Below, piece after piece: positions 1 through 64,000 of a DNA stretch of 64,000 nucleotides (positions are counted from its first letter, which is position 1; the number at the start of each line of letters is the position of its first letter). Source of the stretch: Polytrichum commune (lineage: Eukaryota; Streptophyta; Polytrichopsida; Polytrichales; Polytrichaceae); assembly GCA_950295325.1 (NCBI GenBank), contig OX485804.1, positions 50,902,001 through 50,966,000 of the forward strand, given 5' to 3'. The notes beneath the pieces are model-generated. The model was given only the letters and a program-made list of their open reading frames with translations. It made no database searches and was not told the DNA's origin. The position numbers and the translations under genes are program-made.

Positions 1-231
1 ATTAAAGATTTACATTGTTGCATCTACTGTCACTTACCAAGTATTTTTTCATCCAAATTTCAATCATCCATGACAATATTTCATCACAAGTTGCTAACAA
101 GAGAAGGTAGGATTTTGGCCAATGGATGAACTCATCCATCACCCATGACAATATTTTTTCACTTATTCATAAGAATTGTCATCTAAAAAGTTAACATAGT
201 GACATAAACTACACTAAATATATTTAGTATA
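1..231 (+). mobile_element. Family A TIR element, 5' end cut by window
   Basis: This is the right part of a small non-coding element that recurs in full at 20123-20482 and 34440-34836. The shared body has the phrases TCACTTACCAAGT and CATGACAATATTTCATCAC. It ends in ACACTAAATATATTTAGTATA, a decayed form of the family terminus. There is no coding capacity. The left end lies outside the window. Confidence 0.7.
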
Positions 232-1017
232 GGTCGGCGACATTTTATCTTACCGTTGACCATTTTAGAGACATGACACAATCAATCTTGGTATTAAACA
301 TGGTTTTTAATAATCCATGTAGAATTTGTTAGTGATGTCGTCCACTTATACAACATTCAATGATGAAAGAATTCCCCTATAACACCAAATTGAGAAGTAG
401 GGAATCTCTTATCCTAGAGCCTAAATCAACACCTTCCTCAACTCCAATTTCAAAGATCACAAATTCTTTGGTCATGATTCGCATTTGCTGACTTGCTTAA
501 TCTTTTAATGCTCGAATCCATCGGCTAGATGATTCCATAGGGCTTGAGGTGTCCACATTAGCCTCACCTACCTTATAAGAAGAAGTTTGGTTGTCTTTGT
601 ATGTCTCTCTCCAATTTTCAAACAATCAGACAATTGGAGACAACAAAAAACATATTTTCTCTATCATGTAGCTATTTTGTGATAGAGATTTCTAGAAAAA
701 TTGTGGAGTCTCTACATTAGTTGTCTTCCACTTCATGACCATAAAATATATGAATAAGAATAAGAATCTCCTATTGTAGTATATTCTATATTCATATAGT
801 GGAAAATGACATAAGAAAATGTGATCTCTATAATGTTTGCGTTAGCACAGCTTGTTATCGTCCAAAGCAACACAATCTATCTTGCATACCTAAGGTTGTT
901 GCAGTGAAGGCAACCACACGTATTTGAACAGTTTAGTGATTGGGTACTTAGATTGTTCTAAATGTCATGCCGATTATCTCATTGGATCCAGAATTCTAAG
1001 TGGTTAAGTAAGCCACG

Positions 1018-1018
<1 letters not shown>
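232..1018. other. Intergenic, nothing recognised
   Basis: AT-rich sequence without a convincing open frame, RNA gene or repeat boundary that I can see. Confidence 0.5.
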
Positions 1019-1058
<40 letters not shown>

Positions 1059-1069
1059 TATATATAAAA
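1019..1069. repeat. (TA)n microsatellite
   Basis: An uninterrupted run of TA dinucleotides is followed by a slightly impure TATAAATATATATA tail and an adjacent TTAATTAATTAATTAA run. It is a simple repeat and is likely to vary in length. Confidence 0.9.
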
Positions 1070-1685
1070 TTAATTAATTAATTAATGTTTTGAATGTTTT
1101 GTTTTTCCTTATGAAATTTCAAAGTGAAAAGTACCCATGATGCATTGTGGTCATGTAGGGGCATCTATTTGTGCTACCTATCTTGGTCATGCCCCACCAT
1201 TCACATGGGTTGAAGTGCTTCTCAAATAAGTTATTATGATTCTTGCCTAGCTCCTCATGATTGTGAGAATGTGGGACCACAAGTGCATGCCACACTTGCT
1301 TTCAATACCTTATATAGAGTTTGATGAAGTGTAAAATTGGCAATTCCATGGCCTTTCATATGTTGGAGTCTTCACTCATTTATTTATGCCATGAACAAAT
1401 CGTGTGTGCACATAAGTCATGCTATGTATCACTTGATTCATTTTTGTTTTCTTTTACCATTTACCATATTCTTTGTGTCCACTATACTCTTTGTTTCAAG
1501 TGTCCACAATGGGTCGCAAACCAAAATAGGTGCAACTTACTTTAGTTGTATAATGAAACATATGTGCATCCTTGTATCCACATTAAGGGCCTCCCTCACT
1601 TGGCTCTAAGTCAGGCCCCTAAAGTGCCCTTAAGTGCTTGCCAAAGCTACCCAGTTGTTCTCGTGGTGGTAACAAGACCTAGGGA

Positions 1686-2073
1686 TTTAGTGTGAGTTTC
1701 CATGTAAACCACTGGCCCACCATATTCTAGTGGGAATAAGGACAAACTCACCCAAATGTGGATGGAATTTGCTGGGGTAGGGTTTGTATGCGCCAACTAG
1801 CTACTCTCATCTTCTCCAATCTAGGCCCACATACTAACCTCCTACTCCTAAATCCGGTTTTTAATTATTTGATTACCAACACTTGTAGTTTACAAAGTGC
1901 TTTAGTGGGCGCATGGAAGTCTAGCGGCCCGCGTCCAAGGCCCTCCACATTCTAGTAGGCCACAATAATGTGGCTGGCTAGCACCTTGTGCTTATGTACA
2001 TGCCAACACCTCCAACCCACTATTATCTAGAATCTAGTGTCCAAGTGGCCTGCATGGAAACTCAACGTTAGAC
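1686..2073 (+). mobile_element. Family D TIR element, copy 1
   Basis: The element starts with a variant of AGGGTGAGTTTCCATGTAGG and ends with its reverse complement (GGCCTGCATGGAAACTCA). It shares its inner sequence with the copies at 29105-29505 and 49831-50198, including GGTGGGGTAGGGTTTGTA-like and CAACACCTCCAACCCACTA segments. It is about 390 bp long with no coding capacity. Small open frames inside it are incidental. Confidence 0.7.
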
Positions 2074-3310
2074 CAAATGCTTAGAACCTCCCACTCTTAG
2101 CTAGTATACCAGAAAGATAGTATGACCTAAACAAGGCCACATTTGATGATTGCCACTGGTTGTGGGATATATTAGTAAATTATGGCCATGAGGCCACATT
2201 AATTAAGACCAAGTTGTCAAGGATACAATCCTACTTCTTTAATATGACACGTTTGGGAGATGAGAAAACCGTCGTATTATTGAGGTGTCTCATATTCAAT
2301 TATATTACAAATCGGACCTCTTTGTCATAATAATGAGGTATTTCATGAAAACACACATAAGATATTTTTCCCATATACAAAATAAATATTTTTCAAATGT
2401 CTTTACAAATATGCAAATTTCTCTTATGAAATATATGTGGATTTGAAGAAGGAATCAATAGTCCACTATTGTTGCCACTTCAAACTAGCAACAAATATCT
2501 TATTGAGCTTCTCCGATATGGCATGCAATTTCATTACGTATAATGGGTTGTCCATAAAAATTGTAGCTAACAATTAAGCATCCACTAGTTTCACAAGTGG
2601 TGGACGTTTGTCATCAACTTCCAAAGAGTCCAAGGGCTTTGCATTTAGGCCAAAACTAGGTGGTTCTATAGTCTGTCATAAGACTTTCTAACAATATGCA
2701 AATCAAAGTATATGATAAATATTGAGTTCAAAGTGTTTGAAAATATACTCTGCACCTTGGTTTAGGGGAAATTATTGCAAAAGAGACAAAAGGCAATGAG
2801 TCTCTTTATTAGGTTTTGAGATAGAGAACCTAATTCTCATAGTCGCCATGTTTTAACATCATTATACATTAAAATCTCTTTTATCCACGTTTCATATGTG
2901 AAAATTACATAAATTTAATATTAACTATGTACTTATACATGTGTTGAACCCATCATGCATGCATTTATTACCTTTACAATATGGCAGGTTGGGGGTCCAG
3001 AAGTGTTGTAGTAACAATGTCATGGCCATATTATAGAGGTAGATTTTAATTACAAAGTTTAGTTTACAAAGTTTGTGTCATTATATCTAGGTTGTCATAT
3101 TATCGAGTGTTGTATTAAAGAGGTAGGATTGTCCTAAGCTAGACCTAATAGAGCCTCAGCAATGCGCCGCAAATCAACCCTGCAACAGTTGTTGCCTCTA
3201 TATCTTTGCCGACACCCCCCCCCCATCTTTAAATCCTCAGCCTACTCCAAAATACTTCTTCATCTATTTGTGATGATTTTTGGACCATTGAAGCGATCAC
3301 ATACCCAATA
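2074..3310. other. Intergenic, AT-rich, nothing recognised
   Basis: No open frame of note. A short poly-C run lies near 3212. No element boundary could be placed. Confidence 0.5.
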
Positions 3311-4054
3311 AGGTAGAGGGTGCTAAAACCATCACTCCACCCAAAAACCAAACACCTATAACGCCTTCCTATTGGTCAACACTACTACCTTGAGCCGTTC
3401 ATCATGGTGTAGGAGTGTCGGTTTTAGGTGTGCCACCTCATAGAAGCCTTCACTACCTCCATACATGGTAGGTAATGGGCTCCACTCTATCTTGGGTTGG
3501 TTTCAAGGTGGATTTAGGGTGGCTTGTCAATGCCTATTCTAGCCGGTCTATACACTTCTGGGACGGGGAGGGGGGAACGGTACTAACCATTCTATTCACA
3601 AAAGCCAAGGAGGTAGGCCCACAAAGCACAAAGGGGGTTGGATCCCATGATGCAAGGGGTTCGGTGCCCGGGATGCAAGATGATGGTTTTGCAAGGGAAC
3701 CGGGTGAGATCATGGAGGTGGCCATGTGGCTTTGCGCACCATTACTACAGTAGTTGGACTTTGATCTAGCTTGGATCTAGTACCCGACTATGTTGTGTTG
3801 GTTCTAGGCAACGAAGGTGGGATCCTCATCATATGCATATGATGCACGGGACGTATGGATTGGCTTAAGGAAGCTAGTGGTTTTGACTTTGAATATCCAT
3901 CAAATATTCAATTGAGGCTAAAAACACCTTTCCTTAGTTTATACCTCTATTCAGCCCAAAGGCTAATATGAGAATATACATATATACATATCGACCACAT
4001 AGCCATATGTATGTGCACTAGCTTAAAGTATTGGTTTACTCACCCTCTACCTTA
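3311..4054 (+). mobile_element. Family C TIR element, copy 1
   Basis: The termini are TAAGGTAGAGGGTGC on the left and GCACCCTCTACCTTA-like on the right (here CACCCTCTACCTTA). The body (cattle of short phrases about 'GGATGCAAGATGATGG' and 'CATATGATGCACGGG' type) is shared, in opposite internal orientation, with 5473-6170 and 37919-38870. The length is about 745 bp. The 92-aa and 63-aa open frames inside lie in this repeat and are not supported as genes. A TWA-type target site is possible because TAA and TTA sit at the ends. Confidence 0.65.
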
Positions 4055-5472
4055 GTTGTGGCTGTCTTCGAATCCACACAACAATTCGGCACCTTGTTCA
4101 ATGTCTGCACCGGCCTCTTCACATTATTGCTGGCCATGCTTTCTGATTCCAAACATGTCCATCTGCCTCAGTCATGAAGGTTGAAAGGCTTCGTCACAAA
4201 CACCGAATACCAAAATATAACCACCTGCCTCTACACCCATGAAATTCCTATTGTCTTTGATACTTCTTTGCAGTGTGGGTGTGACATGCCACCTGCCCTC
4301 CAGATTGAAGTCTGTTGTCCACACGTCAGGAATTGTTGTGTTTTTGGGTTGAAAGAGGCATAAACCCTCATACTAGGTAGAAATACCATAACCCGTGAAA
4401 ATAAGGTGATTCGCATTGAAGATCTAGTCTGACAATCATGAGATAATTTTCTAAGATAGACGAGAAGCATTCATGAAGAATGCAAGTTGTTTCATATTTT
4501 TCTGTCCTATACAAAAAATGCTATAATTTTTCAAAGTGGAAAGTTGTCCAAACCCCTACTCGTTCACTAGATTCTCCCTACACCGAACATGGTAATCTGC
4601 ATTTCCATACAGAACATCGCCTAAACCGGTTACCCCATGAGTACATTAACACTTGACTCCCATTGGCTACACTAAGTGCACACGCATTGAAGTTGTTGCC
4701 GAGCCATGATCGGTTTTAGAAATGGTACTTCACCATTATAACAGCGGTCTAGTGCACGGCTAGAGGGTGGTTAACGGGTTTTGGTATTTCTACCTTACAA
4801 CACGGTTTGCCGTGTTAAACATTTGGATAACGGGCTTGCATTCATACCGGTACCTTGTACAGGCGTTTATTTTTCCTTTGTTTTTGGGTTGCCCTCAAAA
4901 CACATTTTATGAACCTCATGCTTGGTTCGCGGCCTCTTCACTCAATTTCCAGCACAAAGAGGGGATAAACACATGAAATGGGCTACTCTTCGGGTGTCAT
5001 ACAAACAGCTCAAACAGGAAGCTCAAGAGCATTTTGGTGGTGGCTCAGAAATTTGTGTTGATCCACACAACCGTAACTGTGGATTTATGTGGAAACCCGC
5101 TGTTTCTAAGTCCCAATCTGAAGCACTGTGTGAGTCACACATGACACTCTGGTTAGCAGGAAGTATGGGTCGGGCATATGAGTCATTGAGGAAGTTAGAA
5201 GTTCACCATACGCATGCTATGACACTTAACCTTGAAGTCTTTCAATATCAACTGAAAATCCACACTTGAGGTCCTCGTCATATAATGACTCGGTCATGTA
5301 ATCTAAAGGGCTGGTTCACATGGGTCCCAAGTCCCAACGTGGAGGCAAAGTCCCTACTTGTGAGCCTCGAGTCATCACTAGAATATGGATAATTATCATT
5401 AAATCTTGATTATTTTATGCAAAAATATTCGTGGGACTTGAGTTGAGAGTTGGGACTCATTCGTGGTGGCAT
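4055..5472. other. Intergenic with one unrecognised open frame
   Basis: A 115-aa frame on the + strand (4922-5269) is the longest here and reads as reasonably balanced protein, but I recognise no domain and see no splice context. It could be a relic of a transposon gene or chance. Nothing else is supported. Confidence 0.4.
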
Positions 5473-6170
5473 TAAGGTAGAGGATGCTAAGTTTCCAACA
5501 GTTCAAGCTAATAATGAACATACATATGGCTATGTGGTTGATATATATATATATATTCATATTAGCCTTTGGGCTAAACATAGGTATCAAGAAAAAAAAA
5601 TTAGTCTCAATTGAATATTTGATGAATATTCAAAGTCAAAACTACTAGCCTCCTTAAACCAATCCATAGGCCCCGTGTATGGCAACCTCGCATATGATGA
5701 GGACCCCCACCTTCATTGCCTAGAACCAACACAACATGGTTGGGTACTAGACCCAACCTATATCAAAGCCCAAGTAGTAATGGTACGCAAAGCCACAAGG
5801 CTACCTCCATGATCCCACCCAGTTCACTTGCAAAACCATCGCCTTGCATCCCGGGAAATGACCCTTTTGTGCTTTGTGGGCCTACCTCCTTGGCGTTGTG
5901 AATAGAATGGCTAGAATAGGCATTGACAAGCCACCCTAATCCCACCTTGAACCAACCCGAGATAGAGTGAAACCCGTTACCTGCCATACATGAAGGTAGT
6001 GGAGGCTGCTATGAGGTGGCACCACTAATGACACCTAAAACCGATAGTCCGTGGGCCCAAACACTCCTACACCGCTAGATACAGTTCAAGGTTGTAGAGT
6101 GTTGACAATTGGGAGGCGTTCATAGGTGTTGGTTTTGGATGGGGTGTTGGTTTTAGCACCCTCTACCTTA
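5473..6170 (-). mobile_element. Family C TIR element, copy 2
   Basis: The left terminus is TAAGGTAGAGGATGC and the right terminus is GCACCCTCTACCTTA. The interior matches copy 1 in the opposite direction. Its sequence GAAGGTAGTGGAGGCTGC (about 5991-6008) is the uninterrupted version of the site where a family B element has inserted in copy 3 (see 38511-38718). Confidence 0.7.
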
Positions 6171-6239
6171 CATGATCCCAATGAGCGGTTAAATGGACCT
6201 TGGTCACCTATGGATGCCTCGACCTTAGGGGCACTTTAT

Positions 6240-6760
6240 ATTAGGGCCCATTTGGAGTTGAGCCCACTTGGACTTGAAGTAGGCCTTAACTTTAGCCCTA
6301 CTTTACAAAGTGGACCGTAGAGTGGGCCTTGCAATATAAAGTCCATAGGCCCACTTGTAGGGCCCAAATTGGAAATTCTACTTTAAAGTGGGCCTTCCAA
6401 ATGGGCCTAGGGACTTTATATTATAAGGCCCAATCCACGGCCCACTTGGGCTTAAATGAATTACGCCCTTGCTTGAACTAAAGTCATAAAGTCATAAAGT
6501 CATAAATGACTATATGACGGAAGTTGGGTGAAGTGGGCCGAAGGTGCGAAGTGGGTCTCCATAAACCCTCGACCCAATTTTTTGGCATCGGCCCATTTCT
6601 TTCCCTCCAAAGTGTCGCCATGTCACCCGCCATGTAAGCTTTAGGAGAAGTGGGCCGATTCTCAATTTAAAGCCCTTGGACCCATATTAGGGCCCATTTG
6701 GGCAATCTAAGCACTCTCATTGGATGATGCCTAGGGTTTGGAAATGGGCCCTACTATAAA
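6240..6760. promoter_or_regulatory. Dense TGGGCC/GGCCCA cluster upstream of SAE1
   Basis: About fifteen copies of TGGGCC, GGGCCC or GGCCCA fall within roughly 520 bp, ending about 280 bp before the SAE1 start codon. In plants TGGGCY ('site II') motifs are bound by TCP factors and are common in promoters of housekeeping genes. A triple AAAGTCATA-type repeat lies at about 6479-6506. The density is far above the surrounding sequence. Whether it is a true enhancer or repeat-derived cannot be told from sequence alone. Confidence 0.5.
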
Positions 6761-6789
6761 GTGCCCCTTATATACCGGTCCAACATTGG

Positions 6790-6801
6790 TATATAATATA
6801 C
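6790..6801 (+). promoter_or_regulatory. Candidate TATA box for SAE1
   Basis: TATATAATATAC lies about 240 bp before the SAE1 ATG. A second TATATA lies at 6770-6775. With the usual 25-35-bp spacing, transcription would start near 6825. That gives a 5' leader of about 210 nt and leaves out the upstream ATG at 6811. Confidence 0.4.
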
Positions 6802-7037
6802 ACTTCTGCCGTGTACGGTGGCGTATTCCGTGTCGGAATGGACGTGAGTGACGATCGATTCCTTCCATCGTCAGAATCGGCGTCCGCTTTCCTTTCGTTG
6901 GAGGCCTCGAGGGATCCAACGGAACCTCGCTTTGGTAGTCGACTCAGAGCAATGCAATGTCGCGGACTTGGTGATGTTTTAGTCGCAGTTTCCGAATTTA
7001 TCTTTGCCAAAACAGAGCAGAGCAGAGCAGAGTAGAG

Positions 7038-10000
7038 ATGGATCCACCACCGACAGAGCTCTTAACGGAGCAGGAAGCCGCGGTTTACGATCGCCAAATT
7101 CGAGTGTGGGGTGTCGACGCTCAAAGAAAGTAAGTGTACGTTTGTTCATGTTTTAATGAATGATGTGGTAGAATGGAAGAGGAGGTTCGGAATATTATTT
7201 TGATTGTTGGGTTTGTTATGGTTGTTGAGGTTCCAGGCTGAGCAGAGCCCGCGTTCTGGTGGTCAATGTCACCGGCGTCATTGCAGAGGTAAAATCTTAA
7301 GGAAATTTTGAATTCTTTTGAGAAATGATGCTTTGGACTGTTTTTTGAGACACAAAACTGTTCGGAAAATGTAAGGTTTTAGGTGCTTCGGAGGTGAGTG
7401 TCAATTGAAGTGTTGCGGAGGCAATTTTCCATCCGGCTCTTGGAACTGGAGTTGTGGGTAGCTCATATTTAAAGTGGTTTGTAATAATGTACCCATAACG
7501 AAGTATGACCGAATTGTTCTAGTTGATATATTGGAGGACTCAAGCCCTCGGTATGGTTCTCGGGGGCGGTTTTTTGTTCTCGCAGAACTGGAAACCAATA
7601 TTTTGGGGCTGATTTGAGGGTTCAGGGTAAAACGAGAGAAAGATTGGTAGACGTTGTTTGGGACCCAGTACTAAACTGTAGGGTATTGGGAACTTTGGAG
7701 ACGAGTGTTGAAATGTTGTTGATGCAAGTTTTCATTAAAAAGTAGTGTGTAATGTACTCATAAGGAAGGAGAACTCAATTCTTTCTGGTGTCATATCGGA
7801 GGACTAAAACCCTTGTTATTGTCCTTGAGGGCGGTTCTTTTCTTGTAGAACTGGAAACCAGTTTTGGATAGTTGAGGGAAAAATTTGAGTACTGTTGTTT
7901 GGTACTGTTTTGAGACTCAGTACTAAACTGTAGGGTTTTGGGGACTTCGTAGACGAGTGTTAAAATGTTGGTTGATGCAAATAAATAAATATTTTTATTT
8001 AAATGAAAAAGTAGTCTATAATGTGTCCATTTGGAGGACTAAAACCCTTGTTATGGTTCTTGTGGGCCGTTTTCCGCTCTTGCAGAACTGGAAACCAATT
8101 TCTGAGGGTTGAGGGTAAAATTTGAGGGATTTTGATTGAGACTCTTTTTAAGACCCTTATGAAACAGCAGAGTGTTTTGGGTGCTTTGGAGATGAGTGTT
8201 TAAACATTGCTGATGTTCCTGTACTAGAGTTGTGGGTAGCTCATTTGAGCATATCCCGACGAATTTCTCTGTGACGTACCCATAAGGAAGGATGACTTAA
8301 TATTCTGGTGTATTGGAAGGCGAAAAGCCTTCATTGTGGTCCTTCAGGGCGGGTTTCTGTTCTTGCAGAACTGGAAACCAAGGGCCTGATTTGCTTTTTG
8401 CCAATGCAGACATGCAAGAACATAGTTCTGGCCGGCATTGGCAGCCTCACACTGATTGATGACAGTCCAATGACGTTGGAAGCGTCAGCTGCCAATTTTC
8501 TAATCCACTTTGACGAGTTTGAGGGCCAAGGAATCACGATCGCGGAAGCATGTGCTGCATCTTTGCGTGATTACAATCCCATGGTCCGGGTTTCAGCTGA
8601 GCCAGGTTGGCAATTCTTGGTCTACCAATGTTATCTTCCCATCGTAACCTTGCCATATCTTTAAACCAGTCTGTGAGTTTTAAACCTTCTGTAAACTGTT
8701 TGCACAGAATTTTCAAACCTGAGGTTGGAGATGGGTTCTTGATTGTGGGTTATAAAAAAATTAATTGGAGTTTGTCTGGTGTATGAATAATTCTGGGTTG
8801 CAGGGAGAATCTATGACAAGCCCGAGGAATTTTTCAAGGACTTTGATGCTGTTATCCTTGGACGTTCTTCCATCAGCCTGAGGGTAGGTTTTTTAAAAAT
8901 AAATAAATAATTATGTGTGTTTACATTTCTTGAAATTTCTCAATTGTCCAGTCATTTTAATGTCGTTTGCTTGATTTATTTGTAGTCCTCTCTTTGTTAC
9001 ATATCTTACATGTGGGTCTGGTGATTGTGGAACAGAGGCATGTGAATGAGGTGTGCAGAAAACAGCCTCACAGAATAGCATTTTATGCTGTGGACTGTCG
9101 AGGCACAATGGGGAGCCTTTTTGTGGACTTGATCACCCAGTCATTCACTTCAAAGGTATATTGAAAACCTCTGTAGTGCCATTACATTACGATTTGGAAC
9201 TAGAAGAATGCAATTGGCATCACCTTAATCTGGATGCAAGAGTCATTTAATCTTCTAACCTACGAGTAGTAGTGCACATTGGGTTCAAGTGAAAACACGA
9301 TTAGCTTCATATGCTAATGATCAATATGTTATGACCAATGTTGAACTGGTAAATAGGTGAATGCATGGGTACCAGTAGTGGTATCAAAGAACCTACCCGT
9401 GGATATCAAAATGGTTAGATCCAGTCAAATATTGATATTTGGTGGGTATGTAAAGGTGAAAGAATCTTTTTATACCAGAGTTGTTATTTGGGTCAATACC
9501 ATTCTAAACCATGTTGATACTGGAGCAACTTTACCAAGGTATGAAGATTCTTGCCTGGTATATAGACCTGAATGGAATCAAAAACACAAATACTGTCAAA
9601 TACCCATACTCTAAGGTATCAAAAAATATGAAATCCTCATTTTAGATACGGTATTGAGACAAAGATGATACCAGTTCAACACTGGTTATTACCATCTACA
9701 AGGGAACTGCAGAGTCGTGCAAGTATGAAGAGCAAATTTCGTTTTCTTATTAACAGGACAGTTTGGGTCTTGGTGCTTTTGTGACTCCTATGCTTCTCTT
9801 TGAGTCCCTCATCCTTTCTTCCCACTTCAACCCTCTTATATGTTTGCGACCAATATGTGATTTGTGACAATTGGACTGTTCTATGGACCTGGCATTTACT
9901 CATATTACATATGTGGGATGCATCCATAGAAAGCAGGAGACAACAAAGCTGTGCAGCAAGAATTAGTCTACCCTTCTCTCAAGGTGAATTGAACTGGACT

Positions 10001-11710
10001 CTCTTTCTCTTGAGATTATCATCAAGTATTTTTGGTTGTCGGCAACCACAGATTGTTCACTCATGTGGTTTGCAAACATAAGAAGAGAGGATATTGCCTA
10101 TGTTTGCCAATGTTAGCATAAATCCTAGAGTCTCTTTGCCTGCGGCTACTGCTTCAATCAAGAGGCGGGCCATCAAAAGTTGTCGCTTCTTGGAGCTCAC
10201 ACTGTTTCCCATTGTTCTTTTCCAGGAGGCATTGACTGTACGATGGGATAGCTTTCCAAAGAGAACAGTCAAACTCTTGTTTGCTATTAGATGTGAGTAT
10301 TCGACTGCAACCACGTGAAACACTGGATTCAATAAGAATGACCGACACTTTGGAGTTAAAATGATCCTTGCTCAGGATGTAGTATAAACAGCAATCTGTG
10401 ACTAATATTGGTCTGTTGAGTGGGGTCCTTAGTAAGATAATTTGTCTGAAATTTGTCAGAGGCTTAACTTTCCACACCCTGTGTCCTATTTCTAAGATGG
10501 GTTATCAGGTTATCTAAGAACTAGGTTCAATTTCCATTCTCTAAAGCATGTGCAACTTTGATCGTTAGAAATTCAAATTTTAATGGAAGTGACATGGAAA
10601 TGCTTGGAGGATCTTTAGGTTATTCTTCCTGTAATTTTGATGCAGGTATTGAGGATTTTGAACAAGCAGAAGGACGCCTGCCTGGACATGTCACCTCCCA
10701 AGACCTGCCAGCTCTTTTGGCATTCTGGCACAAGATGTGCGATTCTCAGGTCTAGAATCCTATTGCTCCTAAAAGAGAGATTTTTTTTTTGGATTTCTAC
10801 CGTATTTATGTAAACTACTTACATCACAATATTCTCCCTGATAGCCACACTCTTGTTTTTAGCTCAACTTCAATTCTGGTTCAAAGTTCATCACATGGTC
10901 ACTACCATACATTCAGGTCTGAATGGACACATCCCTGCCTAAATATTCACATGATGGCATGTGGAAATCATTCTAGCATTTAGTAAATAATTATTGCCTA
11001 ATCTGACCTGCACGTAGGATACTATGTACTCTATGCCTCTCCTCCCAACTTACCACAACCCTTAAAAGTCTCAACCTAAATTCCAAGTTTGAGAGTGGTT
11101 CATGGAAGGTGGCTCTTCAATGAAATCCCTGTAATAGATGTTGCTATAATTATGTCTACAAGTTCATGTTTGTATGTGTTTAGGATTGGCTGACATGGAG
11201 GTGGTGACTAAGTGCAGAAGGTGGCAGTAAATCTTGTTCCAGAGAAAATATTTCAAAGATTGCTTAGTGCAGGAGGCACAGAGCTGCCCCCTGTATGTGC
11301 TATCATGGGAGGCATTGTAGGACAGGTATTTCTTCTTCTGTCTGCCATTTGTTCATTCTTCTTGGTTCCTGCCTGACTCATGGAATTGTATAAAAGCCTG
11401 TCTCTTAGTAATAATCACCACATAAACACAATCTCCAGTGTCATGTCATGTCATTGTAGGTCATGTCATTGGTGCAAAGTCACCATGGAGGATACAATCA
11501 GCCTCGGCTGACACTTGATTTTGACCAACCAGACCTATAGTAAAACTGAATCAAGCAATTTTGAATGTATTTCTGACAAAATACATGTTGATGTCATTGC
11601 TGCAGGAGCTGATAAAAGCAATGTCATGTAAAGGAGAACCCTTAAAGAACTACTTCTTCTTTGATGCCGAGGATGGCAAGGGAGTCATAGAATGCGTCGC
11701 TCCTGTGTAA
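7038..11710 (+). CDS. SAE1: SUMO-activating enzyme subunit 1 (AOS1-like)
   Basis: This is the small subunit of the heterodimeric SUMO E1. With SAE2 it adenylates SUMO in the nucleus before thioester transfer. Exons: 7038-7129, 7237-7288, 8410-8605, 8804-8883, 9036-9155, 9930-9983, 10226-10292, 10646-10749, 11218-11325, 11606-11710. All introns are GT-AG, all phases join, and the total is 978 nt (325 aa), close to the about 320 aa of plant homologues. Visible family signatures are YDRQIRVWG (residues 17-25, with the E1 arginine), NIVLAGIGSLTLIDD (52-66, ThiF/E1 nucleotide-binding fold), RIAFYAVDCRG in exon 5, WDSFPKRTVKLLFAIR in exon 7 and FFFDAEDGKGVIE (308-320). As expected for SAE1, no catalytic-cysteine or UFD domain is present. 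The start is the first ATG in frame with the N-terminal motif. It follows an AGAGC repeat. Exon 9 could in principle begin earlier (AG at 11183), but that frame has a stop. The call rests on remembered homology. Confidence 0.95.
7371..8400 (+). repeat. Four-copy tandem repeat filling SAE1 intron 2
   Basis: The phrase GAACTGGAAACCA recurs at about 7585, 7848, 8085 and 8368, giving spacings of 263, 237 and 283 bp. Each copy also carries versions of CCCATAAGGAAGGA, GGACTAAAACCCTTGTTAT and GAGACTCAGTACTAAACTG. The copies are clearly diverged, so the array is old. It makes up almost all of the 1,121-bp intron. The other eight SAE1 introns (107-774 bp) show no such structure. Confidence 0.85.
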
Positions 11711-12404
11711 AAGAGAGTATTTTGTATGCAGCTTTCTCAGACCTGTAGTGGTCTTGTGTATCAATTAGAACAGTCAGGTGAAACTGATTGCTAACGAACA
11801 TTACATTCTACGTAGTTGCTGACAACATGGTATGATGCCATGAACATGTTAAACAATCCTGACTCCGCTTTTATTGGCTCTGCCCAAGAGCTGTTTTTTT
11901 CTCACCCATAAGTTTGTCCCCGAATGAATGTATGCAGAAGAATGCGGAAAGTAGATAAGTAATGTGGATGGAATTAAGTTAACTACAGACAACTACACTG
12001 ATTATCCCAATTGGTGAGGGAGGGCTAATAGTGCCTTTGGGAAATTGGTAAAGGTGATACTAAATTTCTTTACGCTATGAAATTAGTGCCACCAAAAGAT
12101 CTAGGAAGCAATGTTAATCCTGGCATTATTCATTGACAAGCATGTGTTTGCATGTGATGTTTTTAATCACTCTACAAGCACCTTAGAGCACACACTATTT
12201 TTCTTGAAATGTATGGTAAATGAGCATTTATTCATGAAATTAATATCATTCAGTTCAATTTTTCAACTCACTAATTTGAAAACTTAGCAAAATAGAGTGT
12301 GTTTTGGGAATTAGTATGACTCTCAGTAAATGAGATAATCAGTGCACTTGTAATCCATTTGTAGTTGTTTATAATAGTATTCTATCAACTGTGCTTTGAT
12401 ACAA
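11711..12404. other. SAE1 3' flank, nothing further recognised
   Basis: Probably contains the SAE1 3' UTR. No confident poly(A) signal or gene is called. Confidence 0.4.
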
Positions 12405-12841
12405 CAATGAATGAGGAGAACCGTCTGCTAGATGCAAATGAGCTGGGTTGAGTTTGAGAAATAGCCAGTTGAAATTCAAGACTTTAGGAAAATTACTGAT
12501 TGTTTTAGAGGAATCTGTAGAATATTCCTCGAATTAATAATGAAAACGGACTTGGAATCTGGACTTGGAAACGCTAGGATCTTGACTGATTATGCTGAAA
12601 GACCTCCCCAAACACTGTGATACACAATGAATGGGGAGAACCGACTGCTCATTACAGATGAACCGGTTGAGTTTGAGAAATAATCAGTTGATGTTCAAAA
12701 CTACATGAAAATTAACAGTCATTTAGACTAATCTATGGAAAACAACTCAAATTAATAAAGAAAAACCGAAAGACAACAACATGGAATCGGTTGGACTTGG
12801 AATTACTACAATTGTGACTGCTTATTCCCAAAAATCTCCCA
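12405..12841 (+). mobile_element. Family B element, two tandem copies
   Basis: Two head-to-tail diverged copies (about 12405-12616 and 12628-12841) each begin CAATGAATGRGGAGAACCG. They share GGTTGAGTTTGAGAAAT and end near AAATCTCCC/GACCTCCCC. They match the intact element at 38511-38718 and the array at 24714-25695. There is no coding capacity. Confidence 0.75.
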
Positions 12842-15386
12842 AAAACCTACATGTACCTTAAGCCAATGCCCTACAATGGCTAGGTTGCATATTTTGCCTA
12901 GGGGGTTGTAAAGCCATTTATGAAGCACATAACGGACACTAAGGGTAAAAGCAAGCCATTAAGGCACATGCCTTTGGCCCCAAGCTATTGGGTGTACCAG
13001 TCCCTTACACCTATCCTAGTGGACCTCCACTGGTAGGAAGCACATGTCTTTAGGACATTGTTTTTAATATTTGAAGGTCACAATTAGCCACACATGACAT
13101 GTGCGGTCAATTGAGGTTAATATGTCAATATATTAGTTGATCCTTGACTTGTTTTAATTCTTGATTTGGTCACTATTATTTTATATATATTTGTAAACAC
13201 TAACGAATTCTCCGTTTCAACATGGTGATTTTTTGGTTCATGATTTTTTTGGGCCTAAATTTTGTTAGTAATCTCTAGGGTATTTTTTGGAAGTTTCTAA
13301 AATGGATAATTATATTTATCGCATTAAAAAGCTTGTCCAAGATGTTAGTGGCCTCCACCTAGGGGGCCTCAGGGACCTATAAGGCTAGGCCATGGGATAC
13401 AACCCTTGACGTCATGGCCTCCACTTGAATGTCCTAGCCACCAATTTCTTGCACCATTTCCCGGGGGTGGACTTTTCATTACACATACGAACTAACGTGA
13501 GTGTAAGAAGGGGTTTAATAAGATATCAGCGTACATAGTATACATAAGGGAGAGGATTTGAATGAGCCAACTAGCAGGTGACAATGGACAAATTGCAAGA
13601 TCCAAAATTTCCAGAAGCAAGCTTTGAACACAGAAAAAAAATCTTCCTTACCAGCGATTTCTAGCACATCAACCAACCAACACCACGGATTGACAACTTC
13701 TTGGCTGCATACTATTGTAGGGCTCCAACCCTAAATTCAAATTTTTGGAGGATGTCCCTAGGAACCCCACATGAGTTGATTGCATGCAAATCAAACAAGA
13801 GATCTAGAGGAAGAATTACCCACTAGAAGAGAGAAGAGAGTGTTGGAAGCCAAGGGAGGAGAGAAGAGACGGGGTCAAGTTGTGAGGCCTGAGCCAAACT
13901 CAGGTAGGAGGAGAGAAAAGGTTAATTAACCTCCGCATGGAGTTGAGGTTGCTTTGTCAAAACTCCTTTGTAAAAGTTAGCTTGACTTTTAGGTATGTCA
14001 CTAAAATTAGATGACCCTTTAGTGCAGCCTATAATTAGTTAATTTATGCCTAAAATTACCTTGACCAATATCTTAAGTAAGCAATGCGGCTGCACCCTAA
14101 CACTTCTACTTCTCCCTCATCCCTTGACCCTCCCCCAATGGACTTTGCCACTAAATTGGTACTTGTGATAGAAAATATATTAGAACTCTTCCACGCCACC
14201 TCCCTCTCTATCACACCCATAAAAACCCATCATTCCCTACCCAATAATATACTTCTCCCCTTCATTAAATAAAAAATCTGCACTTACGCAAGGGTTTTAG
14301 TTTCTTTGCATTACTAGAACATGAAGTTTGCCTTGTTTCTGTATTATTTTGGGATAAATTTCTTTTGCATTCTAAAATGAAGTCTTCAAAGAAGTAAAAC
14401 GTTTAACATTCACCTCCTTTGACAAAGATTTCAAAGATTTCCATTATGCAAAATAGGTGATTGAAAAATATTTGGTTCAATTCTTATTGTTTATTCCGAA
14501 TTTGGATGGTGGGCTGAAATTTGAATCTATGATATTCTAACCCACACAAATGGAAATATCCATTTGACACAATTTAATTTAAATAATTTGGTGATGAGAG
14601 AAAATCTCACAAACTCATGAGTAGTCAAGGTTCTGTTGACTTCAAGATATGTGAACTTATATATCATATATTTTACACTTGAAATTGAATGACTTGATCA
14701 TTTAGACCATTCTTAGATTAAAAAAATGAAAATTTTCAAATAGGAATCACACTTCATATGGTTTTTTGAAAATGTTATTAATATTAAATTAATTTTGATA
14801 TTATGTATGTATGTATGTGTATTCCAAAAATCCGTAATGGTCTTCTTGGGCATTCAAGGGTTAAACAATGTCATTGGTCTTATTACTGGGGCTATAACTC
14901 TATTTCATAATTTCATGATAGTGATTTAACTAAACAAAATTTTGTGCCTATTGTTGAGCTTTGTGGTAAACAAAACCTAATTCATTAGCATTATCTAGTA
15001 GCCCTCTTATGTACCTCTTTTCCATGTCTATTACAAAATAAGGTAAATATTTTCACCCATGTACGTGTATGAGTAGTATGTTTTTCACTTGATTGCCTTT
15101 ACTTGATTGGCCCAACCAATTTCACGTATGCAATGACATCATATGTTGCTCTCGGAGAAGGTCACTCTCATAAGATGTGTTGCCCTATTGTGGGGACCTC
15201 CAACTCCACATGTAAATTGGGGTCTTGGATCAAATTCGAAATTGTCTCATCCAAATAACAATTTTGTATCACGCAAACGCACTTCAAGTTTCAGATTTAG
15301 ATCTAAAGATGCAAAACTTATAGGAGATCAAAGTGAATATTTTGTTTCTCTTCATAAGATAGACACTCCCCAACCAATTTGTTTTA
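12842..15386. other. Intergenic, nothing recognised
   Basis: About 2.5 kb of AT-rich sequence. The short frames at 14084 and 15143 have no recognisable product. A TATG microsatellite lies near 14804-14819. Confidence 0.4.
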
Positions 15387-15417
15387 AATAATAATAATAA
15401 TAATAATAATAATAATT
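15387..15417. repeat. (AAT)n microsatellite
   Basis: About ten AAT/ATA units in a row. The poly-isoleucine end of a minus-strand open frame here is an artefact of this run. Confidence 0.9.
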
Positions 15418-16410
15418 ACTACTGAATCTAGAACAATGTCTCTACTTTGAGCCAGTAGTCCAATCTCATCATAAGCCATGTATGTTTGGTGTCTGGTGTT
15501 AACTAGAAGCCTTGCCATATACCACTCAAAATACATGTGTTCAATCAAGAAGAGTGTCAACACAAAACCAACATATTTTTGGTGTGCACATACATGCCGT
15601 CCATTTCTCAAGCATCCAAGTGTTCCTTAACCCTCGTTGAGAGTCATTCTCCCTCTTCGCTATGGGCAACTATCCACATGTGTTGAGAATTCAAACATGT
15701 GGTGGATTTATTTGTAGTCTGAAGTTGCCACATTTTCTGATGGACTGCAAGTTCTTCCTTGCAGTTTTGAAGTAAGCTTCCAGGACAGTGACATTTGAGG
15801 TTGATTCAAGGAGGAGCTTTGAGCACAATCTCAGTCCTCAAATCTCGAAACTAACCTTTGTGATAGTCAGATTTTGAATCTAGGGTTGTGGCAGGGAAGC
15901 TTGGGAGCTCCACTACGAAGCCCTGAGTGAAAGAGTTTACCTTCAAAATTTGCAGCGTCTTCATTTATAGCCGTGATCGAGAGTTCAGATTCCAATCCAG
16001 AATTCTTGATTACAAGGCCTTAATTTTGTTTAGATTCCAGTGTTATTTCTAAATTAAGGTGAGTCGCACAAGAGCTACGACCAGAAACTTCTCCCTACAG
16101 GGTTTGAAGCTAGAGATGTCGCTGGCAGTGAAGGGGAGAAATCGGTCTAGAAGCCAGGAGCACAAATTCTTGTTCAGAATTTAAACCAAGACTCAATTCT
16201 GGCTATGAAGGTCAGTTTGAGGAGGACAAATCTTTCTTCGGCAGGGTTTGAGCAAGTAGACGTATCGTAGTGGAAGATTTGAAGCCAGAGGTGTTTGTGA
16301 CAGTACATTAGGTTTGGAGTATCGTCATTTGCCCGGAATTAGGTTTACGTTCGAATTTGCAGCTTTGATCCAGGGTCACGTCAACCTAGAGTTGGCGTCA
16401 TCCCCCTCCC

Positions 16411-16622
16411 TTTGGAGATCGAGCGAGCGACATTACAGTTAACTTCATCCCTCTCTCTTTGGAGGTCAAGAGAGCGAAATTACGGTTATCGTCTTCCCTC
16501 TTCAAGATAGAGTGAGCGAGTGATATTTCGGTTACCGCCATCTCTCTCTCTTTGGAGATCGAGCGAGCGAGTTTTACGGTTGGCGTCATCTTACTCTCTC
16601 TCTTTGGAAATCGAGCGAGCGA
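16411..16622 (+). repeat. Five tandem 42-52-bp units abutting the VOC start codon
   Basis: Units centred on TTTGGAGATCGAGCGAGCGA recur at 16411, 16458, 16500, 16551 and 16603. Each is joined by a pyrimidine stretch (CTCTCTCTC) and a TTACGGTTGGCGTCATC-like segment. The last unit ends about 10 nt before the ATG of the VOC gene. The array therefore lies in its 5' UTR or core promoter. The alternating CT-rich and GAGCGAGCGAG blocks could act as GAGA-type sites or as an unusual leader. Confidence 0.85.
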
Positions 16623-16631
16623 GGTTACGCC

Positions 16632-17039
16632 ATGAGCACCATCTTTGCGCCCGAGAGGCAGCTCGTATACGAGTGGTACACCCCGTCACTGGAGAAATCG
16701 CTAGCTTTCCTGCAGGCGTTCGGGTTTATGGTGTTACGACGGGAGGAGGCTTTCGCCGAGTTGTCATACGGACGGAATCGTCTCCTGGTGGAGCAGATGC
16801 AGGACTATAATTCGGAGGAAGCTAGTGCTGCTGTTGGATACCGAGGGTACCATGGAAACCTGCGCATATTGGTGGACAATGTGGACGCCGTGTATCAATC
16901 AGCGATGTTAATTAACGGATGCAGAGTGTTGAAAGAGCTGGGAGATCGGTACTATGGCCTACGAGATTTCACAGTCGGTGGCCCTTACGGACTCGCTCTG
17001 CGATTTGCACAACCTCTGCCAGGCTTCACCGAGGACTAG
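16632..17039 (+). CDS. VOC/glyoxalase-bleomycin resistance fold protein
   Basis: A single-exon 135-aa protein with the length and layout of a one-domain vicinal-oxygen-chelate protein. It shows two beta-alpha-beta-beta-beta halves: YEWYTPSLEKSLAFLQAFGF (about residues 13-32) opens the first half. NLRILVDNVDAVYQSAMLI opens the second, followed by the typical closing strand pair around YYGLRDFTVGGPYGLALRF. Such proteins include glyoxalases, dioxygenases and drug-binding resistance proteins. The substrate cannot be inferred, and I do not see a complete metal-ligand set with confidence. Codon use is GC-richer than the surrounding DNA. Many VOC proteins are bacterial, so an old transfer is possible but unproven. 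The start follows a tandem-repeat array, and degenerate copies of the 3' end follow downstream. Confidence 0.75.
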   Translation: MSTIFAPERQLVYEWYTPSLEKSLAFLQAFGFMVLRREEAFAELSYGRNRLLVEQMQDYNSEEASAAVGYRGYHGNLRILVDNVDAVYQSAMLINGCRVLKELGDRYYGLRDFTVGGPYGLALRFAQPLPGFTED

Positions 17040-17144
17040 CACAAGCGAATTAGGATGTGGTTGCCACATCACAGATTGCTTGAGAATCCTCTGGCTACTT
17101 ATCATCTGGATGTGAATGACCCTCCCTCCGGCTCAGTTGCTTTG

Positions 17145-17920
17145 GTGCTACCTTCTTGACATTATTCGGTACCATAGCTTCTTGAGAAGAATAAGCACCT
17201 GTTGACTCACAAGGCCATGGAATCCTTTGAAGGGCTTGACAAGCGAGTACTTCCTCAAGATTTTGAATAATTGTTCGTGAGAAGCATAGCCGTAGATGGA
17301 AAGTAAATCATGTGCTAGGAAGAATATGTTTGTGTCAGCGTTGGTCGACATCAAGGAACTGCTTATTGCACACTTGTCGTGAAAGAGCTTGGAGATTAGT
17401 ATTATGACATATGAGATTTCACAGTTGGTGGCCCCCTTATGGTCCTGCGACTTGTACAACCTCCGTCAGGCTTCACCGAGGATTGCGCTAGCACAAGCAG
17501 ATTAGGCTTCAGTTGCCTCATCGTTCATCACATTGCCGGAAATATTCCTGGCTACTTATTAACGATCTGGATGCAAGTGACCTGCACGCCGATGTAGTCG
17601 GTGCTGGTGCTAACTGCTTGACATTCTTCTGATCCTTAGAATCATATCTTCTTGAGAGAAATATACTCGGTTTGCACAACCTCTGCCAGGCTGCACGGAG
17701 GATTTCTAGGGTTTGGTTGCCTCATCACACTATGGTGGCATCTTCTTCTGGCTAACATCTGAATTTGAGTGACCTAGCCATCAATTCAGCTACCTGCTTG
17801 ACATTCTTCTGATCCATAGCTTCTTGAGAGAAAATAGTATTTGACTCACAAGGCCATGGATCAGTATCCAGGGAGATGATTTTGGGCAGAGTCAGTCGAG
17901 GTCCAACTGTTTCAAAGTCC
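17145..17920 (+). pseudogene. Degenerate tandem copies of the VOC 3' end and flank
   Basis: The end of the VOC gene (CACAACCTCTGCCAGGCT at 17008) is echoed at about 17455 and 17675. The block from about 17385 (GTGAAAGAGCTTGGAGAT) through CAGGCTTCACCGAGGA copies the last 110 nt of the gene with frameshifts. The flank motif CTTGACATTCTTCTGATCC recurs at 17155 (diverged), 17617 and 17797. CAAGGCCATGGA recurs at about 17211 and 17854. These are non-coding remains of local duplication. Confidence 0.7.
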
Positions 17921-17930
17921 AACCAAGGTA

Positions 17931-18080
17931 CGTGTTGATATCTTTCGGTTTTCCTTTATAAATTTGAGGTATATTCTATGGACTCCTCTAAAATGATCGG
18001 CGATTTGCCTAAAGTCTTAACTGGTCATTTCAAAAACTCAACTGGCCCATCTGTAACTAACAGTCAGATCTCTCGTACAA
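17931..18080 (-). mobile_element. Family B element, inverted partial copy
   Basis: The reverse complement of the family B body: TTTCGGTTTTCCTTTATAAA, GAGGTATATTCTATGGA and CTGTAACTAACAGTC match the 38511 element read backwards. It interrupts the duplicated VOC flank. The segment GTGAGAAGCACAGCCGTA at about 18140 resumes the block seen at 17279. Confidence 0.65.
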
Positions 18081-18712
18081 ACGTAGCCATGGTAATCCTC
18101 TGAAGAACATCTTCGTGAAAATAAGTAATGGGTGTCCGTGAGAAGCACAGCCGTATGTAGAAAGTAATCTTACTCTAGGAAGAATGTGTGTCAGTCACTT
18201 GTATAGAATGAAAAAATGTTGTCAGCTGGGATTACAGGAGGGTTCATCTTGTTACCACTGATTACACCGAGGGCAAAAACCAAACCACAATCTGTGCGAT
18301 TTCATTCAAAGTATGCATTTGAAGGAAATGTAAGCGATCTAAAAGATATGGGACTACACAAACCAACACGGGAAAGTATAGCATTTAACCTCTATTTTCA
18401 TTTGCAGCTTTTGCAAACTGGGCCGCGATTCCTATCATGTTACAATGGTAACACAAATGGAGACTGGAGTTGACTAAATAGTTGTCATGCATACCCAATA
18501 AAAGTCTGATACCTGATTGATCTTGTTTGAGGATCTTTTGATGAAGTCTTGATGACACCGAAGAAGCATTGATACCCTGCAGAATGTTTGAGTTTTATAG
18601 GACTCTGCTGTCGGTGTTGATTAAGATTTTTGAGGTATCCAAATGTGTGAGGGGGTATTTCATAAATAGGGAAACTGGAGTTCTTCTATTGGTCAACGGT
18701 GGTTCACTTAAC
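18081..18712. other. Intergenic, end of VOC-flank duplication
   Basis: Positions 18100-18200 repeat the block at 17270-17340 (CGTGAGAAGCAYAGCCGTA, AGGAAGAATRTGT). The 85-aa frame at 18216 is not recognised. Confidence 0.4.
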
Positions 18713-19819
18713 TTCACTAAATATGATATTTAATGTGACCAATTCTAATTGTCTTGCTCAAATACTAAAACTGCGGTGTAGTGTCACCAACACTAAATGT
18801 TAACTGAACATTAGTTGTCATTCCTTGTAACTTTTGGGGGGATTATAAATTTATAGTGTTGCAGTTATTGTCACTTACTAAGTGATTTTTTATCCAAATT
18901 TCAATCATCCATGACAATATTTCATTACGTAAATGTTAAGATGCACAATATACCAACTCTATTTAAATGCATGGCATAGATTTCACAATTTCTAGCTCTC
19001 ACAATTTCATGTACTAACTAATTTGGCTCTGAGTTCACAAAGATGAGTTGTGAATAAAAGAATATAGTTGGGATATAAGTCATGAATCCTTATGATGATA
19101 ATAAATACCCATTCCATTCTAAATCACAATCGGATCGACTGTGGCATGAGCTAAAGTCTTCAAAACTCCAAACCTCACGTGCCTTCTCCTATTGCAAACC
19201 AACACTTGGAGGTCAAACTTGGACTCTAGCTACAAAGAGAGCTTCATAGGTTATGTATGAGAAATTCAATTGATCCAAATAAATTAGAAGTGGCAAAGGA
19301 ATGTTTGTCAAGTTGCACAAATTGGTATTTGATCTGAAGCTCAAGTGCTTAGCTTCAAAGATAAAAACCCAAAATTTTGTAAAGAGGGTACATACTGCAA
19401 TTGAGCTCAAGAGCTTGAGCTAATCTCAAGAAACTCCAAGAGATCTTTGGCTACACAATAGTACTTCAAAGTGCCTCCAGAACCGTAAGAGAAATTCAAT
19501 ATAGTGTAACATTATCTTGTTTGAAGCATCTGATTAGGTGAATCTGACAATGAGTGGATTCCGCAAGCAAACTCTTAACAAACTCTCAAGCAATCCCTAC
19601 AAGCAAACTATGAAAGGAGGAGTTGTTAGGCTGGAGATGGCGCAACCTAGAGAAGAGTAGCCAAACAAGAGCAAATAGGGTTTGGGGTGATGGATGAACT
19701 TAAAGCTATGATCCATCATTCATGACAATATTTGTATGCTTATTCATGAAAACTATCACCGGAATAGTTACCTCAGTGACATAAAATATCATATGACACT
19801 AAATATCATATTTAGTGTA
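18713..19819 (+). mobile_element. Family A element split by a 735-bp insertion
   Basis: The left half (18713 to about 18940) and right half (about 19675-19819) together match the intact copy at 20123-20482. The termini are TTCACTAAATATGATATTT and AAATATCATATTTAGTGTA. Between them lies about 735 bp unrelated to the family. The break falls after CATGACAATATTTCAT and resumes at AATAGGGTTTGGGGTGATGG. The insert has no recognised gene. Confidence 0.7.
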
Positions 19820-20122
19820 GTGTATGACCACAGGTAAAAAGTCCCACTTGTAGATGGAACTTCGACTGACATATTGATAGTTGCATGTTGCAAGCATGGA
19901 AAATGGTTCCCAAGTAGGTCAGTCACAACAACACTTAGGTGTTTGAGAAATGGACGATTGAGAATACAAAAAATGTAATGTGTTGATGGCTTGGAGTTCA
20001 ATTTTGAAGCTGAATTTGTGATGACAATTGTAGGAACAATAGTTTTCAAGAACCAACAACCCTTGATCTAAGCTTGATATGCAGAGGTTGGGATGCACAC
20101 ATCTAGTTTGGCCAAGGAATAC

Positions 20123-20482
20123 TACACCAAATATGATATTTAGTGTCACCAATTCTAATCGTCTTGCTCAAATACTAATTCTAAACCACGGTATAGTGTC
20201 ACCAACACTAAATGTTGACCCAACATTACTTGTCATTCCTTGTAAATTTCTGGAGGGTTTATAGATTTACAGTGTTGCAGTTACTATCACTTACCAAGTG
20301 ATCTCTCATCAAAATCTCAATCACCCATGACAATATTTCATCACAAGCTGCTGAAAAAAAAAAGAGTAGGGTTTTGTCCCATGAATGAAGTCATCCATCA
20401 CCCATGACAACATTTGTTCACTTCTTCAAAAGAATGTCATGTGAAAAATTACCAAAGTGACACTGATATCATATTTAGTGTA
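20123..20482 (+). mobile_element. Family A TIR element, intact reference copy
   Basis: A 360-bp element with termini TACACCAAATATGATATTT and ATATCATATTTAGTGTA, a near-perfect terminal inverted repeat of about 28 bp that is itself partly palindromic. CAC...GTG ends flanked by TA are seen in most copies. This could mean a TA target site or a CACTA-type end. It is non-coding (MITE-like). Confidence 0.8.
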
Positions 20483-22157
20483 GCAGTGCTAATGACCCAA
20501 GTTTCAAGAGGAGCCCAGAAAAAATCCCCAGTCCTATTCCTAGTGCTAGATCCAGGGCTCTGAATCCAGCCTTTTCTAATACCTGTCGAACCAAGAATGT
20601 TAGCAGTTTGGCTGGATTCATGATACGAGTCTTGACCGGTATATATATGAACCTGGATTAAGGGTCCTCAATGCAACCAGAAACTCCCAAGTGTGCACAT
20701 GTTCGATGAATCCTACTCTTTATTTAAGAATCTTACACAATTTTCAGCCACGATATCAGAAGAGTGAGATCCTCAAACTGCTAAAGGTGGAGCCTTAATA
20801 AGGTATATCCTTGATGACCATTCCAACAGTCCGACTGCACTAGGTGGTGGAGATTGCGGTAAGGTATGTGGATGTTATTTGGTTTGTTTGTTTTCTCATG
20901 TTCTCCAACTTCTACCGATTGAATCTACACAACAGAACTTGTTTTGCAGTATGAAATCTACGATGAAACGTCTGTAAAAATCGGTTTGAGAATCGGACCT
21001 CCCTTGATTTACTTATGGGTATCGGAAGTGCATGTTTGTTGATCTGGTAACTAGATTGTGTTCATAGTTGAGTGTAAAGTAGTTATTAATATTTGAAGAC
21101 GTAGTCCAATCTCTTTTGAACATGTGTCTTTATGATGATTGCTCTTTCATTCTCACTAAACCACATATCAATCAAATATAGGGGTCTGATTAAGGATACG
21201 AGCCACTTAAGACCCACCTATCCCATGTAGAAATGACGACATTAATTGTATTGGAGGCCATTATGATAAAAGAAATATTTCTAAAATTATGCCCTTTGTC
21301 TTCATGTAACTTATTGGAACAATTTCAATTAAGGTAGGCATATCCAAAACCAACACATAACCTAAAACCAACATTATGTATCATTGTCATAAATTTGAAA
21401 CCCCCAAAATTATGATTGTGGTACATAGTGTTGGATTTAGACTCAATATTGGTTATGGGTATACATATCTTACAGTATACAAACGGTTTAGTGGCACTAG
21501 CAAAATCTAGTGGATGATTGACAAGTTTGTTTGACATGAGGTGCCTTGGACTCCCATAGGGGGGGAGTAGACTCTTCATTGGAAATTGAAATGACGTGCG
21601 TGGGTCACTATGAAAGTAAACCCCCTATGTATGAGAAGTGTATAGAGAGGAAGAAATATACATACTAATTACATGCTAGAAAATGGGCTCATGTATTTAT
21701 ACAAAGCTTTTCAATTTAATGCGATAATTGCTTCTAGTACATATACAAGATAGAAAGCATGAATTAAATAGGCCTTTATTACTTATAGAATCCACTTTCA
21801 CTTTCCAATGAGAAAGTCATTGAACGCTTTGTCATTCATAGCATGTGTAGTTAGCTTTTTGGTTATAAACAAACCCAGGGAACAAGTCAGGGAAGACTTA
21901 AAAGGTGATTCTTATATCATCTAGGTGTCTTAGACAAGGTTTTGTTAGGATAAACACAAAGGTATAACACTTTACTTCATCTTTGGTGTGACAATTCATT
22001 TAAAGGTAAGGGGTAAAAAACATCTAAAAGACCCCTCTTTTCCAGTACATGCAAGAGTGACAGTCTCTCATCTCACTTTACTTTTCATGGCAATCGTCTG
22101 GCAGTGAATTCTTTTTATTAGGACCAAGTGCGGTGCACAAGCATAGGCACAGCCATC
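20483..22157. other. Intergenic with a fragment of family J
   Basis: About 21094-21200 matches the dispersed J sequence (ACGTAGTCCAATCTCTTTT, AACATGTGTCTTT, ACCACATATCA) seen again at 24280, 31215 and 44400. Nothing else is recognised. Confidence 0.4.
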
Positions 22158-23553
22158 GACTATAGTCTTTGCATAAGTATCATCATTGTGTCTTAATTAT
22201 CAAAGCCAAGGGCACTTTGATCTTTGCTATAGTCTTTAGATTCATATTAGCATAATACACATTTGATTATAGCCTTTAATATAGTCTTTATGCATTATGA
22301 ATCATAAATCCAACAAAACCATATGTAGGATAAGAGCGCATACATTCAATTATTAATCAATTACAAAACAACGAGATTAGGATTGCCCCTTCCTGGAATA
22401 GGAAACATTCAGCCAATGACTGCGTTGTCCTTTCGGTTTCTCACCAAGGTAACTGTTCAAGGCTATAGTCTTTCCACTGGGCCCTTTCATCTCCCAGCAT
22501 GACTATTGCCTTCTCAATCCATTAAGTTACTTATACTTAGGATTACAAACACACACACACACTCTCATTGGGCTAGTACAGATTCCTTGATTTCATTTAA
22601 TCATCTTATTAGCTTATGTCATCACTTACTTTATTAATTTCACATTCTTACTCCATTGACATGAAGCTCTCAGATTTACATTTGATTACACCATGACAAT
22701 TCCTCTCTCAGAATTCCTCTTGATTACCAAGACTATAGTCTTGCCTTAATTGGGTCTACCCCAATCCCTCCGGGAAATTCCCTAGTCAATCACGAAGACG
22801 ATAGCCTTCACTCAAGGTAATTGAGAATGAAATCTCATCTTCCCTTCCCACAGGAAGGTAACTTCCCAGACTATTGCCTTAAACTATGATGAGAGATGAT
22901 CTCAGTTATTAATGCACACCATTGCCTGGCCGTGTACATTTTCTCTAAATCATTATATAATGATAAATTTAGACTATGGCCTGATCATGTAATTGAGTTT
23001 ACTCAATTCTATTGATTCAAGTGGTCTTGCAATCAATTACACACAACACACAAGGCCATGAACTGTAATCACTGTAGCAAGGTAGAAACAATTCTAACAA
23101 CAGTAATTCCTACACCTTGCAATCCCTGCAAGGTGTACTTACAACAGCCACAGACTATAGCCCTGACAATCACTTCAAATCAGTCTTCCATCCCAATATC
23201 AGACTATAGCCTGAATTCACAATTAATATCCAATAGACACAACAACAGAAACAAGATAAATCTCTCACAATGAAATAATTCAGGATTCACTCCCATATAA
23301 GTAATTACTTAATATTGATCAATATTACATCAAAAGACTATCGTCATGCACAACCAAAGTGCATCAATTTGCATACTATACTTCAAAAGGTCTAAAAAAA
23401 ATGGAGTTCAATCTCTATCCCAGAGATGACTAACTTCTCTCTTACCTCCCCCTTCCTTTATATTGTGTGGGGAGTCCTCTTCAGCCTTACATCCTTTCAT
23501 ATCAGACTATAGCCTTGGAAGTTATGCTTTTTAGAATCTGAAGACTATAGTCT
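22158..23553. repeat. Cluster of palindromic AGACTATAGTCT-like motifs
   Basis: About fifteen copies of GACTATAGYCTT or one-base variants lie at about 22158, 22226, 22265, 22278, 22461, 22501, 22731, 22797, 22868, 22971, 23151, 23201, 23335, 23503 and 23541. The consensus AGACTATAGTCT is a perfect 12-bp palindrome. Spacing is irregular (13-230 bp) and the intervening sequence is not repeated. I found none elsewhere in the window on reading. No gene is recognised in the interval. The (AC)n run at 22549-22562 lies inside. Confidence 0.75.
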
Positions 23554-24279
23554 GTTCACATGGACAGTATCTTAAGATTTCAGTGCAGATTTTGTCCCTT
23601 TTTACACTGAATTCTAATTTGCAAAAAGATAAACTAAAAATTGCTATCACAGCATGTAACTTAACAATGGCACCAGATAAACAAAGACAAGAGCACAATA
23701 TCTTAGCCACAATCCAAAGAGCAAAACTTAATGGAGTCCATGGGTGCTCCAAGAGCCTCTAGTTTGTAAAACCTAGAATCCAAGATGCAAAAATCCTAAC
23801 AAGAATGGACAAGGTAGTCATTGAGGACTATTACCATATGACAGCAATGGATGTAAACATGAATTGGATGAAACTAACACACCTATTGTGAATTTTTTCT
23901 CTGAACCTTCGGAATCCTTTTTTTTCAACATTTACCTTTGCTTCAAAATTCTTAATGGTCTTTCTAAATGTACACACTAGAGAAAAACAATACCTCTCCC
24001 TTATTATACAATGTACTTTAATGCCTTGAATATTACCCCTTCTTACACTCACGTTAGTTCGTATGTTGTATGAAGAGTCCACCCCCTGGGCTTGGACGAC
24101 ATACATTTAATTATTCATAGTCTACCTACGCAAATGATCTAGAAATCGTTGGAATGCCAACCAACAAAGGTGGCATGGGACTAAGCTTGCTACTACATGG
24201 GTACTAACTTAGGATAGAGTGCCTTAGGTGGATACTTTTCTCTATGCCCCCACTTCTCGTAGGATATGAAACATACAAT
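23554..24279. other. Intergenic, nothing recognised
   Basis: The minus-strand frames of 73 and 91 aa (23531-23752 and 23831-24106) have no recognisable motifs. Confidence 0.4.
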
Positions 24280-24600
24280 AATTAGTGCAAGATGATTAGT
24301 GAATCCAAATCATGCCCATGGCCATTTCCTTCATAAATCTTGGAGTTCAATGGAATATCTTAATCTCTACCAAAGTGAAGATTCTCGTGCTCATTAAGCG
24401 ATCATACATAGGTCCTCCCAATAATGTTCGATACTAAACCTAGAATGGTTAGCATCTTTTGAACACGTAGTCCAATCTCTTATCTTTTAGGTGGCAATGG
24501 TTAGACTTACACATGAGAACCACATACCACTTAAACATAAGCGTCCAAATTATTATTTTGTTTGATTTAGCACGCATACCTTACACGACAAGTCATGGAA
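24280..24600 (+). mobile_element. Dispersed repeat family J, copy
   Basis: Shares AAGATTCTCGTGCTCATTAA, ACACGTAGTCCAATCTCTT and ACCACATACCACTYAA with 31215-31520 and 44400-44760. Ends are not sharply defined at this copy. Non-coding. Confidence 0.55.
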
Positions 24601-24713
24601 GCCTCCCTAATCAACACGTGCACACTAAATCATATATATAGTACTTACCTTCCTCACTTGAAAGTCCATAAAGTGTGGAGAACACTAGAGCAGCAGGTGG
24701 AGGAATGCTCATG

Positions 24714-25695
24714 TGTCTTGGCAATGAAAGGGGACAACCAACTGCTAGTTGCAGATCAACTGGTTGAGTTTGAGAAATGACCAGTTGAAGTTCAACACTT
24801 CAAGGAAAACTACCAATCGCTATTAGAGAGGAACTTAAAGAATATACCTGACATTCATAAAGAAAATCCAAAAGATGTCAACACATGACCGGTTGGACTT
24901 GGAAACACTAGGATCTCGACTAATTATGCCCAAAAATCTCCCTAGACACTGTTGCATCTTGGCTCTTATGGTCCAATGATCGGGGAGAACCGGCAGTTAG
25001 TTACATATGAACCGGGTGAGTTTGAGAAATAACTGGTTGAAGTTCAAGACTTGAGGAGAATGACCGATCACTTTAGAGGAATCTACTGAGAATATACCTC
25101 AAATTAATATAGGAAAATTGAAGGATGTCAACATGTAACTGGTTGGACTTGCAAACACTAGGATCTCAACCAATTATGCCCCAAAATCTCCCCAGACACT
25201 ACTGTGTCTTGGCTCTTATGGTCCAATGATCAAGGAGAACCGGCAGTTTGTTACAGATGAACTGATTGAGTTTGAGAAATAATCGGTTGAAGTTCAAGAC
25301 TTGAGGAGAATTACCGATCACTTTAGAGGAATCTACTGAGAATATACCTCAAATTAATATAGGAAAACTGAAGGATGTCAACATGTAACTGGTTGGACTT
25401 GCAAACACTAGGATCTCAACCGATTACGCCCAAAAATCTCCCCAGACACTACTGTGTCTTGGCTCTTATGGTGCAATGATCAGGGAGAACCGTCAGTTAG
25501 TTACAGATGAACCGATTGAGTTTGAGAAATAATCGGTTGAAGTTCAAAACTTGAGGAGAATTATCGATCACTTTAGAAGAATCTACTGAGAATATACCTC
25601 AAATTAATATAGGAAAACTGAAGGATGTCAACATGTGACTGGTTGGACTTGCAAACACTAGGATCTCAACCGATTATGCCCAAAAATCTCCCCCA
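24714..25695 (+). repeat. Family B element amplified as a 250-bp tandem array
   Basis: Four head-to-tail units start near 24714, 24957, 25207 and 25457. The phrase TCTTGGCTCTTATGG at 24957, 25207 and 25457 gives an exact 250-bp period. Each unit contains the family B body (GGAGAACCGGCAGTTAGTTA, GAGTTTGAGAAATAA, AACATGTAACTGGTTGGACT). Units 2-4 are very similar and unit 1 is diverged. The array ends about 18 bp before a coding-looking exon. Confidence 0.85.
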
Positions 25696-25712
25696 TCACT
25701 GTTATGGTCCAG

Positions 25713-25889
25713 AATCCAGGTGTAGAAACTATCCTAATAAGCAGTGCCAGTGGTGATTCTAAGCAGGAGTCTCTCGTGAACAGATTAGCAAAGGGTCTTG
25801 TGACGTCATGCAAAGTGAATGGCAACGAGATTGATGAATGGAAACAGCCTGCCTGGAAGGGTTTTCACCATGCATGGAGAACAGAATGA
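25713..25889 (+). CDS. Orphan coding-looking terminal exon, unknown product
   Basis: The open frame follows a CAG acceptor-like site (TGGTCCAG before 25713; an alternative AG lies at 25718-25719) and ends in TGA at 25887-25889. It encodes about 58 aa. The composition is globular: LISSASGDSKQESLVNRLAK is an amphipathic stretch, and the end is QPAWKGFHHAWRTE. I do not recognise the family. It may be the last exon of a gene whose intron was filled by the family B array just upstream, or a captured or decayed fragment. No upstream exon could be found. Confidence 0.35.
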   Translation, partial: NPGVETILISSASGDSKQESLVNRLAKGLVTSCKVNGNEIDEWKQPAWKGFHHAWRTE

Positions 25890-26527
25890 TAGTGGTATAC
25901 TTCTTCGTTTTTTTGTTTCATCCCTCCCTTTGGCTACACGGCACATTGCTGAGTTGCTTTCTTTTCATACACATTATGCATGTTAGTAGTGACAACAATG
26001 CGGATACTGATAATCCACACTTCCATGGTGAGTGGCTAGAGCTTCTTCAGTTGAACTCCTTATAACTTTTGCATCTCAATTTTAACAATGAAACTTGAAA
26101 TGGAAATCTTCCTGACACTATGTGATATGATATCAATGGCCAAAATTGCGTGTGGAGTTGAAAGTGCCCATAGTAGGGTCATGTATCTTAATATATTTTT
26201 TTTTTTAAATCCTGGGGATACGTTTCATTGAGGAGGGAAAATCTAAGTCATTACATTTGTTTTGATCAGCCACTCATATGTTGTAGCTAACTTCGCACAT
26301 TCATTACGAAAGAATTCTATAAATTTGATCAATTTGTTTGACAAGATCCAATGGTTGTACAATTCAAGTGGGGGTACCTAGTTAAAACATGGCGTGTGCT
26401 AATTTTGGATGAGTTCTCATAATATTCTCATGTTTTAGAATTTGAATAGATGAAGATGAGAATTTTAAATGTGGATGTCATATGCTTATTTTGGAAGGGT
26501 TCAAAATTTGTCGACCGTGTGATGGGT
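25890..26527. other. Intergenic, nothing recognised
   Basis: AT-rich. A short poly-T run lies at about 26200. Confidence 0.4.
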
Positions 26528-26536
26528 GTTTCTCAT

Positions 26537-27649
26537 GGCAGACATTAAGTCCCCCCCATACGAACTATGGGGGGTGTCAGATCCGGGCGGGGGCAGCCTC
26601 CTCGGAAATTTCTGAACCCGACCGAAAACTGTTGCCCGCCCCACCCAACTTCAGAAAAAATATTGCTCTTGCATTCTTGAAGGCCGCTTGACTACAAATC
26701 TCATATTGAGTGCACTTCACCTTCAAGGTCTAAAATCCAATATACATGTGCACTTCCCACTAGTAAATAACAATTCATTGGAATATCATTCCGGAAGTGA
26801 AACCATCAATGAAGCATGTAATTAACTTGGAGGTCAAATAAAATTACAAAATCCTCATTAACATTGAGGTTATCATTTTTATGACTTACCATTTGAAATT
26901 GTCTTTGTCATTCTAAAGTGAAACCTAAATTTAGTGTGCTGATTTAGTATGTATATTTTACAATTAATTTAGTAATGCTATCTACTTTCACAAGTATTCA
27001 TACACACTCAAATCAATTAAGTGTGATTTAATGTAATTAAGTCTAATTAATTCTGATTAAGCCCAAATAAATCAGAAAGTATTCTTACCAAATTAAGTAA
27101 GACACTTTCAAATAATTACATTAAATCACACATAATTATTAATTAATTATTAATTCCAGTAATTACATTAATTGATTTGAGTGTGTATGAATACTTGTGA
27201 AAGTAGATGGCATTACTAAATTAATTGTAAAATATACATACTAAATCAGCACACTAAATTTAGGTTTCACTTTAGAATGACAAAGACAATTTCAAATGGT
27301 AAGTCATAAAAATTATAACCTCAATGTTGATGAGGATTTTGTAATTTTATTTGACCTCCAAGTTAATTACATGCTTCATTGATGGTTTCACTTCCGGAAT
27401 GATATCCCAATGAATTGTTATTTACTAGTGGGAAGTGCACATATATATTGGATTTTAGACCTTGAAGGTGAAATGCACTCAATATGGGATTTGTAGTCAA
27501 GCGGCCTTCAAGAATGCAAGAGCAATATTTTTTCCGAAGTTGGGCGGGGCGGGCAACAGTTTCGGTCGGGTTCAGAAATTTCCGAGGAGGCTGCCCCCGC
27601 CCGGATCTGACACCCCCCATAGTTCGTATGGGGGGACTTAATGTCTGCC
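26537..27649. mobile_element. Foldback element with 9-bp target duplication (Mutator-like)
   Basis: Two inverted arms of about 480 bp (26537-27020 and 27169-27649) are nearly identical by eye and surround an AT-rich loop of about 150 bp. The loop holds an inner 19-bp inverted repeat (27021-27039 with 27112-27131). The outer ends are GGCAGACATTAAG. The direct repeats GTTTCTCAT at 26528-26536 and 27650-27658 form a perfect 9-bp target-site duplication. Nine-bp duplications and long terminal repeats are hallmarks of Mutator-like elements, so this looks like a non-autonomous foldback MULE. The outer 110 bp of each arm are GC-rich and the rest AT-rich. There is no transposase. A transcript across it would form a very long hairpin. 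Confidence 0.9.
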
Positions 27650-27667
27650 GTTTCTCATATAGAGATG

Positions 27668-28275
27668 GAGTGCCATGTTTGGATCATGTTTAATTTGGGA
27701 TTTTATCCATGATGCTAATATACTTGAGAGTATTATAACAGACAATGAGCACGGACAAACAAGCTTGCCTCAACCCTTAAGCTTTGATGACCTCCTACGA
27801 ATTCTAACCCCCACATCGGAGGATCATTCTCATTATATTCAAAGTCTATCACATGAAACTTTGCATGAATTTATTTGTTGGAACTAAAAGGAGTGTATGT
27901 TTCAAGAGGGGCACCACCTTGACCACATGACGAGACCATGATTGGCTTTCCCTAGGAAAAGAAGGTGCTAGAAACTTCCTTAGAAGAAATAGTGTTGAGT
28001 TCAGGCCAACGTATGGGGGTGGAATGTGATGTTTGGATAATGTTTATTTTGGGGTGTTCTCAGTAATGTTAAATGTAGATCATTATTATAACGGACAACA
28101 ACTACGGGAGAACAAGCTTGCCTCCACCCTCAAGCTTTATTGACCTCCTGGAAACTTCAACCCCACGTCAAAGGAATTTTATCCTTATAATCAAAGTCAA
28201 TCACATGAATCTATTGTTGGCACTAAAAAGTATGCATGTTCTAAGAGAGATGCGACCTTGATCACATGCCAAGCC
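27668..28275 (+). repeat. Two-copy direct repeat of about 350-bp period
   Basis: Positions about 27668-27945 and 28020-28275 share GATGTTTGGATAATGTTTA-like, ACAAGCTTGCCTC, AAGCTTTATTGACCTCC and TTGGCACTAAAAAGTATGCA-type segments, clearly diverged. Function unknown. No open frame is shared between the copies. Confidence 0.6.
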
Positions 28276-28332
28276 CATGAGCCGGGGTTTAGGCCCCGGG
28301 AGCTCCTCCTTAGGAATAGGAAAAGGGTTAAG

Positions 28333-29090
28333 GGTGAGTTTCCATGTAGGCCACTCGTCCACTAAATTCTAGATAATAGTGGGTCAAAGATGTTCACATA
28401 TAGTTAAGCACAAGCCAACATCCAATCACATTCTGGCAATCGGCTAGAATGCGCAAGGGCTTTGGACACGGGCTACTAGACTTCCATGTGCCCACTAAAG
28501 AATCCGTAACCTACAAGTGTTGGTCACCAGAGGGTTTGTAGAACGATGGTCTAGAACTCCATCCTTGGTAATTGAAAGAAGGAGGTTAATAGGTGGGCCC
28601 GCATTTGAAAAGATAAGAGTACACTCTAACCTCCCTAATATCACATTTGTGGCAACCAAAGTGCATAAGATATTAAGGGGGTATGTAGTGTTAACATGGA
28701 TGCATGTTAATAGATAATTAGTGTGATAATATGGAATAACACAAAGTCAACATTGCAATAATGACAAAAACTATAATTGGTGACAACGTGATGCATGCAA
28801 GCGTATGGTTTGAATTCTTTTGATGGATTACTTTAATGTCAAAGCATGCGATATATGGGAGGGAAATGTAACAATAAGGAGGGAGATTTAAATTGAGCAC
28901 ATCCGTTCCCTAGGATTTGGGATATAAGAGGGGGGGAGTGACATTAAAGAGAGTGATATTACGGAGGTTCGGGTGTAGCTAGTTGGTACATATGAACCCT
29001 ACCCCACCAGACTCCCTCTACATTTTGGCGGGTTTGTCCTTATTCACACTAAAATTTGGTGGGTGAGCAGCCTACATGAAAGCTCAAACC
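28333..29090 (-). mobile_element. Family D element, inverted, split by a family E element
   Basis: The left end AGGGTGAGTTTCCATGTAGG lies at 28333. The right end (GGCTGAGCAGCCTACATG-like) lies near 29065-29090. The interior reads in the opposite direction to the neighbouring D copy at 29105. It is interrupted at 28619-28978 by a family E element. Confidence 0.65.
28619..28978. mobile_element. Family E TIR element nested in family D
   Basis: Terminal inverted repeats of about 26 bp carry the core AACCTCCNTAATATCAC, with TACACTCT on the left and GGGTGTAG on the right. A partial relative lies at 50361-50545 (AATATATGGGAGGGAAAT-like, GGGATATAAGAG). Non-coding, about 360 bp. Confidence 0.65.
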
Positions 29091-29104
29091 CACCCAAATG
29101 AAAG

Positions 29105-29505
29105 CGTATGGTTTAAATTCTAGTGTGAACAAGGACAAACCCGCCCAAATGTAGAGGGAATATGGTGGGGTAGGGTTTGTACACGTTCACTAGCTACTCC
29201 CATCTTCTCAAACCCAGGCCCACCTACTAACCTCCTCCTCACGCTATCAAGGATGTAAGTCTAGACCAACATTGGTTATCTTGAGTCTCCAACCAGTCTT
29301 ACCGCTTCGGTGACCAACACTTGTAAGTTAAAGATTCTTCAATGAACGCATGAAAATCTAGCGGCCCGTATCCATGGCCCTCCACATTCTAAGTGACCGC
29401 CATAACATGGTTGGATGACGGCTTGTACTTAACTACATGCAAACACCTCCGACCCACTACTATCTTGAATATGGCGGGCAAGCAGCCTACATGGAAACTC
29501 ACCCT
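29105..29505 (+). mobile_element. Family D element, copy 3
   Basis: Contains the D body: AATATGGTGGGGTAGGGTTT, GGCCCACCTACTAACCTCC and CAACACTTGTAAGTT. It ends in CAGCCTACATGGAAACTCAC. It lies head-to-head with the inverted copy at 28333-29090. Confidence 0.65.
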
Positions 29506-29747
29506 AAGTAAACTAAACCTCACTCAAGCTCCATGCATACGGACTGCGGCTGCACTGTGGAAAGCATTGAAGTCAAGGCCAGTATGTAGATCTTGACGAG
29601 GCCATCAAATCTGGACTCCCTGAACTGAACTCAACTGAACTGAGGAGCAGGTAAACTTGATATTCATTCATTTATTCATTTTCTTCAGTGATAATGAAGT
29701 ATGCACGTTGCCATATATAAGTTGGTTCATTCGTTGAGATAGAGAGG

Positions 29748-29772
29748 CAGACAGACAGACAGACAGACAGAC
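29748..29772. repeat. (CAGA)n microsatellite
   Basis: Six to seven CAGA units. Confidence 0.9.
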
Positions 29773-29871
29773 ATACAGTTTGGTTTGCAGACGTTCATGG
29801 GCAATGTGCAGGGGCTGGGCCTTGGGATGTGGACCGGGCTGCAGTTGGAGGGAGCAAGTGAACCGTGTGAG

Positions 29872-30444
29872 TTAAGGGCCGCTTCACACTATGGCCGTCC
29901 AAGTCGAGAGGCTGTGGGATTGAGTGGCCAAACTTTGTTGAAAGTCCAAAGAAATGGGCTGAAAATAACCAATAAAATATAGGAATTGGAGCCTTCGGCT
30001 GGGCATAGTGCGAAGCCTCCAAACGCCAAGCCTAAAGTCCAATCCTTTGGCCATGAACTCCCATGGCCTCTCAACTTGGACGGCCATAGTGTGAAGCCTC
30101 CAAAGGTCAAGCCGAAAGTCCAAACCCAAAGGAGCATCCCACTTTATTCCTTGCCCAAAACAACCCCTCCAATCTAATGCCCAAGATCTTGTCAATGATT
30201 GGTTTTTTAATGGAAAGAAACCAATAGCCTCTCGACCATAGTTTGGGTTTCCATTCCCATCTGACCCAAAGTTCCTTTGAGAGTCTGTCGATTTCGTCAA
30301 AAAGTAAACATTTTAAATTGCGACGGCCTTTGGACTGTGGCCTTCGTGTGAAGGGTCGAGAGGCCAGACTCTTGGTTTCTTGCAATCTGACTGGTGAAAA
30401 TCGATGGCCTCTCGACCTTCGGCCATAGTGTGAAGCGCCCCTAA
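29872..30444. mobile_element. Family H TIR element with internal repeats
   Basis: The left end TTAAGGGCCGCTTCACAC and right end GTGTGAAGCGCCCCTAA are inverted repeats. A second inner pair lies at 29881-29915 and 30060-30098 (CTTCACACTATGGCCGTCCA and its complement). A block GAAGCCTCCAAACGCCAAGC is tandemly repeated at about 30012 and 30092. The element looks compound: a 220-bp unit inside a 573-bp unit. The 138-aa and 125-aa minus-strand frames are incidental. Confidence 0.7.
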
Positions 30445-30703
30445 GATAACCTTTGTATGTACTGTCACAGGTGATAGTTGTCACTCTATTGTTTTAGTCC
30501 TCCAGCCTGCTCAATTTGCCAAACACAGCACAACACATTGCAGATTCTAGGAGGATGTTCTTGCTTGTTTCATCTTGCACATGGCTGACAAGAGCCCAGG
30601 GAACAGGGAACAGAGTGAGTTTGAGGTACATGGGTCTTAAAAATGGTTACTTCTTTCCAACTAGGGCCACTTCTCCTTCTATGATTTGAAACACGAGACT
30701 TAC

Positions 30704-31210
30704 TTAGGGCCACTTCACACACGATCCAAGAGCCGTGACCATGAAATTGTGAGAGCCCAAAAGAAAGTGTCCAAAGGCCATCCCAACGCACCTCCAAACT
30801 CATTTAGTGTGGTCACGAATCCACAAGTGTAGTGTGAAGCCATATGTGGCCAGGCTCTCCACCAAATGCTATTTCAATGAATCTCCATTCATGCGGGTCC
30901 TCACACATGATAAAATAAAATAAATCAACGGGTGTGAGCATTCGGAGTGCCATGGTCTCCCGGATTTATGTTAGGCCTACCCCCAAAAGGTGGTTTTTGA
31001 AAATAATCCAAGTGACCATGAAACATGATCCATTTGATGCCATGTAGGAATCCATGTAGACTTTAGTCATCCATCTTGCATGCACGTACTCTGTTGGTCC
31101 CTCAAGCGTAGTGTGAAGCGAACTTGGACCAGCTCCGCCTTTTCCACCAGTGAGAGTGCTTGAAGTGCAATGGTCATGGGCTCTCAGTCTCGTGTGTGAA
31201 GTGGCCCTTA
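30704..31210 (+). mobile_element. Family G TIR element, copy 1
   Basis: Termini TTAGGGCCACTTCACACACG and CGTGTGTGAAGTGGCCCTTA, about 507 bp. The same element lies inverted at 41397-41896. The ends resemble hAT-type TAGGG termini and those of family H, but no clear target duplication was found. Non-coding. Confidence 0.75.
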
Positions 31211-31214
31211 GTAC

Positions 31215-31520
31215 GAGATGGTTAGCGAATCCAAATTAAGACCAGAGCCACTTTCCTCATAGCGTTTAGAGTTGTTATGAATATCAAGTGAAGATTCTCG
31301 TGCTCATTAAGTGGTTGTAGTGGTCCCTCCAATCATGTTGACTAGGGAACCTAGAATAGTTATCATGTTTTGAGCATGTAGTCCGATCTCTTTTAAACAT
31401 GTGTCTTTTTAGTAGTCATTCTTGGAGCCACACCCAACCACATATCATTCAAATACAGGTGTTCAATTCATTTAAGTAACCACATTAGACATGTTTACCT
31501 TGATGTATGTAGGTGGAGGT
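31215..31520 (+). mobile_element. Dispersed repeat family J, copy
   Basis: AAGATTCTCGTGCTCATTAA, TGAGCATGTAGTCCGATCTC and ACACCCAACCACATATCA match 24280-24600 and 44400-44760. Confidence 0.55.
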
Positions 31521-32137
31521 CAAGGCAACAAGTCATGCTACTCAAAAGGTCACGCTAATAAGTTTGTTTAATGCTGTAAAAAACATGGGTTATTCCTATA
31601 CAACCCATTTGATATACATTCATCTAGGGCGTGTCAAAATGATAAAGATGTTAATATATAAATGCCTAATATGGGCACTTTGAACACTTGAGAATCTTGA
31701 CATGATTTGATTTATTAGTAAACCCATCAGGATGTCAATGCACTTAAATCCCAATTGAGTTCAAGTGATTATGACATTGTGTGATAAAGGTGATTAATGA
31801 AAGTCACCAGCATATCTTTGCAATTTAAAGTGATTACATAGGAATTACATACTAGCCTCTGCCTCCAAAGTGGTTAGTGTTTGGTGTTGATTCATGCATC
31901 CCTCAACCAAATGGGTGGTTGCTTTTTTAATCCTTAGAATCACATGATTTCTACTTATGTATTGAAGTACGTAGTTGCCATAACTTGCCACCCATATGCT
32001 TTGAAGAAGAAATTTGTTGGGCATGTTTCATAAGAAGTTGCCATTAACCCAACTCACTCAATGCCCTTGCAAGCACACACTAATTTTATTTCCCAATTGC
32101 ACTAATTCAACAACTCACAGTGCATGGCATCAAGAAC
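31521..32137. other. Intergenic, nothing recognised
   Basis: No open frame or repeat boundary that I can support. Confidence 0.4.
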
Positions 32138-32518
32138 TACACTAAATGTTGTATATAGCGTCACATGGTATTTTTATATGTCACTATGGTGACTAACTTT
32201 TCTAGTGATACTTCTTATGAATAAGTTTATAAATATTGACATCCCAACCTACGTTTAGTTCATCCAAATGTCAATTCTTGAAACAAAGTTTGGTATGTTC
32301 TGCATCCTAGCATTTTTGTAATGAAATATTGTCATGGATGGTCAAAAATTGGATGAGAAGTCACTTAGTAAGTGACATTAATTACATCATTGTAAATCTA
32401 CAAGGAATGACAAATAGTGTTTGGTTTACATTTAGTGTTGTGACACTACACATGCGGTTTTACAATTAGTATTGAGCAAGACAACTAGAATTAGTGACAC
32501 TAAATACAATATTTAGTG
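32138..32518 (-). mobile_element. Family A TIR element, inverted copy
   Basis: Reads as the reverse complement of 20123-20482. The left end is TACACTAAATG and the right end is TGACACTAAATACAATATTT followed by AGTG. It contains AAATATTGTCATGGATG and AAGTCACTTAGTAAGTGACA. Confidence 0.75.
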
Positions 32519-32645
32519 ACCACCTATAAAGTTCTGATAGCTTCTAGTGGTGATTGTTTTGAACATTGTTAAGTTGCATGGAAAGGTATGATACGCTCAT
32601 TTTTCCCTAAAACCGTCATAGAATCGTCTCACAATACGGAACAAC

Positions 32646-32970
32646 TACACTAAATATGATATTTAGTGTTTGATTATATTTAATGTTGTTACCACCCTAT
32701 CATGCTCAACACTAATTTTCAATTCTTTGAAGTGTTAGACATAAATGCACCGCCACCTTCCCTACTGCCACCTCCCTTCTCCTTTTATCATTGTTAAATT
32801 TTTTCCATATCTTTACTAACACTAAATTTGTGCATGTAACTTCCACATATTACCATAGTTGATATTTAGTGTTTGAATTTACATTTAATGTTACTTGCTT
32901 TCATAGGGTTAGTGATATTTAGTGTATGTGTTTGTATTTAGTGTATGAAACACTAAATATCATATTTAGT
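32646..32970 (+). mobile_element. Diverged family A-type TIR element
   Basis: Termini TACACTAAATATGATATTT and AAATATCATATTTAGT are those of family A, but the interior differs. TTTAGTGTTTGAATTTACAT repeats occur internally. About 325 bp. Confidence 0.65.
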
Positions 32971-34439
32971 AAACTCTCGGGGGGTGCACCTTTCATTAAA
33001 ACCTAGAATCACGTGCGTTCACTACATACTCTAAAAACCCCCTATATACAAGTTATTTTTGGTGAAATGAAGTAATACACATACAATTGCAACAATAAAT
33101 ATACAAGTGACAATATGTATACACAAAAAAACATCCATTCATATATAGTCATTAACATAAGTATACAAATATACTTTTGAACAATAATCAACCCCTATAA
33201 TATGTATAACAAAACATCCTAGCTTTCATCAGCAAAGTCGTTGAAAACTTTTTCATCTCCCGGATGTAACTCATAAACATTTGATTCACCAATATATGTC
33301 ATTGTAGCCAATGCAATTATTGTCTCTAAGTCTACCATCAAATGATCAGTAAGATCATATGTCCACTTGTTGTTAGCCCCTTTTTGATACCAACATAAAC
33401 CAATCTCCTTGTTACTTTGAGCTGAATGAATCATTTCAAAACCCTAATACTGCCTCTTTCCCCGATATTACCTTGATACCTTGTACATGGTTCATACTAC
33501 CCCTATAAGGTTGCTAACGAAAATCGTTAATCCTAGTTAATCCTAATTTCATCCAATATGAAAACTTATGATATGTAGTATAGTAACAGTACCATACAAG
33601 TACAATTATTGTATACTTTTTAAAGGCCTTCCATATATGTACGTAACTATAAATTATAACATGTATACCATATGTATACGTAATACGGCAAGGTCCAAAT
33701 CAATACCCCTCCTGTGCACTCACGTATACTCGTACATGTTTAGTACAGTGCACCCTCCGAGAGAATACTGGTACGATATGAGTCTCTCACAACACATCTT
33801 TTTGTCACTCAAAAGCTTGAAAGTCTACCCAATGGCAAACTTGTTTATCCACCAATTTTTGTAAATTTACAAAACAAAAATTAGAGACACAAAACATGTT
33901 GTATAAGAAGTTCATATGTGTGGTAGAGAATATACAACCGTAAAGAGCACTTGAAGGAAGGTACTCAAGGCAATCAAAATCACATGAGCATGCTAAACCC
34001 TTTCCCATGCGATTGTGCATGTTGGGTGCTAGAGGTCTCAAGTAAGGCACAAAGAGTGGGTGAAGTGCATTCCTTGTTTGCAACGTGAAGTGTCCAATTT
34101 TTGGGACATAAACCAGCCTTGTTTATCAGATGATAATGCCAATGGGATAGAGACTGCTTGTACTTCCCTCACACAAAGTAGAATCATATGCGGATATGTA
34201 CCACATATGTACATCTGAGCACCCACCTATCATTGATAATACCACTACACCAAACTATTGTTTTTGTGGCACACGTTGTTGCGTTAATTGATAGTTCAAT
34301 TGCGTGCGAGCATGAGATGGATTTGGAGTTTGTGTGGGTATCAACTCAGATGGAGACAATTTAATGGGCTTTAGAAAATATTGGATTGGAAATTTGTTGG
34401 CTTGCTTAGTGGGCATAACAACTATATCTTTGTGGTGTC
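32971..34439. other. Intergenic with unrecognised short frames
   Basis: A 71-aa minus-strand frame (33219-33434, with WTYDLTDHLMVDLETIIALA) looks protein-like but matches nothing I know and has no gene context. The other frames here are not supported. Confidence 0.4.
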
Positions 34440-34836
34440 TACACAAAATATTGTATTTAGTGTCACCAATTCTAATTGTCTAACTCAATACCAATTGTAG
34501 ACCTCGGTGTAGTGTCACCAACACTTCATGTTAACCCAACATTATTTTTCATTTCTTGTAAATTTTGGGGGGGATTATACATTTACATTGTTGCAATTAC
34601 TGTCACTGACTAAGTGATTCTTTTTTATCCAAATTTCAATCATTCATGACAATATTTCATCACATATTTGTTAGGTCGTAAATTATGTCAAACTTTGTTT
34701 CAATAATTGACATTTAAATGAACGGAAGTAAGTTGGGATGACAGTTTTTGTAAACTTATTCATGGGAAGTGTCACTAAAAAAAGTCATTGCAGTGATACA
34801 AAATAGCATATGACACTAAATACAATAATTAGTGTA
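34440..34836 (+). mobile_element. Family A TIR element, copy
   Basis: Termini TACACAAAATATTGTATTT and AAATACAATAATTAGTGTA. The body matches 20123-20482 (CACCAATTCTAATTGTC, CATGACAATATTTCATCAC). 397 bp, non-coding. Confidence 0.8.
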
Positions 34837-35208
34837 GTAAACTCATCTATTGTGAAGGTGAAAATCGCAATGCAAGCTATTCTATAGTATATAACTTTTT
34901 ATTCTATGTTTATTTGACTTAAAGAAATAAGATCATCCCAAATCAATCTAGTCGAGTTTAATTGTGATAAGTCAACCCTCCACTCAAAAGAGGGCTTTTT
35001 AAATAACCATATTCTTTCATCCATGATGGATTAGATTACCTTGATGCCACAAAATTCAACATCTAGACCTAACCACAGGTAGCATCCCGTGGTTATATTC
35101 TCAGAGCGCACATGAACGAACGCACATTGCTCAATTATGTTGTACATATCATGAACAAGTGGATGTGCAGAGATAGATTGGCAACACTTATAACTACTTA
35201 TTGTTATT

Positions 35209-36284
35209 ATACACCCTAACCTTGATAATGTCACACCCTCCGTTTCACCAAAAAGTGTGATATAAACAAGGTGTGACATACTTGATAATGTCACATTTTG
35301 TGCATAATGTGATATTATCAAAAAATGTAGAAAATCAAAATAAAATTACAATTTTAAAAATATATAACAAATATGAGACTTCAATGTTTTTGAATGTAAA
35401 ATCTAATTCAAAATTGTGAATAACAACAAGAGCACATCATAATGTGTCATTGAGATCAGGTAAAGACCTCTCACTAGAGACAAAGAAGCTTCTAATGTCA
35501 CATTGTTTTGTTGATGTTAAATGTGCAACACCAATTCTAATGAGTTTGTCATGGATTTTTTTCATTTCTAACAACTCATGAGTGTTGAAAATCTAAGAAC
35601 CTTGGCTAGCCATAAAATTCAAAACATCTTTAGCATATTTTTGTGCATCGCTTAGCTTCACTACTTTAGACTCATCATCACTGCTATCAACAATCAATGG
35701 GTCCACTTCCATGGAATCAAGAACCTATTCACCATCTTGCACTAATTGCACAAGCTCCTCAGTAGAAAATTCCACCTCAAAATCATCTTCACCTTACAAG
35801 GTCTTCAACACCAAACTGATTCAACAAGCCTCAAAGCTTCAAAAGTACCATTTAGGAAGAAACCTTGTGGATGCAGCAGTTTGTTGAGGAGAGCGGCAAG
35901 AAGATGAGGGGCAGAGCGGTGTGTGGAGCGGCGAGAGGAGAGAGCATACAATGCAGGCGGAGCTGCGAGAAGTTGATCTACGAGAGAAACCGTTGCTTCT
36001 TCGGCACATGAGATTCAAGATTCAAGAACCCAAGATTCAAGCGGAAGCAGGTGAAGATGCCGACGTCATCCATAGAATTTGTTGTCCATCCGGCCCTTTT
36101 TCATCCATGTTACTTGTTATTATCACACTTACACTACAATTTTTTTTTTAAAAACGTGACATTATCAAGGGTGATAGTGAAATAACAAGGGAGTTTTACA
36201 CTATGGAAATCGGTTTCAAACTTTTAGGTGACAATATCAAGGTGTTCTATTAACAAGTGTGATATTATCAAGGTTAGGGTGTAT
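35209..36284 (-). mobile_element. TIR element with relic of pogo/Tigger-like transposase
   Basis: The ends at 35209-35236 and 36257-36284 are inverted repeats matching at 27 of 28 positions (ACACCCTAACCTTGATAAT and complement), flanked by TA. On the minus strand, about 35830 to 35450 reads as protein with only two in-frame stops: FEVEFSTEELVQLVQDGE, LSDAQKYAKDVLNFMASQGS and HDKLIRIGVAHL...DIRSFF. This recalls the C-terminal part of plant CENP-B/Tigger-type DDE transposases. TA flanks fit the Tc1/mariner superfamily. The catalytic domain is absent, so this is a deleted, dead copy. A GC-rich segment (35880-36080) may be the old 5' region. The family call is inference from remembered motifs. Confidence 0.6.
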
Positions 36285-36349
36285 ATCCAATTGTGTTAGT
36301 TATCATTATCTCAAAGATCAGGAAACTGAGTGTGTTGCACAACCATGTC

Positions 36350-36920
36350 TGGCAACATGCGACGAGCAGCCTAGCAACGAGAGACCCACAACGAGCGAGC
36401 GATCAATCGCACAGGAACGAGCGATCAATCGCACAGGAATGAGCGATTGGCAATGAGCAGCTAGCAGGCACCGACGACCAGCCGGCAATGACAAACGATC
36501 AACTGCCAACGCGAGATCAACATCCTAGCATGCAGTGAGATCGCAAGAACAAGTAGTTATCAACAACGAGCATCGAGCAAACACCGTACCGAGGAGCAAC
36601 TGGCATTGAGAAAAAAACATATACAGTTGCAGCAATCGATCAGCAGCGTAGTGACCAACACCAAGACCCTAGCGGCGAGCAGCAGGGAATGAGGAAAATC
36701 TAGTTGCAGCCTCGCGACCATCAACGCACGAGCACCTGCCAGCGAGCAGGCACCGAACATTCATCAAACATCGAACGAGCAGCTACCAAGCACCAAGGAG
36801 CAGCTTACAACGAGGAACAACCAGCTCGCAGCAACGATGATCTCCTTGCGACGGAGGCTCCGACGCCGGTTGGCATGCACCCACCAGCGCCGCGGTGTCC
36901 TAACAACCTGCGAGGGGTCT
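36350..36920. repeat. GC-richer low-complexity GAGCAG/ACGAGC region
   Basis: The block is rich in AACGAGCAG, GCGAGCAG and ACCAGC words. It includes a 22-bp direct repeat (GAGCGATCAATCGCACAGGA at about 36395 and 36418). Open frames exist on both strands because AT-rich stops are rare, but no protein family is seen. It could be a transposon leader or a decayed satellite. Confidence 0.5.
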
Positions 36921-36959
36921 TTCTTTTACATGAATATGGAATTCGCTACAAATCTTGAA

Positions 36960-37918
36960 GCGGTAAAGTTAGGGTAACACATAGTTGATTTGTAGGCTAA
37001 ATCATAACTGTTCATCTACATTCTAATCCTTGGTTACGACAATTATCAAAATTCTCATGAGGGTAGTCAATCACAAGCCACCACCACATATAGCAGAAGG
37101 CGCCTATTCCTGATCAGGATCCGATCAGCAATATGTAGGGTACTCGAATTTGAGATCAGGTTGGGATTGAATTTGGATCAAGTTGAGACTGAATTTCAAT
37201 CACGCCCGAACCAATTTGTGCAATGACACATGTCCTGGTTTTGAGTGTTGAGTGAGGAGGAGTGAGCGGCTGTGGCAAACCCTAGACATTGGGAATAAGT
37301 TCGGGCCAACTTTTGGCTTCAAAATTCACAATATTTTTAGTTTATAGAATAAAATCACCAAAAAAAAATTTATAGTGCTCCTGATTTTTGTCTTCCTACA
37401 TAAAATGAATTTACACTGCATTATATTTCTTCATGTTTGGTGCATAATCTCTTGAATCATGAGTTATGAGCGCCTCTACTTTAAATCTTAACTCTGTTTG
37501 CCTACAAAATATAGATCTCGTCGATGTCGGCATTACATGACCTTGGTGAGTGCTTAAATGGACCTTGGTCGACTATGGATGCCTCAACCTTATTGTTTGG
37601 ACAATGCCAACACTGAGTGTCATGGGTCATGAGGATGGTTACCTGATGGGGATTAAGCTACTTCAACCTTACCACCAAGGACACCATGGGTACCACAGTA
37701 ATAATCCCAAGTAGAACATGAACAGAAGCACAATCTTAAAATAATGTTGTGGACCTTTTAAAGATAACTTTAGTATAACTTATAGAAATTTACAGACAAT
37801 AATGACCAACAGACTTTTATTCACGTTGATGCAAAGTAATAATAGTAGTTTTTTTTCTCTTTCTTCTAAGAACAGCCAATATTTCACAAGATTGTTCAAA
37901 AGATGTACCGAGTTGCAC
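36960..37918. other. Intergenic, nothing recognised
   Basis: No supported feature. A short piece at about 37544-37590 (CCTTGGTCRACTATGGATGCC) resembles 6197-6215. Confidence 0.4.
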
Positions 37919-38870
37919 TAAGATAGAAAGTGCTTAAACCAACACTTTAAGCTATTGCACATGCATATGGCTAAGTGGTTGATATATAAAAAATCATATT
38001 AGCCTTTGGGCTAAAGATAGGTATAAAGAAAGGATTTTTTTTAGCCTCAATTGAATATTTGATGAACTTTTAAAGTCAAACCATTACCTTCCTTAAACCA
38101 ATCCATAGGCCATGTGTGTGACGACGTTGCATATGATGAGGATTCCCACTTTCATTGCCTAGAACCAACACAACATAGTTGGGTACTAAGCCCAAGCTAA
38201 ATCAAAGCCCAACTTATAACAATGTGCAAAGCCACATGGCCACCTCCATGATCCCACCCGGTTCGCTTGTAAAATTGTCACCTTGCATCCATGGTACCGG
38301 CCCCCTTTATGCCCAGGACTAACCCCCTTTGTGCTTTGTGGGCCTACCTCCTTGGCTTTGTGAATAGAATGGCTAGAACCATTTCCCCCTCACCCCAGCC
38401 CACCCCCCCCCCCCCACATGTATAGAATGGCTAGAATAGGCATTGACAAGCCACCTTGAACCAATCCGAGATGGAGTGGAGCATGTTACCTACCCTATAT
38501 GAAGGTAGTGACCAATGATCGGGGAGAACCGACAGTTAGTTACAGATGAACCGGTTGAAGTTCAGGACTGCAGGAAAATTACCGATCATTTTGGAAGAAT
38601 GTGTAGAATATACCCCAATTTAATAAAGAAAAACCGGAGGATGTCAACATGTAACCGGTTGGACTTGCAAACACTAGGATCTCAACCGACTATGCCCAAA
38701 AATCTCCCCGATCATTGGTAGTGAAGGATACTATGAGATGACGCCTAAAACCGTTCCTCTGTGGGCCCATACACTCCTACACCATGGATGGTCCAAGGTA
38801 GTACTGTTGGCAATTGGGAGGTGTTTATAGGTGTTGGTTTTGGGTGGGGTGTTGAGCACCCTCTACCTTA
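37919..38870 (-). mobile_element. Family C TIR element, copy 3, hosting family B
   Basis: A diverged left end TAAGATAGAAAGTGC and a right end GCACCCTCTACCTTA. The body is close to copy 2 (5473-6170): ATTAGCCTTTGGGCTAAA and CCTTGCATCC are shared. It is enlarged by the nested family B element at 38511-38718 and by a duplicated or poly-C-expanded segment around 38280-38425 (AGAATGGCTAGAA twice). Confidence 0.7.
38511..38718 (+). mobile_element. Family B MITE, intact reference copy
   Basis: A perfect terminal inverted repeat: ACCAATGATCGGGGAGA at the left and TCTCCCCGATCATTGG(T) at the right. About 208 bp. It is flanked by direct TAGTG (up to GGTAGTG allowing end overlap), and the paralogous empty site is present at about 5991-6008. 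Non-coding. The best-defined member of the family that forms the 24714-25695 array. Confidence 0.85.
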
Positions 38871-41396
38871 ATTCATAGGAGTCAATGTTCAATATAGTCA
38901 AGAGTCCTCCAAATTTGGAAGTAACAACATGGTTTAGCATCAATGATTACCTATTTAATATACAATCTTCAACCTTGGTTGTACAGCAAAACCAGCTTCC
39001 GTTCAGGTGGCAATTTGTAAATAGAAACTGACCGCACTTTCAAATATGATTACCAACAAATGAAGTACAGATTAGTGGTTCTAGGGTTGCACGAGCTTCT
39101 CTAAAATTGCCCAGAGTATGACTTTGACTTGACTAAGTGTATTCTGATTCTCCACAGCAAGTAACACACGGCTGTCTGACAAGCCAATAAAAAAGAACAA
39201 GTCATCCCATTCATGAATCAGTGGTTAATTACTTGGTTACATAGAGTGATGGATTGAATGCTAGAATGCATTTATCCTAACTTGAATCATTTGTAAGTTA
39301 TGTGGCCTATCTGTGTTGTTTGATTTGTTTTTCACGTTCTCCAACTTATACCGATTAGATTAACACACTGAAACTTTTGTTGCATTAGTAAATCTACGAT
39401 GATGCATCAACAAAATTCGGATTGAAAAGTATGGCCGCTTTTGATTGAGTTATGAGCATCGGAAGTGCATATTCGTTGATTTCTTAGCTTCATATATAAG
39501 TCCTCCCAATTATGTTCATTATTGAGTGTTGAGTCTAGTCTCATTTAGCATGTATTTGTGTAGTGTTTGTTCTTTGATCATCATGTTTAAAGACACATGA
39601 TCTTTAACCATGCGTCATTTTGGTGTTTGTTTATTGGGTTGGTGTGTTCTTTGACACACCAATCCAATATAGGTGTTTGATTATAAAAATAAAAATAAAA
39701 ATCATTGAATAACACCCACACACCTTATTGTTGTAAGCATTGTGAAATCCACCACAATTAATGTTGGCCATTGGTGACAGTTTACTCCAGTCATGGTTTT
39801 AAATTAATTTGTGTCGAACGTGTTTATTGACTATGGTTAATAAACGTAAACTTAAGTAAGTTCAACATCAATTCCTCATCGATCCTTGACTAGCATGCCA
39901 TGGTTCATGTCACAAACACAATGACCACAAAAAAACAAAAACAAAACAAAAACCAAAAAAACTTCATGCCTATCGTAACATCAAATTCAACTTCTTGTAA
40001 TTCAATTCTCTAATTCAAAGTAGGCCATGTATCTTTCTTTTGTCTCATCTTGTAGCTACAATGTTCAACTATGAATATGGCATGAGGGTGCATATGTGAA
40101 GAACTATTTCACACGAATGGCAAATGGCAATGGTCCAACCACAAAAATCAAGGGCTGACCAATGTTATGATCTCATCATCGAGTCACACAATGCTTATTT
40201 CTACACATTAGAAAGTGCTTATGTAGGCCCAATGAAGTTGAAAGTAAATAAACAATACATTTGTTTCTATTTGACCCGAAATTGAGTGATCTAGCCATGA
40301 GCAGGTTGAAGAGACCAATTTTAGCAACATAGTTTATGGTAAACATTGTAGGCTACACTATAAACGACAAAATTGACACTAGAAATATCGAGGATATAAT
40401 ATTGAGTGCATATTATAATCCAACCCATTGTATATAATATTGGAGGTCTACATTGTGAATTAAAATATTTCTAGTGAATAAAAAATAATGTGTATTTGAG
40501 AGACTTCCAACAAAGTGAGATCCAATTCATACCCACCTTGCCTAGACAATTTTGAATTTATCAATTTATCTTTTCTATAGTAAAAACTTCAGCAAAATTG
40601 AAAATCGTCACTTTCCCATAAATGTTCCTTTTTAAATCTCTCTATATATAAGGTTTATCGTTTTTGGTATACGGTGGAATAATAAAAATGTGGGAGAGTT
40701 TAATGCAAAAACAATTCCCTCAAGTATTAAGTTCCATGCTATTTTAATGTATGGTGTGTGTATGTTGTGGACCACACTATATAATGCATGAAAGGGCTAA
40801 GTCACACTATAAATACGTCCACAATATTTTCCATAAACAATGTACAATGCTTGAAGAGCAACTCATCCAATTTTTGGATGGAGATCGTGTTGGACCATAA
40901 AAAACCGCACGGGACACCATTGTATATATCATGTGATCTATGGCCTCAGTGCTAAAACGATTGTTCCAAAGACAGATCTTGGTTTACCACACCCAATTTA
41001 GCCCAAAAAAAAACCCTAAACAAAGTAGCGTGCCTTTTTGGATACGCCAACTTCATATATATCACAATTCGTCATCATGTTCATACTAATCTTGGAGTCA
41101 TATTTTGAACTAATTTGACTAAGTGCTATTTTGTATATGATATTATATTGTGTCTAGAGCTTATTGTTAGGGTTTGGTACTTGCTCTTACTGTTTAGTGG
41201 CCAAGGGAGTGTGTGGGCTAGGTATCTTATATGAGAGGACAACATTGTTGACCTTGAGCCCCTTCCCATAACGTTGTTTGCACATAAGTGATATTGTGTA
41301 ATGTAACTATTCCCGAGTTGCCAACTATAGTACCCATGCAAACAATGAATTTCGTTGAATTTTGGCAAGTTGAGAGGAAGTTCGAGTTAGGGCCAC
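38871..41396. other. Intergenic, 2.5 kb, nothing recognised
   Basis: AT-rich. An A-rich low-complexity run lies at 39929-39961. No convincing frame. Confidence 0.4.
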
Positions 41397-41896
41397 TTCA
41401 CACACGAGACTGAGAGCCCGTGAGCATTGCACTTCAAGCACTCTCATTGGTGGAAAAGGCGGAGCCGGTCCAAGTTCGCTACTTCACACTACGCTTGAGG
41501 AACCAACGGAGTGAGAATGTGAATGCAAGATGGATGTAAAGTCTACATGGATTCCTACATGGCATCCAATGGATCATGTTTCATGGTCACTTGGATTATT
41601 TTCAAAAACCACCTCTTGGAGGTAAGCCTAACACAAAACCGGAGACCATGGCATTCCGAATGCTCACAACCATTGATTTATTTTATTTTAGCATGTGTAA
41701 GGACCCACATGAATAACAATTCATTGAAATGACATTTGGTTGAGGGTCCGGTCACATATGGCTCCACACTATAGTTGAGGATTCGTGACCAGACTGCATG
41801 ATTTTGAAGGTGTGTTGGGATGGCTTTTGGACACTTTCTTTTGGGCTCTCACAATTCATGGTCACAACTCTTGGCTTGTGTGTGATGTGACCCTTA
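41397..41896 (-). mobile_element. Family G TIR element, inverted copy
   Basis: TTAGGGCCACTTCACACACG at the left. The right end (GTGTGATGTGACCCTTA) is slightly decayed. The interior is the reverse complement of 30704-31210: GGTGGAAAAGGCGGAGC, CACACTACGCTTGAGG and GGACACTTTCTTTTGGGC. About 500 bp. Confidence 0.75.
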
Positions 41897-44399
41897 GGGT
41901 GCTTGGAAAAGGGAAAGACAAAATTATTGTATACGAGCGTACGTCTCATCCATCCAACACAATAACAAAACTTGACCCCCTAAAGGTTTGTTACCAATCC
42001 ATCTTAAACAACTTCTAATATACTAATTTGGGGTCCTTGAAGCCAATTCTGGTGCCAAACTTTAAAAAGTAACCTATGGGATGCATACTATTTCAAGCCT
42101 TTGATGTAGGGTGAATGAGAGGTACGCTCACATACGATAACTTCCTCTCACTGGAAAAGTTGGACTATTAAATTGCACACACCATTGACAAGATGGGTAA
42201 AGTTGTACACTTATAAGTCATGTGCAATTAGATTGCATGTTCACCCCTGCAAATTACCTTGGGTCAAAAGCATATCACAAAAGCATTTGACTTTGGCTAT
42301 CAATCCACAGTATGTAAATCACAAAAAGATGTATGTATTATGCTACTATTGTAAAATCAAAATAGTGTGGAATGTTGATAAATCTACATGGGGCAACCTA
42401 ATTGCACGTATCATTGTAGCTTTCACCCAAAATCCTACAACTCAATTTGCAAAGACGTTGGCTAGGGCTAGACGGTCCTCTCTTTGAGTTGGGCCCTTTA
42501 CCTATTACCAAGTCAAAGGGTCTAGAAGAACACTCGACCCTATATGTTTGTGGTTAATTTACCTCAAGTCAATCACTCTAGACTAATTCAGGATCCTTGA
42601 TGCTAATTACGGGCTTAAATAATCTAAATCAATCACATGCTATAATATTAAGGACCTTGAGTAAAAGTTGTGGAGGCCCAACTCAAATAGGTGGGCATCT
42701 AGCTATAGCCAAAGATGTTGACCACCTTCTGGAAAATATATATATATATTGGATGTAGTAGATGTTGGCCAAGGCTAGACACCCACATCTTTGAGTTGGG
42801 TAATGTTCACGAGGGCTCAACTCAAATAGGTGAGTGTCTAGGCTCCCTAGCCGTGGATGTTTCTTATGGATTGCCAAAGTGCTTTGACTACACTAAATTG
42901 CCTAATTGGTAAGCAACTCATTATGCAATAACTATGGTGCAAACAAGATGATGTTGTGGAGAAAATAAAGTTGGATGGGTGAAATCATCTACTTTTGATG
43001 TGGTCCACATTGTATTCCATATTTGCAGGTAGTGTGGGTTCTTTGTTATAAATGTGGTCCGCGTTATAGTAGAGTTGTGAGTAAGATATCATTGTGTTGG
43101 AAAGATGCTCTCGTCTCTATGAAATGAAATGAAATTCATCTGAAATTCCGAGAAGCCCAAAGGCCTATAAAAGCTTATGTGCTCTATAGAGGAGTTGCCT
43201 CACTCCAACTAAGTTCAACCACTTCAAAACCTTGTCCAAAACTACACCTACAGTCACAACTTTGGACAAAAAAAAAAATCAACGAAATGAGAGAGAGTGA
43301 ATGACAAGATGTGATAGCAACAAGACGTCCACCTAATTTATTCAAGTTGTTCATGGGACAGATTTGGTTTGCTTGTAAACACGAGCCAGGAAAATTGTTG
43401 ATGCACAGTTGTAAACAATTGCTCTGCAATTGGATGATTGACCAGTTATGGAATTCGGTGTCAACAATCAAACTTCGATCATACACATGTAACTCATTTC
43501 TGACATCTTTCAACACGAAATCACCAGTTCAGTCGTAGGGTACACAAAAATGCATATCACACTCCCGAATCGCGAATGTGACAAGAGAAGAATTGCAATC
43601 AGAACCTCTAATTCTGCCTCCTAATTCTGGAGAGAAATCGAGAATTTCGAGTGCGCAAATCGTACAAGCAGGAAACGAATGCCAGATCGTTGAATCCACA
43701 AGCTGACCACTTCAAGCGCGGTAACCGATGAAACCAAGAACCCGGTGACGACAATATTAGAACCTCAATTTAGGCTTTCTACGGTAATCACGATCGGCAA
43801 ATGGACCCAACAGTAAACAACTGGGTGCCAAAAAAATTTGTCTCGAATAGGGGTGAAGGTAAATATGGGAGAAACAGTTGAAGTCCGATACACTGTACAT
43901 ACTTGGTTTTTGAGGATTATTGAAGCCATTTCTATAATTGTCCTGAATCCCTGCATTTCATACACATACATGGCGCATTTGCCAATTGGGGTTACATGAG
44001 CTTTCTCCTTGATTTGGTCAATGCTACTAAATTCCCAGAATATGATATTGGGGTTCCTTGAAGGGCCAAACTAGGTCGAATATAGGTACATAAACTCAGG
44101 TGGGGGTATTACTGTGGAGAAATTGCATGTTTCAATATCTTAGATGGGTTTTAAATGGTTACTTTTTTTCCCTTCCAACTACACTGACTGTCCCAATTAG
44201 TATATGTTACTATTCGGAGTTACGCAGAGCTATAATTGTTTGACGAGAATGTAATATTCTACCAAGCAAAGTCAATTGTGTTTTATAATGTCTAAGCAAC
44301 CTATTGAACTTTTACCAGTGGAAATTGAACTTTTGAGTAAGACATTATTGCACTTGGTATCTTTGAATAGTTACACACATTGATTGGGTTAATCAATAT
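41897..44399. other. Intergenic, nothing recognised
   Basis: A 104-aa + frame (42173-42487) and others lack known motifs. A (TA)n run lies at 42738-42750. Confidence 0.4.
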
Positions 44400-44985
44400 A
44401 GCCCACTTCTCCTATAATATGAAACTTGTAACTACTACAAGATGATTAGCAAACCCAAATGAGGACGAATCCACTTTCCTCGTAGCTTTCCGAGCTCCTA
44501 TGTTCAACATCAAAGGAAAGATTCTCGTGCTCATTTAAATAGTCATGTAGGTCATCCTCCCCCCAAAAAAATTATGTTGATTATTGTATTTGGAATTGTT
44601 ATTGTATTTTGAACACGTAGTCTAATCCCTTTTATACATGTATCATTTTGTATTCATTTTTGGAGCCACACCTAACCACATACCACTCAATATATAGGTG
44701 TATGTTTAAGACAATTGACCAAATTAGGCATGTCTATCTTAAGGGGAGCATGAATTATTGCATACAAGCTTACCTCTCTTTCATCCAACATAAAAGCCTT
44801 GAAATACTATGCAACCTGCACGTTAGTTTTTTCTAGTTTATTTGACATTGGGATTAGGCTTATAAAACCTGAAATACTGTAGTACAAGACATTTAAAATG
44901 AATCAACCACAAATTGATGGGGGGGGGTGAGAAGTACACTCATATGCAATAATTCATGCTCCCCTTAAGATAGATGTGCCTAACT
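44400..44985 (+). mobile_element. Family J element with long terminal inverted repeat
   Basis: Contains the J body (AAGATTCTCGTGCTCAT, ACACGTAGTCTAATCCCTTT). A long inverted repeat lies at about 44720-44766 and 44942-44985. Its core CTTAAGGGGAGCATGAATTA is exactly mirrored about 200 bp away. Confidence 0.6.
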
Positions 44986-45317
44986 TGATTTCATTATATA
45001 CCAACAAAGTTAAACTTGCCCAACATATGAATGAAAAACGATGGCTAACAACCTTGAATACATACTTATTGGCCCTTGAACCAATATTTGAAGGTTGGAT
45101 TGTAGCTTCATGCAATCGGCATACATCATACTCCTTACAGATGATGATAGAAACTCCAACCCCTTTCAAGCAAGGGGCCGGCGTGAATAAAGTGTCCGTT
45201 CGTAATGCCAATGACCCGATGCCCTCATACTCCTTACACATGATAGTGTGGCCATTTAATTAGCATGATATGCAAACACCATTACTCGCATTGAGTTGCA
45301 CTGCTCAAGAAAAGCAT

Positions 45318-46094
45318 GAGGAAATTGTGATGATACAAGTTTGCATGAGATTCATATGAACAAGTTCAATCAGTCGATGAGACTCGGCTTCTAGCGTTCA
45401 AAAATCTATCAGAAATGCAATTCCTTACCAACATAACTAACATCAATTCTACAAAATGTGTACATATCAGTCACCGAGGTGTTGGTAAAGCCACAAAATT
45501 CACATGGTACTAATTCCGCACTTTTCACCAAACTTGATGTACTTTGTTACATGCGGTAAACTTTGTTGCATGGCATGAGGAAATTGTGATGACACAAGTT
45601 TGCATGAGATTCATAAGAATGAATTCAATTGTTTGATGAGACTCAGCTTCTAGTGTTCAAAAATATATCAGAAATGCAATTCCTTACCAACATAACTAAC
45701 ATCGATTCTACAAAACGTGTACATATCAGTCACCGAGGTGTTGGTAAAACCACAAAATTCACATGGTACTAATTCCACACTTTTCACCAAACTTGATGTA
45801 CTTTGTTACATGCGGTAAACTTTGTTGCATGGCATGAGGAAATTGTGATGATACAAGTTTGCATGAGAGTCATAAGAACAAGTTGATTTGTTCGATGAGA
45901 CTCAACTTCTAGCGTTCAAAAATCTATCAGAAACGCAATTCTTTGCCAACATAACTAACATCGATTCTACAAAACGTGTACATATCAGTCACCGAGGTGT
46001 TGGTAAAGCCACAAAATTCACATGGTACTAACCCCGCACTTTTCACCAAACTTGATGTACTTTGTTACATGCGGTAAACTTTGTTGCATGGCAT
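45318..46094 (+). repeat. 259-bp tandem repeat, three copies
   Basis: GAGGAAATTGTGATGA starts units at 45318, 45577 and 45836, an exact 259-bp period. The third copy ends at 46094. The copies are very similar by eye (CATATCAGTCACCGAGGTGT and TTACATGCGGTAAACTTTG are kept in all three). No shared open frame of significance. The low divergence suggests recent duplication. Confidence 0.92.
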
Positions 46095-46387
46095 GCAAGA
46101 AGAGTTTAGCTTTCGGTCACAGGTCACTCCAGGTTTCCAGCACGAGAAGGACAAAAAGCAGGAAAGTTGGGTCGATATTGGAACGTTGCAGCTGGCCCAT
46201 GATATAAATATTACAAAACAGTCCGTATCTCCCCCAAGGGACTGACTGTGTCTTGGCTTCATCATCAGTATATCGATCTGCATGAGCACTACAAGTTTGG
46301 CGCTTTCATGGTTCCTAGCTACCATTGTGCCATCTTACTGACTGTTTCTTACGTGTGTCTTTCATTTTACTGCAGTGAGCTGGTCGC

Positions 46388-46587
46388 GACACTAAACAAA
46401 CATCTTATTTAGTGTCGTAATTAAAATTTGGTTTGTTGTGTTAATTAGAGTGGTTTTCATGATTTATCATGTAGCATCAAGTATCATGCGATAATCCTTT
46501 GATGTCACCCAATGATTGCAAGATAGTCAATGTGGTGGGTTGGTGATGAACATGACATGGACCAAATCAAACCAAATGTTTAGTGTA
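46388..46587 (+). mobile_element. Short family A-type TIR element
   Basis: Ends GACACTAAACAAACATCTTATTT-type on the left and AAATGTTTAGTGTA on the right, about 200 bp. It shares ends and length with 47552-47738 and the phrase ACCAAATNATNTGTTTAGTG. Confidence 0.55.
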
Positions 46588-47551
46588 GTTCATCATGCCT
46601 TCGAAGTATTTATCGTCTAATGTGAAGTCTTCGTAGATATGAAAGAGTCACATCATGAAATTTGTAGAATTTAGAATCTTATGAAATCCAACAACTTTTG
46701 GGACTGACATTGTTAGAATTTGGTGCGCATGTGAGGTGCTTTGTAAGAGTGACTTTTACCACCTTCGATGCAACCACGCCCCTCCCCTTCACATTTGCCA
46801 CCCTCCGGGAAATCACCCTCAAGAGCGAATTGGACTAGCGCGTGGGTGTCCAACCCCCCTTGGCTTCTATGTATCTGCTTCAATTCTTTCCTTATATATA
46901 TATACACCGCGCATGGTTTACCAAAGGTAGTCCTAAATTTTATGTTGGTTACCTAGACATACAACACCTCACTTGTGAACATGATATTGGACAAAGTACA
47001 AGAAGCTCTTTTTGGGAGACACTAGATCATTGGAATGATCTTGAGAAGAGCTACACTATAGACTCTTTGTTTACCATGGTGGCCACCCTATTTCATCTTT
47101 GTGAGTGCCAAAATGTTTGCTTTCACGTGGAATTTAAGCATGCCTCAACTAATGTGGAAATGACAAGTGAAATATTCGAGGAGAATAGAATATAAAATTT
47201 GGCTAAGTAAAGAGCCCTCTGTGGACTTCATTTGAGAAAGAATCAAGCCATGAACAAACTTCACATAATTGCAATCTTGTATATAAGGACCACACCCAGT
47301 TTAGATGTTTTATGGGGTTGTATACTTTTCCTAAATACAATGCACAAATCTGAATTGAAAGCAACAACACATCAACAATCAATAATAGAGGTGGAAGAGG
47401 CTTTTGAGCCACATAATAATGCACCTCTTGGGTGTTACATGGAAGCACTCTATTGCATGGAATGCATTGGATCCACACAATTTGTAATGCAACGCATTGG
47501 TCTTTGTACATTCCACATGTAAGAACCCCTTGGGTTACCGCCTTGAAGAGC
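46588..47551. other. Intergenic with unrecognised 117-aa frame
   Basis: The + frame at 46842-47195 and overlapping frames on both strands carry no motif I know. Confidence 0.4.
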
Positions 47552-47738
47552 TACACTAAACATCCGAATTAGTGTGACATTGTAATTGATGTACCATGTT
47601 GCTTAAAGCAATCACTATGTCAATGTAACATTGAGCATCATGTGACACCTCAACAACTGCCACCCAAGTGAATGCAAGCCAATTATTATGGGTCGATGAT
47701 GAGTAGTGTGGGCCACACCAAATCATATGTTTAGTGTA
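47552..47738 (+). mobile_element. Short family A-type TIR element, second copy
   Basis: TACACTAAACATCCGAATTA at the left and ATATGTTTAGTGTA at the right, 187 bp, non-coding. Confidence 0.65.
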
Positions 47739-48771
47739 CTTATGTGTGTGGAGGCATTTTGGATGGTGCAAAGGTAATACATTTTTGTGTACTCTATTGA
47801 ATTTTAATATGACGTGAGGAGGAGTTTTATTCTGGTGGATCTCAACTCAACTATTCTCATTCACTATAATGGAGCCGCAAAAGCAAACATCAATTACATT
47901 CACTATGTACTTTACCGTTTTTCCAAGTACACACTCTATAGTGTGTGCTATACTATAGGGTGCTATAGCTTTGTACAACCCCCTCAACTTTTAGAATAGT
48001 AGATAACATGCACTAGAAACTCATGCAACAAAATCCAAATCTTGGCATAAAAAACAATAGTAATATGTGAGTTACACGACTTCAAACAATAGCTTTGGTA
48101 TTTTGGTCTAGCCATGTGTCAACGCCTTGGGTGCGTTTCCAGTGAACTTGGAGCTCTCGTACCACCCTTGATGTCAAAGACAATTCAACCCACTATCATC
48201 AACATATTTTATGATTAGCCACTTGTATGTGAAAAGCCAAAACTATTATGCAAATATATATGGGGAAAATTCTTTTTGTGTCACCAAATTTGAGGAGGTC
48301 TAGTGGTACTCTCAAGTTGAGGTACCTATGAGAAAGTTGTAGCTCTCATCGTAGATATCAGATATAGAAGTGAATGAGAGTCACTTCCCCCTTGGACATA
48401 GTGGATTCCTTCACTTGAAGCAAGATAGAAGAAATGTTTAATTCACCAACACGTAAGTTGAATAAGAGTCACATGCATTGTATGGCTAACCGAGGTAAAT
48501 GTTCATATCACCTACCACTAAGGAGGGTGCAAACACTAGCTAAACTTCCTATGTAGAAGCCAAAAATTTATATTTTACTCCAACCTAACATCTAAATCAT
48601 GGCCACTTATTCAAAATAAACACGATGAACTTTAATTGGGGATAAATAAGCAACAAGCCTCAATAGGGACCAAGCTTTACCGCACTTGTTAATGCATGAG
48701 TTAATTATAGAGCCACATGCTAGATTTGGGTTGGTTTATTGAGCATAGTTGCTCAAGATCCTAATGATTCC
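47739..48771. other. Intergenic, nothing recognised
   Basis: No supported feature. Confidence 0.4.
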
Positions 48772-48945
48772 AAATCCAACCGGTTACATATTAACATCTT
48801 CCGGTTTTGCTTTATTCATTTGAGGTATATTCCATAGATTCTCCTAAAATGAACGGTAATTCTCCTGAATTCTCCAACTTCCACCGGTTATTTCTCAAAG
48901 TCAACCGGTTTGTCTGTAACTAACCGCCGGTTCTTCCTAGACATA
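48772..48945 (-). mobile_element. Family B element, inverted partial copy
   Basis: Reverse-complement match to 38511-38718: AACCGGTTACATATTAACAT, GAGGTATATTCCATAGA and CTGTAACTAACCGCCGGTT. The outer TIRs are lost. Confidence 0.7.
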
Positions 48946-49830
48946 GGCCCAAACCCTTGCCTCCAGGGAACGAGTGGGTTCGGGCCAGCCCACATGCTAT
49001 TACCTGCCAAGTTACACAACTTCATTTACCTAGTTCAAACCTCAAATCCTTGCAGAATTCGAATCCGGTTCGAATACCGGAGACCTTGAATTGATGGGTG
49101 CAGGCACGCGGGATGATTGAGGAGTGGGATAGATATAATCATATGCTGGATTCCACCTCAATGTATTGTTCCAATTAGTTTAGTAGATTCAATGCTTTGT
49201 TTAATTAATTAAGAGGTTATTACACTCAAGGTCTGACTCCTGCACTACAGTAGTGTCGTCAGCGACATGGGATTGACTTGAGAGTCTGGAGAGTTAAGTT
49301 AATTAATCCAGCGGCCCCCAATGATGATAGCGGTTGGTGCAGGTGTGAGGGTGCACCATGCCAATTAAGAAGGCAGCCACTCTCTCCTCTCCGCTCTTTT
49401 TACACCACTTGAATTACTTACCTTACCCTGGCCTGCGGACTTAATAAGTTCAACTGCCCAAACTTCACTCACTAACTTCGCCTCCATACTCATATGTTAC
49501 ATTATGAGAAATGCCGGTGACCTGCTTACTGATGGCTGAACTTATTGAATAGTTTTGATCTGATCCGCTCATCAGTCCTCGTGCTACAACACAGTTGTGG
49601 TTGCAAACTCCAACGCAGTCTGCATGGTCACCATAAATGTGCAGAGATCACCATAAGATAACCACAATAGGTGGTGGTAGGGCTGGGGTGAATCAACCCG
49701 TACACTGGTTCCTTGGAGGCAAGGGTTTAGGCATCAATAAGGAACGCGTGTATGAGTTGGTTCGCCCAAATCGTAGTAGTAACAGAAGAGGAGGCGGAGG
49801 ATGATGATGAAGGAGTTATTTCCACCACTA
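48946..49830. other. Intergenic, nothing recognised
   Basis: No convincing frame or repeat. Confidence 0.4.
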
Positions 49831-50198
49831 AGGGTGAGTTTCCACGTAGGCCGCTTGCCCACCGGATTCTGGTGTGAATAAGGATAAACTCACCCAGATG
49901 TAGAGTGAATATGGTGGGGTAGGGTTCGTATCTGTCAACTGGCTACTCCCACCTTCTGCAATTCGGGCCCACCTGTCAATCTCCTCCTCCTCCTAAAAAC
50001 GATCTTGAATCCTTCATAAGTTTAAGATTTTTGAGTGGGCATATGGAAGTCTAGTTGCATGTGTCCACAACCCTTCATATTCTAGTGAATTGCCAAAATG
50101 TGGTTGGATGGCGACTTGTACTAAACTACATGCGAACACCTCCAACCCATTATTATCTAGAATCTAGTGGGCGAGCGGCCTACATGGAAAGTCACCCT
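49831..50198 (+). mobile_element. Family D TIR element, best preserved copy
   Basis: AGGGTGAGTTTCCACGTAGG at the left and CCTACATGGAAAGTCACCCT at the right form inverted repeats of about 45 bp. About 368 bp. No clear target duplication. Confidence 0.75.
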
Positions 50199-50360
50199 AA
50201 GTTACCACTGCAATTCCCTCCACTTCCTACTCTAAAGCGGTGGAGTATTAGGTGGAGGGATATTAGAGCATCCCCACCAGGATACACAAACGCCAAACAC
50301 AGTTTATAATATTATATATGTTTGGGGAGGCAACCAATTTGGGTGGGACCGCTCATTGAG

Positions 50361-50545
50361 TGATGCGTGCGAGCATGTGGTTTGAATTCTTTGTTGGTTT
50401 ATTTTAATGTCAAAACCCATTATATATGGGAGGGAAATATGACAATAAGGAGTGAGATTTAAACTAAGAACATATGTTCCCTAGGGTTTTGGGATATAAG
50501 AGAAGGAGTGACATTAAGGAGGTTAAAATTATGGAGTTTAGAGTA
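50361..50545 (+). mobile_element. Family E element fragment
   Basis: GATGCGTGCGAGCATGTGGT, ATATATGGGAGGGAAATATG and GGGATATAAGAGAAGGAGTG match the right half of 28619-28978. Confidence 0.6.
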
Positions 50546-51017
50546 TGTTATGTGAAATATGACAAATCACTTCAACGTGGTCTCTCCCCCTGTTTGGAAT
50601 GGTGGAGAAAGGTGGGACAACCACCACCACCACCTCTGCCACCACCATTATTGTCATCTGTATCGTAGATGGTCCCACAAAGTGTAAGAGAATGATGTGT
50701 GTGTTATGATATCAATAAAGTGAGCATGTAAAGGTTAGTATAAGGCATGAAGTGTTATGAAAAGTTTAGATCCCTCAAAATATACATTAACCACTGTAGA
50801 TTGGAGAAAGAGAATTATCATATCCGAGTGTACATCCATCCAACACAACCCTATAGCCTTGTTGCTGATTCCATCTCAAATGACCCTCAATAAACTAATT
50901 TGGGAAATTTAGAACTACTTCCAGTGTCAAATCGACCCCTAAAAAAACATTTCAAAACTTTTATGTTAGATGAATGAGAAGTACACTCGTATGTGGTAAC
51001 TTTCTCTCTCTCTCTAG

Positions 51018-51143
51018 ATTGTGGATGGAGATGTGGTAGGATACCGTGGTGATCGTTATGCCTCCGCACCCTCTAAAGTCATGTTGCAGGGAGATGCTGT
51101 GACAATAGTGGAGATAGTTTTGGAGCCTGAAGACGAAGACTAA
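51018..51143 (+). CDS. Orphan coding-looking terminal exon, unknown product
   Basis: A strong acceptor (a CT repeat of about 17 nt ending in CTAG) precedes a 42-codon open frame ending in TAA. The peptide is well composed: VVGYRGDRYASAPSKVMLQG then DAVTIVEIVLEPEDED, ending in an acidic tail. It reads like the last exon of a conserved protein, but I cannot name the family. No upstream exon was found between the mobile elements, so the rest of the gene may lie far upstream, be lost, or have been missed. Confidence 0.45.
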   Translation: MVDGDVVGYRGDRYASAPSKVMLQGDAVTIVEIVLEPEDED

Positions 51144-52615
51144 GGAGAAGCAGCTGCTCGGTAATTAGTAAGGTAAGTTATTATTATTATTGTTGATGGG
51201 CGGCAGCAGCCGACGTTACTTACAGCCCAGTGCTTTGAGTGATGAAAAGTGGTACTTTTAGGAAGCCGTTGGCCACTTGGGGGCATTGAAGGTAGAAGAA
51301 GAAGAAGCAGACGAAGCAGAAGAAGAGGAGTAATAACTTACCTTACCTTCACTTAACTCCGAGTTTCTAGAAAACTTCCTCTTGAATTAACTTAACTGCT
51401 GTTGTGTGGGTGGTCTTCGGATGAACCACTGGACTCGGCGTCAAGATCTTGGGTTTGAGAATCTCGTCTCCCCTCTTCAACCTCCTCCTCCTCGTCCTGC
51501 TGTTGCTGCTGCTGCTCTGTTACTTGTTTGAGTTGCTCATATGGGACTTTGGCAAATGATGATCAAATGATGAGGACGGAGATGGCGGATAGGATGACAA
51601 TGAGTGGTACAATGAGCAGGTCTAAGTTAAGTGGTGGTGGTGATGAACTTGCTGCAAACCTTTCTGGCAGTGAGAGACAAGAGAGTTTGTTTGTGTGTGA
51701 GGAGAGAAGATTACTGTAAGTAGTACCAACGTGGACGCATCATCATCATCATCGTCGTCGCTGATGATCCGTAGTAGTAGTCGAAACCCGGCCCATTTGG
51801 TGTGACCGGTGGCATCATCTTTGTTTTCAACTTCTTTTTTCTCTCTTAAGTATTCGTCCACTTCTTCTTCGCATTCGGTGATGATGATGTCCTCCTCCTG
51901 ATCATCTGCCATGATGAAGCAGAACACACAGTGTAGGTTGCTTTTGGGGGGTGTGATGTTCCGCAAAGCAAGTTGGAGCGCTTGGCCGTCTGTTCTCAAG
52001 TGCCGAGATTTGGAATGCACCTTATAAGTTACTCAGCAACACCAGCAGGTTTTGGAAGAAGCTGCAGTAGGTAGTGCTACTTAGTTGCGATGCGGGAGAA
52101 TTTTTTTAGCTGCTTATGCTGTCCGTCAGAAATTTCTATGGGCTGCAGAATTGATCGCAATGGCAGGTAGTGGTGAGCCGGGTGGAAGGAGCATTTGCAC
52201 TCGTTCTTGTGGGTTTGGGTTTACAGGTAAAAACATACTGGCAAGTATGGAAGTTGACAGGCAATGCTGGCATTACCAAACAGATAGGAGGGCGAGGCTC
52301 TCCGATAGCATCATCATCCCAAGCAAACAAGTCTTGTGCAGATAAATGGGGAGCTTATGCAATCGATGAAGATTAGGATCACCAGAAAGATTTGCAACCA
52401 TGAACTTCACCCTCAGCTTCGGCCGTCTTGATTGTTGGGCATCCAAAAAGCAGTGTGGCCAGATTTTCTTACTCAAATGGTCGCCTCCTCCTTAATGTGA
52501 GGGTTAGGTCTGTCTCCGAGAAATCAAAACATCGCCGGCGGGTTATGGTAAGAAATAGGAAGGAGTAGGCATTGAATGCACAGGATCATACATGTGAAAG
52601 AGCGGGAGGCATTAG
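51144..52615. other. Intergenic with candidate minus-strand small gene
   Basis: On the minus strand an ATG at 51912 opens an acidic frame (MADDQEEDIIITECEEEVDE). Further down that strand, in another frame, a hydrophobic stretch LLIVPLIVILSAISVLII is followed by TGA and then a Q/E-rich frame. No good splice pair links them in frame, so no gene is called. (GAA)n-like and (CTG)n-like runs lie at 51296-51332 and 51499-51516. Confidence 0.35.
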
Positions 52616-55600
52616 ATGGCGAAGAAGGAAGGCGGGTTCAATACATGGCTGCAGCGAGTGAGGCGAACCGGGGAGTTCAGCGATGTCACGGTGCGAGTGG
52701 AGGGCGAGGAATTCCACTTGCACATGCTTCCACTCCTCAACGCAAGTGCGTATTTTCGCAACATTTCTTCCACCTCTAGTACCGCAGGCAGCTCCTCCTA
52801 TTCTCGTGACCATAGGGCAATCGACCTCACGGATTTGCCAGGTACCGCATTCCATCCCATCCAATCCCAGCGGCAGTAATAGTAGTAGTGGTGGTGGGAA
52901 AGAATGGGTGTGCATTTCTGTGTGGTTTGACGTTCCTGTGCATCAAAACCAGCCGGCCTGCCTAACCTTACCTTCGAGGTGCATTTGTAAGTGTCTGACA
53001 ATTGTTGCTTCGAGGGAAGCCTGACCTTGGGGGTTGTGAGTGTTGTGGGATAGTGGCGGAATTCGAGGTGCATTTTGTGGGTGTTGGACAATTTGTTGCT
53101 TCGAAATAATAAGGCTAAGCTTGGGATTTGTGTGTTGTGGGGGATAGTGGCGGAATTTGAGGTGCATTTGTGGGTGTTTGACAATTTGTTGCTTCGAAGG
53201 GAAGCCTCACCTTGGGTTTTGGGAGTTTTAGGGGTCGTAGGATAATGGCAGAATTTGGGGTGCATTTGTGGATGTTTGACGATTTGTGGCATCGAAGGAA
53301 GCGTAACCTTGGGTGTTTTAGGCATTGCGGGGGATAGTGCCAGATTTGGTTGAGGTGCATCTGTGGATGTTTGACGATTTGGTGCATGGAAGGAAGCCCA
53401 ACCATGGGTATTCTGGCTTCTTTGGGATAGTGGTGGAATTCGTGGTGCATTTGTGAGGTGTCTGGCGGTTCGTTGCGCCGAAGGAAGCCCAACCTTGGGT
53501 TTATTAAGGTGTTATGAAATAGTAGCGGAATTCGGGGTGCATTTGTGGACGTTTGACGATTTGTTTCATCGAAGGAGGCCCGATCTTGGGGGTTTTTGTG
53601 AGTCATGGGATATTAGCGGAATACGAGGTACATTTGTGGATGTTTGACGATTTGTTACGTCGAAGGAAGCCTAACCTCGGGTTTTGGGCATTGTGAGATA
53701 GTGACGAAATTTGAGGTGCATTTGTGACTACTTGATGCTTGACCTCGATGTTTGACTACTTGTTACATTTCGGAAGCCTAACCTTTCGGTTTTATGCATT
53801 GCGGGATATTAGCGGAATGCGAGGTGCATGCGTGGATGTTTAACAACTTGTTATATCTCGGAAGCCTAACCTCGGGGGTTTTGGGTTTAATGGGCTTGGC
53901 AGGCGGAGCGGAAGGGTTCACCGTCGTAACCGACTATTGCTACCTCATCAAACCCAACTACACAGTGCAAAACATCGCACAGGTACGCGCATCAGCAGAC
54001 TACCTCGGGATGCAAGATGTGCTGGAAAGCACCAAGAAGTTCTTATACACCAACGTATTCGCACACTGGCGGACAAGCTTCAGCTTCTTACAAAACTACA
54101 CACAGTTAGGCTCCCCCGTGGACGAGTACATCGAAACTCGATGTCTCAAAGTACTTGTCGCAGCACTGGCAAGGGCGTTCGGCGAGTGCAAATACCTGTC
54201 AGCTCCTATGACGCTTACATCAACCCCCGGAAACTGGCAAACCTCGCCGTGCCAAGCTTTGTCAGAGATTCTGGTGAAGACAGCTTCCCTTCCGGATGTG
54301 TACGCATGTGAGGCCCTGGATGCTTTGGTTGAGGCCGAGGTCAATCTTAACCTCAAGTGCAGGCAAGGCAGGAACACCAGGAGCTGGCTTGACAGTGTCA
54401 TTGATGATGAGTGTCCCAGTGAGAGGGCTAAATGCTGGGTCGCTCTTTGTTTGTCGAGGATGCTCCTGCGAGCTGCTCCGGACACTCGGCCGTGGATGGA
54501 GCTCTCTTCGCAATACTGGTGCAGTCTTCTTGAGCATGTGGATCATCTGTTACCTTCAGTTGATGACGAAGACATGCAGGTGGGGATTCCTTCTTCTCTT
54601 AACCTTCTTACCGAACCTCTCTCTTCCAAACACAAATTTCGTCAGGTATCGAACTTTGTGAATGTGGCATTCCGTTCGATCTCAGAAGAGAATTGGTATC
54701 GAGTTGCCTTCTCCTACTGACTTTGGTTTACCTTCCCTAACCTTACCAGAGCTCTCTCCCACATCCTGCCAAACATATCCGTTACTGACTTCAGTATGCC
54801 TTCCGCTTTCTCTCACATCCTCCCAAACATAAATTTCGAACTGAATTTACTGAAATTTATGAATGTGGCATTTTGTTCGATCTTGGAAGAAAGTAAGTTA
54901 CTTAGCCATCATCTCTTACTAACCTCTGCATACCTTCTTCCCTAATTTTGCCGGTGATCCCTCTCACAAACTAGTAAACAAATTGTCAGCTACCGTGATT
55001 AGTGCATCGCTTTGCGAAAAGTTTGTGAATGTGGCGATTATGTTCGATCTTGGATGATATAAGTACTGAGCCGCTATCTCCTACTGTCCTCGGTTTACCT
55101 TCTTCCTCACTCTCCCATCCTTCGAAACATGTATTTCGTCAGTTACCGAAATTTGTGAATACATTTGCAAACGTTGTGAATGCGGCATTTCGTTCGATCG
55201 TGTAAGAAAAAAACAGTACTGACCTTGGTATACCTTCTTCCCTTCACCTTACCGGAGCTCTCTCTCACATCCTCCCAGACATAAATTTGTGAATACATTT
55301 GCAAAATTTTGTATATGCGGCATTTCGTTCAATCTTGGAAGAAATAAGTGCCGCCATCTTCTACTGACCTCGGTACGCCTCCTTCACTAACCTTACCGGA
55401 GCTCTTTTTTTTCGCATCCTCTTTAATACTAACTCCGTCTGTCAGTGAGCTTTATGATAAGTTCATAAAATTTGTGAATGCGGCATTTCATTTGATCTTG
55501 CAAGGATGAAAAGTATTGATTTTTTGTGACTTCTTCTGACTTTTTGGTGCAGGTGAAGCTGGTGGAAGTGAAGACGGTGCTTGAGAGAAGGATCGGCGTG

Positions 55601-57351
55601 AGCCTCGATGAGATCGACGAGTATTTGCACGCTTACAAGTTCGGTCCGGAGACGCTGTTGGCGATGGTGGGCTACTTTCTGGAAGAAGGCGATCCCGACC
55701 AACGAGCTTTCGAGGAGATTGCTGGCGAGATTGACGGTTTTTTGTGGACCTACTCAGAGACCGGCACCATCAACCCTGACACTTTCCTCGCCCTCTTCGA
55801 GGTTAGTCGGTCTCTCTGCCTGCCTGCAACCCCTACACTGTCTTGGGCGTTCTCTTCGAAGTCTTTCTTTGTGTTCATCGTCTTGATCACTTATCTGTTA
55901 TAGCTTCCATTCACATTGTCCACCCGAATTTCCTTACCGTTGGAGCGGTTCTGAGAAACTTGTTACAGCCCCATTGCAGCCAAAAATCTTGCACAAACAT
56001 CAACGAGCGAATTGTCTTGTGCGAGCTCTTCAAAGTCATTTCTTCTTGTTCATCGTCTAAATCATTCATCTGTATTGCATCCTCTCTGCACAATGTCCAC
56101 TTGAATTTTATTAGCCGTTGAGCTGATGTGAGATGCCTGTAGCAGCCAAACCTTGCAGAAACATTAAGAAACGGACTTGTCTTGTTCGATCTCTTGGAAG
56201 TCTTTTGTGTTTATCATCTCAACTATGATCTGTTATTGACCTCTCTGCACTTTGGTCATTGGGATTCCGCTATCCGTTGAGCGGATGTAAGTAACTTGTT
56301 GAAACCCTTTAGCAGCCTAACCTTGCAGAAAGATCAACAAGCAAACTGTTTTGTGCGATCTCTTGGAAGTCTTTGTGTTTATCATCGTCTCAATCACTGA
56401 TCTGTTGTTGCATTTACTCAGCAAGTATCTTGCCTGCATCCACTCACATTGTCCACTTGAATCTCACTTCTGTGGAGATAATGTGAGAAGCTTGTTGAAA
56501 GCATGTAGCTGCCAAACCTTGCAGAAAGATACTAGCAAGCACACTGTTTTGTGCGATAACTGTGTGTTCATCGTCTCACTTAATGATCTGTAATTGCATT
56601 TCCTCACATTGTTCACTCAAATTATTTTTCTTATCCATGGAGCGGACGTGAGAGAGAACTTGTTGGGAAGCCTACACTACCCAAACCTTGCAGAAACAAA
56701 CCAACAAGCGAAAAAAGAACACATATGAGGTGTTCGCAAAGAATTAGGGTTATCTGGTTGCAATAAGGAAGAAGCTCATGTGAAAATTCTGGTGCGTGTT
56801 TTCAGGCATTTCCGTGCAACACTCGCCACTCGCACGACACAATCTTTGGGGCGGTCGAGAAATTGTTGTTGACACGATTGGACATCACATCCGAGGAAAG
56901 GCAGCGTCTTTGGGGGCTTGTTGATCCTGCAAAGCTTAGCCCGGCCGTGAATGAGAGGGCCTTGAACAATCCTGGGTTCCTCAGCCAACCCCACATACTG
57001 GAGATTGTGCTACAAAAACACAGCGAGGAGCTCTCGAAGGTGCCCGACACTGATGGCCAGAACCTGAGGCACATCATGCAGAAAGTCATCAATGCAAGCT
57101 TGAAATTGCTGGAAGAGAATTCCCGGCGGTCCAAGGAGATCATCCAGCTGCAACAACAGTACTCTGAGCTTCTTGGGGGCAAGATCTGCCACTCACAAGA
57201 CAGCTGCGACGACAGCCCTGACCCGGCCTACTGGCACTCCAACCTGCAAATCGCTCACCGAACCTACCTGCAGGAAAGTGAGATTGATGGCTCCGAAATC
57301 TCCGAAACACCGTCAATGGCCACTGTCAGTTCAATAGGTGCGCATTTTTAG
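52616..57351 (+). CDS. Divergent BTB-NPH3 domain protein
   Basis: Plant NPH3/RPT2-family proteins are plasma-membrane or cytosolic adaptors, often for CUL3 ligases and phototropin or auxin signalling. Exons: 52616-52841, 53903-54579, 55553-55801, 56806-57351. All are GT-AG, phases join (1, 0, 0), and the total is 1,698 nt (565 aa). The BTB domain (about 20-115) shows FSDVTVRVEGEEFHLHMLPL and, across the exon 1/2 join, DLTDLPGGAEGF...TDYCY and ASADYLGM, the family hallmark. The NPH3 region is divergent. It includes KTVLERRIGVSLDEIDEYL (exon 3) and EERQRLWGLVDPAKLSPAV (exon 4, about 416-434), followed by a predicted coiled coil (KLLEENSRRSKEIIQLQQQ). Exon 2 could run to a second GT at 54645, but that extension is the first unit of the intron 2 repeat. 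All three introns are tandem-repeat arrays. The exact subfamily is unknown. Confidence 0.88.
52976..53902 (+). repeat. NPH3 intron 1: ten-copy tandem repeat of about 93 bp
   Basis: GGTGCATTT (or one-base variants) recurs at 52978, 53067, 53161, 53259, 53354, 53444, 53536, 53627, 53715 and 53823, with spacings of 88-108 bp. Each unit also carries TGTTTGACGATTTGTTGC-like and GAAGCCTAACCTTGGG-like segments. The last unit runs into the splice acceptor. The copies are diverged. Confidence 0.93.
54588..55510 (+). repeat. NPH3 intron 2: six-copy tandem repeat of 135-201 bp
   Basis: GTGAATGCGGCATTTCGTTC (variants) recurs at about 54665, 54866, 55032, 55181, 55316 and 55479. TACCTTCTTCCCTAACC-like and GAGCTCTCTCTCACATCC-like segments accompany it. 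The first unit begins within 10 nt of the chosen exon 2 donor. It is unrelated to the repeats of introns 1 and 3. Confidence 0.9.
55822..56720 (+). repeat. NPH3 intron 3: five-copy tandem repeat of 164-196 bp
   Basis: CAAACCTTGCAGAAA (variants) recurs at about 55989, 56153, 56323, 56519 and 56688. TTGTCTTGTGCGATCTCTTG and TTCATCGTCTCAATCA-like segments are in each unit. A partial unit sits at the donor end. Each unit carries a TTGCAG that resembles a 3' splice site. Confidence 0.9.
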
Positions 57352-60300
57352 CCATCTTCGTCTTCTTTTCTACAGCAAATTGATGAAGAACAATCATCAG
57401 CCCCCAGCAACCAACCAACCAACCAACAGTTCATCAGAATAGAAGATTTGCACCCATAAATTAGGCTCAAGAATATCGTAGACATGATGGGAAAATCGAC
57501 AGTTTTTTTTCTTCTTTTATCATAACCCTCATAGACAAAATGCCAAGTAGGAGGGCATCATCTTCAGTTGTAGCAGCACAAAAAGGTCACCTTAGATCAA
57601 TCAATGAGTAGGTGCTAAACCTCGCCATCATGTCATTCACACACAGATGACAACACTGCAACTTTCAGTACATTCAGACAGACTATTTATATATCAGTGT
57701 ACATCATTACTTTCATCAGGGTCCTGTCAAGCAAACTTGTTTCAAGCTCTAAATCATACCTGACCCAGTTGCAACAGGCTTTTGGGCCACATGCAAACAA
57801 ATCCATTTTGAGCTGCAAAAGAATCTGAGTTCACATTCTTGAAATGTCTGGTACAACCGTCAGATTGCAAAAGAGGAAAGATGTGCTTAGAAACTCTGGG
57901 GTTTCCTACCCTAAAAACAACTCTTTCATTACTCTACAATCACCTAAAAATCAGTTGTCCACTCTGATTGTTCACAATTGCACTAGACATTTCAAGAAAT
58001 GTGAACTCCAATTCTTTTACAGCTCAGTACCGTAGCTCTCCTGCAGCTTGAGCACCTTTCTGCCTAATAATTAATTAAATAATTAAGTGCGAAAGTAAGT
58101 TTGCAGCTTAGAAAATAATATTCTAAAATCGGGCAGATTCAAGAAGTAAACAAATTAAGTTAGGCATTCATCCAAGTCATTTCTATGCCTCATGGATGGT
58201 TTTCCTAGTTTCATCCATGGCGGCCACGATTAACCTAAACACTTCCCTTAACCAACATTCCTTACCCTAAAGTTTGTCTTTTACTTGTATGTCACGGTTT
58301 TGCTTTGTGTGAGAGTTATATGGAGTGATCTTTGTGAGAGACTATGTCACTTGCATTGTTGTGATTTTAGGCACTCTTTGAATGTTATTTCTTTTTTTTT
58401 GGTCCACTCAACAAAATCAGCTTCTCAGAAATTTAGGCACCTTCAAATTTATTATTTTCTGCCCAAGCTGCTAGAGAGCTACGGTATGTTCTTCTTTAGT
58501 CTTGTAAAGAATTCCGGACATGGATGTTGTCCACTCTGATTGTTAGGTGTTGTTAAATGGTATACTTGATCTTGATCCTCAGCCAGCACACTGCATTCAG
58601 TCATTTTCTGTTCAATTTCTTGGTGTAATGAACTTGTTGGAATGCATGTGCAGAAGCCAAGCCGGAGGTGCGTGACATCTATTCGATAGAAGAGTAGTTT
58701 TCTTTGATTCTGCAGGTTTGATCTCAACTAAGATCAGTTTGAAGGAATTGCCACATTGTATGTGATATAACTTAGGCACCTGCAAGTTCCATATTCTCAG
58801 CAGCCTCAGCTAAATCAGGCAGCTCTCCCATTTTGAAACCTGGAGTAGGATTGCGCCATTCATCATCAGATCGTGCAGATTGTTGTATGGAATTAGCAGC
58901 GTCTAGCGTGCATGTGATTGACTGCTACCAATGTATAGGGACACAGAGACACAGACAACTGAATTTGGGTGATTGTAAAGTACTGAAAGAGGCGGTTTTA
59001 GGGTGGGAAACACACAGTTTCTAAGCACATCTTTCCTCTTCTGTGATCTGTTGGTTGTAGCCTTCCCTGTGATGTATACTTAAGGTGTGTGGGTCTTATG
59101 TGGTCACTCTGCTTGGAGGAGCAAAAGGCATGCTTGATTATGAGCCCTTCATATTCCTACATTGAAGTCCATCCCTGCTAGTTTTATTTATTTAAACTTT
59201 ATACATTTATCTTTTGTTTTGTAAAGGTTCGAGGAGTATATACATGTTGGCTACAAAATGCACAGTGAAGAATACCATTTGGAGTTTTTGTTTTGTTTCA
59301 TTTAAATTTGAAGTTGGCAACAAATTTGTCCTAAAAATTGGAATTAGGTCACAGAGGGGGGAGCTATCATGATTGTGGTGTTCGTGTTGGTGATGGCATA
59401 GGTTGTGTAGGTGGCATTTAATGCACCAAACCATGTTGCCTTGTTGGTTTTTTGACATTTTTTTTTCCAAGTCGTAATTTTAATTATAAATAAATACAAT
59501 TTAGCTTCCGAGTCATGAAGTCCACAAGAAAAAAACCATTCATCCTTGCCACATTGATTGTTGGGTGGTTTTTTTTTGAAAAGGGAGGCAATATCGAAGA
59601 CTGTCCTTTTTTCTTCATGAAAAGTAAACATGTTTGTTGCATGTCATCATAACATTACTTAGCGATGTGGGCCCTTTGAATATAACAGTTGGATGTTGGG
59701 AGCTTAGTTAAAATTTGAGTCTCCCTACACAATTTTTCAAGCATCCGATTGTTACATTTTGAGGGCCCAATGATTGAGCACTAAGTGTTAAGTAACATTA
59801 TGACATGGATTGTTTGGGGAGTTGCATAAATACTTAACATTAATATACCAACAACCAATGAAAGCAAGGGGTAGTGAGGGTTGGAAGAAGTGGGTAGGGA
59901 CAAGGTTGGAAGAATTAGATATGGACCGATATTAGGCATGTGCACATTCCTTGAATGACCATGTTCATTGAAACTAAATTGAGGATGCTTTGGACAATCA
60001 TAAAGGCTGTCAACGTAGGACTTCTTGTGTTAGTGAGTAGTTGCTTCATTTAATTTTCCTTGATTACTTTATCACGTTTTGCATGCCTCTACTTCTTTCT
60101 TGGATCACATAGTCATAATCAATTAGAACTTACTTGAACATGATATATTAGAGGCCAAGGGAAGACCCAAAGAATGCATAAGGAAGGTTAATTTGCAAAT
60201 AGGTTTAGAAAAAAACAAAAGGAAAAACCTATGCCATGACCCACCCCAAGTCTCCAGCTAACCCCCCCCCAAAAAAAAATCTCGCTTGCGCAAACTTGGG

Positions 60301-60736
60301 CTAGTGCAATCTACCTAATGAAAATTACATCATTGCCCATGTGCCCTTGTTATTCATCCTTTCCTTAATGTATATCAAATATATAAAGGCATTTGTTATA
60401 AGAAAATTGGAATGTCATTGGACTATGTGCATAAAAATTAGCTAGAACTATCAACAATATAAACATAATCTAAATACATCTACTCTCCCTAATTGTTATT
60501 AGTCATCCAAGAGGGCACCACATGATCCTAAACTCAAGCTAATTGTTAAACCTTGGCTAGAGTTGAAGTTAACCAATTGACACACTAATTTTAGATTGAG
60601 CTATGCTCTAGTTAAAATCCAATTTTAGTTCATTTGTCTAATTTTAGTTGTAGTAGAGCTCTTGTTACCTTTGGTGAAGGCCTTTGGGTGGCCTTTGATA
60701 GCAATCAAATGTGCAGGGTGCAAGCGTTTTGGGGAA
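57352..60736. other. Intergenic, 3.4 kb, nothing recognised
   Basis: Begins with the NPH3 3' UTR. CAAC repeats lie at 57410-57426. Short frames at 57844, 58285, 58833 and on the minus strand at 59207-59631 have no recognisable products. Confidence 0.4.
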
Positions 60737-62096
60737 ATGGACGACTCCAAGAATATTGAAGTTGGTGAATTTTTAGATGAGTATGCATTAACCACTACCG
60801 GATCACATTGTTGGAAATACATGATGAAGATGCTAGGAGAGGCGATCGATGCGGACATCTCTTTGAAAGTTGGAGGAGGCGAGGTGGTGAAGGCACACCG
60901 CTCAATGCTCACACTCTTTTCACCCGTCTTCAACACAATGTTCACATGTGGGATGCAAGAGCACCAAACGGGTGTTGTGGAGCTCATAGACACAGATGTT
61001 GAGGTGTTGAAATTGTTTCTAGTCCTATTGTATTCAGGTATGAAATGCGAGAATTGAGTCATGAAGTTGATGTCAATAATGTTTGGATGGTTGCCACAAT
61101 GAACGTGATAGTCGACTATGGCATCAACCGTCCACAATGATGGGTCCAAAGCAAAGTAGTTGAAAGTGGACTAGACATGTGGACTAGGCAAACTAATGTG
61201 ATGCTATTTGATTTGTTTTTCTTCATAGGTTGGTCAAAAGTGTGTTAGGGAGGTCAATTATGAGGTTGACCAAATGAGCTGATGTGGATTGATTTCATTA
61301 CTTCATTATGGTTGGTTGATATATATGTTGGATATAAAACATCCATTGGAGATGATGTATATTGATCATCAAACTACTTGAATATTTTACAATATGTAAT
61401 TCAAGAAATAAAATATCTTTAAAGGAAATTACAAGATAATATACCAAAATCTAATAGTTTCACCCTATAGTTGTAGTGATAGTATAAGGGACTAGTAGCT
61501 AGGTGCTTTCAAAAATATTAGTAATCAAATTTGTAGTGGATGGTAGTGTGCTTCAGTAAGTAATGTTATGTATATGGCAAACCTTTGAAGAATAAGCACC
61601 AAAACAATATGTGCACAAAAGTTAACACAAGGTGTTAAAGCTATTTTTGGTCATGTTGTATGCAGGTGCGGAGTGTGAGAGGGTGTTGAAGAACGATGTC
61701 GTGGACAAACACCTCAACAAGCTTATCGACTTGTGTTATAAGTATGAAGTAACCCATGTGTTTCCCACTTTGTCCAAATTGGTGAAGCGTTTTCTGACAA
61801 TTGAAAATTGTTGTGGTTACTTTGTTTGTGCTACCGAATTTGGTCTAGATGATAATTGTGCTAACTACATTTCTAGTTACATCACAAAAAAGTGGGGTCA
61901 GGTGATAAACACTGATGGTTTCATGTGTCTAGCCCACACTCATCCCGTGCTAGTAGTCCAACTTGTGAGATTGGAAAAGGGAGAAGAAGACGAAGAAGAA
62001 GAAGAGGAAGAAGAAGAAAGAGAAGAATCGGTGAGGCCATCATTAGGTAACAGGATGTACAAGACCTACGTTGGTAGTCACAAACGTTCGAGATAA
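60737..62096 (+). CDS. BTB/POZ domain protein with acidic tail
   Basis: A candidate substrate adaptor for CUL3 ubiquitin ligases. Exons 60737-61037 and 61666-62096 (GT-AG, phase 1) give 243 aa. Residues about 23-101 are a BTB fold: DADISLKVGGGEVVKAHRSM, LFSPVFNTMFTCGMQEHQTG and EVLKLFLVLLYSG. Exon 2 supplies the end of the BTB and a BACK-like helical part (DLCYKYEVTHVFPTLSKLVK), then a run of about 14 acidic residues and a basic C-terminus. The start is the ATG before DDSKN. The frame is open upstream to 60662, which would add 25 less typical residues. The intron is unusual: the 40 nt before the acceptor encode KVLKLFLVMLYAG, a paralogue of the exon 1 end. The locus may therefore be a functional fusion or two adjacent half-pseudogenes. 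Confidence 0.7.
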
Positions 62097-63640
62097 CTTG
62101 GCATTGAGGGCTTGAGTCATGCTAAGTCCTGCAACTATTCCCATGTTTGTAAGCAAACCCCTAACTATTATGGGCCTTTTTGCTCAACTAGTAGGATTTT
62201 TGGGACATCATGTCGCACCACCAAACTAGTATTTGGGAGCCTTGAGAAGGTAGTTGCTCGGATAAATATATTATTTTCAAAAGTTAGGGGTTGACCCAAG
62301 GTCTATGGGTTTTTTGGCACTACTAGAATATGATCTTCGCCTTGCTCCTTAAATGTATGTGGAACTTTTCTTTTCTATATCATAGTGGACATTTTCAATG
62401 TAGTCAAATATATAACATTCACTTCATTTGACAATAATTTCAATTTTGTCATCCTTGCAAAGTAGTTCATGTAAAAGTACTTGCCACAATTGGATGAAGG
62501 AATGAACCTAAAATTTAAATATTTTAAGCCATCAGGTCAAATGTTTAGTGTACTAGTTAAGACAAAAACACACATGATAATAGTTATCAAAGCAATAGGT
62601 CACCATGAGATATCAATACTGTCAAAGTCCATGAGCAATGATTAGCTAATTGATGTAAAAATTAAACTCAATCTTTGAGTCATTTCTCCAATGTTCCTTG
62701 CTTCTTTGATCCTCCCAATCCCTTCTTTCCTATCATTGGCTGTTCCAATGTAACATCTTAATTATTCTGACGCCCCAATCCCCTTCCCCCAACTACGGTC
62801 ATGACATCACATGAATCAATCAAGGGGTACGGCATATAGAGTGTGCTATTTGGATCGACACAAAACATTTAATTTTTGATGAATTTCGATATGTGCCATA
62901 TACACATTGGTCTAGACACCCCTTGAATCCTACGTGGAAATCTACCTTTGTCACTCAAAGCGTTGAACCAAACATCACCCTACTGCAAGGTAGAGGGTGC
63001 TATATCCAACATCTTGCCCAAAAGAAACACCTATACACAACTTAAACCGTTTGAATGTCTCCGGCGCAACGCATGGGCAGATGTGGGTGAAAAACAAGAT
63101 GGTTTCAGGAAATGTAGGGTTGATTTTGGACGAAAGTGGGATTGGATCTTGGACAAACATCAAAGTGTAGCTAGGGGTGGCTTATGTATATGTATTTATT
63201 AAAATCCCACATGCAAAAGTTATAGGGGCTTACTTTACTCTATTGGGTGGAAAGTTGGTTTTAATGCTGGGATGATTTGGGCAAAAGATGGAGGCGGTTT
63301 TGGGAAAAAACGAGGTTTGTTTTGGGTGAAAATGGGGAGGGGTTCTGAGCAAATGTTGGGATGGTTTTGGGGGCCGTTTGCAATGGAAAAAAATGGGAGT
63401 TTGGGGATGGATTTAGGAAGCTGAGGGTAAATAACTTCATAGATTTGTATTATATGCATCTGCTGCCCGATTTACTTATTTTTGTTTCCACTAACTCATT
63501 TCTAAACCAATTTTTTAAGCTAATATGCATACCACTAATCCAAATGTACTTCAAAAATAGGCTAAATCGCTTAAATGTTGGTTGAAGCACCCTTCAACTT
63601 AAGTAATTGTCAGTCCTTGCTCCGGAGCTCTCTCTCGTGG
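62097..63640. other. Intergenic with a family C end fragment
   Basis: CAAGGTAGAGGGTGCTATAT at about 62989 is a family C terminus followed by a short diverged body. The 84-aa and 82-aa frames nearby are not supported. Nothing else is seen. Confidence 0.4.
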
Positions 63641-64000
63641 AACCTAGTACTTCACCTAACTAGACCTTTACCTTCACGAGGAGCTGAGAACGGACAGGTT
63701 CCATCCTCCAGCGCCCAATCCAAGGGATATTCATTCATTCTCTCAATTATTCATCCATGGAGCGCTTCTTCTCCCCCGCCTCCTCCTCGGGAGCGAATTC
63801 CAATGTGTATTGAAGTAAGTTAATACGATTGTGGATATAAGAGAATCTCTACTAGATGACGACTGCAGTGTGCAGGAATAGAATTCTCACATTCAATCTG
63901 CAGAGGCCATGTAAGAATGTGGTGGCTGGATTGGCACTGAAGCGGATTCAAGAGCTTCCGCTACAATTCTAGAAGGTGTGGAGGTAGGTGTGTGAGTTCG
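63641..64000 (+). other. Possible 5' end of a gene running off the window
   Basis: A GC-richer stretch has an ATG at 63757 and a good donor (GAAGTAAGTT at about 63814-63823). A following acceptor-like TGTGCAG at about 63876 and a short coding-looking frame (NVVAGLALKRIQELPLQF) come after. The in-frame TGA just before the donor argues against the simple model, so this may be a UTR exon or chance. Confidence 0.2.

Follow-up and report, generated by a model that had tools for sequence, protein, structure and literature searches.

The BTB-NPH3 gene and its array-filled introns

The window, the whole 64-kb stretch of DNA that was analysed, carries a four-exon gene on its forward strand. The exons are located at 52616-52841 (the coding part of exon 1 from the ATG, with the BTB domain), 53903-54579, 55553-55801 and 56806-57352 (including the stop codon), and have a GC content of 53-55%. 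When the four exons are joined, a frame of 565 amino acids stays open. Its product matches the Pfam domains BTB (1.4e-10, 41.7 bits) and NPH3 (1.5e-9, 38.3 bits), both above the Pfam cut-offs, and the gene is a member of the NPH3 family. The exons are separated by intron 1 (52842-53902, 1061 bp), intron 2 (54580-55552, 973 bp) and intron 3 (55802-56805, 1004 bp), all with GT donors and AG acceptors.

As proposed in the initial annotation, each of these introns consists mostly of its own tandem array. Based on self-BLAST, the tandem share of introns 1, 2 and 3 is 87%, 94% and 87%, with best self-match E-values of 3e-138, 3e-52 and 6e-82, respectively, whereas a tandem region at E<1e-3 was found in 0 of 300 dinucleotide shuffles. 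In introns 1, 2 and 3, 435, 192 and 167 pairs of repeated 8-mers were counted, whereas 100 simple shuffles of each intron gave no more than 35, 27 and 19, respectively. Tandem Repeats Finder (TRF), even at its lowest score, reported the array of intron 1 only and missed those of introns 2 and 3. The earlier counts of ten units of about 93 bp, six of about 160 bp and five of about 170 bp could be corrected to 11 units of about 92 bp (69-108 bp) in intron 1, seven units of 68-179 bp in intron 2, and, in intron 3, five units with lengths of 149-196 bp (about 170 bp) as well as a partial unit of 35 bp. The mean pairwise identity of the units is 73%, 70% and 72%, respectively. Near copies are slightly more similar than far ones in intron 1 (permutation p 0.02) and intron 3 (p 0.05), and the corresponding value for intron 2 is p 0.19.

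The main array of intron 1 spans 52973-53894; ahead of it, a first unit that has diverged further begins at about 52910, approximately 68 bp into the intron. The array of intron 2 spans 54623-55536, with weaker matches from 54583, 3 bp from the donor, and that of intron 3 spans 55839-56712. According to the self-match rule, the array of intron 1 starts 131 bp after the 5' splice site and stops 8 bp before the 3' splice site; the corresponding distances are 43 and 16 bp in intron 2, and 37 and 93 bp in intron 3. Read by eye, the units of intron 2 extend almost exactly from one splice site to the other, and most of them have a CTGAC-like motif close to their end, which we take to be a branch-point motif; TGCAGGTG is present at both intron 2 junctions. 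The self-match of intron 1 extends 5 bp into exon 2. The exons are untouched, as had been claimed, with an open frame and no exon sequence of at least 14 bp repeated in the introns of this gene or of the two other array-bearing genes described below (two exons of the SAE1-like gene, 250 bp per side for L029).

Private units and the distribution of arrays

The units of the three introns are also unrelated to each other, with similarity above that of shuffles in none of six comparisons. In a genome search that passes over very common words, the sequences of introns 1 and 2 were each found at one genomic place. Pieces of intron 3 were found at six other loci, or seven when pieces of exon 4 are counted too, adjoining a mobile-element-like terminus; the adjoining sequence scored at 40 places. 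Two of the copies (L005 and L006) cross the joint between intron 3 and exon 4, which identifies the NPH3 gene as the source and not the recipient. Capture into mobile DNA is the best explanation for the pieces, with intron 3 dispersed secondarily only. A unit dispersed through the genome as a satellite, the outcome that the initial annotation had set against its own proposal, was not found for introns 1 and 2, and for intron 3 the dispersal started from the gene. The view that the arrays arose by local duplication instead of transposon insertion is upheld, each unit belonging to its own intron.

The pattern recurs in other genes. In the window, intron 2 of an SAE1-like gene (start at 7038, last exon ending at about 11710), located at 7289-8409 on the forward strand, measures 1121 bp and is 86% array with a period of about 268 bp. 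Outside the window, intron 1 of another NPH3 gene (L029) is 89% array. Both arrays were found at one genomic place each. The five array introns found are 914-1121 bp long, four of them in the same 64-kb window. Their GC content is 40-48%, and their sense strands carry no G4 motif. Introns filled by arrays are rare among the genes sampled and not unique to this NPH3 gene. Arrays were also observed close to other NPH3 exons (L034, L035 and L036) and not placed in an intron; the rate of array introns in the NPH3 family may be higher than 2/27. In addition, the window contains a young array at 45314-46095, the length of which is exactly three times the 259-bp unit plus 5 bp, with 93% matches. It has GCATG at both edges, a microhomology footprint that hints at how arrays begin. 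A non-private array is located at 24722-25700, and its units of about 250 bp (89%) are common to 12394-12844 and L048. Pfam scans around other window arrays revealed little.

As controls, 124 introns (72 + 52) flanked by contiguous exons of kinesin, NPH3, TCP1 and glucan-synthase genes were used, with lengths from 100 to 2238 bp. This set is without L029 intron 1, the upstream exon of which lies outside the Pfam match although the intron does hold an array, and without the introns of L041, the closest paralog of the gene. Tandem duplication was found in three of the 124, all with fewer than two copies, and at least 2.5 copies in none. These results do not support the idea that introns here generally grow by such duplication. 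Nine exon pairs in which one exon was missing or overlapping, all from kinesin loci, were excluded from the 72, and whole-locus scans of the kinesin loci behind them showed no array; 19 gaps of this kind were excluded from the set of 52, with an array in 0/19. In the paralog L041, introns occupy the same three positions, measure about 1.3, 1.2 and 1.0 kb and lack such arrays. Since these positions are kept at a dS of about 2.3 (exon 2), the three introns predate the gene duplication. A growth ceiling near 1 kb is not supported either, given the L041 introns of about 1.0-1.3 kb without such arrays, the controls of up to 2238 bp and arrays elsewhere of up to 2.4 kb.

The array share is 11.9% in random DNA (ten 8-kb pieces) and 11.1% in the window, while shuffled random DNA contained 0/80,000 bp of array. 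Diverged arrays, of which two of the three described here are missed by a standard repeat finder, thus make up more than one tenth of a random genome sample. Among the 31 arrays in sampled DNA, 25 have no sequence in common with any other, and for 20 there is no match outside themselves (349,622 bases compared). Private units are therefore the usual outcome of local duplication, and separate targeting of each intron is not supported. Shared arrays also exist in this genome (L044; 12394/24722/L048). Many of its arrays are similarly decayed, close to the detection limit.

Origin of the arrays

The preferred explanation, with a probability of roughly 0.7, is ordinary local duplication in a tolerant bystander gene, not an intron-directed process. 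In each case, an ordinary, older and presumably shorter intron was probably the starting point, in which a stretch would have been duplicated in tandem by chance. The first duplication probably took place between short matching sequences, through replication slippage or microhomology-mediated repair, and later copies may have been added by slippage or unequal exchange between units. Being spliced out, the extra copies would be near-neutral and tolerated provided that the splice signals remained intact; the latter need would explain why the arrays end close to the splice sites and leave the exons untouched. The expansion is old, with units that now differ by approximately 27-30%, and the arrays are too old for the original duplication joints to be read. 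The same duplication process seems active elsewhere in the genome, which would make the NPH3 gene a bystander and not a target. Stepwise local duplication predicts the slight decay of identity with separation observed in introns 1 and 3 and fits at least as well as a single burst, which was dropped. Equal age of the three arrays as a sign of one event was also dropped, similar decay being found in many arrays of the genome. Hairpin-driven slippage found no support, with none of four array stretches folding better than shuffles.

Several observations run against this simple model. Arrays fill all three introns of a single gene, a much higher rate than among the controls, and the lengths of the five array introns are confined to a narrow range (914-1121 bp) that the model does not predict. 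Fisher's test of 3/3 versus 0/124 gives p 3e-6, for a gene that was picked for its striking look. Array makes up at least 80% of a random 1-kb stretch in 5.8% of cases, largely because of the single locus L044; from this figure, three array introns per gene would be expected by chance at about 2e-4 if introns are independent. Arrays are also commoner in random DNA than in control introns, so the background process alone does not predict the full introns observed here.

A different explanation is instability of the locus, similar to that described in birds, in which some feature of the locus, such as replication stress, recombination or chromatin, would have expanded several introns, each from its own sequence. 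It would account for the arrays in all three NPH3-gene introns and in SAE1 intron 2 within the same 64 kb, and for array introns among delimited introns of at least 850 bp being 4/4 in the window versus 1/16 elsewhere (p 0.001, with the NPH3 gene pre-chosen). The contrast with the paralog, which lacks such arrays, also resembles that between the ohnologs PHF2 and PHF8 in the bird study (PMC12954441). However, the array density of the window is level with that of random DNA, the array introns have neither a high GC content nor sense-strand G4 motifs, exon-derived copies of at least 14 bp were not found, the stretches do not fold better than shuffles, and C2 is a 70-Mb chromosome. Such instability is considered an unlikely candidate.

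It is very improbable that the arrays entered the introns by insertion, as a dispersed satellite or as repeat-carrying transposons. The intron 3 pieces next to the sequence scored at 40 places and the shared arrays of the genome would fit such an origin, but introns 1 and 2, SAE1 intron 2 and the L029 array each occur at one place (very common words skipped), and the copies crossing the intron 3/exon 4 joint point outward from the gene. The NPH3-gene introns show neither a unit common to arrays at many places, as in satellite DNA, nor the relatedness to other introns or mobile elements that would mark a transposon-made, introner-like intron, introns 1 and 2 being found once and intron 3 being the source of its dispersed pieces. 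Slimmer still is the chance that a reverse transcriptase repeatedly copied an intron circle or lariat and wrote it back, the unit being the old intron. The splice-to-splice units of intron 2 with their CTGAC-like motif match this idea, but it needs units that start at the donor. By self-match edges, the arrays of introns 1 and 3, SAE1 intron 2 and L029 intron 1 start 131, 37, 130 and 29 bp inside it, which disfavours such copying for four of the five introns, and arrays are also common in random DNA. Least credible is that the introns are new, born from tandem duplication of AGGT-bearing exon segments, an established route (PMC3443670) that would fit TGCAGGTG at both intron 2 junctions and the 5-bp match into exon 2; it is rejected because L041 has the same three introns at a dS of about 2.3 and no exon sequence of at least 14 bp is repeated in the introns.

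Comparison with known systems

Intronic minisatellites and variable-number tandem repeats consist of tandem units within introns that arise by local duplication. The arrays described here share this origin and location but differ in their units of about 90-270 bp, in filling nearly the whole intron and in their strong decay. In intron gain by tandem genomic duplication, duplicated exon sequence becomes a new intron (PMC3443670; PMC4974935). This system also involves tandem duplication at a gene with AGGT-like splice joints, whereas here existing introns were enlarged from within.

The closest published match is 'sequence stuttering', described in 2026 for introns of genes on avian dot chromosomes (PMC12954441). 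There, introns are filled by imperfect local tandem repeats, several per gene, with an array-free paralog elsewhere; nearby intergenic DNA is also affected, and exon-edge copies in introns are only occasional. The affected genes are GC-rich and located on dot microchromosomes, intron length varies extensively between individuals, and the phenomenon has so far been described in birds and mentioned for gerbils. The NPH3 gene is similar in that imperfect local tandem repeats make up 87-94% of all three introns, that the repeats are of local origin and not dispersed elements, with only secondary dispersal of intron 3, that several introns are affected, that a paralog lacks such arrays and that nearby intergenic DNA carries arrays as well. 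It differs in that exon-edge copies were not found at 14 bp or more; the intron 1 self-match enters exon 2 by 5 bp. Also, the intron GC content of 40-48% and the 70.3 Mb of C2 are unlike those of GC-rich microchromosome genes, and units with about 70-73% identity in the one assembly used indicate old, not active, expansion.

It is doubtful, and even less probable than locus instability, that a plant form of stuttering exists in which several introns of a gene or region expand independently and near-simultaneously from their own DNA to about 1 kb. Such a process may be governed by transcription, splicing or the length of the intron and not by its sequence, because the five array introns measure 914-1121 bp and four of them lie in one 64-kb window. 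If the clustering per gene is true, stuttering would extend to a plant without GC-rich introns or microchromosomes, and its cause would become testable. The NPH3 gene shows that an intron can be rebuilt almost wholly from its own sequence with the protein frame intact.

The NPH3 gene and its array introns

The genome assembly of Polytrichum commune (G000) comprises 407.8 Mb in 64 contigs, seven of which are chromosome-sized (42.1-77.9 Mb), and the window corresponds to G000:C2:50902001-50966000. The four exons of the NPH3 gene (52616-57352, + strand) join into an open frame of 565 amino acids, and the product contains BTB and NPH3 domains, both over the Pfam cut-offs. In the initial annotation, its three introns were described as about 1 kb long and each built from a tandem array, which is confirmed here. 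Tandem self-matches cover 87% of intron 1 (52842-53902, 1061 bp), 94% of intron 2 (54580-55552, 973 bp) and 87% of intron 3 (55802-56805, 1004 bp). After the arrays were cut into units and aligned, mean pairwise identities of 0.727 (intron 1, 11 units), 0.697 (intron 2, 7 units) and 0.723 (intron 3, 5 units and a short partial one) were obtained. A signal of stepwise growth is seen in introns 1 and 3, where neighbouring copies are slightly more alike, but not clearly in intron 2. In each intron, the 8-mer repeats exceed those of all 100 simple shuffles made per intron, and no tandem region was found in 300 dinucleotide shuffles. Compared with one another, the three introns score no higher than shuffles. 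Tandem Repeats Finder reports the array of intron 1 but misses those of introns 2 and 3, two arrays that the reader of the sequence did see. The arrays are real, well-formed and partly missed by standard detection.

The same anatomy has been observed in five introns of three genes. Intron 2 of an SAE1-like gene starting at 7038 (7289-8409, 1121 bp) is 86% array, with a period of about 268 bp, and an intron of another NPH3 gene, L029 (oriented 823-1736 of C3:39563900-39567600, minus strand; 914 bp), is 89% array; each was found at one place in the genome search. The mean length of the five introns is 1014 bp (SD 79; SAE1 intron 2 counted at 1120 bp). Three of them were given beforehand and two were picked up through their arrays, so this narrow spread may be a selection effect.

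Relatives and captured pieces

As to whether the units are private, introns 1 and 2 match only themselves in a genome search that skips very common words; intron 3 matches itself and six further loci. A seventh locus, L042, was found by protein search and carries exon 4 (56806-57352) alone. All seven loci (L001-L006 and L042) share parts of intron 3, exon 4 or both with the gene, at identities of 81-98%, for example L005:2001-2294 and L001:2001-2402. Since the pieces at L005 and L006 span the intron 3/exon 4 joint, the NPH3 gene is the source. A terminus-like sequence is present once at all seven loci, with the inner motif TTATAGGCCTTTCCCGAAATGC within 5 mismatches; its outer part, TCGAGGAGGAGG, is whole in five, shortened in L004 and absent from L002. 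This terminus was scored at 40 places among 125 genome candidates, including four of the seven loci. The loci resemble gene-fragment capture by mobile DNA, possibly of a Pack-MULE- or Helitron-like kind, with only one terminus found per locus. L001 retains about 404 bp of intron 3, comprising several units, at 93% identity, whereas the units of intron 3 differ among themselves by about 28%, and the array is therefore much older than this capture.

The nearest paralog, L041, is about 60% identical to the NPH3 gene in exon 2 and has introns of about 1.3, 1.2 and 1.0 kb at the same three positions. At synonymous sites, exon 2 has reached saturation (NG86 dS 2.3; 36 of 57 fourfold sites differ), and the shared introns are thus older than the gene duplication. 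No comparable arrays were found in the L041 introns, the sole intronic self-match being a weak pair in intron 1 (67%, E 5e-5). Synonymous divergence between the two genes far exceeds the divergence between array units, and the arrays of the NPH3 gene probably postdate the duplication; conceivably, L041 once had arrays that were lost or fully decayed. An intron can attain 1 kb without such an array, as L041 shows, and the proposed limit near 1 kb for growth by arrays is not upheld. L041 also contains a diverged tandem copy of the last part of exon 4 together with the 3' flank (oriented 6313-6535 and 6599-6800; 66%, lag 286).

Background DNA and the origin of the arrays

Growth of introns by repeated local duplication, as had been suggested for this genome, is not a rule in the sampled genes. 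Among control introns taken between contiguous exon matches, any tandem duplication was found in 2 of 72 kinesin (45) and NPH3 paralog (27) introns, both NPH3 with about 1.7-1.8 copies, and in 1 of 52 TCP1 and glucan-synthase introns (1.7 copies), all below two copies. Array bases amount to 0 of 44,070 in kinesin loci, 0 of 21,256 in TCP1 loci, 681 of 43,908 in glucan synthase loci and 3,558 of 67,415 in NPH3 paralog loci with flanks. In random DNA (ten 8-kb pieces) they reach 9,497 of 80,000 (11.9%), a small sample in which one piece, L044, contributes roughly half of the total and three of the ten contain no array; the window share is 11.1%. Random DNA is thus richer in arrays than the introns of the sampled genes, with the limitation that these families are conserved and that many of the introns are short.

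The sampled arrays are mostly local. The window and all fetched loci together (349,622 bases) contain 31 tandem regions, two-copy ones included; 20 of these match nothing else there, five have a few outside matches, including intron 3 via its captured pieces, and six share units, in two families. In the non-private L044 family (L044:205-2596, 3636-5855 and 7686-8000, the third inverted), an 85-bp unit is shared, and no Pfam match was found in two long open frames scanned amid the arrays. The dispersed family (window 12394-12844 and 24722-25700; L048:180-633) has units of about 220-250 bp, 67-73% identical. An exon-like open stretch (25713-25892, 58 amino acids to the stop) lies 12 bp past array 24722-25700; it has no Pfam match, and comparison with the PDB gave nothing convincing (E 0.088). 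Exon-like frames also occur at 16524-17036 (glyoxalase-like, over the Pfam cut-off) and 61626-62093 (weakly BACK-like, below it). A young array at 45314-46095, found at one place in the genome search, is made up of precisely three units of 259 bp and a further 5 bp. GCATG stands at each of its edges, the footprint expected from tandem duplication between short matching sequences.

For the NPH3 arrays, the best explanation is local tandem duplication of the ordinary kind, which is frequent in this genome. Most likely, a segment within an older intron was duplicated in tandem and then multiplied stepwise, presumably through slippage, microhomology repair or unequal exchange. Because splicing would remove the extra copies, leaving constraint on the splice signals alone, arrays could extend near the splice sites. 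That every intron of one gene is an array (three of three), with a fourth case 44 kb away, goes beyond what the controls would lead one to expect (none of the 124 control introns reaches 2.5 copies). In random DNA, 1-kb stretches with an array share of 80% or more occur at a frequency of 0.058, which for three independent introns gives about 2e-4. In a genome with tens of thousands of genes, a handful of such genes would arise by chance, and coincidence is plausible; an instability at the level of the gene is the less probable alternative.

Comparison with known systems

Intron gain by tandem genomic duplication (PMC3443670) does not fit the NPH3 introns. Among the matches listed for the terms used in the open-licence literature, no plant report of introns built from private arrays was found. 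The closest description is the 'sequence stuttering' of avian dot chromosomes, in which imperfect local repeats fill introns, a paralog is without them and intergenic DNA is also affected (PMC12954441). The avian cases are further characterised by occasional copies of exon edges, by GC-rich genes on dot chromosomes and by strong inter-individual variation (PMC12954441). Within the array introns, no exon-edge copies of at least 14 bp were found, and the self-match of intron 1 enters exon 2 by 5 bp, too short to judge. In contrast to the avian case, GC richness is absent here and the chromosome is large. The NPH3 arrays are therefore not filed as the same phenomenon, and the similarity is one of anatomy only.
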